A DNA stretch of 50,525 nucleotides from an uncultured Kiloniellales bacterium (GTDB lineage Bacteria; Pseudomonadota; Alphaproteobacteria; Kiloniellales; JAKSDN01): contig CAMYKD010000013.1 of NCBI GenBank assembly GCA_947258885.1, forward strand, positions 1 to 50,525, in the 5' to 3' direction. The translations under genes and the position numbers were made by a program. Under the pieces are notes generated by a model that worked only from the letters and a program-made list of their open reading frames with translations, ran no database searches and had not been told where the DNA came from. Numbering within the stretch: position 1 is the first letter of the stretch; the number at the start of each line of letters is the position of its first letter. Positions 1 to 50,525 of the stretch are shown piece by piece.

Positions 1-1237
<1,237 letters not shown>

Positions 1238-1349
1238 GGCACCGGACTATCGCGCCGGCGCCGGCGCCAGGCAAGATTCGCCGTCGGAACAGCACTTCGC
1301 TATCACAAGGCCCCTTGGCGGCCACCCGCCCACTCGGTAATATCCTTTC

Positions 1350-1361
1350 GCGGAGCTCCGC
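1350..1361. promoter_or_regulatory. Perfect 12-bp palindrome upstream of the Lrp/AsnC gene
   Basis: GCGGAGCTCCGC is a perfect palindrome centred about 40 bases upstream of the start codon of the Lrp-type regulator, in the divergent intergenic region with the ELM1-like gene. Lrp/AsnC regulators often autoregulate, so it is a candidate operator. That role is inference from position and symmetry only, and GC-rich palindromes arise by chance in such DNA. Confidence 0.3.
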
Positions 1362-1394
1362 TGCCGAGACGGAAACTTACCCGGAGGGTTTTTC

Positions 1395-1895
1395 ATGCGC
1401 CGCGTCAAGCTCGATCGGATCGACCTTCGAATCCTCAAGGACCTGCAGGACGACGGCCGCATGACCAATGTGGAGCTCGCGCGCCGGGCCGGAATCTCGG
1501 CGCCGCCCTGCCTGCGCCGGGTGCGGGCCTTGGAGGAGGCCGGTTTCATCAAGTCCTACCATGCCGAACTGGACATCGAGCAGCTCGGCTACGAGGTCAT
1601 GTTCTTTGCGCTGGTCGGCCTGGACAACCAGTCGGAGGCGGTGCTCGCCGCTTTCGAGGAAATGGCCGCCGAATGGCCGGAAGTGCGCGAGTGCCATATG
1701 GCGCGCGGGCCGCACGACTTCGTGCTCAAGATCGTCGCGCACAACACGGCGCACGAGAACGAGCTGACCACCAAGCTGACCGCGGCGCCACACGTGGCCA
1801 CGGTCCTGACCATGCAGGTGATCCGGACGTCCAAGCGCGCGCCCGGCGTACCCTTGGACCCGGAGATGGCCTTGATCGATCCCCTGTTGACGTGA
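1395..1895 (+). CDS. Lrp/AsnC family transcriptional regulator
   Basis: The 166-residue protein has the standard two-part Lrp layout. The N-terminal winged helix starts LDRIDLRILKDLQDDGRMT (residues 5-23) and continues NVELARRAGISAPPCLRRV. A C-terminal RAM ligand-binding domain follows (about 65-150), with GYEVMFFALVGL and the HMARGPHDFVLKIVA strand that typically lines the amino-acid pocket. GGAGGG eight bases upstream of the ATG supports the start. Lrp/AsnC proteins sense amino acids or related metabolites and form dimers to octamers. The gene lies between the ELM1-like/trxB pair and greA, convergent with greA. The ligand cannot be read from sequence. Confidence 0.9.
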   Translation: MRRVKLDRIDLRILKDLQDDGRMTNVELARRAGISAPPCLRRVRALEEAGFIKSYHAELDIEQLGYEVMFFALVGLDNQSEAVLAAFEEMAAEWPEVRECHMARGPHDFVLKIVAHNTAHENELTTKLTAAPHVATVLTMQVIRTSKRAPGVPLDPEMALIDPLLT

Positions 1896-1919
1896 CAGGG
1901 CCGCCGTGCCGGACCCCGT

Positions 1920-2396
1920 CTAGACGAAGTTCACTTTGAGGATTTCGTAAGCTTTTTCGCCCTTGGGCGTGTTCACCTCGACCGAATCGCCGACCTCCTT
2001 GCCGATCAGGGCGCGGGACAGCGGCGCGGTGATCGCCAATCGACCCGCCTTGACATCGGCCTCCAACTCGCCGACCAGCTGATAGGTCAGCTTCTCATCG
2101 GTGTCCTCGTCGACCAGCGTCACCGTGGCGCCGAAAGTCACCGTGTCGCCCGACAGGCTGGAGATATCGATGACTTCGGCCCGGGCGACCTTGTCCTCGA
2201 GTTCGCCGACCCGGCCCTCGATGAAGCTCTGCCTTTCGCGGGCGGCATGATATTCGGCGTTTTCCGAAAGGTCGCCGTGCTCGCGGGCCTCCGCGATCAA
2301 GCGGATCACCTCGGGGCGGGCGGTGGTCTTCAGGTGCTTCAGTTCTTCTTCCAGCCGGGCCAAGCCCTCGGCCGTCATGGGAAATTTTTCGCTCAT
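1920..2396 (-). CDS. greA: Transcription elongation factor GreA
   Basis: The 158-residue length matches GreA exactly. The N-terminal coiled coil starts [17 protein letters not shown] (residues 7-23), and its tip [16 protein letters not shown] (41-56) carries the conserved acidic residues D42 and E45. These reach into the RNA polymerase secondary channel to promote transcript cleavage in backtracked complexes. The FKBP-like C-terminal domain contains [19 protein letters not shown]. It lies 80 bases downstream of carB on the same strand, an arrangement seen in many alphaproteobacteria. A Met at residue 7 is an alternative start; no strong ribosome binding site decides between them. Confidence 0.96.
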
Positions 2397-2476
2397 GCAA
2401 GGATACTCGGTCTCTAGTGGTCGAATTCCCGGAGGCGCCCGTTGGACGAGCGGCCGCGCGTCCGGCCAGTGGTTCC

Positions 2477-5400
2477 TTAGAAAGACCCCTTAAAATAGGA
2501 CTGCAACGGAGCGACTTCAAGTTGGCCACTGCGCAAAGCCGAGATCGCCTGGACCGCCGCCTGCGCCCCCGCGACGGTCGTGTAGTACGGGATGCCGTCC
2601 GTCAGGGCCGCCCGCCGCAGGCTGAAACTGTCGGCGATCGCCTTGGCCCCCTCCGTGGTGTTCAACACCAGCTGCACCGCGCCCGACTTCATGGCATCGA
2701 CGATGTGCGGCCGCCCTTCGCGCACCTTGTTGACGAGTTCGACCTCGATCGCCTGTTCGGAAAGAAAGCGGGCCGTGCCCGCCGTCGCGATGAGTTCGAA
2801 CCCCATATCGACCAAGCATTTCGCCAAGGGCGCCATGGCGGCCTTGTCCGCATCCTTGACCGAAATGAAAACGCCGCCGCCCTTGGGAAGGTCTACCCCG
2901 GCGCCGATCTGCGATTTCAGAAACGCGCTGGCGAAATCCTTGTCGAGGCCCATGACCTCGCCGGTCGACTTCATCTCCGGGCCGAGAACCACATCCACGC
3001 CGGGGAAACGGGCAAAGGGGAACACCGCTTCCTTGACCGCCACATGGGCGTTGTGGGTCTGCTTCAGGTCGAAGGCCGAAAGCTTCGCGCCCGCCATCAC
3101 ACGGGCCGCGATCTTGGCGATCGGCCGGCCGGTCGCCTTGGCGACGAAGGGTACCGTGCGGCTGGCCCTCGGGTTGACCTCCAGAATGTAGATGTCGCCG
3201 TTCTGCACGGCGAACTGCACGTTCATCAGGCCGACCACGCCCAGGCCCTCGGCCAGCAGCCGTGTCTGGCGGCCGATCTCCTCGACCACCGTCGCGGGCA
3301 GGGTGTGGGGCGGCAGGGCGCAAGCCGAGTCGCCGGAATGGATGCCCGCCTCCTCGATATGCTCCATCACGCCGGCGATGACGACCTGATCCCCGTCGGA
3401 AACCGCGTCGACGTCCACCTCAGTGGCTTCGCGCAGGTAACTGTCGACCAGTACCGGATTTCGGCCGGAGACCTCGACCGCCGAGCCGATGTAGCGGTCC
3501 AGCTGTTCGGCGTCGGTGATGATTTCCATGGCCCGGCCGCCGAGGACATAGGAGGGACGTATCAGGACCGGATAGCCGATCCGCTCGGCCGCGGCGTGCG
3601 CATCCTCCGCCGAGCTGGCGGTGCCGTTTTCCGGCTGCCTGAGGCCGAGACGGGTCAGCAGCTCCTGAAAGCGCCGGCGGTCCTCCGCCAGATCTATGGC
3701 ATCGGGCGAGGTGCCGAGGATCGGGATGCCGGCGGCCTCCAGCGCATGGGCGAGCTTCAAGGGCGTCTGGCCGCCGAACTGGACGATCGCCCCGAGCAGA
3801 CGGCCCGCGCCCTGCTCGACCCGGGCGATTTCGATGACGTCCTCGGCGGTCAGCGGCTCGAAATACAGCCGATCGGAGGTGTCGTAGTCGGTCGAGACGG
3901 TCTCGGGGTTGCAGTTCACCATGATGGTCTCGATGCCGGCCTCGTCGAGCGCGTAGGCCGCGTGGACGCAGCAGTAGTCGAACTCGATACCCTGGCCGAT
4001 CCGGTTGGGCCCGCCGCCCAGTATGATCACCTTGTCGCGGTCGCTGGGCCGGGCCTCGCATTCGGCCCCGCCCGGGCCGCCGGTTTCGTAGGCCGAGTAC
4101 ATGTAGGGCGTGACCGAGGGGAACTCGCCGGCGCAGGTATCGATCCGCTTGTACACGGGGCCGAGGCCCAGCGTCCGGCGCCGCGCCGCCACCTCGGCCT
4201 CCTCGAGCCCGGCCAGCTCGCCCAGGCGCGCGTCGGAAAAGCCCAACTTCTTCAAGCGCAGGAAACCCAGCTCGTCCTCGGGCAGGCCGGCTTGCCGGAT
4301 ACCGGCCTCAACGTCGATCAGCTCCCGGATCTGCTCGAGGAACCAGGGGTCGGCCTTGGTCGCGCCGTGGATCTCCTCGACCGTCATGCCGTGGCGCAGG
4401 GCCTGGGCCGTGACCAGCAGGCGATCCGCGGTCGGCCGGGTCAAGGCGCTGCGGATCGCGTCCTTGTCGACGGCGCCGTCCGCGGCGAGCGCGCCGGGTA
4501 TGGCCACCTCGTTCAGGCCGGTCAGCCCGGTCTCCATGGACCTGAGCGCCTTCTGCAGGGACTCCGCGAAGCAGCGGCCGATCGCCATGGCCTCGCCGAC
4601 CGATTTCATCGAGGTGGTCAGGGTCGGCTCCGTGCCGGCGAACTTCTCGAAGGTGAAGCGCGGCATCTTGGTGACCACGTAGTCGATGGTCGGCTCGAAG
4701 GAGGCCGGCGTCACCTTGGTGATGTCGTTGTCCAGCTCGTCCAGGGTGTAGCCGACCGCCAGCTTGGCCGCGACCTTGGCGATCGGAAAGCCGGTCGCCT
4801 TGGACGCCAGCGCCGAGGAGCGCGAGACCCGCGGGTTCATCTCGATGATCACCAGCTCGCCGGTTTCGGGATGGATCGCGAACTGCACGTTGGAGCCGCC
4901 GGTATCCACGCCGATCTCGCGCAGGCAGGCGATCGAGGCGTTGCGCAGGATCTGGTATTCCTTGTCGGTCAGGGTGAGCGCCGGGGCCACGGTGATCGAG
5001 TCGCCGGTGTGGATGCCCATGGGATCGAGGTTCTCGATCGAGCAGACGATGATGCAGTTGTCCGCCCGGTCGCGCACCACCTCCATCTCGAACTCCTTCC
5101 AACCGAGCACCGACTGCTCGATCAACACCTCGCCGACCGGCGAGGCGCGCAGGCCGCCGAACACGATCTCCTCGTATTCGTCGCGGTTGTAGGCAATGCC
5201 GCCGCCCGTGCCGCCGAGCGTGAAGGAGGGCCGGATGATGGCCGGCAAGCCGATTTCGTCGATCGCCTCGACGGCCGCCTCGAAGGACCTCACCAGGCGG
5301 GAACGCGGACTTCTCAGCCCGATCCTGTCCATGGCCTCGCGAAACAACTGGCGGTCCTCGGCCTTGTCGATCACCTCGGCCCGGGCGCCGATCATCTCGA

Positions 5401-5737
5401 CCCCGAAGGCCTCGAGCACCCCGTCGCGCGCGAGGGCGAGCCCCGTGTTGAGCGCGGTCTGCCCGCCCATGGTCGGCAGCAGCGCGTCGGGCCGTTCGCG
5501 CTCGATGATCCGCGCGACCACCTCGGCCGTCACCGGCTCGATATAGGTGGCGTCGGCCAGGCCCGGGTCGGTCATGATCGTGGCCGGGTTGGAGTTGACC
5601 AGCACGACCCGGTAGCCCTCCTCCTTCAAGGCCTTGCAGGCCTGGGCGCCGGAATAGTCGAACTCGCAGGCCTGACCGATCACGATCGGCCCGGCGCCGA
5701 TGATCAGGATCGAGTCGATGTCGCTGCGTTTGGGCAT
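2477..5737 (-). CDS. carB: Carbamoyl-phosphate synthase large subunit
   Basis: At 1086 residues this is a full-length CarB, which uses ammonia from CarA, bicarbonate and two ATP to make carbamoyl phosphate for pyrimidines and arginine. The start [19 protein letters not shown] is typical. Two ATP-grasp halves are visible: the carboxyphosphate half with [16 protein letters not shown] near residue 170, and the carbamate half with [17 protein letters not shown] near 720. A linker (about 405-555) and an MGS-like allosteric domain (about 945-1086, with FISVKDADK) complete it. greA follows. carA is not adjacent upstream; instead a toxin-antitoxin pair and uvrB lie there. Confidence 0.98.
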
Positions 5738-5820
5738 GGGCGCTCGAAATCGGCGCGCGCCGTGGCGGCGGCCGCGCCTCTGTGAATCATGTTCGGACCA
5801 AGGCCGCTATTTGCCACGCC

Positions 5821-5846
5821 CGCGCCGCCGAGGAAAGCCAAAAGGC
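5821..5846. repeat. Left copy of 26-bp direct repeat flanking the toxin-antitoxin pair
   Basis: The sequence begins CGCGCCGCCGAG and continues with GAAAGCCAAAAGGC. It matches 6469-6494 at 24 of 26 positions, in the same orientation. The two copies bracket the toxin-antitoxin pair, 648 bases apart start to start. A further short inverted repeat, CCGGCG/CGCCGG, lies at 5850-5855 and 5870-5875. The repeat could be a target duplication, a recombination scar or a dispersed intergenic element. Confidence 0.6.
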
Positions 5847-5964
5847 TCTCCGGCGAACATTCAACTACACGCCGGCAGGGGGCCGACGTGGGTTTGCGTG
5901 GACTTGGAATCGGAGTTGCTCTACACGAGCGACTTCGCACCCAAATCGTGCTACAAATAGCTCT

Positions 5965-6183
5965 ATGACGAAGCTCCTGAAACACGCATTCGAACGTGCT
6001 TCCAGCCTTCCGGAGGAGGAACAGGACGCGCTAGCCGCGATCCTCCTGGAGGAAATGGCCGATGAGCAGCGCTGGGCGAAGGCGTTCGAATCCTCCAAGG
6101 CGGCGCTCGACGAGTTGGCCGAAGAGGCCCTCGGGGACTTCAAGCACGGTCGGACGACACCGCTGGAATTCGACGACAAGTGA
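5965..6183 (+). CDS. Putative type II antitoxin
   Basis: The 72-residue acidic, helical protein (MTKLLKHAFERASSLPEEEQ...) has the look of small antitoxins that pair with RelE/ParE toxins. It contains an N-terminal LPEEEQDALAAILLEEMADE segment and a C-terminal GRTTPLEFDD tail, the part that usually wraps the toxin. No clear DNA-binding fold is visible, so autoregulation is uncertain. Its stop overlaps the toxin start (TGATG at 6181-6185), implying translational coupling. The ATG at 5965 lacks a Shine-Dalgarno, and a TACAAAT element lies seven bases upstream, so a leaderless transcript is possible. Identification rests mainly on the partner. Confidence 0.7.
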   Translation: MTKLLKHAFERASSLPEEEQDALAAILLEEMADEQRWAKAFESSKAALDELAEEALGDFKHGRTTPLEFDDK

Positions 6184-6452
6184 TGCGTTCGCGCGCGACG
6201 AAGCGCTTTTGGAGCTGTTTCGCATCGCTTCCGCCGAATATTCAGCAACGTGCGCGAAAGAACTTTCGGTTGTGGCAGGAAAATCAACGTCATCCGGCGG
6301 TGCGCTTCAAGCAGATCCGACCAAACCAACCGATCTATTCGGCGCGAATCGGCCTTGGCTGGCGGGCCTTGGGGCTGTTGGAGGGCGACACGGTGATCTG
6401 GTTCTGGATCGGCTCGCACAGCGACTACGACCGTTTGATCGAGCGCGACTAG
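6183..6452 (+). CDS. RelE/ParE-family toxin
   Basis: The 89-residue protein ends with HPAVRFKQIRPNQPIYSARIGLGWRALGLLEGDTVIWFWIGSHSDYDRLI, the conserved core of a widespread RelE/ParE-like toxin subfamily (stretch starting near residue 38). Members either cleave ribosome-bound mRNA or poison gyrase; the sequence does not say which. The ATG at 6183 overlaps the antitoxin stop by one base; a GTG at 6180 is an alternative start. Base composition is less GC-rich than in carB and uvrB. The pair lies between imperfect direct repeats, which suggests acquisition as a cassette. Confidence 0.82.
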   Translation: MRSRATKRFWSCFASLPPNIQQRARKNFRLWQENQRHPAVRFKQIRPNQPIYSARIGLGWRALGLLEGDTVIWFWIGSHSDYDRLIERD

Positions 6453-6468
6453 CGCCTTCGCGGCGGCC

Positions 6469-6494
6469 CGCGCCGCCGAGAAAAGCCTAAAGGC
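6469..6494. repeat. Right copy of 26-bp direct repeat flanking the toxin-antitoxin pair
   Basis: This copy starts 17 bases after the toxin stop and differs from 5821-5846 at two positions. Immediately after it, AAAGCC at 6482-6487 can pair with GGCTTT at 6495-6500, so the right copy can also form a small hairpin at the end of the toxin transcript. No T-run follows on the plus strand. Confidence 0.6.
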
Positions 6495-6600
6495 GGCTTT
6501 CCGGGTCCGCTCACCCCGCGGCTCGCCCTTGGCGAGGACGCGCAGGCCGGGCCGAAGCCGCCCCTTCCCCTGGCCGGGCCGAGCGGGCATATAAGGAGGC

Positions 6601-8742
<2,142 letters not shown>

Positions 8743-8880
8743 GCTCCTTGGCCGCCCGGTCCCAATTAAGCATTTGAAATGATGGGCGAACCCCTGCCAT
8801 GGCGGCTGTGCGTTAAAGAAATGTTAGGCCTTGCCATGGCAAGTTTCGGCCATTCACCCGGCGCCAGGGAGGGTTCGACC

Positions 8881-9306
8881 ATGATCACGACGCGCGAGTA
8901 TAGAGGGATCCGGCTCGGCGGCTGGGTTGCCTTGGCCCTGGCGCTCGCACTCGCCGGCTGCGCGACACGGGCCGAGGGCGATGCGGTCTACATGAAACAG
9001 CATCGCGCTTCGATCGCGTTGACGCAGGTCGTGCTCGTGGCGGAGCTCGAAAACCCCGCGGTCGTCGACATGCTCTACGACAGCGAAACCGCTCTGAACA
9101 TGGCCTGCAAACCGCTCCAGGAGGCCGCCTACCGCAAGCTGACCAAGGAACCGGTCGACCCGGTGCTCAAGCTGCAGGCCTACGGGGCGCTCGACTCATG
9201 CGACGCCAAGGCGCGGGAGATCGAGGATCTGCTCTGGCGGATCGACCCGCAAACCGCCGGCCACTACCTCGACAACCCCCTGGTCTCGGTCCGGGCCCCG
9301 CAGTAG
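8881..9306 (+). CDS. Small lipoprotein of unknown function
   Basis: The 141-residue protein has a lipoprotein signal peptide: basic start, hydrophobic core VALALALALAG (residues 16-26) and lipobox LAGC with Cys27 as the acylation site. The mature part is mostly helical with two further cysteines (in MACKPLQEAA and LDSCDAKAR) that could pair in the periplasm. The start at 8881 is chosen over an upstream ATG because AGGGAGGG lies about 10 bases before it and the signal peptide then begins correctly. No family is recognised. It stands alone between uvrB and msrB. Confidence 0.75.
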   Translation: MITTREYRGIRLGGWVALALALALAGCATRAEGDAVYMKQHRASIALTQVVLVAELENPAVVDMLYDSETALNMACKPLQEAAYRKLTKEPVDPVLKLQAYGALDSCDAKAREIEDLLWRIDPQTAGHYLDNPLVSVRAPQ

Positions 9307-9416
9307 GCCGGCCCGCCGATCCCCTTTTGCGGCTTTGTCTCCCCGTCCCGATCCGGGCTAGTATCGTCACGCCGTAGCGTGTTCGAGGAAGCCTTAGGGG
9401 AGCGGAGCACCACATC

Positions 9417-9824
9417 ATGACCGACAAGATCAGCAAGACCGATGCCGAATGGCGCCGGCAGCTCACCCCGGAGCAATACCACGTGACGCGTCAGGCGGGT
9501 ACGGAGCGGGCCTTCACCGGCGCGTACAACAACTGCAAGACCCCGGGAACCTACGCCTGCGTGTGCTGCGGCACGCCGCTGTTCAGCTCGGCGGCCAAGT
9601 ACGATTCGCGCAGCGGCTGGCCGTCGTTCTGGCAGCCGGTCGCCCCCGAGGCGGTCGAAACCGAGACCGACCGCAGCCTGTCGATGGAGCGCACCGAGGT
9701 GCTCTGCGCGCGCTGCGACGCGCACCTGGGCCACGTCTTCGACGACGGGCCCGAGCCCACCGGCAAGCGGTACTGCATGAACTCCGCCGCGCTCAAGCTC
9801 CGGCCCGAGAAGAGCGGCACGTGA
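9417..9824 (+). CDS. msrB: Peptide-methionine (R)-S-oxide reductase
   Basis: The 135-residue protein repairs methionine-R-sulfoxide in proteins. It has the MsrB zinc site C48-x-x-C51 ([11 protein letters not shown]) and C97-x-x-C100 ([13 protein letters not shown]), the SGWPSFWQP substrate motif at 67-75, and catalytic Cys120 in RYCMNSAAL. No signal peptide is visible, so it should act in the cytoplasm. Length is typical of the stand-alone form. A (GGCCC) tandem repeat follows its stop. Confidence 0.97.
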
Positions 9825-10165
9825 GGTCCGGGCCCGATCCGGCCCGGCCCGGCCCGGCCAGGATGCTTTCGGCGGGACTCCATCGCAAAATCGGCCGGAC
9901 CCATTGAAGTAGCGGCGCCGAGGCCGCATTTAGTGCCGAGTGGCGGACGCCCTCGCGCGGTCGCGAACCGGCACGGAATCCTTGGTGTCCGAATGTCGGG
10001 CAGAGGGCAGTTTACGGCAGCGGGACAAGCCGGCGTGAAGCGAGACCGAAACCAGGAACCAGCGCCGGGCTGCCGTACGCCCTTGAACGCCGTACGCCCG
10101 ACGCCGCAAGGGGCATCGGCGGCGCCCCGGTCCGGGGCGGGCGTTTCGGCGGAAAGACGTCCGGC
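9825..10165. other. 341-base intergenic region, msrB to exchanger gene
   Basis: No credible gene is present; the short open frames here have no ribosome binding site or recognisable product. It contains a GC-rich tandem repeat just after msrB (9841-9859) and GGCGGAAAG just before the GTG of the next gene. No clear promoter or terminator was found. Confidence 0.5.
9841..9859. repeat. GGCCC tandem repeat
   Basis: Three full copies and a partial fourth of GGCCC in a row lie 17 bases after the msrB stop. A related GGGCCCG sits just before. It is a simple-sequence tract with no evident function. Confidence 0.8.
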
Positions 10166-11117
<952 letters not shown>

Positions 11118-11503
11118 CCGGGCAAGGGGCAGGGTGGTCCAGGCCGCCATTGCGACGCCCCAGCTGAGCCCCCTTCTCACCGGAACGTGCAAGGCAAGGT
11201 AATGTTGCAACGCGAAATCGCAGGCCTCTTCTTCGGATTTCTTGCCAGGATAGGAGTGCTCGACCGGTCTCTGACACCCCTGCTTCCCATCATGTAACTA
11301 ATTGTAATATAAAGACGAGCGCAATACCGTTCCGCTGGCAACGCCTTGCTGCAATCCTATCGCCTTATTTTTGTGCATCGCACAAAATTCCTTGATTCCT
11401 GCACCGAACATACTAGGTTTCTAGGAGACCGCTGAGTGCCACGCAAGGGTGCGCGCGACGGCTCAAGGGGGAAGGGAAACGTCCGTACCGACGGAGGTTC
11501 ACC
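11118..11503. other. 386-base intergenic region with AT-rich segment
   Basis: The middle (about 11270-11400) is clearly more AT-rich than the surroundings and holds a perfect inverted repeat at 11369-11387, plus CTAG-GTTT-CTAG at 11413-11424. The end supplies a good ribosome binding site, GGAGG, for the next small gene. It probably carries the promoter of that gene. No RNA gene was recognised. Confidence 0.4.
11369..11387. promoter_or_regulatory. Inverted repeat, 8-bp arms and 3-base spacer
   Basis: TTTTGTGC (11369-11376) and GCACAAAA (11380-11387) are perfect inverted arms around ATC, about 120 bases upstream of the His-less kinase-domain gene. The spacing suits a dimeric regulator or a small hairpin. 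The recognising protein, if any, is unknown. Confidence 0.4.
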
Positions 11504-11806
11504 ATGCGGATTCGCACCGACGGGAACAACGACCGGCCTTCCCAGGGCAGGACCGAGGCCGGCTGGACCCCGGGCGGTGCGGTGGCCGATCCGCCGGTGC
11601 CGGCCGCCGTTCTCGAACTGCGGTCCGCGCTCACGTCGATCCTCGCCAGCTCGGAGATCCTGCGCGACTATCCGGACATGCCGGAGGTAGAGCGCGCCCG
11701 GTTTCTCGAAGCGGTAATCGCCGAAGGCAAGCGCCTCGATCGGATGGTCTCGCGAATGGTCGAGCGATCCGAATTCAACTGCTCGGCAGAAGCCGATCCG
11801 GTTTGA
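11504..11806 (+). CDS. Orphan kinase dimerisation (DHp)-like protein lacking the phospho-acceptor histidine
   Basis: This 100-residue protein has a disordered, polar first third. A segment then reads VLELRSALTSILASSEIL (residues 36-53), followed by a second helix RARFLEAVIAEGKRLDRMVSRMVE (about 64-87). This is the two-helix pattern of histidine-kinase HisKA domains (normally SHELRTPLTSILG...), but the histidine position is Leu37, codon CTC at 11612-11614. There is no ATPase domain. GGAGG seven bases upstream of the ATG supports translation. It could be a decoy or dimerisation partner for kinases, or a decayed kinase remnant. It stands alone, convergent with ltaE. Confidence 0.65.
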   Translation: MRIRTDGNNDRPSQGRTEAGWTPGGAVADPPVPAAVLELRSALTSILASSEILRDYPDMPEVERARFLEAVIAEGKRLDRMVSRMVERSEFNCSAEADPV

Positions 11807-11864
11807 AGGGGCGCAGTCCGACACGACCCTCGGCAAAATGCCTCCTTGCCGGCGACCCTTGGTA

Positions 11865-12911
11865 TCACGCCGACAGAGCGGCCGCGATGGCCCGGAGCGC
11901 CGCGGGGATGTCCGGGGCGGTCACGTCCAGGTGGGTAACGGCGCGCATCTGCCGCGGGCCGACGGCGCCGATCCTGACGCCGTGCTCTTCCAGCAGCCCC
12001 GCGGAGAGATCCGGCGCCGTCATGCGGGCCGGATCGACCTCGAAGTAGACCATGTTGGTCTCGATCTCCTCAGGGTCGACCCGGAGGCCCGAAATTTCCG
12101 CCAGCCCCTCGCCAAGCTGCCTGGCATGGGCATGGTCATCGGCCAGCCGCTCGACGTTGTTGTCCAGCGCATAGACGCCGGCCGCGGCGACGATCCCCGC
12201 CTGGCGCATGGCGCCGCCGAACTGGTGCTTGCAGCGGAACGCCTCCTCGATGAAGTCCGAACCGCCGGCCAGCACGGCCCCGACCGGACAGCCGAGCCCC
12301 TTGGAGAGATCGATCCACACGCTGTCGCAGGACGCCGCGTGACCGCGCGCCGGAACGCCGCTGGCGACCACGGCGTTCAGCAGGCGGGCGCCGTCCATAT
12401 GGACCGGCAGGCCGTGGCGCCGGGCCGCCGCGGCGACCTCCTCGATCCGCGCCACCGGCCAGACCCGGCCGCCACCCAGATTGCTGGTCTGCTCTACCGA
12501 GACCAGGGCGGAGCGCGGCGCGTGCCGGCTGTCCCGCGGCCGTACGGCGGCCTCTACCATCTCGGCGTCGAACACGCCGCGCAGCCCCTCCAGCGGCCGC
12601 GTCATGAGGCCCGACAGCGCGGCCGGCGCGCCGGTCTCGTAGTGCAGCGCGTGCGCCGTCCGGTCGAGGATGATCTCCTCGCCGGGGCGGCCCCAGACCC
12701 GATAGGCGATCTCGTTGCACATGGTCCCGGACGGCAGGAACAACGCACGCTCCTTGCCCAGCAGCTCGGCGACCATCTCCTGCAAGCGGTTAACCGTCGG
12801 GTCCTCGCCGAGCTGCTCGTCGCCGACCTCGGCCGCGGCGATCGCCCGGCGCATGGCGGGCGACGGCCGGGTCTGGGTGTCGCTGTAAAGATCGATACGC
12901 GGAATCGTCAT
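11865..12911 (-). CDS. ltaE: Low-specificity L-threonine aldolase
   Basis: The 348-residue fold-type I PLP enzyme splits L-threonine or L-allo-threonine to glycine and acetaldehyde. The opening IDLYSDTQTRPSPAMRRAI and EVGDEQLGEDPTVNRLQ (residues 29-45) are family signatures. HMDGARLLNA (171-180) holds the cofactor-binding aspartate, and the Schiff-base lysine is K204 in DLSKGLGCPVG. The start at 12911 is chosen because GAGGAA precedes it at proper distance, and the 38 extra upstream residues of the open frame are not conserved-looking. It is monocistronic and convergent with the small DHp-like gene. Confidence 0.93.
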   Translation of the reverse strand: MTIPRIDLYSDTQTRPSPAMRRAIAAAEVGDEQLGEDPTVNRLQEMVAELLGKERALFLPSGTMCNEIAYRVWGRPGEEIILDRTAHALHYETGAPAALSGLMTRPLEGLRGVFDAEMVEAAVRPRDSRHAPRSALVSVEQTSNLGGGRVWPVARIEEVAAAARRHGLPVHMDGARLLNAVVASGVPARGHAASCDSVWIDLSKGLGCPVGAVLAGGSDFIEEAFRCKHQFGGAMRQAGIVAAAGVYALDNNVERLADDHAHARQLGEGLAEISGLRVDPEEIETNMVYFEVDPARMTAPDLSAGLLEEHGVRIGAVGPRQMRAVTHLDVTAPDIPAALRAIAAALSA

Positions 12912-13214
12912 TTCGTTTCCTCGGCTGCGCCGTAGCGAAGGGAGCGGATCATTCCACAAATGCCCATCGCGGTCGATTCCGCCGCCCGTCCGCGTTCCGC
13001 CGCAGCCCGACGACGGTGCCAGCAACGGCCGGTCACCAGGAGATTATTAAATATAGATTAGTCTTTTTCGCCTATTTCAGTTAGTTATGGTGCATGGTGT
13101 TGGTACCGGCGTTAGCCGGCCAGGCCACGCCCACGCCAGGTCAAGTAACGGAGGAGTGGCGTCCCTTGGGGCGCTGGACGCGGCAGCGTTTCGACAGGAG
13201 CAGGAGCCAAGTCG
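12912..13214. other. 303-base divergent intergenic region, ltaE and copper chaperone
   Basis: The region separates two divergent genes and should hold both promoters. An AT-rich core near 13042-13090 (ATTATTAAATATAGATTAG and following) is the likely promoter zone, but no well-spaced -35/-10 pair stands out. GGAG-type sequence precedes the chaperone start. No small gene is evident. Confidence 0.4.
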
Positions 13215-13673
13215 ATGAACCTTCACGGAAGCATCAAATCAGCCTGCCAGGGCCTCGCCGTGGCCATGGTCGTAATCTTGAGCGCAGCGCTCAACCCCGC
13301 ACAGGCGGCCCCGATCGCGATCGAAAACGCCGCTGCGGGCAAGAGCGGCGACACCGTCGGCATCTTCATGAAGATCGTCAATTCCGGCGGCGAGGCGGAC
13401 CAGCTCTTCGCGGTCAAGACCCCCGCCGCAAAGACCGCGAAGCTCTTCAATCCGCACGCGGACACGAGCGAAATGGAGCACGGCGGCCACGACAGCGCCA
13501 CGGCGATCATGGCTGTGGACATCCAGCCCGGCGCTTCGGTCGAGCTGTCGGTTGAAGGACGGCACATCATGCTGATGGGCCTTGCCGGCCCCGTCGAGTC
13601 CGGCCAAACGATCCCGCTGACCCTGTTCTTCACGAACGCCGGGCGCATCCAGGTCGACGTTCAGGTCCGGTAA
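13215..13673 (+). CDS. PCu(A)C-type periplasmic copper chaperone
   Basis: The 152-residue protein has a Sec signal peptide (residues 1-31, ending NPAQAA) and a small beta-domain of the PCu(A)C family, which delivers Cu(I) to the CuA site of cytochrome oxidase. The C-terminal signature GRHIMLMGLAGPV supplies the H-x-M ligands. Upstream candidates are the His- and Met-rich loop MEHGGHDSATAIM. Spacing between that Met and the HxM motif is about 17 residues, shorter than the roughly 21 of the classic motif, and the usual KPGG turn is replaced by SVEG. No oxidase or Sco gene is nearby, so the partner is unknown. Confidence 0.8.
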   Translation: MNLHGSIKSACQGLAVAMVVILSAALNPAQAAPIAIENAAAGKSGDTVGIFMKIVNSGGEADQLFAVKTPAAKTAKLFNPHADTSEMEHGGHDSATAIMAVDIQPGASVELSVEGRHIMLMGLAGPVESGQTIPLTLFFTNAGRIQVDVQVR

Positions 13674-13769
13674 CGGCCGGGCCGAGCCGGCACCGCCGGC
13701 CGCGCGGCCTGCCCGCGGCCTGCCTTCTGCCCCTTGTGCCGGAGGCCGGGCTTCTGCATCCTGCGGGCC

Positions 13770-14567
13770 ATGACCGAGACCGGACCCCAAGGCGCCCACC
13801 CGGAGGCCTATCCGCGGGCCGCGCTGGTGACCGGCGCGGGCCGGCGGATCGGCCGGGCGATCGCGGGCGCCCTGGCGCGCGACGGCTGGGCCGTCGCCCT
13901 GCACTTCAACCGCTCGGTCGAGGATACCCAGGCGCTCGCCTGCGAGATCGAGGCGGCAGGCGGGCGCGCCGTGACGTTCCAGGCCGACCTGGCGCGGGAG
14001 AGCGACAGCGCCCGGCTGGTGCCGCGCGCGATCGAGGCGCTGGGGCCGCTGGGCTGCCTGGTCAACAACGCCGCGGTGTTCGGCCACGACCATGTCGGGA
14101 CCGCGAGCCGCGAGACCTGGGACTGGCACATCGAGGCCAACCTGCGCGCGCCCCTGGTGCTGACCCAGGCCTTCGCGCGGGCCCTGCCGGAACCGCAGGG
14201 CGGCGCCGTGGTCAACCTGCTGGACCAGCGGGTCTGGAACCTGACTCCCCATTTCCTCAGCTACACCGTGTCGAAGTCCGCGCTCTGGACGTTGACCCGC
14301 ACCCTGGCGCTGGCCCTGGCGCCGCGCATCCGGGTCAACGCGATCGGCCCCGGGCCGACCCTGCCGAGCGAACGCCAGAGCCGGGCGCAGTTCGAGGCGC
14401 AGTGCGCCGCCCTCCCGCTCGGCCGCGGGCCGACGCCCGAGGAGGTCGCCGACGGCGTGCGCTTCCTGCTCGCCGCCGGATCCATGACCGGACAGATGAT
14501 CGCCCTGGACGGCGGCCAGCACCTCGGCTGGGCCCAAGGCGGCCAGAGTTCCGCACCCCAGGAGTGA
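13770..14567 (+). CDS. folM: SDR-family pteridine reductase-like protein (FolM-type)
   Basis: The 265-residue short-chain dehydrogenase has TGAGRRIGRAIA (residues 21-32). The TGxxxRxG variant with arginine marks NADPH-using pteridine reductases such as FolM. The active-site pair is Y165 and K169 in SYTVSKSAL, preceded by VNLLDQRVWNLTPHFLSY, a further pteridine-reductase signature. The C-terminal GPGPTLPSERQS fits too. FolM makes tetrahydromonapterin or tetrahydrofolate from dihydro forms. The folB gene 43 bases downstream supports a pterin role. The start at 13770 is preferred because upstream in-frame residues are not SDR-like, though its ribosome binding site is weak. Confidence 0.8.
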   Translation: MTETGPQGAHPEAYPRAALVTGAGRRIGRAIAGALARDGWAVALHFNRSVEDTQALACEIEAAGGRAVTFQADLARESDSARLVPRAIEALGPLGCLVNNAAVFGHDHVGTASRETWDWHIEANLRAPLVLTQAFARALPEPQGGAVVNLLDQRVWNLTPHFLSYTVSKSALWTLTRTLALALAPRIRVNAIGPGPTLPSERQSRAQFEAQCAALPLGRGPTPEEVADGVRFLLAAGSMTGQMIALDGGQHLGWAQGGQSSAPQE

Positions 14568-14610
14568 CCGCCATGCACACCCGACCGGACCACCGCGGCG
14601 CGGGCGCGCC

Positions 14611-15009
14611 ATGACCGGGAAAGCGCCCCTGAAATCGCGGGACGCCCCGCCGGCCGCGCAAAGCATCGTCCTGCGCGACCTGACGGTGCAGTCCAGTATC
14701 GGCGTTTCCGCGGACGAACGCGCCCGGCCGCAGCGGATCCGGGTCACGCTGGAGGTCGAGGTCGAGCCCAGGGCCCCGGGCGAGGACAAGATCGCCGAGG
14801 TGGTCAACTACGGCCAGCTGGTCGGCAAGGTGCGCGAGGTCTGCACCGGTACCACCGCCCGGCTGCTCGAGACCCTGGCCGGAGAGGTCGCCCGGGCCTG
14901 TTTCTTCGATGCGCGCGTCCGCGCGGTAAAGGTCCGGATCGAAAAGCTCGACCGCTATCCCGACGTCGGCGGCGTCGGCGTCGCGGTGGACTATCTGAGA
15001 GGGCCGTAA
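14611..15009 (+). CDS. folB: Dihydroneopterin aldolase
   Basis: The 132-residue product fits the FolB family. It has IVLRDLTVQSSIGVSADERARPQRIRV near residues 22-48, which holds the GxxxxE pterin-binding start. VVNYGQLVGKVREV follows in the middle, then TARLLETLAGEVARACF, with the family LLE motif. The C-terminal VKVRIEKLDRYPDVGGVGV carries the conserved lysine. It converts dihydroneopterin to hydroxymethyl-dihydropterin in folate synthesis. It is co-directional with the folM-like gene and probably co-transcribed. The first 20 residues are an unconserved polar extension, so a later start is possible. Confidence 0.93.
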   Translation: MTGKAPLKSRDAPPAAQSIVLRDLTVQSSIGVSADERARPQRIRVTLEVEVEPRAPGEDKIAEVVNYGQLVGKVREVCTGTTARLLETLAGEVARACFFDARVRAVKVRIEKLDRYPDVGGVGVAVDYLRGP

Positions 15010-15394
15010 TTTGCGGCCGGGGTTCCTTCATACCGACCGGCACGAACGGGACCTAAAACCTTGCCATTGCGGCGTTTCTGGGAACCGACGCGAGAAAGTT
15101 GTACACAGCGACACGCCGGGCCGAATTCGGTCACGGGAGTCAAGCCGGAAATATCGTTAACACAAGCGGTTTGGCTATTGACTATAGATTTCATTTGTTA
15201 TTTCAAATGGTTATAATAAGTGCCTAAAAAATAGGCAAGGTTAAGAAAACCTTGATTCTGCTGGGGAGACGGACCCTCGACCGTGGGATATACACAATGT
15301 TACCCACAGAAACCGTGGACAGATCATGTCCGTTTCTTGACACAGCCCCGCGGCGGAGATTGACCAGCGGCGCCCGGATGGCGAGATTGCCCCC
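15010..15394. other. 385-base AT-rich leader region upstream of uvrC
   Basis: A strongly AT-rich island (about 15150-15265) stands out in GC-rich DNA. It holds CATTTG-TTATTT-CAAATG (15192-15209), a TATAAT hexamer at 15212-15217 pointing toward uvrC, and two small hairpins (GCCTA/TAGGC at 15222-15235 and AAGGTT/AACCTT just after). GGACA/TGTCC (15317-15331) lies closer to uvrC. This is the likely uvrC promoter region. No alphaproteobacterial LexA box (GTTC-N7-GTTC) was seen. Confidence 0.45.
15192..15217 (+). promoter_or_regulatory. Candidate uvrC promoter with overlapping inverted repeat
   Basis: A perfect TATAAT (15212-15217) follows a 6-6-6 inverted repeat (CATTTG, TTATTT, CAAATG). The best-placed -35, TTTCAT at 15189-15194 with a 17-base spacer, is poor, so an activator or regulator binding the inverted repeat is plausible. 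Direction toward uvrC is inferred from the hexamer. Confidence 0.4.
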
Positions 15395-17392
15395 ATGGTG
15401 AGGACACGAGGACGCCGCCGGACGGAAGACCCCTCGGCGGGCGGCAAGCGCTCGGCCATGGCGCCGGAGGCGGAACCGCCGCCGGGCTCGAGCGAGGCCG
15501 CTCCGGCCTCGCTGGCGCGCGGCTTGGCCGCGATCGGCGATGCGCTGAAGACGCTGCCCACCGCGCCGGGCGTCTACCGCATGCTCAACCGGCGCGGCGA
15601 CGCGCTCTATGTCGGCAAGGCGCAGAACCTGCGCAAGCGGGTCGCCACCTACGTACAGCTCGGCAAGCTGCCCCGGCGCCTGCAGCGCATGGTCGCCGAG
15701 ACCGCCCGCCTCGAGGTGGTCACGACCCACACGGAGACCGAGGCCCTGCTGCTCGAGAGCAACCTGATCAAGCGGCTGATGCCGCGCTACAACGTGCTGC
15801 TGCGCGACGACAAGTCCTTTCCCTACATCCTGATCGCCGGCGGCCACGATCACCCGCAGATCACCAAGCACCGTGGCCAGCACAGCCGCGCCGGCGACTA
15901 TTTCGGCCCCTTCGCCTCGGCCGGCGCCGTCAACCGGACCATCGCCGCGCTGGAGAAGGCCTTCCTGCTGCGCTCCTGTTCGGACGCGGTCTTCGCCAGC
16001 CGCACCCGGCCCTGCCTGATGTACCAGATCAAGCGCTGCTCGGCGCCCTGCGTCGGACGCATAGCGCCCGCCGACTACGGCGCGCTGGTCGACCAGGCCA
16101 GGGACTTCCTGAGCGGCCACTCCAAGGCGGTCCAGCAGAGGCTCGGCGGCGCCATGCAGGAGTCCTCGGACCGGCTCGACTTCGAGACCGCGGCGGTCTA
16201 CCGCGACCGCATCCGCGCGCTGGCCCACATCCAGTCGCACCAGGACATCAATGTCGAGGGCATCGACGACGCCGACGCGATTGCCGCCCACCAGGACGCC
16301 GGCCAGACCTGCATCCAGGTGTTCTTCTATCGGGCCGGCCGCAACTACGGCAACCGCGCCTACTTTCCCTCGCACGACCGGAACCTGGACGCGGCCACCG
16401 TTCTGTCCGCCTTCGTCGCCCAGTTCTACGACGACAAGCCGACGCCGCGTCTGGTTCTGCTCAGCCACGGCCTCGAGGAACGGGCCCTGCTCGCCGAGGC
16501 GCTGGGCCAGCGCGCCGGGTACAAGGTGACCCTGCTGCAGCCCAAGCGCGGCGGCAAGCGCAAGCTGATCGAAGGCGCGCTCGCCAACGCCCGCGAAGCG
16601 CTCGCCCGACGCCTCGCCGAGAGCAGCACCCAGCGCCGGCTGCTCGAGGACCTCGCCCTGCGCCTCGGCCTCGAGGTCACGCCGCGGCGCATCGAGGTCT
16701 ACGACAACAGCCACATCCAGGGCGAAAACGCCTACGGTGCCATGATCGTCGCCGGGCCGGACGGCTTCGTGAAGGCCGCCTACCGGAAATTTCGGATCAG
16801 GGGCGCCCGCAAGCCCGGAAACCGGCCGCCGGGGACCGGCGAGGGCTTCGCGCCGGGCGACGACACCGCCATGATGCGCGAGGTCCTGCTGCGCCGATTC
16901 TCGCGGGCCCTCAAGGAGGACCCGGAGCGCGAGAGCGAGCACTGGCCCGACCTGGTGCTGCTCGACGGTGGCCGCGGCCAACTGAACGTCGCCCGCGAGG
17001 TGCTGGCCGACCTCGGCCTCGGGGATCTGCCAGTGGCCGCCATAGCCAAGGGGCCGGAGCGCGACGCGGGGCGCGAGCGCATCTTCCTGCCGGAGCGCGA
17101 CCCGCTGCTGCTCCCGCCGCGCGATCCGGTGCTCTACTTCCTGCAGCGCCTGCGCGACGAGGCGCACAGGTTCGCCATCGGCACGCACCGCAGCGGGCGG
17201 AGCAAGGCGCGCCTGCGCTCCGCCCTGGACGATATCGCCGGCATCGGGGCCAAGCGTAAGAAGGCGCTGCTGCACCATTTCGGCTCGGCCCAGACGATCG
17301 GGCGCGCCGGCCTGGCCGACCTGGAAGCGGTCGAGGGCATCAGCAAGGCGGTCGCGCGCCGGATCTACGATCACTTCCATGGCGCCGCGTAA
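15395..17392 (+). CDS. uvrC: Excinuclease ABC subunit C
   Basis: The 665-residue UvrC makes both incisions in nucleotide excision repair. The N-terminal GIY-YIG nuclease starts [28 protein letters not shown] (about residues 55-82). A UVR-type segment [18 protein letters not shown] follows around 262. The RNase H-like C-terminal nuclease has [19 protein letters not shown] with its catalytic aspartate, plus [11 protein letters not shown]. Helix-hairpin-helix motifs [13 protein letters not shown] and [19 protein letters not shown] end the protein. A 45-residue polar N-terminal extension precedes the nuclease, so a later start cannot be excluded. pgsA follows 110 bases on. Confidence 0.97.
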
Positions 17393-17502
17393 CGCGGCCG
17401 GCGCAACCGAAATTTGCCAATCCTCGGCCATGCGTGTGATACAAGAGGCCATTGTTGCGCGACGACCCGTCGGACACATAGAGACGTCGGATACGAAGGG
17501 CC

Positions 17503-18060
17503 ATGCTGACCAGCCTGCCGAACCTGCTGACGCTTCTGCGCATCGTCATCATCCCGATTCTGGTGCCGTTGTTCTATCTCGACGGCGCCTATCCCCGCTG
17601 GTTGGCCTGCGGCCTCTTCGGATTGGCCGCCATCACGGACTACTTCGACGGCTACCTGGCCAGGCACCTCAACGAGGTCTCGCCCCTGGGCCGGTTCCTC
17701 GATCCGATCGCGGACAAGCTGCTGGTCGCCGCGGTGATCCTCATGCTGGTCGGCATGGACAGCATCCAGGGCGTGGCGATCCTGCCGGCGCTGGTCATCC
17801 TGTGCCGCGAGATCCTGGTTTCGGGTCTGCGCGAATACCTGGCGGAAGTCCGCGTTCCCATGCCGGTCAGCAGCCTGGCCAAGTGGAAGACCGTGATCCA
17901 GATGTTCGCCCTCGGCTTTCTCATCGTCGGCGACACCGGACCCGCCGCCCTGCCGGTCCAGACGATCGGCGAGGTCGGCCTGTGGATCGCCGCACTACTC
18001 ACTTTCATTACCGGCTACGACTACCTGCGCCGCGGCCTCAAGCATATGATGGCCGAATAG
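17503..18060 (+). CDS. pgsA: CDP-diacylglycerol-glycerol-3-phosphate phosphatidyltransferase
   Basis: The 185-residue membrane enzyme makes phosphatidylglycerol phosphate, the committed step to phosphatidylglycerol and cardiolipin. It opens MLTSLPNLLTLLRIVIIPIL, typical of PgsA. The CDP-alcohol phosphotransferase motif D-x2-D-G-x2-A-R-x8-G-x3-D-x3-D reads DYFDGYLAR ... GRFLDPIADK (about residues 46-73). Several hydrophobic helices follow. GAAGGGCC is the weak ribosome binding site. The uvrC-pgsA order is common in proteobacteria, and mobB follows 30 bases downstream, suggesting one transcript. Confidence 0.96.
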   Translation: MLTSLPNLLTLLRIVIIPILVPLFYLDGAYPRWLACGLFGLAAITDYFDGYLARHLNEVSPLGRFLDPIADKLLVAAVILMLVGMDSIQGVAILPALVILCREILVSGLREYLAEVRVPMPVSSLAKWKTVIQMFALGFLIVGDTGPAALPVQTIGEVGLWIAALLTFITGYDYLRRGLKHMMAE

Positions 18061-18090
18061 CCGGGCGGCAGCCGGGGCGGGGAAGCGATC

Positions 18091-18627
18091 ATGAAGGTCT
18101 TCGGACTGGCCGGTTGGAGCGGCAGCGGCAAGACGACGCTGGTCACCAAGTTGATTCCGGCGCTGGTGCGTCATGGCCTTTCCGTATCGACCCTGAAGCA
18201 CGCCCACCACGGCTTCGAGGTCGACACGCCGGGCAAGGACTCCTACGAGCACCGCGCGGCCGGCGCCACCGAGGTCATGGTCGCCTCGGCCCGGCGCTGG
18301 GCCCTCATGCGCGATCTGCGCGGCGAGCCGGAACCCACCGTGGCGGACTTGATGCGGCAAATGGCGCCGGTCGATCTCCTGCTGGTCGAGGGCTTCAAGC
18401 GCGAGATCTACGAGAAGCTGGAGGTCCACCGGCCCGCCCGGGGCAAGCCGCTTCTGTGCCACAACGACCCCAGGATCGTCGCCGTGGCGAGCGACGCACC
18501 CCTGCCCGGGCTGGACCTGCCGCAGCTCGACCTCAACGACGCCGAGGCGATTGCCACGTTCATCATTGCCCACTGCGGCCTCGAGGCCGCGGCGAACGGG
18601 CCGCCTGATACCGAAGGTCACGGATAA
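18091..18627 (+). CDS. mobB: Molybdopterin-guanine dinucleotide biosynthesis protein MobB
   Basis: The 178-residue GTP-binding protein assists MobA in attaching GMP to molybdopterin. The P-loop GWSGSGKT is at residues 8-15. STLKHAHHGFEVDTPGKDSY (about 31-50) with the conserved HHxFxxDxPGKDS is the family signature, and LLLVEGFKREIYEKLEVHR holds the Walker B-like region. GGGGAAG precedes the ATG. In related genomes mobB and moeA are commonly adjacent; here a 7.2 kb stretch containing a minus-strand signalling cluster separates them. Its stop is 11 bases from the convergent receiver-kinase gene. Confidence 0.96.
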   Translation: MKVFGLAGWSGSGKTTLVTKLIPALVRHGLSVSTLKHAHHGFEVDTPGKDSYEHRAAGATEVMVASARRWALMRDLRGEPEPTVADLMRQMAPVDLLLVEGFKREIYEKLEVHRPARGKPLLCHNDPRIVAVASDAPLPGLDLPQLDLNDAEAIATFIIAHCGLEAAANGPPDTEGHG

Positions 18628-18638
18628 CGACTTTGGTA

Positions 18639-19838
18639 TTACGCCGCGGGCGCCTCGACCGAGCCATCGGCGCCCTGCGCCCGGGGCAGGTAGAGCCGTA
18701 TCGTGGTGCCGCGGCCCTCTACGCTGTCGAGGGTGACCGTGCCGCCCGACTGCTTGGCGAAGCCGTAGACCACACTGAGCCCGAGCCCGGTCTTCTCGGC
18801 CAGACTCAGTCCCGAAAAGAATGGCTCGAAGGCCCGCTCCGCCACCTCCGGCGCCATCCCGGTCCCGGTATCGCTGAGCGTCAGCACGACATACTGGCCG
18901 GGCGACAAGTCGCGCTCCCGATTTTCCGAGGCGCCGGTCTCGTCGACGTTGGCGGCCGTGATGATCAGGTTTCCGCCCTCCGGCATGGCGTCGCCGGCGT
19001 TGCGCGCAATGTTGAGAAGCGCCAATTCGAGCTGCGCGGCGTCCACCGAAACCTGCCACAGGTCGCGCGACGTCACCACCTGGGTCTGCACCGCCTCGCC
19101 CAAGGCTTGGCGTAGATCGTCCTGTATTCCCGTCAGCACGGCGTTCAGGTCGACCGTCTTGGCACGCAGCACCTGGCGGCGGGTAAAGGTCACCAGGCTG
19201 TGGTTGATGTCCGCGGCGCGCTCGATCGCGCGCATCAGGCCGTCGGCCAAAGTCACCTGGTCCGGCACATCCTCCATGCGCACCTTCAGCCGCTCCACGT
19301 TGCCCAGCATGATCATCAGCAGGTTGTTGAGATGGTGCGCGACGCCGCCGGCAATCTGCGCCACGGCGGCCATTTTCCCCGCCTCGCGCAGGGCCTCTTC
19401 CGCCGCCTGCTTCTCCTGCTCCAGCCGCAGCAGCTCGAAGCAGCGATCCAGGGTGAGCAACAGCTCTTCCGTGTGCAGCGGCTTGCCGAAATAGTCGTAG
19501 ATGCCGTTGCGCAGCGCATTGACGACCGCATCCATGTCGCCGAAGGCCGTTGCCAGTATGCAGACGATCCCCGGCCGTCGTCGCTTGAGGGGGGCGACAA
19601 GGTCCACGCCGACGGTAGGGCCGAGCCGGTAATCCAGGATCGCGACCTGCGCGTCGAACTCCTCGATGGCCCGGCGGGCCTGCGCCGCGCTGAATACCAT
19701 TCGGGCCTCATAGCCCTCGAGCAGCAGATAATTATGCAAGCTCTCGGCGAAATCCCGGTCGTCGTCGACGATCAGGATGCGGCGCTTCGCGCCGGCATTC
19801 ACCCGCCTCGGCTCATCGGCAATCACGGTAGTTCCCAC
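18639..19838 (-). CDS. Receiver-histidine kinase hybrid (REC-HisKA-HATPase)
   Basis: The 399-residue soluble protein has an N-terminal receiver domain (about residues 19-137) with acidic pocket DDD at 25-27, phospho-acceptor D69 (ILDYRL) and K119 (GKPLH). A short coiled coil (139-157) leads to a kinase core. The H box is GGVAHHLNNLL with H168, the N box NIARNAGDAM, G1 SDTGTGMAP and G2 TGLGLSVVYGFAKQSGG. The start is a GTG at 19838 because GGAGGTG sits just before it, and it overlaps the upstream truncated kinase by 26 bases. It has no DNA-binding output. It ends the four-gene minus-strand cluster and resembles the hybrid at 36152-37417. Confidence 0.9.
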   Translation of the reverse strand: MGTTVIADEPRRVNAGAKRRILIVDDDRDFAESLHNYLLLEGYEARMVFSAAQARRAIEEFDAQVAILDYRLGPTVGVDLVAPLKRRRPGIVCILATAFGDMDAVVNALRNGIYDYFGKPLHTEELLLTLDRCFELLRLEQEKQAAEEALREAGKMAAVAQIAGGVAHHLNNLLMIMLGNVERLKVRMEDVPDQVTLADGLMRAIERAADINHSLVTFTRRQVLRAKTVDLNAVLTGIQDDLRQALGEAVQTQVVTSRDLWQVSVDAAQLELALLNIARNAGDAMPEGGNLIITAANVDETGASENRERDLSPGQYVVLTLSDTGTGMAPEVAERAFEPFFSGLSLAEKTGLGLSVVYGFAKQSGGTVTLDSVEGRGTTIRLYLPRAQGADGSVEAPAA

Positions 19839-20499
19839 TTGGCACCTCCAGTTTCGAGCGTATCGGCGCGGCCATCGGATCATCCTCGGCCAAGGCTCCG
19901 TCGAGCCGGCCCGAAGCGCCGGTCACCATGATTAAGACTCCCGTGCGGTCTCGCGAGTCCGCCCTCCGTGCTGCTCGACGATCTGCTTGACGAATCGCTC
20001 CCAGGGGGTTGCGCAACTCGTGGCTGACCGTGCCGGTCAACTGCCCGAGGGCGGCGAGCCGCTCCTTGCGCACCAGCGCCTCCTGGGCGGCGCGCAGCTC
20101 CGTCTCGACCTTTCTACGTTCCTCGACCTCCGTTCGAAGGTTCTCGATGACCCCTGCGACTTCTGGGAACAATGTCCCGGTAAGGAACAAGAGCCCCATG
20201 ACGATGGACGAAATTCCACCGAGCATGACCGGCCAGCTCCAGTTCAGATGCAAAGCCTCCATGGCCGCCATGGCGGTCGCTCCGGTTGTATGGAGCGGCA
20301 TGATGTGCATCGTATAGAAATCCATAGCGTATAGACAGGATATGAGAACTATCCCGCAGACAATAAAAACTATTGGCTTCAGTACATTGAGCTGCATTAT
20401 TACGACTCTGCATCGATATAAGCTCACAAGAACCGCCGCGGCTCCTAGAAGGATGACAACGTCTATGACTGTCATCGCGAGTATCGACCCCCAGATCAT
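19813..20499 (-). pseudogene. Truncated membrane histidine kinase, ATPase domain deleted
   Basis: The 228-residue frame has three predicted membrane helices (about 5-27, 38-60, 90-111), a coiled coil (120-145) and an intact H box LGQLTGTVSHELRNPLGAI with H160. It then breaks off: the next bases encode RQADRRAARRADSRDRT, an out-of-frame reading of the kinase C-terminal segment found in the neighbouring gene, and the N, G1 and G2 boxes are missing. Bases 19944-20100 align in three blocks to separated parts of the upstream kinase, marking two internal deletions. The membrane part is notably AT-richer than its surroundings. It might still give a stable stub able to dimerise, but cannot autophosphorylate by itself. 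Confidence 0.8.
19944..20100. repeat. Mosaic segment matching three separate blocks of the adjacent kinase gene
   Basis: Block A, 19944-19971, equals 20581-20608. Block B, 19966-19993, equals 20694-20721. Block C, 19994-20100, equals 21228-21334 with one mismatch. Blocks A and B overlap in CCGTGC, a 6-base microhomology at the junction; the B/C junction shows none. The segment is therefore a copy of a kinase 3' end with two interior deletions of about 80 and 500 bases. Confidence 0.85.
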
Positions 20500-20512
20500 G
20501 AAGATGCCTCCA

Positions 20513-23500
20513 TCAATCCGCGCCGATCCTTCGAACCGCCGTCGGCGGGGCCTCCGTCGCCGTCCGCGATGACGACTTCGTGCGGTCTCGCGAGTCCGCC
20601 CTCCGTGCCGATACCGGCACCGGCACCGGCAGGGGCAACCGGATCACGAAACGCGCGCCGGACCCGGCCCCGCCGTCGAGCTCGATCCCGCCACCGTGCT
20701 GCTCGACGATCTGCTTGACGATCGGCAGCCCGAGCCCGACGCCGAAGGCCTTGGAGCTGTACAGCGGCTCGAAGATCTTGTCGGCCTGATCGGAGGAAAT
20801 GCCGGGGCCGGTGTCGGCGATCGATATCTCCGCGCGCCCGTCCGTCCGACGCGTGGCGACGGTCAGGAGGTGCTCCTCGTTCTCCTGGACGACATCCCCT
20901 TCACCAGCCATGGCTTGGCACGCGTTGTCGAGCAGGTTGATCATCACCTGGCGCAGGCGGTTCCGGTCGAAGGCGAGTTTCGCCCCCGCCTCGAGGTCCC
21001 GGCGCAGCGTGATCCCCGGCGGAACCCGGTACTCGTCGAGCAGCCGCTCGAGCCAGCCGTCGACCGCCGTGGGCTCCAGCGCCAGGTTCCGGACCCGCGA
21101 AAAGTCGAGCAGGTCGCCGATGATGTTATCGCAGCGGGTGACGCTGTTGTCGACGATCTCGACCGACCGCTTGAGCATTGGGTCGCCGTCGCGCGACAGT
21201 TTCCGGATCGCCGCGAGCGAGGTGCGCATCGCTCCCAGGGGGTTGCGCAACTCGTGGCTGACCGTGCCGGTCAACTGCCCGAGGGCGGCGAGCCGCTCCT
21301 TGCGCACCAGCTCCTCCTGGGCGGCGCGCAGCTCGGCCGTGCGCGCTTCGACGCGCAGCTCGAGTTCCTCGTTGAACTTGCGGACCTCCCCCTCAATCCG
21401 CTTGCGCTCGGTAATGTCCTGCACCTGTACGATATAGCCCTCCAACCCGCCATCCGGATCGAGCATTGGAGCCACTCCGGCGAGACCCCAGCGCTCCTCG
21501 CCGGACTTGTGGCGGTAGCGCCGCTCGTGCATCGGGCTCACCGGCTTGCCGTCGAGCACGGACTGCCGGTGCTCGGCCGCCGCCTTAAGATCGTCCGGAT
21601 GGATGACCATGTCGAAGCGATTGCCGATCAGCGCGGAACTGGCGTAGCCCGTGAACTCGCAGTAGGCCGGATTGACCTGGAGAAAGCGGCCGTCGGTCGC
21701 CACCTGGGCCAAGCCGATCGCGCCCTTCTCGAACAGGCCCCGGAAGCGCTCTTCGCTGCGGCGTAGCGCGTCCTCCACAAGCTTGGTCTCGGTGATGTCC
21801 AGTAGCGTACCGGCCACACCGGTCGGCTCGCCGTCATCGTCGTAGGTGGCTTCGGATCGCTGATGGACGAACCTCACGGCCCCGTCCCCACGGACCACGC
21901 GGTGAATGACGTCCATGGGGATCCGATCTTCCAACCCGCGGCGCCAGACCTCGCGAACCCGCTCCCGGTCTTCGGAATGCACCATCTCCAGGAAATCCGT
22001 TACGGGCCTATTGAGTGCCTGCGGCTCGAGGCCGAAGATGCGGTAGGTCTCGTCCGAACAAGACAGATCGCCGGTCTTCGCGTCCCATTCCCAGTTGCCC
22101 AGCCGCGCGATACGCTGCGCGTTGGCCAGGCCCGCTTCGCTTTTGCGCAGCGCATCCTCGGCGCGCTTGGATTCGGTCACATCGTGGACCGCGCCACGGA
22201 TGCGAATGGGCTTGCCGGCCGGGTCGTAGTCCGGCTCCCCCAGGTCGTGGAGGGTCCGCTCCCCGCCGTCGGGCCGCACGATCCGGAAGGTCACATCGTA
22301 GGACCGACATGCCTCGAGCGCGGCACCGACCGCCGACAGCGCGGTCGAGCGGTCATCGGGATGCACAAGTTCGAGGAAGCCCTCGACGGTCGGCTCGAAC
22401 TCTTGGCTGCTCTGCCCGAAGATCCGGTAGGTTTCGTCGGACCAAGTTAGTTGGCCGCTCGCGAAATCCCATTCGTAACTTCCGAGACCCGCGATGCGTT
22501 GCGAACTGGCCAGGTTCGCTTCGCTGCGGCGCAGCGCCTCCTCCGCCCGCTTGCGCACGGTGAGGTCTTGTACCAACAGGATGAAATAGTCCGGGGTACC
22601 ATCTGGCAGACGCAAACACTGCACGGAAATGCTTGTATGGATGATTTCGCCGTTCTTCCGAACGAAGCGCTTATCCATCGAATAGGTATCGCGCTCACCA
22701 GCCATCGCCTCGTCGAACAACTGAAGATTCCTGGCGAGATCGTCCGGGTGAGTGAGGTCGGCCCAGGTACGATGCAACAGCTCCTCGCGGCTGTAGCCGA
22801 ATAGATCGCAAAGCTTGTCGTTGACCCGGACCCAGCGCTTGTCTGGTGTATATATCGCCGAGCCGACAAGTGGCAGATCGAAGTACCGGCGGAATCGTTC
22901 GTCCGTCGCTCTCTGTTCCGTTACGTCCTGGAGCGTGCCGATCTGCGACACGATCTCGCCGTTCCCGTCGAGCACGGATTCGCCAACTTCGCGGATGATG
23001 CGAACCTCTCCGTCGGGGCGAACGAGCCTGTATTCGACATCTATGTTCCGATTCCTCGCCGGGGGCGGACCGTAGGCCTGCAGGACCCGTTCCCTATCGT
23101 CCGGATGAACGTAGCGCTCGACGCGGGCCTCGTCCGCCAAGCCGCGCAGTTCATCGGGAGAGATGCCGATGACGGTCGACTCCTCGCCGGGCAGGATGCT
23201 CCGTTGGTTTTTCGGGTCCCAGACCCAATAGTCCAGTTTAGCGATCTTCTGCGCATGCCGAAGGTGGGTCAGGCTGTGCCGCAACGCCTGCTCCGACCTC
23301 TTGCGCTCGGTAATGTCCTGCAGCGATCCGAGGTATTCGACCGCTTGGCCGAAGGCATTCGGAACCGCTTCGCCGATTTCCTGGACATGGCGCACCTCGC
23401 CGTCCGGGCGGACGATACGGTACTCGATCTCGTAGTCGCACCCCTCTTCGTCGGCGCCTCTGAAGGCTTCGGTAACGCGATCGCGGTCCTCCGGATGGAC

Positions 23501-24400
23501 AACCCGTTCCATCTGCTGCTTCATGAGGGCGTGGATCTCGTCCGGGCCCACCCCATGGATTCGAGCATATTCCTCCGAGCAGGAAACGAGCTCGCTGCGT
23601 TCGATCGACCAGCGCCAGTTACCGACGTGGGCCAGCCGCTGCGCCTCGGCCAGCGCCACCTCGCTTTGACCCCGCAAGCTTTCGGCCCTTTCGCGCGTTT
23701 CGATCATCTCTCGGAAGGCCCGCCTGAGCGAGACGAGTTCCTGCCCCCCGGTGCGGAGCGCAAGGACCGAACTGTCGTCCAGGGCCTCGCCCCGGCCGTA
23801 GGTCGCCATGAGCTGCGCAAGCTCTTCGATGGGAGAGGTTATGCGCCGGCTCACAAGGATCCCGATCACACAGCCAACCAGCGCGATTCCCACGGTCATC
23901 AGAACGACGTACGCGAGGCTTCGGTCGAGCGTAGCGTGCAAGGCCGCTTCGCTGATGCCAACATGTAGGCGCGCTCTCGAGCCCCAAATCACGGGGCGGG
24001 CCGAGTGATGGATCGTCCCGCGGTCGGTCTTCAGATGAAAAAGGCCTCGGCCCTCGTCCGCCTCGTCGGTCAGCCGCAGGTCGAGCAGCGCGGCCGGGAA
24101 CCCTCCGGCGAAGGTATGGGCAAAAACGCGACCCGTGAAATCAACGAGGTAGATGTACTCGATGGCGGCGTCTCGGGCTTTGGCCTCCCACAAAGCGGCC
24201 TGCGCCGCGTCTTTGTCACCGGCGACGATGTAGCCCACATTGGTTTGGCTCAGCGCCTGGGTGATGGCCCGAAACCGCGCGTGGGATTCGCGGTCGAAGA
24301 TCTGGTCGAGCTGCCACCAGAGCCAGATCGATGCGACGAGGCCGAAGCTCAGCCCCATGGCCACGATCAGCAACAGGATCCTCGCGCGGACGGTGAGCAC
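20513..24400 (-). CDS. Membrane histidine kinase with six PAS domains
   Basis: The 1295-residue kinase starts at a GTG (24400) preceded by AAGGGGAA; the open frame runs further upstream but overlaps the previous gene. TM1 is 8-29, a periplasmic sensor about 30-160, TM2 161-183, HAMP about 184-240. Six PAS domains with PAC ends follow at about 255-370, 382-500, 503-620, 630-750, 757-878 and 883-1002. A coiled coil leads to the H box TVSHELRNPLGAMR (H1049), N box NLLDNACQAM, G1 DTGPGI and G2 GVGLGLP. It ends in a proline-valine run encoded by a CCGGCA repeat (20614-20631). It lies directly after the binding-protein gene, its likely sensor partner. The output target is unknown. Confidence 0.93.
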   Translation of the reverse strand: MLTVRARILLLIVAMGLSFGLVASIWLWWQLDQIFDRESHARFRAITQALSQTNVGYIVAGDKDAAQAALWEAKARDAAIEYIYLVDFTGRVFAHTFAGGFPAALLDLRLTDEADEGRGLFHLKTDRGTIHHSARPVIWGSRARLHVGISEAALHATLDRSLAYVVLMTVGIALVGCVIGILVSRRITSPIEELAQLMATYGRGEALDDSSVLALRTGGQELVSLRRAFREMIETRERAESLRGQSEVALAEAQRLAHVGNWRWSIERSELVSCSEEYARIHGVGPDEIHALMKQQMERVVHPEDRDRVTEAFRGADEEGCDYEIEYRIVRPDGEVRHVQEIGEAVPNAFGQAVEYLGSLQDITERKRSEQALRHSLTHLRHAQKIAKLDYWVWDPKNQRSILPGEESTVIGISPDELRGLADEARVERYVHPDDRERVLQAYGPPPARNRNIDVEYRLVRPDGEVRIIREVGESVLDGNGEIVSQIGTLQDVTEQRATDERFRRYFDLPLVGSAIYTPDKRWVRVNDKLCDLFGYSREELLHRTWADLTHPDDLARNLQLFDEAMAGERDTYSMDKRFVRKNGEIIHTSISVQCLRLPDGTPDYFILLVQDLTVRKRAEEALRRSEANLASSQRIAGLGSYEWDFASGQLTWSDETYRIFGQSSQEFEPTVEGFLELVHPDDRSTALSAVGAALEACRSYDVTFRIVRPDGGERTLHDLGEPDYDPAGKPIRIRGAVHDVTESKRAEDALRKSEAGLANAQRIARLGNWEWDAKTGDLSCSDETYRIFGLEPQALNRPVTDFLEMVHSEDRERVREVWRRGLEDRIPMDVIHRVVRGDGAVRFVHQRSEATYDDDGEPTGVAGTLLDITETKLVEDALRRSEERFRGLFEKGAIGLAQVATDGRFLQVNPAYCEFTGYASSALIGNRFDMVIHPDDLKAAAEHRQSVLDGKPVSPMHERRYRHKSGEERWGLAGVAPMLDPDGGLEGYIVQVQDITERKRIEGEVRKFNEELELRVEARTAELRAAQEELVRKERLAALGQLTGTVSHELRNPLGAMRTSLAAIRKLSRDGDPMLKRSVEIVDNSVTRCDNIIGDLLDFSRVRNLALEPTAVDGWLERLLDEYRVPPGITLRRDLEAGAKLAFDRNRLRQVMINLLDNACQAMAGEGDVVQENEEHLLTVATRRTDGRAEISIADTGPGISSDQADKIFEPLYSSKAFGVGLGLPIVKQIVEQHGGGIELDGGAGSGARFVIRLPLPVPVPVSARRADSRDRTKSSSRTATEAPPTAVRRIGAD
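21228..21334. repeat. Kinase H-box block shared with the truncated kinase
   Basis: This 107-base part of the six-PAS kinase gene, covering the coiled-coil end and the H box, is repeated at 19994-20100 with a single mismatch. Such near-identity in two adjacent genes implies a recent duplication or gene conversion. Confidence 0.85.
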
Positions 24401-24419
24401 GCTCTCGTTCCCCTTTCGC

Positions 24420-25388
24420 CTAGTCCAGTAAAGCGAGCCGGCGCATCGCTTCGCGCAGATCCCGGTAGTCGCCGTCCCGGGCCGCGATGAACCCGTTGGG
24501 CATCTCGGTGTTGTCCCAGTTGTAGAGCGAATCGCGCTCCCGCCCCTTGGGATCGAAGTCGAGTAGGGCTTGGCGCAGCCTGCCCAGGACCTCCGGTCGA
24601 AGCTTCGGGCTGGCGGCGATGCCGCTCGAGGGGTATTCCTTCGACACGAACAGAACCCTGACCTGACGCGCGGCCGCCAGGGCATGGCCCATGGTGTCCT
24701 GGATGGCGCAGGCCTCGAAGCGGCCCGATAGCAGGGCCTTGGCGCAGTTCCGGTGAGATCCGGTGAACTGGTAGCGCGCGAGGTCCTCCAGTTGGAGACC
24801 CTGCTCGAGCAGGCTGATACGGGGAATGATGTGTCCTTGGGTCGAATCGACGCTGCCCAAGGCGAGACGTTTGCCGCGCAGATCGGCGATCGATGCCAGC
24901 CGGCTATCGCTGGCCGTGATGATCAACGACCGATAGGTCGCCTTGCCGTCCCGGTTCAGGCCGCGAACGAGGGGAACGGCGCCGAATTCGTCGTGCGCCT
25001 TGATGTAGCTGACCGCGCCGACCGCGGCGAGGTCGACCACGCCTTCGCCGAGCTCCCGGAACAGTTCGCCGCCGCTCGACGTCAAGTGCAGTGCGAAGCG
25101 GTAGCCGGTCGCCTTCTCCAGATAGGCCAGGAAGGGCAGGTATTGTCGCGCGTCCTCCACGGGGCCGGCCCGCAAATCGAATCCGAACCTGAGCCATAGC
25201 GCGTCCGAGTCGTCTCGTCCCTCGCGCGTCAAGCTGATCCGCGCCAGTTCGCTTTCGCTGATACCGACGCTCAGATCCAGCACCTCCACACGGCCTTGGT
25301 ATCGGCTGAAGCCGAAGACGGCGGCGGCCGCGAGCACGACCGCAAGACCGGCGAGGACGGCGGCCATCACTGGCTTGGGTCGTCTCAT
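24420..25388 (-). CDS. PhnD-type periplasmic binding protein, kinase-associated
   Basis: The 322-residue protein has an N-terminal hydrophobic segment (8-26) that is a signal peptide or membrane anchor. The type II solute-binding fold of the phosphate/phosphite/phosphonate (PhnD) superfamily follows. Visible motifs are PFLAYLEKATGYRF, LGEGVVDLAAVGAVSYI, SIADLRGKRLALGSVDSTQGHIIPR and FTGSHRNCAKALLSGRFEACAIQDT. There are two cysteines in the last stretch. No ABC permease or ATPase gene is present, and the six-PAS kinase starts 19 bases downstream. By analogy with AioX, the arsenite-sensing partner of AioS, a ligand-sensing role is inferred. The ligand is not evident. Confidence 0.85.
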   Translation of the reverse strand: MRRPKPVMAAVLAGLAVVLAAAAVFGFSRYQGRVEVLDLSVGISESELARISLTREGRDDSDALWLRFGFDLRAGPVEDARQYLPFLAYLEKATGYRFALHLTSSGGELFRELGEGVVDLAAVGAVSYIKAHDEFGAVPLVRGLNRDGKATYRSLIITASDSRLASIADLRGKRLALGSVDSTQGHIIPRISLLEQGLQLEDLARYQFTGSHRNCAKALLSGRFEACAIQDTMGHALAAARQVRVLFVSKEYPSSGIAASPKLRPEVLGRLRQALLDFDPKGRERDSLYNWDNTEMPNGFIAARDGDYRDLREAMRRLALLD

Positions 25389-25887
25389 CCGGAATCACCC
25401 GTGCTCATGCGGGCCATGGCCCGAACCAGGGTCTGCCTCGAGCATCGTCCTTCAGTCTTCGTACCGTGCCCGCTGAAACGCCCGGCACCGATCGCATCGA
25501 CAAACGTCGACCGCTTGGCCGCGAGCCGGAAAGGCGGGAGCGCCCGCGTGTTCAGGTCATTTGCCCCTGCATCAATCATCTAATCGCATTCTATTACGAT
25601 TTATAATTTATTAACACTGGCAAACGAAAGACGAAAAGATCAGACCTGGGCCGGAGAACATGACCGCAGACGGACCCCCAGGGCATCTCTGGGCCCGCAA
25701 CTCGGGTGCCTGGTCTTGGACCGGCCGCTGTCGCCTCCTATCTGCAAGAGCCCCGGGACGTACCGCGCGCTCTTCAAAACGGGGCTGCGTCGACTTATGC
25801 TATGGTCCGGAGGACAACAGACGTGGTCCCGGGCAGGTCGAGGGCGCGGGACCCCGGGTGTTCTCTCATGAGCACAGAGGGTTATCC
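25389..25887. other. 499-base divergent region between sensor cluster and moeA
   Basis: An AT-rich core at about 25565-25640 is the probable promoter zone of the sensor cluster, giving it a leader of roughly 180-200 bases. A 64-codon frame on the minus strand (25385-25579) overlaps the binding-protein start as ATGA but has no ribosome binding site or recognisable product. Toward moeA, GGTCCCG (25825-25831) and CGGGACC (25847-25853) can form a 7-bp stem with a 15-base loop. TTCAAA and TATGCT (17 bases apart, near 25773-25801) could be a weak moeA promoter. Confidence 0.4.
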
Positions 25888-27144
25888 GTGGCGCAATTGA
25901 CCGACGACTGTTTCGCCCAGGGCGGCCGCCTGATGACCACGGCCGAGGCGCTGGCGCTGCTGGCCGAGAAGGTGGCGCCGGTCGCCGGCAGCGAGCGGGT
26001 CGCCCTGCACGACGGTCTCGGCCGCATCCTGGCCGAGACGGTGACCGCGGCGGCCGACGTGCCGGCGCACGACAACTCGGCGGTCGACGGCTATGCGGTC
26101 CATTTCGGCGAACTGGATCCCAAAAACGAGACCCGGCTGCCCGTGACCGGCCGGGCGGCCGCCGGCCACCCGCTCGGCCGGCCGGCGCGGCGCGGCGAGG
26201 CGATCCGCATCTTCACCGGCGCGCTCATGCCCGAGGGGCCGGACACGGTCATGATGCAGGAGGACTGCAGCCTCGAGGGCGAGACGGTGGTCATCCGGCC
26301 GGGCATCAAGCCGGGCGCCAACCGGCGCCGGCGCGGCGAGGATATCCATGCCGGCAGCGTGGTCCTGGAGCGGGGCCTGCGGCTGCGCCCCCAGGACCTC
26401 GGCCAGGCGGCGGCCGTCGGCCGCGGGGAACTCCTGGTCTCGCTGCCGCTGCGCGCCGCCCTGTTCTCGACCGGCGACGAGCTGCGCGAGCCGGGGGCGG
26501 CGCTCGAGCCGGGCTGCATCTACGATTCGAACCGCTACACCGTGGGCGGGCTGCTGCGCGGCCTGGGCTGCGCGGTGAGCGACCTGGGCATCCTGCCCGA
26601 CCGGCGGGCGGCGGTCGAAGAGGCCCTGGCCGCGGCGGCGCGCGACCACGACCTGATCGTCACCTCCGGCGGGGTCTCGGTCGGCGAGGAGGACCACGTC
26701 CGGCAGGTCGTCGAGACGCTGGGCCACCTGCACCTCTGGCGCCTGGCGGTCAAGCCCGGCCGGCCGATCGCCCTGGGGCAGGTCGGCCGGGTGCCCTTCG
26801 TGGGCCTGCCCGGCAATCCGGTCGCCGTCGTGGTCACCTTCCTCAACATCGTCCGGCCCATGATCCTCCGCCTCATGGGCGGGACGGACCTGACCCCCCA
26901 CCATTTCCGGGTCGCCGCCGCCTTCGACCACAGGAAGAAGAAGGACCGGCGCGAATGGCTGCGCGCACGCCTGGAGCGCGACGGCCAGGGCGGCTGGCGG
27001 GCCGTCAAGTTCCCGCGCGAGGGCGCCGGCATCCTGTCGTCGCTGGTCGAATCCGACGGCCTGGTCGAGCTGCCGGAGGGGCTGACCCATCTGGAGGCCG
27101 GCACCCTGGTCGACTTTCTGCCGTTCAGCGAGGTCTCGTCATGA
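25888..27144 (+). CDS. moeA: Molybdopterin molybdenumtransferase
   Basis: The 418-residue MoeA inserts molybdate into adenylated molybdopterin. Features are HDNSAVDGYAVHF near residue 65, the domain-III GDEL signature FSTGDELREPG, TSGGVSVGEEDHVRQVV around 260, and GLPGNPVAVVVTF. The start is a GTG at 25888 with AGAGGG seven bases before it. This gives the usual alphaproteobacterial beginning (V/M)AQLTDDCFAQGG; the longer open frame upstream is not MoeA-like. Its stop overlaps the moaD start (ATGA), so the two are translationally coupled. Confidence 0.96.
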   Translation: MAQLTDDCFAQGGRLMTTAEALALLAEKVAPVAGSERVALHDGLGRILAETVTAAADVPAHDNSAVDGYAVHFGELDPKNETRLPVTGRAAAGHPLGRPARRGEAIRIFTGALMPEGPDTVMMQEDCSLEGETVVIRPGIKPGANRRRRGEDIHAGSVVLERGLRLRPQDLGQAAAVGRGELLVSLPLRAALFSTGDELREPGAALEPGCIYDSNRYTVGGLLRGLGCAVSDLGILPDRRAAVEEALAAAARDHDLIVTSGGVSVGEEDHVRQVVETLGHLHLWRLAVKPGRPIALGQVGRVPFVGLPGNPVAVVVTFLNIVRPMILRLMGGTDLTPHHFRVAAAFDHRKKKDRREWLRARLERDGQGGWRAVKFPREGAGILSSLVESDGLVELPEGLTHLEAGTLVDFLPFSEVSS

Positions 27145-27392
27145 AACTGCTCTATTTCGCCTGGCTCCGGGCCAAGACCGGCGTCGCCGTGGAAGAGGTC
27201 ACCCCGCCAGGAGAGGTCGCCACCGTGGGCGACCTGCTCGCCTGGCTGAAGGGCCGCGGGCCGGGCTACGCCGAGGCGCTGGCCGACCTTCAGGTGGTGC
27301 GCGTCGCGGTCAATCAGGAATACGCCGACCCGGACCAACCGGTCGGCCCGGACGACGAAGTCGCCCTGTTTCCGCCGGTGACCGGGGGCTGA
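27141..27392 (+). CDS. moaD: Molybdopterin synthase sulfur carrier subunit
   Basis: The 83-residue ubiquitin-like protein ends in VALFPPVTGG, the Gly-Gly tail that is adenylated and thiocarboxylated to feed sulfur into molybdopterin. It opens MKLLYFAWLRAKTGV, as usual for MoaD. It overlaps moeA by four bases and precedes moaE by six. Confidence 0.96.
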   Translation: MKLLYFAWLRAKTGVAVEEVTPPGEVATVGDLLAWLKGRGPGYAEALADLQVVRVAVNQEYADPDQPVGPDDEVALFPPVTGG

Positions 27393-27398
27393 CGCGAG

Positions 27399-27869
27399 AT
27401 GATCCGGGTCCAGCGGGAGGATTTCGACCCGGGCCAGGAGCTGGCCGCGCTCACCGCGGGCAACCGCAAGGTCGGCGGGCTGGCGGTCTTCGTCGGCCTG
27501 GTGCGCGACCTGGCCGGCGACGAGACGGTCGGCGCCATGACCCTCGAGCACTATCCGGGCATGACCGAGAAGATGCTGGAACGGATCGAAGCCGAGGCCC
27601 GGGCGCGCTGGCCGCTCGAGGCGAGCCTGGTGATCCACCGCACCGGGCGGCTCGAGCCGGGCGAGCGGATCGTCCTGGTGGCCTGCGCCAGCGCCCACCG
27701 CCAGGCGGCGTTCGAGGCCTGCGGCTTCCTGATCGACTGGCTGAAGACCAAGGCGCCGTTCTGGAAGCTGGAGGAGGGCCCGGCCGGCGCCAAGTGGGTC
27801 GAGGCCCGCGAGAGCGACGATGCGGCCGCGGCGCGCTGGGCCCCGGAGGAGCCGGACGCGGCCGAGTAG
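27399..27869 (+). CDS. moaE: Molybdopterin synthase catalytic subunit
   Basis: The 156-residue MoaE pairs with MoaD to convert cyclic pyranopterin monophosphate into molybdopterin. Family features are GGLAVFVGLVRD (about residues 26-37), LEHYPGMTEKML, HRTGRLEPGERIVLVAC, and the catalytic-lysine region FLIDWLKTKAPFWKLE near 110-126. It is last in the moeA-moaD-moaE series and convergent with the Gre-like gene 13 bases away. Confidence 0.97.
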   Translation: MIRVQREDFDPGQELAALTAGNRKVGGLAVFVGLVRDLAGDETVGAMTLEHYPGMTEKMLERIEAEARARWPLEASLVIHRTGRLEPGERIVLVACASAHRQAAFEACGFLIDWLKTKAPFWKLEEGPAGAKWVEARESDDAAAARWAPEEPDAAE

Positions 27870-27882
27870 CGGCCCGCGTGAA

Positions 27883-28389
27883 TCAGCCCTCCGGGTAGCG
27901 GACCTCCAGGATCTCCAGGTCCACGTCGCCGCTCGGCCGCCGCCAAGTGACGATGTCGCCGACTTCGGCGTCCTGCAGTGCCCGGGCCAGGGGCGACACC
28001 CAGCTGACCCGGCCCCGCTCTGGCTCGGCCTCGTCCTCCCCGACGATCTGAAACTCGCATCGCCTGTCCTCTTCATCCGCCACGCGGACGGCGGCCCCGA
28101 ACGCGACCCGCCCGGCAGGCTGTCCTGCCGGGTCCACCAGAATGGCCGAGGCAATGCGCGCCTCGAGATAGCGGATCTCGCGCACGAGGCGGGCGAGTAC
28201 CGGTTGAGCTGCCAAGTCGCCGGACTTGGCCGCCAGCGCATTTCGCTCGGCCTCGGTGCCCGCCAAGCGGGCCGCGAGTTTCGTCAGGCCGGCCGGCGTC
28301 ACGTAGTTGGGGTGCGGGCTCAGCGGCAGATCCCGCAACTCGCCAGCGCTCTCGTCGCCGTCCGGCTCCTTCACGAAGGCTCGGCTCAT
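27883..28389 (-). CDS. GreA/GreB-family factor with altered tip
   Basis: The 168-residue protein has the Gre layout: a coiled coil from YVTPAGLTKLAARL (about residues 29-85) and an FKBP-like domain ending in WVSPLARALQDAEVGDIV (130-147). At the coiled-coil tip, where true GreA has GDLSENAEY, it reads SGDLAAQPVL (56-65). One acidic residue remains and the conserved glutamate is lost. It may therefore bind the polymerase secondary channel without stimulating RNA cleavage, like other Gre-fold regulators. The first 25 residues are a polar extension. A canonical greA is present at 1920-2396. Confidence 0.8.
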   Translation of the reverse strand: MSRAFVKEPDGDESAGELRDLPLSPHPNYVTPAGLTKLAARLAGTEAERNALAAKSGDLAAQPVLARLVREIRYLEARIASAILVDPAGQPAGRVAFGAAVRVADEEDRRCEFQIVGEDEAEPERGRVSWVSPLARALQDAEVGDIVTWRRPSGDVDLEILEVRYPEG

Positions 28390-28465
28390 GCGCTCATACC
28401 TCGAATTCCGCGGGCGGCGCCCCCGGAAGACGCCGTCCGACCCCTCCGGAGGATTTGCTTGGAGT

Positions 28466-29365
28466 TTAGGCCGCGCTGGCGGCCTTGTCCTGCGTCTGCC
28501 GGACCACCGTTTCGTAGGCGGTCATGAGCTCCTCGGTGATCTCGCCCGGCGTGAAGCGGTAGCCGTCGATCTCGCTCACTGGCGTGACCTCGACCGCGGT
28601 GCCCGTGAGGAAAACCTCCTCGGTCTTGGCCAACTCCTCGGGCATGATGGGCCGCTCGACCACTTCGTAGCCGCGCTCCTTGGCGAGCGCGATCACCGTG
28701 CGCCGGGTGATGCCGTCCAGGAAGCAATCCGGCACCGGCGTGTGCAGCACGCCGCCCTGCACCAGGAAGATATTGGCCCCGGTCGCCTCGGCGATACGTC
28801 CCCGGTAGTCGAGCATCAGCGCATCGCTGTAGCCCTTGGCCTCGGCGGCATGCTTGGACAGGGTGCAGATCATGTAGAGCCCGGCGGCCTTGGAATCCGT
28901 CGGAGCCGTGTCCGGCGCCGGCCGCTTCCACTGTGAAACCGTCATGCGGATGCCCTTGAGGCGGGCCTCGGGCGAGAAGTAGGCCGGCCACTCCCAGGCC
29001 GCGACGGCCAGGTGAATCTTGGTGTTCTGGGCCGACACCCCCATCATTTCACTGCCGCGCCATGCGACCGGGCGAACGTAACCGTCCACGATGCCGTTGT
29101 CCGCCATGACCTCCTCGGACGCGGCGTCGATTTCGGCCACGCTGTAGGGGATCTCGAACCCGAGCACGCGGGCGGATTTGTGCAGCCGCTCGTGATGCTC
29201 GGTCATCTTGAAGATGCGCCCGCCGTAGGCCCGCTCGCCCTCGAAAACGCAGCTCGCGTAGTGCAGCGCGTGGGTCAGCACGTGAACCTTGGCCTCGCGC
29301 CACGGCAACAGTTCGCCGTCGAACCAGATCCGCCCCTCGCGGTCGTCGAACGGAAGCATGGACAT
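28466..29365 (-). CDS. ilvE: Branched-chain amino acid aminotransferase
   Basis: The 299-residue fold-type IV PLP enzyme performs the last step of valine, leucine and isoleucine synthesis. It has THALHYASCVFEGERAY (residues 31-47), the Schiff-base lysine K159 in TDSKAAGLYM, and LDYRGRIAEATGANIFLV. The start at 29365 is preferred because GGGAGAGG precedes it; an ATG at 29359 is an alternative. The extra 76 upstream codons of the open frame include the promoter and are rejected. It is divergent from the MarR gene, sharing a short control region. Confidence 0.95.
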   Translation of the reverse strand: MSMLPFDDREGRIWFDGELLPWREAKVHVLTHALHYASCVFEGERAYGGRIFKMTEHHERLHKSARVLGFEIPYSVAEIDAASEEVMADNGIVDGYVRPVAWRGSEMMGVSAQNTKIHLAVAAWEWPAYFSPEARLKGIRMTVSQWKRPAPDTAPTDSKAAGLYMICTLSKHAAEAKGYSDALMLDYRGRIAEATGANIFLVQGGVLHTPVPDCFLDGITRRTVIALAKERGYEVVERPIMPEELAKTEEVFLTGTAVEVTPVSEIDGYRFTPGEITEELMTAYETVVRQTQDKAASAA

Positions 29366-29497
29366 GACCTCTCCCACCCCCTTCAGTGCCTCTGGCGGGT
29401 TCCACCCCCGCCGGCTTCGGCCCCCCGAGCCTGCTGTCCCGCCGGCGATCGCCCTCGCCTCCCGCACGACCGGTTTTCGATCGAATACGGGTTGCGC

Positions 29498-29527
29498 GAT
29501 GTAGCATTTATGGGCCATATATGTCAA
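29498..29527 (-). promoter_or_regulatory. Candidate ilvE promoter
   Basis: On the minus strand a perfect TTGACA (29522-29527) is followed after 18 bases by TACATC (29498-29503). The spacer contains the palindrome CATATATG. Transcription would run toward ilvE with a leader of about 125 bases. The -35 lies within the inverted repeat at 29514-29533. Confidence 0.5.
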
Positions 29528-29533
29528 CATGGC
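29514..29533. promoter_or_regulatory. Inverted repeat over the MarR start codon, candidate operator
   Basis: GCCAT (29514-29518) and ATGGC (29529-29533) are inverted arms spanning 20 bases, the usual size of a MarR operator. The repeat covers the -35 of the candidate ilvE promoter and the start codon of the MarR gene, so binding could control both. This is inference from layout. Confidence 0.35.
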
Positions 29534-30041
29534 TGACTTAAAAAGCGGTGCGAATCCCCTGTTCCTGCGCGAGGAGGAATTGCGCCAGGGCATGGAGCTT
29601 CTGTTCTTCGCCTATCGTGATTTCACGGCCGAGCCGGACCAGATGCTGGCCCGGTACAATTTCGGCCGGGCGCACCATCGGGTGATCTACTTCGTGGGCC
29701 GTCATCCCGGAATCACGGTCAGCGACTTGCTGGACATCTTGGGGATCACCAAGCAGAGCCTGTCGCGCGTGCTGGGCCAGCTGGTCCGCGAAGGCTTCAT
29801 CGTCCAGCGGTCCGACCGGCGCGACCGGCGGCGGCGCCTGCTCGAACTGACCGACCGGGGCCACGACCTGGAACGCCAGCTGACCGAGAACCAAAGGCGG
29901 CGCATGGCCCGCGCCTACCGGAACGCCGGCGCCGAATCGGTTGCCGGCTTCCGTACGGTGCTGCGGAGCCTGATCGACGAGCAGGACCGGAAGCGGTTCG
30001 AGCCGCGCGACGCGCAGCCGAAGCTGGCCCAGCGCCGTTAG
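29529..30041 (+). CDS. MarR family transcriptional regulator (PetP-like)
   Basis: The 170-residue protein has a MarR winged helix: VIYFVGRHPGITVSDLLDILGITKQSLSRVLGQLVREGFI (about residues 51-90) followed by the wing QRSDRRDRRRRLLELTDRG. A MarR regulator next to an OmpR-type regulator matches petP-petR of Rhodobacter capsulatus, needed for cytochrome bc1 expression. That function is an analogy only. No Shine-Dalgarno precedes the ATG. A -10-like CATATA sits 8 bases before it with TTGCGC upstream, so the message may be leaderless. The response-regulator gene follows after 42 bases. Confidence 0.88.
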   Translation: MADLKSGANPLFLREEELRQGMELLFFAYRDFTAEPDQMLARYNFGRAHHRVIYFVGRHPGITVSDLLDILGITKQSLSRVLGQLVREGFIVQRSDRRDRRRRLLELTDRGHDLERQLTENQRRRMARAYRNAGAESVAGFRTVLRSLIDEQDRKRFEPRDAQPKLAQRR

Positions 30042-30083
30042 TTCCCGGGGGCCGGCCATGCCAAGCAGTCCTCGTGCACAACC

Positions 30084-30770
<687 letters not shown>

Positions 30771-30783
30771 GGGATAGACTCGA

Positions 30784-32154
30784 ATGGCGGTGACCACGGC
30801 CCAGACGCCGCGCAAGCGTCCACGGATCAAGCGGGTCAAGCGGACCATGAATCGGTTCCTGCCGAGAACCCTTCTCGGGCGCTCGCTGCTGATCATCGTT
30901 TCCCCTCTGGTCCTGGTCCAGGTGATCGCCACCTGGGTCTTCTACGACCGCCACTACGACACGATCACCAAGCGGCTGGCCCAGGGCATCGCCGGCGACG
31001 TGTCCGCGGTGATCCGGATCATGGGCCCGGAACCGGACGCCAGTAGCCGCGCGGCGGCTCTGGACCTGGCTAGGCGCAGCCTATGGCTCGACATCGCCAT
31101 TCGCGACGATGCCAGGCTTCAGGCCGATCCGGCGCCCCCCGGTTGGGGCGTGCTGGACCGGAAGCTGACCAAGGCCTTGCGGGAACGCCTGCCCTACCCC
31201 TTCGTGATCGACACCGATGCGCCGGACGAGATGGTCCGGATCGATGTCCAGCTGCCGGTCGGCGTCCTCGCGGTCCGGGTTCCGCGCCAACGCTTGTTCA
31301 GCTCGACCACCTACATCTTCATCATGTGGATGGTCGGCAGTTCGATCGTCTTGTTCGGCGTGGCGACGATCTTCATGCGCAACCAGGTGCGGCCGATCCG
31401 GCGCCTGGCCCGGGCCGCCGACAGCTTCGGCAAGGGGCGCGACGTGCCGGACTTCAGGCCCGAGGGGGCAACCGAGGTGCGCCTGGCCGCCGCGGCCTTC
31501 CTGCAGATGCGCTCGCGCATCAAGCGGCAGATCGGACAGCGCACCGAGATGCTGGCCGGGGTCAGTCACGACCTGCGCACGCCGCTGACCCGCATGAAGC
31601 TACAGCTGGCCCTGCTGGGCGACAGCCCGGAGGTCGGCAACCTGGCCTCGGACGTCGCCGAGATGGAGAAGATGGTCGAAGGCTACCTGGCCTTCGCCCG
31701 GGGCGAGGGCGCCGAACAGCCGCTGCGGGCGAACCTGGGCGAGTTGCTGCGCGATATCGTGGCCCAGATGACGCGCGAGAAGGGCGGCAGCGTCGACCTG
31801 CACGTGGAGCAGACCTTGATCCTGCCGCTCAGGCCCGAGGCCATGCGCCGCTGCCTGGCCAACCTTGTCGGCAATGCCCAAGGCCACGCTGAGCATGTCA
31901 GGGTCAGCGCCGGCCGGCGCAAGAATATCGTCGAGGTCATGATCGACGACGACGGGCCCGGCATTCCCCAAGTGGAGCGCGAGGACGCCTTCAAGCCGTT
32001 CCACCGGCTCGACCGCTCGCGCAATCCGGATACCGGCGGCACCGGCCTGGGCCTGGCCATCGCCCGCGATATCGTGCGCAGCCACGGCGGCGACATCGCC
32101 CTCGAGGACGCCCCCGGCGGCGGCCTGCGCGCTCGGTTGTGGCTGCCGGTCTAG
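30784..32154 (+). CDS. EnvZ-type sensor histidine kinase
   Basis: The 456-residue membrane kinase has a basic N-terminus, TM1 (about 33-53), a periplasmic domain (54-172) with VRIDVQLPVGVLAVRVPRQRL near its end, TM2 (175-197) and HAMP (198-250). The kinase core has H262 in AGVSHDLRTPLTRMKLQL, which is the EnvZ/HisKA pattern, N box NLVGNAQGHA, G1 DDGPGIP and G2 TGLGLAIARDIVRSHGG. GAGGG ten bases upstream supports the ATG at 30784; a Met 22 codons on is an alternative. It pairs with the preceding response regulator, and this marR-ompR-envZ order is conserved in many alphaproteobacteria. Confidence 0.94.
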   Translation: MAVTTAQTPRKRPRIKRVKRTMNRFLPRTLLGRSLLIIVSPLVLVQVIATWVFYDRHYDTITKRLAQGIAGDVSAVIRIMGPEPDASSRAAALDLARRSLWLDIAIRDDARLQADPAPPGWGVLDRKLTKALRERLPYPFVIDTDAPDEMVRIDVQLPVGVLAVRVPRQRLFSSTTYIFIMWMVGSSIVLFGVATIFMRNQVRPIRRLARAADSFGKGRDVPDFRPEGATEVRLAAAAFLQMRSRIKRQIGQRTEMLAGVSHDLRTPLTRMKLQLALLGDSPEVGNLASDVAEMEKMVEGYLAFARGEGAEQPLRANLGELLRDIVAQMTREKGGSVDLHVEQTLILPLRPEAMRRCLANLVGNAQGHAEHVRVSAGRRKNIVEVMIDDDGPGIPQVEREDAFKPFHRLDRSRNPDTGGTGLGLAIARDIVRSHGGDIALEDAPGGGLRARLWLPV

Positions 32155-32483
32155 CCGGACCCGGGAAATTCGCCGGCGCAGCCTGCCGATCGTACATGCC
32201 GCAGCGGCAATTTGACTGAATCGGGCCGTTCAGCCAAGCCCGATATCTTAGCACTTTGTTTATGAACTAGTATTTTTTTCTTACGCCTTATTAACTACAT
32301 CACGGGATAATGAGGCCTCAGCGGCGAACGCCGCCGGAATCTGGCTGTGGTGCCTGCGCGAGCAAACCGTCGGGAGACAGCCCGGGTCGAAGGCTTTCTC
32401 CGTGAATCGTGTCGGCCATGGCGCACTGCCGTGAGCGGGATCCTGTTCGGCTTGTGCGCGGATTTGTTTGGGGAATGCAGAGC
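32155..32483. other. 329-base leader region of the second kinase operon
   Basis: After the EnvZ-type gene an AT-rich segment (about 32235-32310) probably holds the promoter of the kinase operon. Downstream, 32340-32420 can fold: GCAAACC (32362-32368) is followed by GTC-GGGA-GAC, a GNRA-type hairpin, and then CGGGTCGAAGGC. This faintly recalls the core of cyclic di-GMP-I (GEMM) riboswitches but lacks the full GGGACGCAAAGCC element. GGGGA about nine bases before 32484 is the ribosome binding site. Confidence 0.35.
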
Positions 32484-34229
32484 ATGAAGCTTGGAAGCAA
32501 GACCTTGCTGGTCCTGGCCGGCGTTCTGACATTTTCCGTGGCCTTGAATTTCGGGATCCTCCAGAACCTCGTTTTCCCCAGCTTCGTATCTTTGGAGGAA
32601 GAAGCCGCCGAGCAGAACCTCAATCGCGTCACGGACGCCCTAAAGGGCGAGTTCCGGTCTATGGCGGCGTTTGCCGCCGACTGGGCGCATCGGGACGACA
32701 CCTACGAATACGCCGGCGGCGAGAACGACTCCTTTGAGGAGGACAACCTCTATGTCGATTCTCTTTCGGCCATCAATGTGAGCTTCATGTACCTCTTCGA
32801 TTCGGCCGGAGAAATCCTCTGGTATGGGATCTTCGATCTGGAAACGGGCGATCCGTTGCCAAGCGACGGGTTCCTGCTCAACAACCTTTCCTCGACTCAT
32901 TACATCCTTCACCATCCGGACACGCAAAGCCTGCATACAGGCTTTGCGATCACCACACTGGGGCCGATCTTCTTTGCTTCGAGTCCCATACTTACGGGTG
33001 ACTCGGAAGGACCGAGCCGGGGCAGCTTCGTCATCGGCCGGTTCCTCGATAACTCCGAGCTCGCGCGGCTGCGCGAGCAGACCCACGTGGATTTCCAGAC
33101 CCGGCCGCTGGACGACGGCACGCTCCCGTCGAAGGAGCAGCAGACCGTTGCCTCGCTAAAGACCGCGGGCGACACGCTCGTCAGCGAGTTGGACGACAGC
33201 ACGCTTTCGGGTTACGCGCTGCTGCGCGAGGCCGGCGGCGTCCAGGCCCTCCTGCTCAGGGCGGATACGCCCAGGAAGATCACCGCGATCGGGCGGGAGA
33301 CCATCAACTACGCCCTGCTCTTCATGGTCATGGTTGGGCTGGTCGGCATGGTCGCCATGTGGCTGCTGCTGCGGAGCGTGGTCATTGGGCCCCTGTCCAG
33401 TCTCACGCAGAAGGTGCTCTCGATCGCAAAGGCGAAGGACCGCAGCCGGCGCCTCGCCCTGGACCGCAGCGACGAGATCGGCATTCTGGCGAAGGAGTTC
33501 GACGGCATGCTCGACGAGCTGCTCGAGACGGAGGGGCTGGCGGTCCTCGGCAAGATCACCGCGACGGTGAGCCACGAACTGCGCAACCCGCTGGGCGCGA
33601 TGCGCAACTCGGTCTTCGCCATCGCCGAAAGCACCCGCGGCAAGGGCTTGGGCATCGAGCGAGCGCTGGAGCGGGTCGACCGCAACATTCAGCGCTGCGA
33701 CGGCATCATCGGCGACCTGCTGGACTTCGCCGAGCAGCGCGAGCTGGACACAGCGGCTATCGCTATCGACAACTGGGTCGAGCAGATGCTCGACAGGCAG
33801 GACGTACCCGAGGGAATCACACTTTCCCGTTCCCTCGATGCACCCGGCGCGGAGGCGTTCGTGGACGCCGGGCAGCTCGCGTGTGTGATAGACAAGCTGG
33901 TCGATAACGCCTGCCAGGCGATCGCCGAGGCCGAGACCTCGGGTGACGAGGATGTCGCAACGGAGGTCCGGATCGAAACCCGGCTGGCCGGGGACCGGCT
34001 GGAGATCTCGGTGAGCGACGAGGGTCCCGGCATCCCGCCGGAGGTGCTGCCCAAGATCTTCGAGCCGCTGTTCAGCACCAAGGGCTTCGGCGTGGGCGTC
34101 GGCCTGCCGACGGCAAAGCGAATCATGGAGCTGCACGGCGGGGGCGTCGAGATCGCGAGCGCGCCGGGGCGCGGCACGCGGGCCCTCCTATGGCTGCCGC
34201 TCTGCGGCACGCAACAGGCCGCGGCTTAA
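32484..34229 (+). CDS. Membrane histidine kinase with CHASE4-like sensor
   Basis: The 581-residue kinase has TM1 (7-29) and a large periplasmic domain (about 35-270). The latter contains ADWAHRDDTYEYAGG and FLLNNLSSTHYILHHPDT, recalling CHASE4 sensors. TM2 (276-298) and HAMP (about 299-350) follow, then directly the kinase core without PAS. The H box is TVSHELRNPLGAMRNS (H364), N box LVDNACQAI (N474), G1 DEGPGIP and G2 FGVGVGLP. The H box closely matches that of the six-PAS kinase. The start at 32484 is chosen for ribosome-binding-site spacing; ATGs at 32475 and 32409 are alternatives. The next kinase starts 25 bases after the stop. Confidence 0.88.
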   Translation: MKLGSKTLLVLAGVLTFSVALNFGILQNLVFPSFVSLEEEAAEQNLNRVTDALKGEFRSMAAFAADWAHRDDTYEYAGGENDSFEEDNLYVDSLSAINVSFMYLFDSAGEILWYGIFDLETGDPLPSDGFLLNNLSSTHYILHHPDTQSLHTGFAITTLGPIFFASSPILTGDSEGPSRGSFVIGRFLDNSELARLREQTHVDFQTRPLDDGTLPSKEQQTVASLKTAGDTLVSELDDSTLSGYALLREAGGVQALLLRADTPRKITAIGRETINYALLFMVMVGLVGMVAMWLLLRSVVIGPLSSLTQKVLSIAKAKDRSRRLALDRSDEIGILAKEFDGMLDELLETEGLAVLGKITATVSHELRNPLGAMRNSVFAIAESTRGKGLGIERALERVDRNIQRCDGIIGDLLDFAEQRELDTAAIAIDNWVEQMLDRQDVPEGITLSRSLDAPGAEAFVDAGQLACVIDKLVDNACQAIAEAETSGDEDVATEVRIETRLAGDRLEISVSDEGPGIPPEVLPKIFEPLFSTKGFGVGVGLPTAKRIMELHGGGVEIASAPGRGTRALLWLPLCGTQQAAA

Positions 34230-34254
34230 GGCCGAAGACGGGGCGAGGCCAAGC

Positions 34255-35781
34255 GTGTTTCCGCTTCTCAGATACTTCTCGATTGCCAGCGCCGCCGCGC
34301 TGCTGACGGCGACTGCGATCGTGATGTGGCAGTACAACCACGGAATTAAGCACTATGCCGCGGACCAAAGCGAAGTCTCGAACTCCATACTGGGCAGATC
34401 GCTGACCAACGCGATCTGGCAGGAATTCGGCGCTCATCTGACGTCCTCGCCGGAGCTCAATCGCGAGGAACTGCGCACCCACCCCATGACACGGCGTCTC
34501 ACCGAAGTCATTGGCAGACAGATCGAAGGCCTGCCCGTCTCGAAGGTCAAGATCTACAACTCGGAAGGCCTCACCATGTTTTCCACCGATCAAGGTCAAA
34601 TCGGGGAGGACAAGAGCAAAAGCCCCGGCGTCGTCGCGGCGTTGTCTGGTGAGATCACAACCGAGTTGTCGCAGAAGGGTCGTGAGGGTGCATTTGGGCA
34701 CGCTTCGGAAACCACTGATATCGTCGCGACCTACTTGCCGATACGGAATTCCGAGGGTCATCCGGAAGCCGCTATCGAGTTTTATCGTGATGTGACACAC
34801 CTTATGGATGAAATCAGGAGCACTCAACTTACCGTCGGTGCAGTTGTATTTGTCGTATTTTGGTCGTTGTATATTGTGTTGTTCATTCTTATACGGCGCG
34901 CAGGCACCGTCTTGAAGACCCAGCACCAGGAAATTCTCGGCCAAAAAAAGGAACTGTCAGAGGAAATCCGGGAGCGGGTACGGGCCGAGGAAGCCCTGCG
35001 CAACCTGAACGACGATTTGGAGAAACGTGTCGCCGAAGGCTCGGACCAACTCCGCGCAACGCAAGAAGACTTGAGCCGCAAACAGCGCCTGGCGACCTTG
35101 GGACAGCTGATAGGCTCGGTCGGCCACGACTTGCGGAACCCCTTGGGAACAATCCGGAATTCGCTCGCCGCAATCGCGGTGCTGGCCGAGCAAGCGGGGC
35201 TGAACCTCAAGCGACCGCTAGAGCGGACCGAACGCAGCGTCCAGCGCTGCGAAAGCATCATCAGCGACCTGCTGGACCACACGCGCGTGCGGGACCTCCA
35301 ACTGGCCCCCACGGCCATCGACCCCTGGCTCGAGGCGGTTCTCGACGAGTTGACGCTGCCCGAGGGAATTGCGCTCCGCCGCGATCTGTCGGCCGACGGC
35401 ATGGCGGTGCCCCTGGACGCCGACCGCTTTCGCCGGGTCGTCGTCAATCTCTTCGACAACGCCTGTCAGGCCATGGCCGGGAACCAGGACGCCCCGGGCG
35501 GCGATCCGCGGCATCGCCTGACGGTGACCACGCGGACACTGGAAGAGCGGGTGGAAATCTCGTTCGACGATACCGGCGCCGGCATCCCGCCCGACCTGAT
35601 GTCGAAGATCTTCGAGCCCCTCTTCACGACCAAGACCGACGGCGTCGGCCTGGGCTTGCCCATGGTCAAGCAGATCGTTGATCAACATGGCGGCGAAATC
35701 GACATTGGCCGAAACGTCGGGGGCGGTGCCCGCATTACGCTGCAGCTGCCCCGTCATCAGGCCGGGGAGGAGGCCGCATGA
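34255..35781 (+). CDS. Membrane histidine kinase, second of the operon
   Basis: The 508-residue kinase starts at a GTG. TM1 is about 7-25, the periplasmic region 26-190, TM2 about 192-214, followed by a long coiled coil (225-275). The core has H291 in SVGHDLRNPLGTIRNS, N box NLFDNACQAM (N402), G1 DTGAGIP and G2 GVGLGLPMVKQIVDQHGG, very like the six-PAS kinase. The 5' part (34255-34930) is distinctly more AT-rich than the 3' part, suggesting that the sensor half has a different history. Its stop overlaps the start of the receiver gene (ATGA), so they are translationally coupled and likely partners. Confidence 0.9.
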   Translation: MFPLLRYFSIASAAALLTATAIVMWQYNHGIKHYAADQSEVSNSILGRSLTNAIWQEFGAHLTSSPELNREELRTHPMTRRLTEVIGRQIEGLPVSKVKIYNSEGLTMFSTDQGQIGEDKSKSPGVVAALSGEITTELSQKGREGAFGHASETTDIVATYLPIRNSEGHPEAAIEFYRDVTHLMDEIRSTQLTVGAVVFVVFWSLYIVLFILIRRAGTVLKTQHQEILGQKKELSEEIRERVRAEEALRNLNDDLEKRVAEGSDQLRATQEDLSRKQRLATLGQLIGSVGHDLRNPLGTIRNSLAAIAVLAEQAGLNLKRPLERTERSVQRCESIISDLLDHTRVRDLQLAPTAIDPWLEAVLDELTLPEGIALRRDLSADGMAVPLDADRFRRVVVNLFDNACQAMAGNQDAPGGDPRHRLTVTTRTLEERVEISFDDTGAGIPPDLMSKIFEPLFTTKTDGVGLGLPMVKQIVDQHGGEIDIGRNVGGGARITLQLPRHQAGEEAA

Positions 35782-36155
35782 CCGATCCGAGAAAAATGCT
35801 GATCGTCGACGACGACCCCGACATGGCCGAAAGCATTGCCGACCTCGTGGAGATACGGGGCTACGAAGCCGACCTCGCGTCTTCGGGGGCCGAGGCGATC
35901 GCCAAGTTCCAGGAGCGTGACTACGACATCGCCTTCATGGACGTGCGCATGCCGGGTATGAACGGCGTCGAATGCCTGTTGGAGATCCTCAAGCTCAAGC
36001 CCGATGCCAAGGTGGTGATGATGACCGCCTACAGCGTCGAGCAGCTATTGCGCACCGCGCTGAACAACGGCGCCGCCGGCGTCCTGTACAAGCCCTTCGA
36101 GATGGCTGAGTTCCTGGCGCTGTGCGGGAACGGCGGAGGGGCGGACACGTCATGA
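35778..36155 (+). CDS. Single-domain response regulator
   Basis: The 125-residue protein is only a receiver domain: DDDPD at residues 11-15, phospho-acceptor D55 in AFMDVRMPGMNG, T83 in MMTAYS, and K105 in LYKPFEMAEFL. It overlaps the preceding kinase and the following hybrid by four bases each, so the three are made together. With no output domain it probably acts as a phosphate shuttle or by protein contact. Confidence 0.94.
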   Translation: MTDPRKMLIVDDDPDMAESIADLVEIRGYEADLASSGAEAIAKFQERDYDIAFMDVRMPGMNGVECLLEILKLKPDAKVVMMTAYSVEQLLRTALNNGAAGVLYKPFEMAEFLALCGNGGGADTS

Positions 36156-37417
36156 CGATACCGCCGGAATCCGATGACCCCGGGGCGCTTTCGGACCGCT
36201 CGAACGACAGTCCGGCGCGGGCGGACGACGTGCCTGAGCTTCCGCAGCCGCAGTCCGATATGGACGACCAGCGCCGCGTATTGATCGTCGACGACGACGA
36301 GGACCTGGCCGAATCTCTGGCCGACCTCCTGGTCCCGCGCGGCTACCGTGTAGAAATCGCCGCCTCGGCCCACCAAGCCGGGGCCATCAGCCAGAGCTTC
36401 GACGTGCAGGTGGCGCTGCTCGATATCCGCCTCGGCCGCGACAGCGGCCTCGACGTCATCCAGATCCTGAAGCGGCGGAAGCCCGACGTGATCTGCGTCA
36501 TGGCCACGGGCTATGCCGAGACCGAGACGGCGATCGAAGCCCTTCGCTTGGGCGCCTACGACTATTTGCGAAAGCCGCTCCACCCGAGCGAGGTTTTCGC
36601 GGTCCTGGAGCGCAGCTTCGAGAAGATCCAGCTCGAGCAGAAGGCGAGAGCGGCCTTCGAGGCGATTCGGGCGGCAAAGGAAACCGCGGAACAGGCCGAC
36701 CGGACGAAGACCGAGTTCCTGGCCGCCATGAGCCACGAGCTGCGCACCCCGCTCCATTCGATCATCGGTTTCTCGGAGGTCCTGATAAGCCAGGCCTTCG
36801 GGGAGCTCGGCAACGAGAAGTATGTGGACTACGCCGGGAACATCCGGGAAAGCGGCATGCATCTTCTGGACGTCATCAACGACATCCTCGAGATCGCCAA
36901 GGCCGAGGCCGGCAAGCTCGAACTGCGCGAAGGCCTCGTCGACGTTTCCGACACCATCGCCACGACCCTGCGGCTGATCAAGCCGCAGGCCGAGGCCGCC
37001 AAGCTGGAGATCGAGAAGGCGATCGCGCCGGAGCTGCCCGCGTTCTACGGCGACGAGCAGAAGCTGAAACAGATCCTCCTCAACCTCTTGTCCAATGCCG
37101 TCAAGTTCACGCCGGACAACGGCAAGGTCAGGATCGCGGCCGAGCAGGACCAGGACGGGCAGATCATCATCTCCGTGCGGGATACCGGCATCGGCATGGC
37201 GCCCAAGGACATTCCCAAGGCCCTGGCGCCGTTCTCGCAGGTCGACAGCGACTTGAGCCGCGGCTATCCGGGGACCGGACTGGGACTTTCCCTGTCGGTC
37301 GTCATGATCGAGCTGCACGGCGGCACGCTGGCCGTCGAAAGCGAGGTCGGGAAGGGGACGACGGTGACCCTCCGGATCCCGGCGGAGCGCAGCTTCAAGA
37401 ATACGGACGCGGCCTGA
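36152..37417 (+). CDS. Receiver-histidine kinase hybrid (REC-HisKA-HATPase)
   Basis: The 421-residue soluble protein has a 40-residue acidic, proline-rich lead, a receiver domain (41-158) with D91 in LLDIRLGRDSG and K141 in LRKPLHPSEV, and a coiled coil (160-185). The kinase core follows with H195 in AAMSHELRTPLHSIIGF, N box NLLSNAVKFTPD, G1 DTGIGM and G2 GTGLGLSLSVVMIELHGG. The kinase half differs from that of the 18639-19838 hybrid (HELRTP versus AHHLNN), though the receiver halves are alike. It closes the operon and no DNA-binding output is present. Confidence 0.93.
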   Translation: MTIPPESDDPGALSDRSNDSPARADDVPELPQPQSDMDDQRRVLIVDDDEDLAESLADLLVPRGYRVEIAASAHQAGAISQSFDVQVALLDIRLGRDSGLDVIQILKRRKPDVICVMATGYAETETAIEALRLGAYDYLRKPLHPSEVFAVLERSFEKIQLEQKARAAFEAIRAAKETAEQADRTKTEFLAAMSHELRTPLHSIIGFSEVLISQAFGELGNEKYVDYAGNIRESGMHLLDVINDILEIAKAEAGKLELREGLVDVSDTIATTLRLIKPQAEAAKLEIEKAIAPELPAFYGDEQKLKQILLNLLSNAVKFTPDNGKVRIAAEQDQDGQIIISVRDTGIGMAPKDIPKALAPFSQVDSDLSRGYPGTGLGLSLSVVMIELHGGTLAVESEVGKGTTVTLRIPAERSFKNTDAA

Positions 37418-37444
37418 CTCGGCGTCCGGCTCGACGATATGCCG

Positions 37445-37795
37445 TCAATACAGGCGCCCGCCGTCGGGCACCGCCTGGTCCGGCCGGATCATCACCACCT
37501 CGCCGCCCTCGTCGGGGAAGCCGAGCACCAGGATCTCGGACATGAACCTGCCGATCTGTTTGGGCGGGAAATTGACGACCGCCGCGACCTGCCGGCCGAC
37601 CACGTCCTCCAGGGCGTAATGCCTGGTGATCTGGGCCGAGGTCTTCTTGACGCCGAGCGCCTCGCCGAAGTCGACCCAGAGCTTGAACGCCGGTTGCCGC
37701 GCCTCCGGAAAGGGCTCGGCGCGGACAATCGTGCCGACGCGAATCTCGACCTTCCTGAAGTCGTCGAAGGTGATCCGTTCCTCGCCGCCCACCAT
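37445..37795 (-). CDS. csaA: CsaA-type tRNA-binding/chaperone-like protein
   Basis: The 116-residue protein is a single tRNA-binding OB-fold: ITFDDFRKVEIRVGTIVRAEPFPEARQPAFKLWVDFG near the start, then TSAQITRHYALEDVVGRQVAAVVNFPPKQI and FMSEILVLGFPDEGGEVVMI. This is the CsaA subfamily, described in Bacillus as a secretion-linked chaperone and tRNA binder. The start at 37795 is preferred because GGGGAGG lies nine bases upstream; the 29 extra codons of the open frame are rejected. It is convergent with the kinase operon. Confidence 0.92.
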   Translation of the reverse strand: MVGGEERITFDDFRKVEIRVGTIVRAEPFPEARQPAFKLWVDFGEALGVKKTSAQITRHYALEDVVGRQVAAVVNFPPKQIGRFMSEILVLGFPDEGGEVVMIRPDQAVPDGGRLY

Positions 37796-37880
37796 AACGC
37801 CCGGCCTCCCCTGTTTCCCGCTTCGCGCGGCGGACGCTAGCATTACACCGGAAGCCGCGGCAAGCGTCGGGAAGATCCGC

Positions 37881-37912
37881 AAAGAAATAAGGGGCCGCCA
37901 AAAGGCGGCCCC
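37881..37912 (-). terminator. Rho-independent terminator of the phasin gene
   Basis: A perfect 9-bp GC-rich stem (37891-37899 with 37904-37912) and a four-base loop are followed on the minus strand by TTATTTCTTT. It lies 44 bases after the phasin stop. This is the clearest intrinsic terminator in the window. Confidence 0.88.
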
Positions 37913-37955
37913 AGAGGCTTAGGAAAGCTGTTGGGCTGTCGCTTGTCTCAGGCGG

Positions 37956-38450
37956 TCACTTGGCGGCAACGGCCTTCGTCACCGCGGCCTTGAGCTCTTC
38001 CAGACCTTCGGTCACCCGGCGGTTGAGCACCTCGACCGCCTCGCCGTTGGACTTGGCGCCCATCTCGGTCAGCTCGCGGATATTGGCGACCGACTGCGCG
38101 TAGGTCTGCTTCAGAAGGTCGGCCTGCTCGGCCAGCTTGTCCTCGGGCTTGCCAGCCGCGGTGAGCTGCTGGACGACGGCCGCGGACTCCTCCATGAGCT
38201 TGCGCATGAGCTCGACCTGACGCTGGGTCAGGGCCTGCGCGCCCTCGAAGGCGATCCGGTTGGCCGCGCTGACGGCTTCGATGTTCTTGCGCTGACTGTC
38301 GAGCAGCGCCTCGGTGTCGACGGCCGGTACCTTGAACTGCTCGGCGAACTTGGTGAAATCACCGAACTTGGTGAAATCGGCGAACTTGGTGAAGTCCATG
38401 AAGTTGGGCACATCCATGCCCATGAAGGTGTTGCTCGACGTCCTGGCCAT
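37956..38450 (-). CDS. Phasin family protein
   Basis: The 164-residue helical protein is a phasin, which coats polyhydroxyalkanoate granules. NIEAVSAANRIAFEGAQAL, QRQVELMRKLMEESAAVVQQL and KQTYAQSVANIRELTEMGAKSN are the characteristic amphipathic helices (about 55-145). A short repeat near the N-terminus, DFTKF three times in a row plus a related FAEQF (about residues 17-37), is unusual. AAGGAGTGG before the ATG is a strong ribosome binding site. Its promoter carries two matching operators and its end a strong terminator, so it is a separately controlled unit. No phaC or phaR gene lies in the window. Confidence 0.9.
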   Translation of the reverse strand: MARTSSNTFMGMDVPNFMDFTKFADFTKFGDFTKFAEQFKVPAVDTEALLDSQRKNIEAVSAANRIAFEGAQALTQRQVELMRKLMEESAAVVQQLTAAGKPEDKLAEQADLLKQTYAQSVANIRELTEMGAKSNGEAVEVLNRRVTEGLEELKAAVTKAVAAK

Positions 38451-38481
38451 TTTCGTTCCACTCCTTGATCCCGGCAGCGCA

Positions 38482-38496
38482 TGTTGCACTGCACAA
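38482..38496. promoter_or_regulatory. Candidate PhaR operator 1 (near the phasin transcription start)
   Basis: TGTTGCACTGCACAA is a near-palindrome that is the reverse complement of the 38540-38554 site except for one base. It lies just downstream of the phasin -10, where a bound repressor would block transcription. TGCA-rich palindromes of this kind are recognised by PhaR in several alphaproteobacteria. Confidence 0.55.
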
Positions 38497-38501
38497 CGAC
38501 C

Positions 38502-38532
38502 GATATATGAGGCCATAGAGACTAGGCGTCAA
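38502..38532 (-). promoter_or_regulatory. Phasin promoter
   Basis: On the minus strand TTGACG (38527-38532) is followed by CATATA after 17 bases, or TATATC (38502-38507) after 19. It is bracketed by the two operator-like sites, one just upstream of the -35 and one just downstream of the -10. The start of transcription would be about 45 bases before the ATG. Confidence 0.6.
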
Positions 38533-38539
38533 GCGTTTT

Positions 38540-38554
38540 TTGTGCAGCGCAACA
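38540..38554. promoter_or_regulatory. Candidate PhaR operator 2 (upstream of the phasin -35)
   Basis: TTGTGCAGCGCAACA repeats operator 1 in opposite orientation, with centres 58 bases apart. It sits between the phasin promoter and the end of the TetR/COQ9-like gene. Paired sites suggest cooperative binding. Confidence 0.55.
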
Positions 38555-38573
38555 ATAAATCTTTTGCGTGCGC

Positions 38574-39188
38574 TCACACAGGGGACTCGCCGGTGGGGCC
38601 GCGGCGCCCCCCGAGGCGGCCGGCCAGCGCCTCGACACGGCGCAGATGGCCGTCGAGGCTGGCCATGGTCTTGGCCATGTCGGTGCTGTCGTCCCTGAGC
38701 CAGATCCTGACCGTCGCCAGGTAGACGGCGGCGAGACCCTTGGTCCGGATCAGGCCTTTCACCTCGCCCGAGGAGATCCGGGCGGCCTCTAGCATCGCGG
38801 CCATGGAGCGCAGGAGTTGCCGTAGGCCGCAGAGCGCCCCGAAGGGATCGCGCGCCTGGTCGTAGAGGATATTGCCGAGCCCCCGCTTGTAGGGCTGCAG
38901 CGCGTCGAAGCGGCGCATCATCACGTCGAACAGCCGGTCGCGGGCGCTGCTTTCGTCCTGGTCCCAGTCCTGCTCCATGGTCTCGTCGGCAAGCACCTCG
39001 GCGTCGATGCCGCGCGCAAAGGCCTCGAGGATCGCCTGTTTCGACGAGAACACCTGGTAGGCCTTGCCGAGCGGCAGCTCGGCGGCCTCGGCGATCTCGG
39101 CCAGCGACAGGTCGCGCCAGCCCTTCTCGGCGGCAAGCTTCAGCGCCGTTTCGACGAGGTGCTTGGGATGATCGGCCTTCTTCACCAT
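38574..39188 (-). CDS. TetR-fold protein, regulator or COQ9-like
   Basis: The 204-residue protein has a TetR helix-turn-helix at the N-terminus: LVETALKLAAEKGWRDLSLAEIAEAAELPLGKAYQVFSSKQAIL (about residues 11-54). Its C-terminal half reads GLAAVYLATVRIWLRDDSTDMAKTMASLDGHLRR, which strongly recalls the COQ9 family of lipid-binding ubiquinone factors that share the TetR fold. The start at 39188 (MVKKADHPK) is favoured; 20 more upstream codons are open. It is upstream of the phasin on the same strand, but the phasin has its own promoter. A local regulator or a ubiquinone-related protein are both possible; ubiK is nearby. Confidence 0.72.
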   Translation of the reverse strand: MVKKADHPKHLVETALKLAAEKGWRDLSLAEIAEAAELPLGKAYQVFSSKQAILEAFARGIDAEVLADETMEQDWDQDESSARDRLFDVMMRRFDALQPYKRGLGNILYDQARDPFGALCGLRQLLRSMAAMLEAARISSGEVKGLIRTKGLAAVYLATVRIWLRDDSTDMAKTMASLDGHLRRVEALAGRLGGRRGPTGESPV

Positions 39189-39285
39189 GGAACGCCCGCC
39201 GTCTCTCGATCCGGCTTCTAATGTAAGGCCTCGGGCGGCCGTGGCCAATGGCGCGCGTCGGCCGCGCGCAAGCGGCAGGTGGGGA

Positions 39286-39786
39286 CTAGTCCTTCTTGGC
39301 TTCGGCCTTGACTTCGGCCGTTCGGCCGTCGGTCATCTTCGCCAGGTCGCCGGGGGCCAGGCGGAATACGGCGTTGGACGTGCCGGCGGCGGCCCAGATC
39401 TCGTCGAAGTCCAGGAGGTCCCGGTCGATCAGGGTGACCGGCGGCTCGGCGTGGCCAAGCGGGGGCACGCCGCCGATCACAAAGCCGGTCTTCCGCCGGA
39501 CGAAGTCCGCGTCGGCCCGCTCGATCTTCTCGCCGATCAGCCGGCCGACCTTCTTCTCGTCGACGCGGTTGGCGCCGCTGGCCACGACCAGGACCGGGCG
39601 GCCGGACTGCCGCGCGCGGAACACCAGGGACTTGGCGATCTGCCCGACCGCGCAGCCGATCGCCGCGGCCGCCTCGGCGGAGGTGCGCGTGCTGTCCGGG
39701 AACTCCCGCACCTCGAAGCCGAAGCCGAGCGCCGCCAGGGCCGTTTGGACGCGCCGGGCGCTCGCCTTCAGCGGGCCCGCGGTCAC
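39286..39786 (-). CDS. YbaK/ProX-type aminoacyl-tRNA deacylase
   Basis: The 166-residue protein belongs to the YbaK/ProRS-INS editing family that hydrolyses mischarged tRNA. Visible features are TSAEAAAAIGCAVGQIAKSLVFR (residues 35-57) with the conserved lysine, VLVVASGANRVDEKKVGRLIG, and the GFVIGGVPPLGHAEPPVTLIDRDL loop. The last matches the stand-alone deacylase group that includes ProX. The tRNA specificity is not evident. Its ATG overlaps the proC stop by four bases, so it is co-translated. Confidence 0.9.
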   Translation of the reverse strand: MTAGPLKASARRVQTALAALGFGFEVREFPDSTRTSAEAAAAIGCAVGQIAKSLVFRARQSGRPVLVVASGANRVDEKKVGRLIGEKIERADADFVRRKTGFVIGGVPPLGHAEPPVTLIDRDLLDFDEIWAAAGTSNAVFRLAPGDLAKMTDGRTAEVKAEAKKD

Positions 39787-40604
39787 GAGGCCAGCTCGCG
39801 GCTGCGCCGGGTGGCCGCCGCGATGGCCCGGGTCATGAGCGGCTGCAGGCCGTCCGGCGCCATGAGGATCTCGAGGGCTTCCAGGGTCGTGCCGCCGGGG
39901 CTGGTCACGTTCTCGCGCAGCTTGCCGGCCGGCTCGGCCGCCTGATGCACCAGTTCGCCGGCGCCGGCCACCGTGACCCGCGCCAGGCGCATGGCCAGGT
40001 CCTCGGGCAAGCCGGCCTCGACCCCGGCCTCGGCCAGGGCCTCGATCAGCAGAAAGACGTAGGCCGGTCCGCCGCCGGACACGGCCGTGACCGGGTCCAG
40101 CAGGCCCTCGTCCTCGACCCAGGCGACCTCGCCGACGGCCGAGAGCAGCTGCTCGCAGACCTTGCGCTGGGCCCCGTCCGCCTTGTCGTTGGCGCTCAGC
40201 ACGCTCATGCCGCGGCCGACGGCGGCCGGCGTGTTCGGCATGGCGCGCACGACCGCGGCCGCCGGCCCCAGGCCGGCCTCGAAATAGGCGATCGGCTTGC
40301 CGGCGGCGATCGACAGAAAGACCGTCTTCGCCCCGGCGAAGCGTCGGACCTCCGGCAGCACCGCGTCCATCTGCTGCGGCTTGACCGCCAGGAGAACCAC
40401 GGCCGGCGCGAAGCCCGCCTCGAGCTTTCCGGCCGCGCCGAGCACCCGCGCTCCCATCGCGGCGACCGCCTCGGCGGCGTCCCGGTTCGGCTCCACCACG
40501 CTGACCTCCGAGGGCTTCACGCCCTGCTCGATCCAGCCGGCCAGCAGGGCCCCGCCCATCTTGCCGCAGCCGACCAGGAGCAAGGGTCCACCGACCTCGA
40601 GCAT
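39783..40604 (-). CDS. proC: Pyrroline-5-carboxylate reductase
   Basis: The 273-residue enzyme performs the last step of proline synthesis. The NADPH-binding Rossmann loop LLLVGCGKMGGALLAGW is at residues 8-24. VVRAMPNTPAAVGRGMSVL is around 115-133, and the C-terminal signature DPVTAVSGGGPAYVFLLIEALAEAG follows, then SPGGTTLEAL. The start at 40604 follows the ybjN stop by two bases and overlaps ybaK at its own end, placing it inside a tight minus-strand operon. The longer open frame upstream is a shadow of ybjN. Confidence 0.97.
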   Translation of the reverse strand: MLEVGGPLLLVGCGKMGGALLAGWIEQGVKPSEVSVVEPNRDAAEAVAAMGARVLGAAGKLEAGFAPAVVLLAVKPQQMDAVLPEVRRFAGAKTVFLSIAAGKPIAYFEAGLGPAAAVVRAMPNTPAAVGRGMSVLSANDKADGAQRKVCEQLLSAVGEVAWVEDEGLLDPVTAVSGGGPAYVFLLIEALAEAGVEAGLPEDLAMRLARVTVAGAGELVHQAAEPAGKLRENVTSPGGTTLEALEILMAPDGLQPLMTRAIAAATRRSRELAS

Positions 40605-40606
40605 GT

Positions 40607-41104
40607 TCAAGCCTCGCCGACGGTGTCCATCAAGGCGGCGGCCATCGCCGTGCCGACCGTCTGGCCGCCCCAGACGACCATCTGCAGCGCCGGATAGAAG
40701 CGCTCGCATTCGGTGACTGCCGTGTCCACCAGGTCCTCCAGCTGTTCGACGCTGGCCCCCGGCGCGCCGCGCAGGGGGATGGTGTGGCGGAACAGCAGCA
40801 GGGAGTCCTCGGAGGCCAGCTCGAAGTGACCGAGCCACAGGCCCGCGTTGAAGGCGGCGAGCAGCTCGCAGACCTCGCGGCGCTTGGTTTGGGGCACCTT
40901 CTGCTCGAACTGGCAGGAGAAGAAGATCGCGCTCAGCTGCTCCTGCCAGACGAAGAACATATGGCAGACGCACCAGCGCCCACCGACCTCGAACATGAGT
41001 TCGCAATCGGAAGCGCGGTCGAACGGCCAATCGTTTGCGCTGACCAGTTCCTCCAGGAGATCGAGGGGGTTCCCGTGGTTTTCGTGGCTCGTTTGGAGCG
41101 ACAC
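40607..41104 (-). CDS. YbjN domain-containing protein
   Basis: The 165-residue protein shows the YbjN pattern: NPLDLLEELVSANDWPFDRASDCELMFEV near the start, then WCVCHMFFVWQEQLSAIFFSCQFEQKVP, CELLAAFNAGLWLGHFEL and LLFRHTIPLRG. It is related to type III secretion chaperone-like folds and to a motility/stress regulator of Escherichia coli, but the molecular role is unknown. The start is taken as the GTG at 41104 because GGGAGGG precedes it and the long upstream extension is low-complexity and arginine/proline-rich. proC follows two bases after the stop, as in many alphaproteobacteria. Confidence 0.88.
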   Translation of the reverse strand: MSLQTSHENHGNPLDLLEELVSANDWPFDRASDCELMFEVGGRWCVCHMFFVWQEQLSAIFFSCQFEQKVPQTKRREVCELLAAFNAGLWLGHFELASEDSLLLFRHTIPLRGAPGASVEQLEDLVDTAVTECERFYPALQMVVWGGQTVGTAMAAALMDTVGEA

Positions 41105-41141
41105 CCTGCAGCCCTCCCGTGAGGCCGGCACGCCGAGTCCT

Positions 41142-41157
41142 CTCCTATATCTAGGAG
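41142..41157. promoter_or_regulatory. Inverted repeat upstream of ybjN
   Basis: CTCCTA-TATC-TAGGAG is a perfect 6-4-6 inverted repeat about 40 bases upstream of the ybjN start. A second one, CTACA-ATA-TGTAG, lies at 41173-41185. This 60-base patch is AT-rich in GC-rich DNA and is the likely control region of the ybjN-proC-ybaK operon. Confidence 0.4.
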
Positions 41158-41282
41158 CACGCGACGTTTCACCTACAATATGTAGCGTGCCAAATCCGGG
41201 TCGGGCATGCAAGGGCCGATTGCGGCGGACCTGGCGCCCGACCCGGAGGTGTGTCCGCAGCGGGGGCCGATCGGTCGCGGTC

Positions 41283-41690
41283 TTAGGAGCCCTTGCTGTC
41301 CTTGCCGGCGGCCTTGCGCGTGGCGCCTTTAGCGCTGGCCGCCTTTCCGGCGGCGGCTTTGCCGGCGCTCTTGCGCGGCTTGGCGGTTTCGGCCTTGAGG
41401 CCCGCCTTAGCGCTCCTGCGCGGCTTGGCGGTTTCGGCCGCAAGCCCCGCCGCGGCCTCCAGCCTGGCCAGGCGTTCGGCCAGGAGCTCCTGCTCCTCGC
41501 GCGCCTTGATCGCCATGGCCTTGACCGCGTCGAACTCCTCGCGGGGCACCAGGTCGAGCTGTGAGAGGACGCGCTCGAACTGCTCGCGCAACCGGGCCTC
41601 GACCTCGGTGCGCATGCCGGCGGCCACGCCCAGGGCGCTGCTTGCTACCCGCGCCAGATCGTCGAGCAATCGGTTCTGTGTCTGCATCAC
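41283..41690 (-). CDS. ubiK: UbiK/BMFP-type ubiquinone accessory factor
   Basis: The 135-residue protein has the two-helix BMFP layout: QNRLLDDLARVASSALGVAAGMRTEVEARLREQFERVL, then LDLVPREEFDAVKAMAIKAREEQELLAERLARLEA (about residues 45-80). This is the UbiK (YqiC) signature, a coiled-coil helper of the aerobic ubiquinone assembly complex. Unlike the roughly 95-residue Escherichia coli protein it carries a 50-residue Ala/Lys tail with AETAKPR(R/K)SA twice. The tail could bind nucleic acid or membranes; this is a guess from composition. It is divergent from hldD. Two adjacent Met codons make the start uncertain by one residue. Confidence 0.88.
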   Translation of the reverse strand: MMQTQNRLLDDLARVASSALGVAAGMRTEVEARLREQFERVLSQLDLVPREEFDAVKAMAIKAREEQELLAERLARLEAAAGLAAETAKPRRSAKAGLKAETAKPRKSAGKAAAGKAASAKGATRKAAGKDSKGS

Positions 41691-41843
41691 GGGTCTCCTA
41701 TCCGGGATTCTTGCCGCGTCCGCACTCTATAGCATGGCCGGCCCCCGGGGTGCACGGCTGCTTGCCGAGGCCCCGCGGCGCCCTCTATAACGGGCCGGCC
41801 TGCTCCGCGGCGCGGCGCCGCGGGGCGCGGGAATTGAAGCGAT

Positions 41844-42827
41844 ATGATCCTGGTTACCGGCGGCGCCGGATTCATCGGCTCCAACCTGGTCGCGGCGCTG
41901 GTCGAGCGCGGCGAGCGGGTCGTCGTCTGCGACCGCCTGGGCTCGGGCGAGAAGTGGCGCAACCTGGCCAAGCACGAGCTCGAGGACTTCGTCGCGCCGG
42001 ACCAACTGACCGGTTATCTAGAGGCCTGGGGCGCGGTCCTGGACGCGGTAGTGCACCTGGGCGCGACCTCCGAGACCACGGCCATGGACGGCGACCTGCT
42101 CGTCGAGAACAATTTCAAGCTGCCGCAGACGCTTTGGGACTGGTGCTCGGGCGAGAGGAAGCCGTTCCTCTACGCCTCCTCGGCGGCGACCTACGGTGAC
42201 GGCGCGGCGGGTTTCGACGACGACATGTCGGTCGCCTACCTGGCGCGCCTGCGGCCGCTCAACGCCTATGGCTGGAGCAAGCTTCTGTTCGACCGCTGGG
42301 TGGCCCGCCGGCTGGTCGGCGAGGCACCGCGTCCGCCGCAATGGGCCGGCCTAAAGTTCTTCAACGTCTATGGGCCGAACGAGTACCACAAGGGGGCCCA
42401 GGCCAGCGTTGCCCGACACCTTTTCCGGCAGATCGCCGAAAGCGGCACGGCGCGGCTGTTCAAATCGCACCGTCCGGAGGTCCCCGACGGCGGCCAGCAA
42501 CGCGATTTCGTGTGGGTCGGCGACTGCGTCGACGTGATTCTCTGGCTGCTCGAGAACCCGGAAGTCACCGGCTTGTTCAACCTCGGGACCGGCCGGGCAC
42601 GCAGCTTCGCCGACCTGGCCCGGGCGCTCTTCACCGCCATGGAAAAGCCGGAAGACATCGAGTACGTTCCCACGCCCGAAGCGATCCGCGACAGGTACCA
42701 ATACTTCACCGAGGCCAAGATGGATCGCCTGGCCGCCGCCGGCTACAAGCGTCCCTTCACGAGCTTGGAAGCGGGCGTGGCCTACTATCTGCACGACTAC
42801 TTCGAAAGCGACGACCCCTACCGATGA
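41844..42827 (+). CDS. hldD: ADP-L-glycero-D-manno-heptose 6-epimerase
   Basis: The 327-residue SDR-type epimerase makes the L,D-heptose donor for the lipopolysaccharide inner core. It has VTGGAGFIGSNLV (residues 4-16), LGATSETTAMDGDLLVENN, the catalytic YGWSK near 138, and FFNVYGPNEYHKGAQASVARHL. The C-terminal FNLGTGRARSFADLARALF completes the fold. This is evidence for a heptose-containing outer membrane. The stop overlaps the lgt start (ATGA). Confidence 0.95.
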   Translation: MILVTGGAGFIGSNLVAALVERGERVVVCDRLGSGEKWRNLAKHELEDFVAPDQLTGYLEAWGAVLDAVVHLGATSETTAMDGDLLVENNFKLPQTLWDWCSGERKPFLYASSAATYGDGAAGFDDDMSVAYLARLRPLNAYGWSKLLFDRWVARRLVGEAPRPPQWAGLKFFNVYGPNEYHKGAQASVARHLFRQIAESGTARLFKSHRPEVPDGGQQRDFVWVGDCVDVILWLLENPEVTGLFNLGTGRARSFADLARALFTAMEKPEDIEYVPTPEAIRDRYQYFTEAKMDRLAAAGYKRPFTSLEAGVAYYLHDYFESDDPYR

Positions 42828-43642
42828 TCCTGACGATTCCCTTCCCGGACATAGATCCGGTGATCTTCGAACTCGGACCCTTCGCCATTCGCTGGTACTC
42901 GCTCGCCTATATCGTCGGGCTGGTGCTCGGCTGGCGCTACTGCCGCCGCCTGACCGGCCGCTCTCCTGCTCAGATCACGCCCGAAGCCTTCGACGACTTC
43001 CTGCTCTGGGCGACCCTGGGCGTGATCCTCGGTGGGCGGTTCGGCTATGTGCTGTTCTACAAGCCGGCATACTATCTGGCCAACCCCCTGGAGATATTCA
43101 TGGTCTGGCAGGGCGGCATGAGCTTCCACGGCGGCCTGCTCGGCGTGGTGGTCGCCGAGGTGGCCTTCGCCTGGCGACGCGGGATTCCCTTGCTCGGCCT
43201 GGCCGACATCGTTTCGGCGGCCGCGCCGATCGGCCTGTTCCTCGGGCGTGTCGCCAACTTCATCAACGGCGAGCTCTACGGCCGGGCGAGCGACGTGCCT
43301 TGGGCCATGGTCTTCCCGGGCGACCGCGACCAGCTGCCGCGCCATCCGAGCCAGCTCTACGAGGCCGGCCTCGAGGGACTGGTTTTGTTTGCCCTGCTCT
43401 TCGTATTGGCCCGCCTGGGCGCCCTCAGCCGCCGCGGCCTGATGACCGGCATCTTTCTGGCCGGCTACGGCCTGTCGCGCCTGTTCGTCGAGCTGTTCCG
43501 GCAACCGGACGTCCACCTCGGGTTCATCCTCGGCGGCACGACCATGGGGCAGTGGCTCTCGCTGCCCATGCTGCTCGCCGGCCTGGGCTTCGTGCTCTGG
43601 TCCCTGCGGAGCCGGGACAAGACCAGGCATAGCCCTTCGTGA
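42824..43642 (+). CDS. lgt: Prolipoprotein diacylglyceryl transferase
   Basis: The 272-residue inner-membrane enzyme moves diacylglyceryl from phosphatidylglycerol to the lipobox cysteine of prolipoproteins. It has several membrane helices, WQGGMSFHGGLLGVVVAE (with the conserved HGG), the Lgt signature GRVANFINGELYGR (about residues 138-151) and RHPSQLYEAGLEG. The start ATG at 42824 lies inside the hldD stop, implying coupled translation. Lipoproteins encoded at 8881 and 46732 would be substrates. Confidence 0.97.
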   Translation: MILTIPFPDIDPVIFELGPFAIRWYSLAYIVGLVLGWRYCRRLTGRSPAQITPEAFDDFLLWATLGVILGGRFGYVLFYKPAYYLANPLEIFMVWQGGMSFHGGLLGVVVAEVAFAWRRGIPLLGLADIVSAAAPIGLFLGRVANFINGELYGRASDVPWAMVFPGDRDQLPRHPSQLYEAGLEGLVLFALLFVLARLGALSRRGLMTGIFLAGYGLSRLFVELFRQPDVHLGFILGGTTMGQWLSLPMLLAGLGFVLWSLRSRDKTRHSPS

Positions 43643-43646
43643 CGCC

Positions 43647-44726
43647 ATGACGCCGCTGGCCGAGCGGATCGCCCGGCAGATCGCCAGCCAGGGGCCGATT
43701 ACCGTGGCCGACTACATGGCCCAGGTGCTGACCGATCCTCGGCACGGCTACTACATGACCGGCGACCCTTTCGGCCAGCGCGGGGATTTCGTCACGGCGC
43801 CGGAGATCAGCCAGATGTTCGGCGAGCTGATCGGCCTGTGGTGTGTCGATACCTGGCAGCGCATGGGCGCGCCCGACCGGGTCCTTCTGGTCGAGCTCGG
43901 CCCCGGCCGCGGCACCCTGATGGCCGACGCCCTGCGCGCCGCAAGGGTCGTGCCCGGCTTTTCCGCCGCCGCGGAGTTGCACCTGGTCGAGGTCAGCCCC
44001 GGCCTGCGCGCGCGCCAGCGCGAGGCGCTGCGGGACTACCGGGCGGCGTGGCACGACGGGGTCGCCGGGTTGCCCGACGGCTCCTTGCTGCTTGTCGCCA
44101 ACGAGTTCTTCGACGCCCTGCCGGTGCGCCAGTTCGAGCGCATCGGGCGGGGCTGGTGCGAGCGGATGGTCGTGCTCGATGATGCCGGCGAGTTGGCCTT
44201 CGGCCTGTCGCCGCCGTCGCCGGCGGCCGCCGTCCTGCTGCCAGAGGCGCTGCAGACCGCGCCGCCGGGAAGCCTGGCCGAAGTCTCGCCGGCTGCGCTC
44301 GGCATCGCCACGGAACTCGGCCGGCGGGTCGGCGAGCAGGGCGGCGCGGCGCTGATCATCGACTACGGCCGCGCCGAGAGCGAGGTCGGCGCCAGCCTGC
44401 AGGCGGTCCGGCGTCACGCGGCCCATGCCGTTCTGGCGGAGCCAGGCAGCGCGGACCTGACCGCGCACGTCGACTTTGCCGCGCTCGCCCGCGCCGCGGG
44501 AGAGGCCGGCGCCCAGGCCCAGGGCCCGGTGGCCCAGGGTGCGTTCCTTCGGCGCCTTGGCCTCGCGGCCCGCGCCAAGGCCCTGCTGCGCGACGCCACG
44601 CCGACCCAGGCGCGGGATATCGCGGCGGCGGAACGTCGTCTTGCCGATGCCGACCAGATGGGCAGCCTGTTCAAGGCCCTGGCGCTCGCCCACCCGGCCC
44701 TCGGCCCGCTCGCCGGCTTCGCCTGA
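43647..44726 (+). CDS. MidA/NDUFAF7-family SAM-dependent methyltransferase
   Basis: The 359-residue protein belongs to the family that includes NDUFAF7, which methylates an arginine of a respiratory complex I subunit in mitochondria. Features are ITVADYMAQVLTDPRHGYYMTGDPFGQRGDFVTAPEISQMFGELIGLW (residues 16-63), the SAM motif LLVELGPGRGTLMADAL and NEFFDALPVRQFE (about 151-163). ALIIDYGRAES and PGSADLTAHVDF follow. The bacterial substrate is not shown. It follows lgt by four bases. Confidence 0.93.
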   Translation: MTPLAERIARQIASQGPITVADYMAQVLTDPRHGYYMTGDPFGQRGDFVTAPEISQMFGELIGLWCVDTWQRMGAPDRVLLVELGPGRGTLMADALRAARVVPGFSAAAELHLVEVSPGLRARQREALRDYRAAWHDGVAGLPDGSLLLVANEFFDALPVRQFERIGRGWCERMVVLDDAGELAFGLSPPSPAAAVLLPEALQTAPPGSLAEVSPAALGIATELGRRVGEQGGAALIIDYGRAESEVGASLQAVRRHAAHAVLAEPGSADLTAHVDFAALARAAGEAGAQAQGPVAQGAFLRRLGLAARAKALLRDATPTQARDIAAAERRLADADQMGSLFKALALAHPALGPLAGFA

Positions 44727-44774
44727 TCACCGAGAGACTACACAGCTCGTTCCACCCGGTTTAGAATCCCCGCC

Positions 44775-45542
44775 ATGCTCACCATCGGTCCGCTCAACGA
44801 TCTGCCGCGCATTCGCCACGCCTTCTTCACCCGCCAAGGCGGGGTCAGCGAAGGCCTGTACGCGTCGCTCAACTGCGGCTACGGGTCGGGCGACGACAAG
44901 GACAGGGTCCGCGAGAACCGGGCGCGGGCCATGGACCGGATCGGCCTGGAGCCCGACCGCCTGGTCACCGTCTATCAAGTGCACTCGGCGCGGGTCGCCG
45001 TGGCCGACGAGCCCTGGGCGCCCGGCGAGGCGCCGCGGGCGGATGCCCTGGTGACCCGCGTCCCGGGCCTGGCGCTCGGCGTGCTGACGGCCGATTGCGC
45101 GCCGGTCCTGCTGGCCGATTCCAAGGCGCGGGTCGTCGGCGCCGCCCACGCCGGCTGGCGCGGGGCGCTCGGCGGCGTGCTCGAGGCGGTGGTCGAGGCG
45201 ATGGAGGAGCTGGGCGCGAAGCGCGGCACGATCGCCGCCGGTGTCGGGCCGGCCATCGCCCAGCGCTCCTACGAGGTGGGGCCCGAATTTCCCGGTCCGC
45301 TGCTCGAGCAGTCCGAAGACAGCGGCGACCTCTTCTGCCCGGCCCGGCGCGAGGGCCATTTCCTGTTCGATCTCAAGGGCTATGTGGCGCGGCGCTTGGC
45401 GCGCATGGGGCTCGTCGGCGTGCAGTGCCTGCCCTGCGACACGTGCCGCGAATCCGACCGGTTCTTCAGCTACCGTCGCAGCCGTCAACGCGGCGAATCC
45501 GATTATGGGCGCGGCCTCTCGGCCATCTATTTGGAGCCCTGA
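44775..45542 (+). CDS. pgeF: Peptidoglycan editing factor / multicopper-type laccase-fold protein
   Basis: The 255-residue YfiH/PgeF family protein has IRHAFFTRQGGVSEGLYASLNCGYGSGD near the start, VYQVHSARV, TADCAPVLLAD, AAHAGWRGALGGVLEA and the late CDTCRESDRFFSYRR. The His/Cys residues in these motifs form the metal site. In Escherichia coli it removes wrongly incorporated serine-containing muropeptides; related proteins show polyphenol oxidase or purine nucleosidase activity. It lies within the midA to M24 series, 48 bases after midA. Confidence 0.93.
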   Translation: MLTIGPLNDLPRIRHAFFTRQGGVSEGLYASLNCGYGSGDDKDRVRENRARAMDRIGLEPDRLVTVYQVHSARVAVADEPWAPGEAPRADALVTRVPGLALGVLTADCAPVLLADSKARVVGAAHAGWRGALGGVLEAVVEAMEELGAKRGTIAAGVGPAIAQRSYEVGPEFPGPLLEQSEDSGDLFCPARREGHFLFDLKGYVARRLARMGLVGVQCLPCDTCRESDRFFSYRRSRQRGESDYGRGLSAIYLEP

Positions 45543-45547
45543 GAGCC

Positions 45548-46699
45548 ATGGCGCTTCATTTCTCGCGCGAGGAACTGGCCGAGCGGCGCAGCCGCGCCTG
45601 TGCGCTCATGGCACAGGCGGAGCTCGACGGCCTTTTGATGTTCCGCCAGGAGTCGATGTATTACCTGACCGGCTATGACACCTTCGGCTATGTCTTCTTC
45701 CAGTGCCTCTACCTGGGGGCCGACGGGCGCCTGCTGCTGCTGACCCGCGCGCCGGACCTGCGCCAGGCCCGCGAGACCTCGGTGATCGAGGACATCCGCA
45801 TCTGGGTCGACGCCCCCGATGCCGATCCGGCCCTCGAGCTGCGCGACATCCTTCTGGGTCTGGGCTGCCGCGGCAAGCGCCTGGGGGTGGAGTACGAGGC
45901 CTATGGGCTGACGGCGCGCAACGGCAAGCGCCTGGAGACCGCCCTCGAGGGGATTGGTGAGCTGAGCGACGCCTCCGAGCTGGTCAGCCGGCTCAGGGCG
46001 GTCAAGAGCGATGCCGAGGTCGCCTATGTCCGGCGCGCCGCCGAGCTCGCCGATGCCGCGCTCGAGGAGGCCATCGACCTGGCCGCGCCGGGCGCCTTCG
46101 AGGGCGACATCCTGGCCGCCATGCAAGGCGCGGTCTTCAAGGGCGGCGGCGACTACCCCGGCAACGAGTACATCATCGGCTCGGGTCCGGGCGCCCTGCT
46201 GTGCCGTTACTACAGCGGCCGCCGCCGGCTCGACCCGCGGGACCAGCTCACGCTCGAATGGGCCGGCGCCTACCGCCATTACCACGCGGCCATGATGCGC
46301 ACCATCCCCGTCGGCCGGCCGCCCGAACGCCAGATCGAGATGCATGGCGTGGCGGTCGAAGCGCTCTTGGCGGTCGAGGCCGCGCTGCGGCCGGGACGCC
46401 CGGTCGGCGAGGCCTTCGACGCCCACGCGCGGATCCTGGACAAGGCCGGCTATCAGGCGCACCGCCTCAACGCCTGCGGCTATTCGCTCGGCACCACCTT
46501 CTCGCCCAACTGGATGGACTGGCCGATGCTCTATCACGGCAACCCGGAGGCGGCCGTCCCGGGCATGGTGTTCTTCTGTCACATGATCATCTTCGACAGC
46601 GAGCGGAACCTGGCCATGACCCTGGGGCGCACCAGCCTGATCACCGAGCGCGGCGCCGAACCCCTTTCGGCCAAGCCGCTCGACCTGATCACCGTGTGA
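45548..46699 (+). CDS. M24-fold (pita-bread) protein lacking usual metal ligands
   Basis: The 383-residue protein has the creatinase-type N-terminal domain (RRSRACALMAQAELDGLLMFRQESMYYLTGYD) and a C-terminal pita-bread domain from about residue 155. The five metal ligands of M24 aminopeptidases are not recognisable. The usual D-x-G...D stretch reads LEWAGAYRHYHAAMMRT. The GHG(I/L)G histidine region reads GYSLGTTFSPNW. The glutamate after PGMVF is replaced in FFCHMIIFD, and the last E-D is LGRTSL. Metal-independent members such as creatinase, or hydrolases such as DoeA, are possible comparisons. Annotation as Xaa-Pro peptidase would be unsafe. Confidence 0.82.
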   Translation: MALHFSREELAERRSRACALMAQAELDGLLMFRQESMYYLTGYDTFGYVFFQCLYLGADGRLLLLTRAPDLRQARETSVIEDIRIWVDAPDADPALELRDILLGLGCRGKRLGVEYEAYGLTARNGKRLETALEGIGELSDASELVSRLRAVKSDAEVAYVRRAAELADAALEEAIDLAAPGAFEGDILAAMQGAVFKGGGDYPGNEYIIGSGPGALLCRYYSGRRRLDPRDQLTLEWAGAYRHYHAAMMRTIPVGRPPERQIEMHGVAVEALLAVEAALRPGRPVGEAFDAHARILDKAGYQAHRLNACGYSLGTTFSPNWMDWPMLYHGNPEAAVPGMVFFCHMIIFDSERNLAMTLGRTSLITERGAEPLSAKPLDLITV

Positions 46700-46731
46700 C
46701 GGCGCCGGGACAACGAGAGCGCCCGGATAGC

Positions 46732-47661
46732 ATGGTGAATCCGCCCCACGCACGGCCGAGGACCGACAGCCCAGCGCGCAGCGCCCCGGACAGGGCGCCG
46801 CTTCTGGCCGCCGTTGTGCTCTGCCTCTCGCTCGCCGCCGCCTGCGGGCAACTGCCGCGGCCCTTTCAGCCCGTGGACAAGTCCAGCAACGACCTGCTCT
46901 ACCTCGCCGATCGTAGCGGCATCCTGGTGCGGCCGGTCGGCCGCGACGCGCCGGGCAATCCGGCGGCGGCGGCCGAGTCCCTTGCCGCGGCGCTGCGCGC
47001 GCGCAACCTCGCGGCCTCGACGCGGGATGCGAACGGGACAGGGCAGATCCTGCGCGGCTGGGCCACGGTGCAGCGACTGCCGAGCGGGCAAGACGAAGTC
47101 CTGCTCTCCTGGGAGCTCGCCGAAGCCAGCGGCGCCCTAATCGGCCGCACCGCGCAGCGCAGCGAACTCAGTGCGGGGGCTTGGCAGGCGGGCGATCCCG
47201 CGACTCTCGACCGGATGATGGACCGGGCCGCGGAGGCGGTCGCCGCCCTGGTGCAGGATCCTGCGGTCGAGCGTCCGGGCCTGGCCGGCTTCCCGGGTGC
47301 GCGGCTGGTCATCCTGCCGATGCGGGACCTGCCCGGCGACGGCGCGCTCAGCCTGGCCCGGGCGCTGAGGCACGAGCTCGACGCCGCACGGCTGCCGCTG
47401 GCGGACCGGGCCGGCGGCGGCGACCTGCTGGTCGCTTGCACCGTCAGCCTGGGTCCGCCACGCGAATACTTGCAGGAGGTCCGCATCACCTGGACCGTCA
47501 CCCGGGCCGGCGACGGGCTGGAGCTGGGTCGGATCGACCAGCAGAACCGCATACCCGCCGGCAGCCTCGACGGTCCCTGGGGACCGGCGGCTCACGGCAT
47601 CGCCCAGGGCGCCGTCCAGGGCATTCGCGCCCTGGTCGAGCGGCTCCACAGGCGGGTCTGA
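46732..47661 (+). CDS. Lipoprotein of unknown function
   Basis: The 309-residue protein has a lipoprotein signal: a polar, basic first 22 residues, hydrophobic core LLAAVVLCLSLAAAC (24-38) and Cys38 as lipidation site. The body repeats a pattern twice, ILVRPVGRDAPGNPAAAAESLAAALRARNL and LVILPMRDLPGDGALSLARALRHELDAARL, each followed by strand-rich LSWELAEASGALIGR / ITWTVTRAGDGLELGR. It thus looks like two related domains of an alpha/beta fold. No family was recognised. It sits between the M24 gene and prs, without a strong ribosome binding site. Confidence 0.75.
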   Translation: MVNPPHARPRTDSPARSAPDRAPLLAAVVLCLSLAAACGQLPRPFQPVDKSSNDLLYLADRSGILVRPVGRDAPGNPAAAAESLAAALRARNLAASTRDANGTGQILRGWATVQRLPSGQDEVLLSWELAEASGALIGRTAQRSELSAGAWQAGDPATLDRMMDRAAEAVAALVQDPAVERPGLAGFPGARLVILPMRDLPGDGALSLARALRHELDAARLPLADRAGGGDLLVACTVSLGPPREYLQEVRITWTVTRAGDGLELGRIDQQNRIPAGSLDGPWGPAAHGIAQGAVQGIRALVERLHRRV

Positions 47662-47807
47662 GCGTCGCGCAGGAACTCCTCGCAAACAGCCGCCAAGGAC
47701 ATTTACAGACCGGAGAGGCGTTGATACATTCCCGCCCGACCCGGCCGGGGTATGGCGAGAAACCCGGATGATCGGGGCGGAGCAGGGGCCGCGCTGGGAA
47801 CCTTGGC

Positions 47808-48740
47808 ATGAAGATCCTGACCGGTAACAGCAATCGGCCGCTCGCCGAAGCGATTTCGGCATACCTGAACCTGCCGCTGACCAAGGCCAGCGTCCGGCGC
47901 TTCTCGGACATGGAGGTCTTCGTCGAGATCCACGAGAACGTCCGCGGCGAGGACGTCTTCGTCATCCAATCGACGTCCTATCCGGCGAACGACAACCTGA
48001 TGGAATTGCTGGTTGCCTTCGATGCGCTGAAGCGCGGCTCGGCGCGGCGCACGACGGCCGTGATCCCCTACTACGGCTATGCCCGCCAGGATCGCAAATC
48101 CGGGCCGCGCACGCCGATCTCGGCCAAGCTGGTGGCCAACCTGATCACCTCGGCCGGCGCCGACCGGGTGGTCACGCTCGACCTGCACGCCGGGCAGATC
48201 CAGGGGTTCTTCGACATACCGACCGACAACCTCTACGCCGCGCCGGTGTTCACCAAGGACATTCAGGAGCGCTACGACGGGCAGGACCTGACCATCGTGT
48301 CGCCCGACGTGGGCGGCGTGTACCGGGCCCGCGCCATCGCCAAGCGGCTTGACGCGGACCTCGCGATCATCGATAAGCGCCGCGAACGGGCCGGCGTCTC
48401 CGAGGTCATGCACATCATCGGCGACGTCAAGGGCCGGCGTTGCCTTCTGGTCGACGACATCGTGGACTCGGCCGGCACGCTGTGCAACGCGGCTGTGGCC
48501 CTGATGGAGGCCGGCGCCAAGTCGGTTTCCGCCTATGTAACACACGGGGTGCTGTCCGGCGGCGCGGTCGCCCGCGTCACCGCATCTCCGCTCGAGGAGT
48601 TGATCATGACCGACAGCATTCAGGCGACCGAAGCCGTGCGCGTGGCGCAGAACACGCGCCAGATCACGATCGCGCCCCTGCTGGGCGAGGCCATGAGCCG
48701 GATCAGCGACGAGCGTTCGGTTTCGAGCCTGTTCGATTAG
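47808..48740 (+). CDS. prs: Ribose-phosphate pyrophosphokinase
   Basis: The 310-residue enzyme makes PRPP from ribose 5-phosphate and ATP for nucleotide, histidine, tryptophan and NAD synthesis. It has [69 protein letters not shown] (the ATP/flexible loop region), [23 protein letters not shown], and the PRPP loop [17 protein letters not shown] (about residues 217-233). Length is typical. rplY and pth follow, a conserved proteobacterial order. Confidence 0.97.
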
Positions 48741-48758
48741 CCGCCCCGATCGGGCGGC
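48740..48758 (+). terminator. Hairpin just after prs
   Basis: GCCGCCC (48740-48746) pairs with GGGCGGC (48752-48758) around CGATC. There is no T-run, so it may be an attenuating or 3'-stabilising stem rather than a true intrinsic terminator. Confidence 0.4.
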
Positions 48759-48800
48759 AGCCGGCGCCGGCACCCCTGGAGGCCGGGTCGGTCGAGTAGG

Positions 48801-48823
48801 GCGGCGGGAAGAGGTCCCGCCGC
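48801..48823 (+). promoter_or_regulatory. Leader hairpin upstream of rplY
   Basis: A perfect 9-bp stem, GCGGCGGGA (48801-48809) with TCCCGCCGC (48815-48823), has a five-base loop and lies 27 bases before the rplY start codon. The sequence TTTATC follows. It could terminate prs transcripts weakly or regulate rplY translation; ribosomal protein genes are often controlled by leader structures. Confidence 0.45.
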
Positions 48824-48849
48824 TCGCGACTTTATCGAGGAGAGAGTAT

Positions 48850-49554
48850 ATGAGCGAGATCAACAAGCTTTCGGCGGAGCCGAGGGAGCGGGCCGGAAAG
48901 GGGGCCGCCCGCGCCGCGCGCCGTGCCGGTCGCGTGCCGGGCGTCATCTATGGCGCCAAGAAGGACCCGGTCCTGGTCACCCTCGACCCCGGGGACCTGC
49001 GCCGCGAGATCACCGGCGGGGGTTTCTTCGCCAAGCTGTTCGACGTCGAGGTCGGCGGCGGCAGCGAGCGGGTCCTGCCCCGCGATCTGCAGCTCCACCC
49101 CGTGTCCGACCGGCCGATCCACGTGGATTTCCTGCGGGTCAGCCGGGACACCCGGCTCAACGTCATGGTGCCCGTGGTGTTCCTCAACGAAGAGGAGTCA
49201 CCCGGCCTCAAGCGCGGTGGCGTGCTCAACGTGGTGCGCTACGAGATCGAGCTGTCCTGCCAGGCCGACGCCATCCCGCCGCAGGTCGAAATCGACCTGA
49301 CCGGCCGGGACATCGGCGATTCGGCGCACATCAGCGAAGTCTCCCTGCCCGAGGGCGTCGAGCCGACCATCACCGACCGCGACTTCACCATCGCCACAAT
49401 CGCCGCGCCCAGCGTGGTCCGCGAGGAGGCCGCCGAGGCCGCCGAAGCGGCCGAGGGCGAGGTTCCCGAAGGCGAGGTTCCCGAGGGTGAGGTCCCCGAG
49501 GGCGCCGAAGGCGCGCCCGGCGAGGGAGCCGAGGAGAAGAAGGCCGAGGAGTAA
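48850..49554 (+). CDS. rplY: Ribosomal protein L25 (CTC form)
   Basis: The 234-residue protein is the long L25/CTC form that binds 5S rRNA. It has an N-terminal L25 domain ([53 protein letters not shown]). The beta C-terminal domain reads [32 protein letters not shown]. From about residue 195 an acidic tail carries the five-residue unit PEGEV three times and ends EEKKAEE. GAGGAGAGAG precedes the ATG. pth follows 30 bases on. Confidence 0.97.
49459..49503 (+). repeat. Three 15-bp tandem repeats in the rplY tail
   Basis: GAGGTTCCCGAAGGC, GAGGTTCCCGAGGGT and GAGGTCCCCGAGGGC follow one another and encode the repeated EVPEG. A 15-bp unit keeps frame, so copy number can vary by slippage without breaking the protein. 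Confidence 0.9.
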
Positions 49555-49584
49555 GGCTCGGCGCCGCGACCCTCGGAGAGCGCC

Positions 49585-50223
49585 ATGCGGCTTCTGGTCG
49601 GCCTGGGCAACCCGGGCCCGCGCTATGCGCGCAACCGTCACAACATCGGCTTCATGGCGGTGGACGAGATCGTCCGCCGCCATGGCTTTGGCCCCTGGCG
49701 CGCGCGCTTCCAGGGCCGGGTCGCCGAGGGGCGGATCGGCGGCGAGAAGCTGCTCGCCCAGCAGCCGCAGACCTATATGAACGAGTCCGGCCGGGCGGTC
49801 GGCGAGGCGCTGAGGTTCTACAAGCTCGACCCCGAGCAGGTGATCGTGCTGCACGACGAAATCGACCTCAAGCCCGGCAAGGTGAAGGTCAAGCAGGGCG
49901 GCGGCCCCGGCGGTCACAACGGCCTGCGCTCGATCGACGCCCATATCGGGCGCGACTACTGGCGGGTGCGCCTGGGCGTCGGCCACCCGGGCGACAAGGA
50001 CCTGGTCCACGACCACGTGCTGCACGACTTCGCCAAGGCCGACGACGGCTGGCTCGACAAGCTGCTCGACGCAGTGGCCGCCGAGCTTCCGATCCTGCTA
50101 GCCGGGGACGAGCTCGCCTTCATGTCCAAGGTCAACCAGGCCCTGGTACCGCCCCGCCCCAAACCGCCGCCCAAGCCCGCACCCGAACCTGCCGGCGAAC
50201 CCGACAAGCCGAGCGAGACCTGA
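49585..50223 (+). CDS. pth: Peptidyl-tRNA hydrolase
   Basis: The 212-residue enzyme recycles tRNA from prematurely released peptidyl-tRNA. It has [21 protein letters not shown] (residues 3-23) with N9 and catalytic H19, [55 protein letters not shown] and [21 protein letters not shown] proline- and lysine-rich C-terminal tail (from about 185) is extra compared with the Escherichia coli protein. The stop is two bases before the ychF start. Confidence 0.98.
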
Positions 50224-50225
50224 CC

Positions 50226-50525
50226 ATGGGCTTCAACTGCGGCATCGTCGGCCTGCCCAACGTCGGTAAGTCGACCCTGTTCAACGCGCTGACCGAGACT
50301 GCCGCGGCGGAGGCGGCCAACTATCCCTTCTCGACCATCGAGCCCAACATCGGCCGTGTCGCCGTGCCCGACCCGCGCCTGGAGGTCCTGGCGCGGCTCG
50401 GCAAGTCGACCAAGGCCGTCCCGACCTTCCTGGAGTTCGTCGACATCGCCGGTCTGGTCGCCGGCGCCTCCAGGGGCGAGGGCCTGGGCAACAAGTTCCT
50501 GGCCAACATCCGCGAGGTCGACGCC
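50226..50525 (+). CDS. ychF: YchF/OLA1-family ATPase, N-terminal part
   Basis: The first 100 codons are present and the gene runs off the right edge. The P-loop is in [17 protein letters not shown] (residues 6-22), followed by [27 protein letters not shown] and the G3 segment [30 protein letters not shown]. This matches YchF, an ATP-preferring Obg-family protein linked to translation and stress. pth-ychF is a conserved pair. Confidence 0.96.

Follow-up and report, generated by a model that had tools for sequence, protein, structure and literature searches.

A predicted sensory phosphorelay with an apparently exchanged extracytoplasmic input module at the mobB-moeA locus of an uncultured Kiloniellales bacterium

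The genes located between mobB and moeA in the 50.5 kb window (the whole stretch of DNA analyzed here) probably specify a sensory phosphorelay; its closest relatives at this locus have an extracytoplasmic input of another kind. Judged from the alignments, the input module was exchanged in place, and the exchange may have run in either direction. This follows from the same locus, kinase core and flanks being found with a different input in the relatives, from the join between the two falling at the first PAS domain (PAS1), and from the DHp segment of the kinase, which was kept at 92-95% identity.

The cluster consists of four adjacent genes, all on the minus strand, and the open reading frame calls bear out the positions given for them in the first-pass annotation (Table 1). 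The same annotation correctly described P0001 as PhnD-type (188.8 bits to PF12974, Phosphonate-bd; gathering cut-off 27) and P0002 as a kinase with six PAS domains. Pfam places PAS_3 on six stretches of P0002 together with HAMP, HisKA and HATPase_c, the HAMP match of 25.0 bits being exactly at the cut-off. The start of P0002 is a GTG; the longest open frame reaches 24685, but overlaps the P0001 gene. P0004 was recognized as the receiver-kinase hybrid by matches to Response_reg and HATPase_c, with HisKA at 19.5 bits, below the cut-off of 26.9. Its start is probably GTG 19838, giving 399 aa, because this start and the GGAGG preceding it are conserved in two sister genomes. The true start of moeA probably lies further in than 25660.

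Table 1. Features of the window discussed in the text (positions within the window; aa, amino acids).
Feature	Position	Strand	Remarks
mobB, flanking	18091..18627	+	PF03205, E 6.7e-51
P0004, receiver-HisKA-HATPase_c protein	18639..19838	-	Start moved to GTG 19838; original ORF 18639-19883
P0003, relic kinase ORF	19813..20499	-	228 aa
Collinear copy of P0002 3' end in P0003	19942..20100	-	Two internal deletions
Foreign-looking membrane N-part of P0003	20101..20499	-	51.6% G+C
P0002, sensor kinase: membrane Cache-like domain (predicted), HAMP, six PAS, HisKA, HATPase_c	20513..24400	-	1295 aa
HisKA (residues 1040-1104) and HATPase_c (1145-1258) of P0002	20627..21283	-	Pfam
Six-PAS array of P0002, residues 245-1005	21386..23668	-	Pfam
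Stretch unmatched in sisters: binding protein, Cache-like domain, HAMP	23669..25573	-	blastn boundaries, base-level alignment
P0001, PhnD-type (PF12974) extracytoplasmic binding protein	24420..25388	-	322 aa; Pfam E 1.4e-55
moeA, flanking	25660..27144	+	Sister matches begin at residue 32
OmpR-like pair	30084-32154
Further related cluster: CHASE4 kinase, another kinase, single receiver (35778-36155), receiver-kinase	32409..37417	+

Two congeneric sister genomes were found to have the same locus, with the receiver-kinase, the kinase core, most of the PAS domains and flanks 92.3-95.9% identical to those of the window, in the shared order uvrC-pgsA-mobB / receiver-kinase / multi-PAS kinase / moeA-moaD-moaE. 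The three genomes are drafts, of 236, approximately 550 and approximately 640 contigs, a point against the exchange. The first-pass annotation did not notice that two allele types exist here, of which the cluster is one. Blast gave no match to P0001 in the sister loci, the best protein elsewhere in the sisters being 30-31% identical and not an ortholog, and the Cache-like segment of P0002 had no match in the sisters either. In place of the unmatched stretch the sisters, whose kinases have 1495 and 1598 aa, carry a fused Venus-flytrap domain of the family-3 solute-binding type (SBP_bac_3, PF00497; E 6e-24 and 2e-23). PF00497 was absent from the N-terminus of P0002 in the Pfam scan, and the flytrap domain of the sisters was not found elsewhere in this genome (best 30%). 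One boundary of the exchange lies at approximately 25573, just past an AT-rich upstream stretch common to the sisters, and the other at 23668, which is the start of PAS1. More than the N-terminus of P0002 may have been exchanged, since its kinase core is only 83-86% identical to the sisters at the DNA level and its CA segment only 61-66%. The flytrap segment is 98.5-100% identical between the sisters compared to 92-98% nearby, and by this comparison it was itself recently exchanged. The view that the flytrap is ancestral, as both sisters have it, was withdrawn for this reason.

P0003 was previously described as a truncated kinase. A short ORF derived from a kinase is indeed present, but it is a decayed relic and not a purpose-made protein. 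Pfam finds just 20 HisKA residues, below the cut-off, and from its composition and alignment P0003 is a foreign-looking membrane N-terminus joined to a deleted copy of the P0002 kinase core. Other stretches measured have 63.5-72.8% G+C compared to the low value of the N-part, homologs of which were found in three of 384 other genomes of the class, where they form the N-terminal part of longer open frames. The copied pieces match P0002 at 99% over 107 nt (20100-19994), 100% over 28 nt (19993-19966) and 100% over 30 nt (19971-19942). Three input types may be distinguished at the locus, namely the flytrap fused to the kinases of the sisters, the cassette of PhnD-type protein and Cache-like domain, and the membrane N-terminus that survives in the relic.

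With a relic kinase inside it, the locus could be decaying and the pathway non-functional, perhaps on its way out. P0003 is broken, and kinases diverge faster than receivers both here and in a second, related cluster of the window. However, P0001, P0002 and P0004 are intact open reading frames with intact catalytic motifs, and P0004 is conserved at 90-92% identity in the sisters. We therefore consider decay of the whole locus unlikely.

The architecture of P0004, a receiver followed by HisKA/HATPase_c with neither a sensor nor a DNA-binding domain, is of the LvrB/PakF kind. Like LvrB of Leptospira, which is phosphorylated by LvrA, and PakF of Sphingomonas, it is a sensorless combination of receiver and kinase core encoded beside a kinase (PMC5863495). 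It differs from LvrB in scoring far under the cut-off of the LvrB equivalog (NF047466; 96.2 bits, cut-off 500) and in its H-box. This H-box, HHLNN, is the same in this genome and both sisters; the Asn at +4 is kept, while the position that is acidic in HisKA kinases is occupied by His. Under the kinase/phosphatase rule of PMC3510030, P0004 is expected from these two residues to be a poor kinase and a competent phosphatase, switched by its receiver. A receiver-kinase also adjoins the pair of binding protein (SBP) and kinase in the relatives L043 and L010.

P0001 had been compared to AioX, the partner of AioS. Relatives often have the X-S-R gene order, which agrees with this comparison, but the pocket does not. 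According to PMC5908839, the AioX pocket consists of Tyr88, Cys106, Tyr131, Ser161, Ser163, His192 and Asp210. Three of the seven, Tyr131, Ser161 and His192, are found as Tyr152, Ser182 and His212 in P0001. Tyr88, Cys106, Ser163 and Asp210 align to Gly106, Gly124, Gln184 and Gln230, and because these four are not kept P0001 is, by its pocket, not a member of the AioX subfamily. The comparison is one of aligned residues only; a structure model from four sequences (mean pLDDT 51.8) was set aside. The cluster resembles AioX-AioS-AioR and ArrX/ArxX in having a PF12974-type gene beside a sensor kinase and no transporter; its Nitrospirota relatives share a regulator of the sigma-54 type as well (PMC5908839). 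It differs from them in lacking an arsenic enzyme and a DNA-binding regulator, in the four lost pocket residues, and in having six PAS domains and a receiver-kinase.

A true AioX/ArrX-type sensor of arsenic oxyanions, controlling an arsenic molybdoenzyme, is for the same reason quite improbable, even though the closest solved relatives of P0001 include ArrX and AioX. The divergent Nitrospirota relative L077 (32% identical to P0001) adjoins an ArrA-like enzyme, which at 1104 bits is below the cut-off of 1600, whereas the enzymes by nearer Nitrospirota orthologs score best to the thiosulfate reductase PhsA, far below cut-off. No molybdoenzyme gene adjoins the window cluster. Molybdoenzyme-operon genes were found near 8 of 18 Nitrospirota loci (L009, L011, L064-L079) in the stretch covered, and some Nitrospirota loci have MoeA-like, FmdE or ModE-like genes. 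No close relative of the Nitrospirota molybdoenzyme was matched in this genome at 1e-30, a negative that carries no weight, as the search contained no positive-control genome. We made no use of a molybdenum link for the window cluster, since sister alleles lacking the PhnD-type protein occupy the same mobB-moeA site. In other genera mobB lies directly beside moeA in three of four genomes, the fourth (G006) having an unrelated ORF of 491 aa between them.

The N-terminal region of P0002 is predicted to have an extracytoplasmic PAS/Cache fold. The model of its 245 residues, built from four sequences with a mean pLDDT of 70, resembled the solved folds of WalK (Z 12.2, rmsd 3.0, 126 aligned), CitA (Z 11.6, rmsd 2.4, 96 aligned) and LuxQ (Z 9.5), values that long helices can inflate. 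Pfam gave no match to sCache_3_2 (PF17203) in P0002, and 19.7-21.3 bits, below the cut-off of 28.4, in the relatives L010, L065 and L043. In a profile search that returned 30 loci, a binding protein lay beside the Cache-like fold in 10 of the 21 checked; proteins other than the partners of binding proteins also have this fold.

The linkage of the two components was found to be highly conserved. In 20 of 21 testable loci, the gene after a P0001-type gene encodes this predicted Cache-like membrane domain, and the count spans homologous loci of Alphaproteobacteria, Nitrospirota and Lentisphaerae. An initial contig scan with one query sequence had given three loci; the whole-genome samples, which overlap, comprised 7 genomes of the family, 385 of the class, 398 of the phylum, 198 of Nitrospirota and 194 of the phylum of the Lentisphaerae genome. 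Orthologs are 36-50% identical to P0001 over the aligned length; none was found in the 6 other genomes of the family, and plasmids carry relatives at 28-33% identity only. A fusion of binding protein and kinase on contig C15 was rejected, as the binding protein there is a separate reading frame adjoining its kinase. Neither a Pfam scan of the P0001-P0004 cluster nor the first-pass annotation, which called the final output missing locally, found a DNA-binding regulator. In Nitrospirota relatives the output is supplied by an NtrC-like regulator, a gene for which comes next in 13 of the 17 loci that could be tested (one confirmed by Pfam).

No ABC ATPase was found when the ORFs of the window were searched by phmmer with the phnC-like ATPase of this genome, in agreement with what had been reported. 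Because of this absence and of the conserved linkage to a membrane sensor, P0001 is very probably a sensor subunit. The first-pass annotation had suggested this role and a comparison of gene order across genomes as its test; the linkage to kinases and sensors held. P0001 could in principle serve an unlinked ABC transporter, with the kinase as a neighbor by chance or co-regulation. Named PF12974 members include transport proteins, the best solved relative of P0001 is the phosphite transport protein PtxB, and an SBP-ATPase pair on contig C119 of this genome could be shared. This is very unlikely given the two observations above and the score of P0001 to the NCBIfam PhnD equivalog, 95.1 bits, far under the cut-off of 261.1. 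Several Nitrospirota orthologs moreover have a lipobox-like N-terminus, which suggests tethering.

Ordinary vertical divergence, in which one ancestral sensor changed past recognition, is hardly credible: both inputs do come from the broad world of periplasmic binding proteins, and the domain of the sisters has a sub-threshold PF12974 match, yet the input has no blast match between flanks 92-96% identical, the topologies differ (a fused flytrap with one transmembrane segment compared to a separate protein and a two-transmembrane Cache-like domain with HAMP), and P0001 is 45-56% identical to proteins from distant families and phyla.

For the phosphorelay with an exchanged input, we envisage that loaded P0001, probably holding a small oxyanion, would dock on the Cache-like domain of P0002 and that docking would act via HAMP and the PAS stack to alter the activity of the kinase. 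Like its ancestor, P0002 would phosphorylate the P0004 receiver, a step suggested by the almost unchanged DHp helices. P0004 would then control a regulator encoded elsewhere.

A binding-protein gene adjoining a kinase with its own predicted extracytoplasmic domain, in conserved linkage, is an arrangement of the LuxPQ/AioXS kind. In LuxP-LuxQ a separate binding protein is thought to act via the extracytoplasmic PAS/Cache-type domain of the kinase, and the window is predicted to have a comparable pair. The proteins themselves differ: LuxP belongs to the sugar-type binding proteins and LuxQ is a hybrid kinase with tandem PAS domains, whereas in the window the protein is of the PhnD type and the Cache-like unit is single. 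Kinases of the BvgS type have fused Venus-flytrap domains; the sister alleles, with a fused SBP_bac_3 input and PAS domains, resemble these, and the window allele has a separate binding protein instead. In polymorphic quorum-sensing receptors such as ComP of Bacillus, the receptor domains are homologous and diverge together with the corresponding peptide. The locus is like ComP in that the kinase input varies among close relatives, and unlike it in that the two modules alternating here are unrelated.

Domain shuffling among kinase inputs is accepted in general (e.g., PMC8895600), but it is as a rule deduced from distant paralogs. Here the states before and after are present at one locus in one genus, between flanks of 92-96% identity, so that they can be compared at the level of single bases, and the DHp helices are left almost unchanged. 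This allows a direct test of whether the same core obeys fused and separate, unrelated inputs, and would offer a natural example of a signalling pathway rewired to a new signal. It also defines a sensor pair of binding protein and Cache-like domain in at least three phyla, in Nitrospirota often with molybdoenzyme neighbors. In the open-access literature we found neither the window locus nor an in-place exchange between flytrap and PhnD-type input. We tentatively suggest, as a possibility only, that the mobB-moeA locus serves as the sensor socket of the genus, in which unrelated inputs would be inserted by repeated recombination at the PAS1 or coiled-coil junction, between a conserved upstream stretch and a conserved kinase core with its receiver-kinase, re-aiming the phosphorelay at new signals within the genus.

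The other, related cluster is separated from this one by 7 kb and, like the OmpR-like pair of the same window, was missed by the first-pass annotation. Its kinase cores are 48% and 54% identical to P0002, and its receiver-kinase is 33.5% identical to P0004 over 385 columns.

The four adjacent minus-strand genes described in the first-pass annotation were borne out at 18639-25388 by open reading frames and Pfam. The PhnD-type binding protein, P0001, clearly belongs to PF12974 (E 1.4e-55). Twenty nucleotides separate its stop codon from the start of the 1295-residue kinase P0002, whose N-terminal extracytoplasmic region bears no Pfam name and is followed by HAMP, six PAS_3 stretches, HisKA and HATPase_c. 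P0003, the short kinase frame, retains 20 residues of HisKA, and P0004 has the order receiver-HisKA-HATPase_c. On inspection, P0002 and the receiver of P0004 both have intact catalytic motifs.

Positions and content of features in the window
Feature	Position	Content	Strand
Four-gene cluster	18639-25388	P0001 to P0004	minus
Stretch without sister match	23669-25573		
OmpR-like pair	30084-32154	kept in another genus at 74% and 64%	
Second cluster	32409-37417	two kinases, single receiver, receiver-kinase	
Flanking genes		uvrC, pgsA, mobB on one side; moeA, moaD, moaE on the other	opposite to cluster

The main interest of the cluster lies in an in-place exchange of input rather than in the sensor reading. 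Two genomes of the same genus, G004 and G003, have MobB proteins 98% and 97% identical to that of the window, and flanking DNA identical at 94.6 and 95.9% (G004) and at 92.3 and 93.7% (G003). Their mobB-moeA intervals contain, oriented as in the window, a P0004 ortholog (92% in G004, 90% in G003) and a multi-PAS kinase (1495 and 1598 aa, respectively), with no match to P0001 or to the N-terminal part of P0003. Both sister kinases start with a fused SBP_bac_3 flytrap domain (PF00497; E 6e-24 and 2e-23), which in a base-level alignment joins the PAS array at exactly the same point as in P0002. Compared part by part, the Cache-like segment of P0002 had no match in the sister kinases, the DHp part was 92 and 95% identical and the CA part 61-66%. 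PAS1-3 and PAS6 were 75-83% identical to the sisters, PAS4 was 88% identical to G004 and 53% to G003, and PAS5 was 73% identical to G003 and 45% to G004, so the PAS array is itself a mosaic. By Pfam, P0002 and the two sister kinases have 6, 6 and 7 PAS_3 stretches. The flytrap domain has nothing beyond a 30% relative elsewhere in the window's genome, and no P0001 ortholog was found in either sister draft (96% and 91% complete). The sensor input thus appears to have been exchanged in place. Domain shuffling is already known; what is new is that unrelated inputs would alternate at one locus between close relatives.

The closest pair differs between the flanks: it is G003 and G004 on the moeA side (97.7%, versus 94.4 and 93.9%) but the window and G004 on the mobB side (95.9%, versus 93.3 and 94.0%). 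Between the two sisters, the stretch from the flytrap to PAS2 (L088:8843-10642 versus L089) is 98.5-100% identical, beyond which identity drops to about 80%; nearby sequence is 92-98% identical between the two species. This stretch has therefore also moved recently, and either input may have been first.

The truncated kinase of the first-pass annotation is indeed a shortened kinase frame, and it is better described as a relic, an N-terminal part on a deleted copy of the P0002 3' end. The 3' half of P0003 is collinear with that end apart from two deletions, both located at short shared words (99% identity over 107 nt, 100% over 28 nt and 100% over 30 nt). Over 110 nt it is 98% identical to P0002 and 91-92% to the sisters, so the copy arose in the window's lineage or one very near. 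The N-terminal part has a G+C content of 51.6%, other stretches measured having 63.5-72.8%. Relatives of this part occur in 3 of 384 other genomes of the class and form the N-end of larger open frames; in two of the five a kinase core lies within the sequence examined. The N-terminal part can be read as a third kind of input that the same core formerly carried.

The kinase cores of the second cluster are 48% and 54% identical to that of P0002, and its receiver-kinase shares 33.5% identity with P0004 over 385 columns. In G003 its receiver (96%) and receiver-kinase (91%) show higher conservation than its kinases (81% and 65%); here too, inputs are changing more quickly than the parts of the relay. 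The OmpR-like pair is probably a system of its own.

The H-box of P0004, GGVAHHLNNLL, is the same in the window and both sisters. Among 21 distinct H-box contexts in the loci examined, the phosphorylated His is followed by Glu in 16, Asp in three and His in two, both of the latter belonging to P0004. According to PMC3510030, HisKA proteins require the acidic residue for kinase activity and Thr/Asn at +4 for phosphatase activity. Because His replaces the acidic residue, P0004 would be expected under this rule to be phosphatase-biased, gated by its own receiver. Phosphotransfer from a kinase to a receiver-kinase has a precedent in LvrA-LvrB (PMC5863495).

P0001 orthologs were found in 3 of 384 other genomes of the class sample, in none of 397 of the phylum sample and in none of six other family genomes (best match 31%). 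Among 198 Nitrospirota genomes, 12 had a homolog at 41% or more and four at 32-34%; in the phylum of the Lentisphaerae genome, that genome itself was the only one of 194 with an ortholog. This rare and scattered occurrence suggests horizontal spread of the family. In an alignment of 17 sequences, Tyr152, Ser182, Gln184 and Asp231 are invariant and His212 and Gln230 nearly so. By alignment, Tyr152, Ser182 and His212 correspond to AioX Tyr131, Ser161 and His192, whereas AioX Tyr88, Cys106, Ser163 and Asp210 are replaced. Among proteins of solved structure, the phosphite binder PtxB comes closest (E 3.4e-19 single, 3.8e-35 profile). Our best guess for the ligand is a small oxyanion other than arsenite.

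The predicted structure of P0002 residues 1-245 (four sequences, pLDDT 70) resembles extracytoplasmic PAS/Cache domains (WalK, Z 12.2; CitA, 11.6; LuxQ, 9.5; Foldseek weaker). Sequence models pointed the same way but stayed below cut-off, with sCache_3_2 in three relatives. As a control, a profile of the domain was run against 372 class genomes; 106 matched at 1e-10, many in the HAMP half only. A binding protein adjoined 10 of the 21 matched loci inspected (30 listed), the window counted among the 10, so the Cache-like domain frequently but not invariably partners a binding protein.

The proposal that the binding protein is a sensor partner proved right in kind when gene order was compared. 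P0001 homologs gave 22 loci (3 from a scan of genome contigs with one sequence, 3 from the class sample and 16 from the Nitrospirota sample), of which L074, with the binding protein at a contig end, was left out. A protein matching the P0002 N-terminal domain follows on the same strand in 20 of the 21 testable loci, the sole exception being L079. In 17 of the 20 the homology is close (36-50% over aligned length), the other three (L076-L078) being divergent. The partner is not always a complete kinase: by Pfam, it is a 323-aa protein without a kinase domain in L009 and L011, and in L043 HisKA is just below cut-off and HATPase_c absent. The 323-aa protein (9948-10919 in both loci) combines the Cache-like domain with a tail rich in Cys (ICSSCKKV...CPDC). 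In 13 of the 17 Nitrospirota loci that were testable an NtrC-like regulator follows, confirmed by Pfam in one of them (L065); it is absent from L009, L011, L064 and L079. The ABC-less setting is typical for this genome, since six of its eight strong PF12974 places adjoin a kinase and one an ABC ATPase; the eighth, on contig C35, adjoins neither by the queries used.

On contig C23 of genome G000 (L036:6300-10135), two PhnD-type binding proteins flank one kinase on the same strand, and a related pair occurs in G004. In the Nitrospirota loci L066-L070, the trio of binding protein, Cache kinase and NtrC-like regulator lies next to a molybdopterin oxidoreductase gene and to Fe-S and chaperone genes; the oxidoreductase fits no NCBIfam equivalog, the best being PhsA, far below cut-off. 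FmdE-like and MoeA-like genes lie directly upstream of the trio at L065:3997-6096 and L069:8123-10605, the latter with an additional ModE-like HTH gene.
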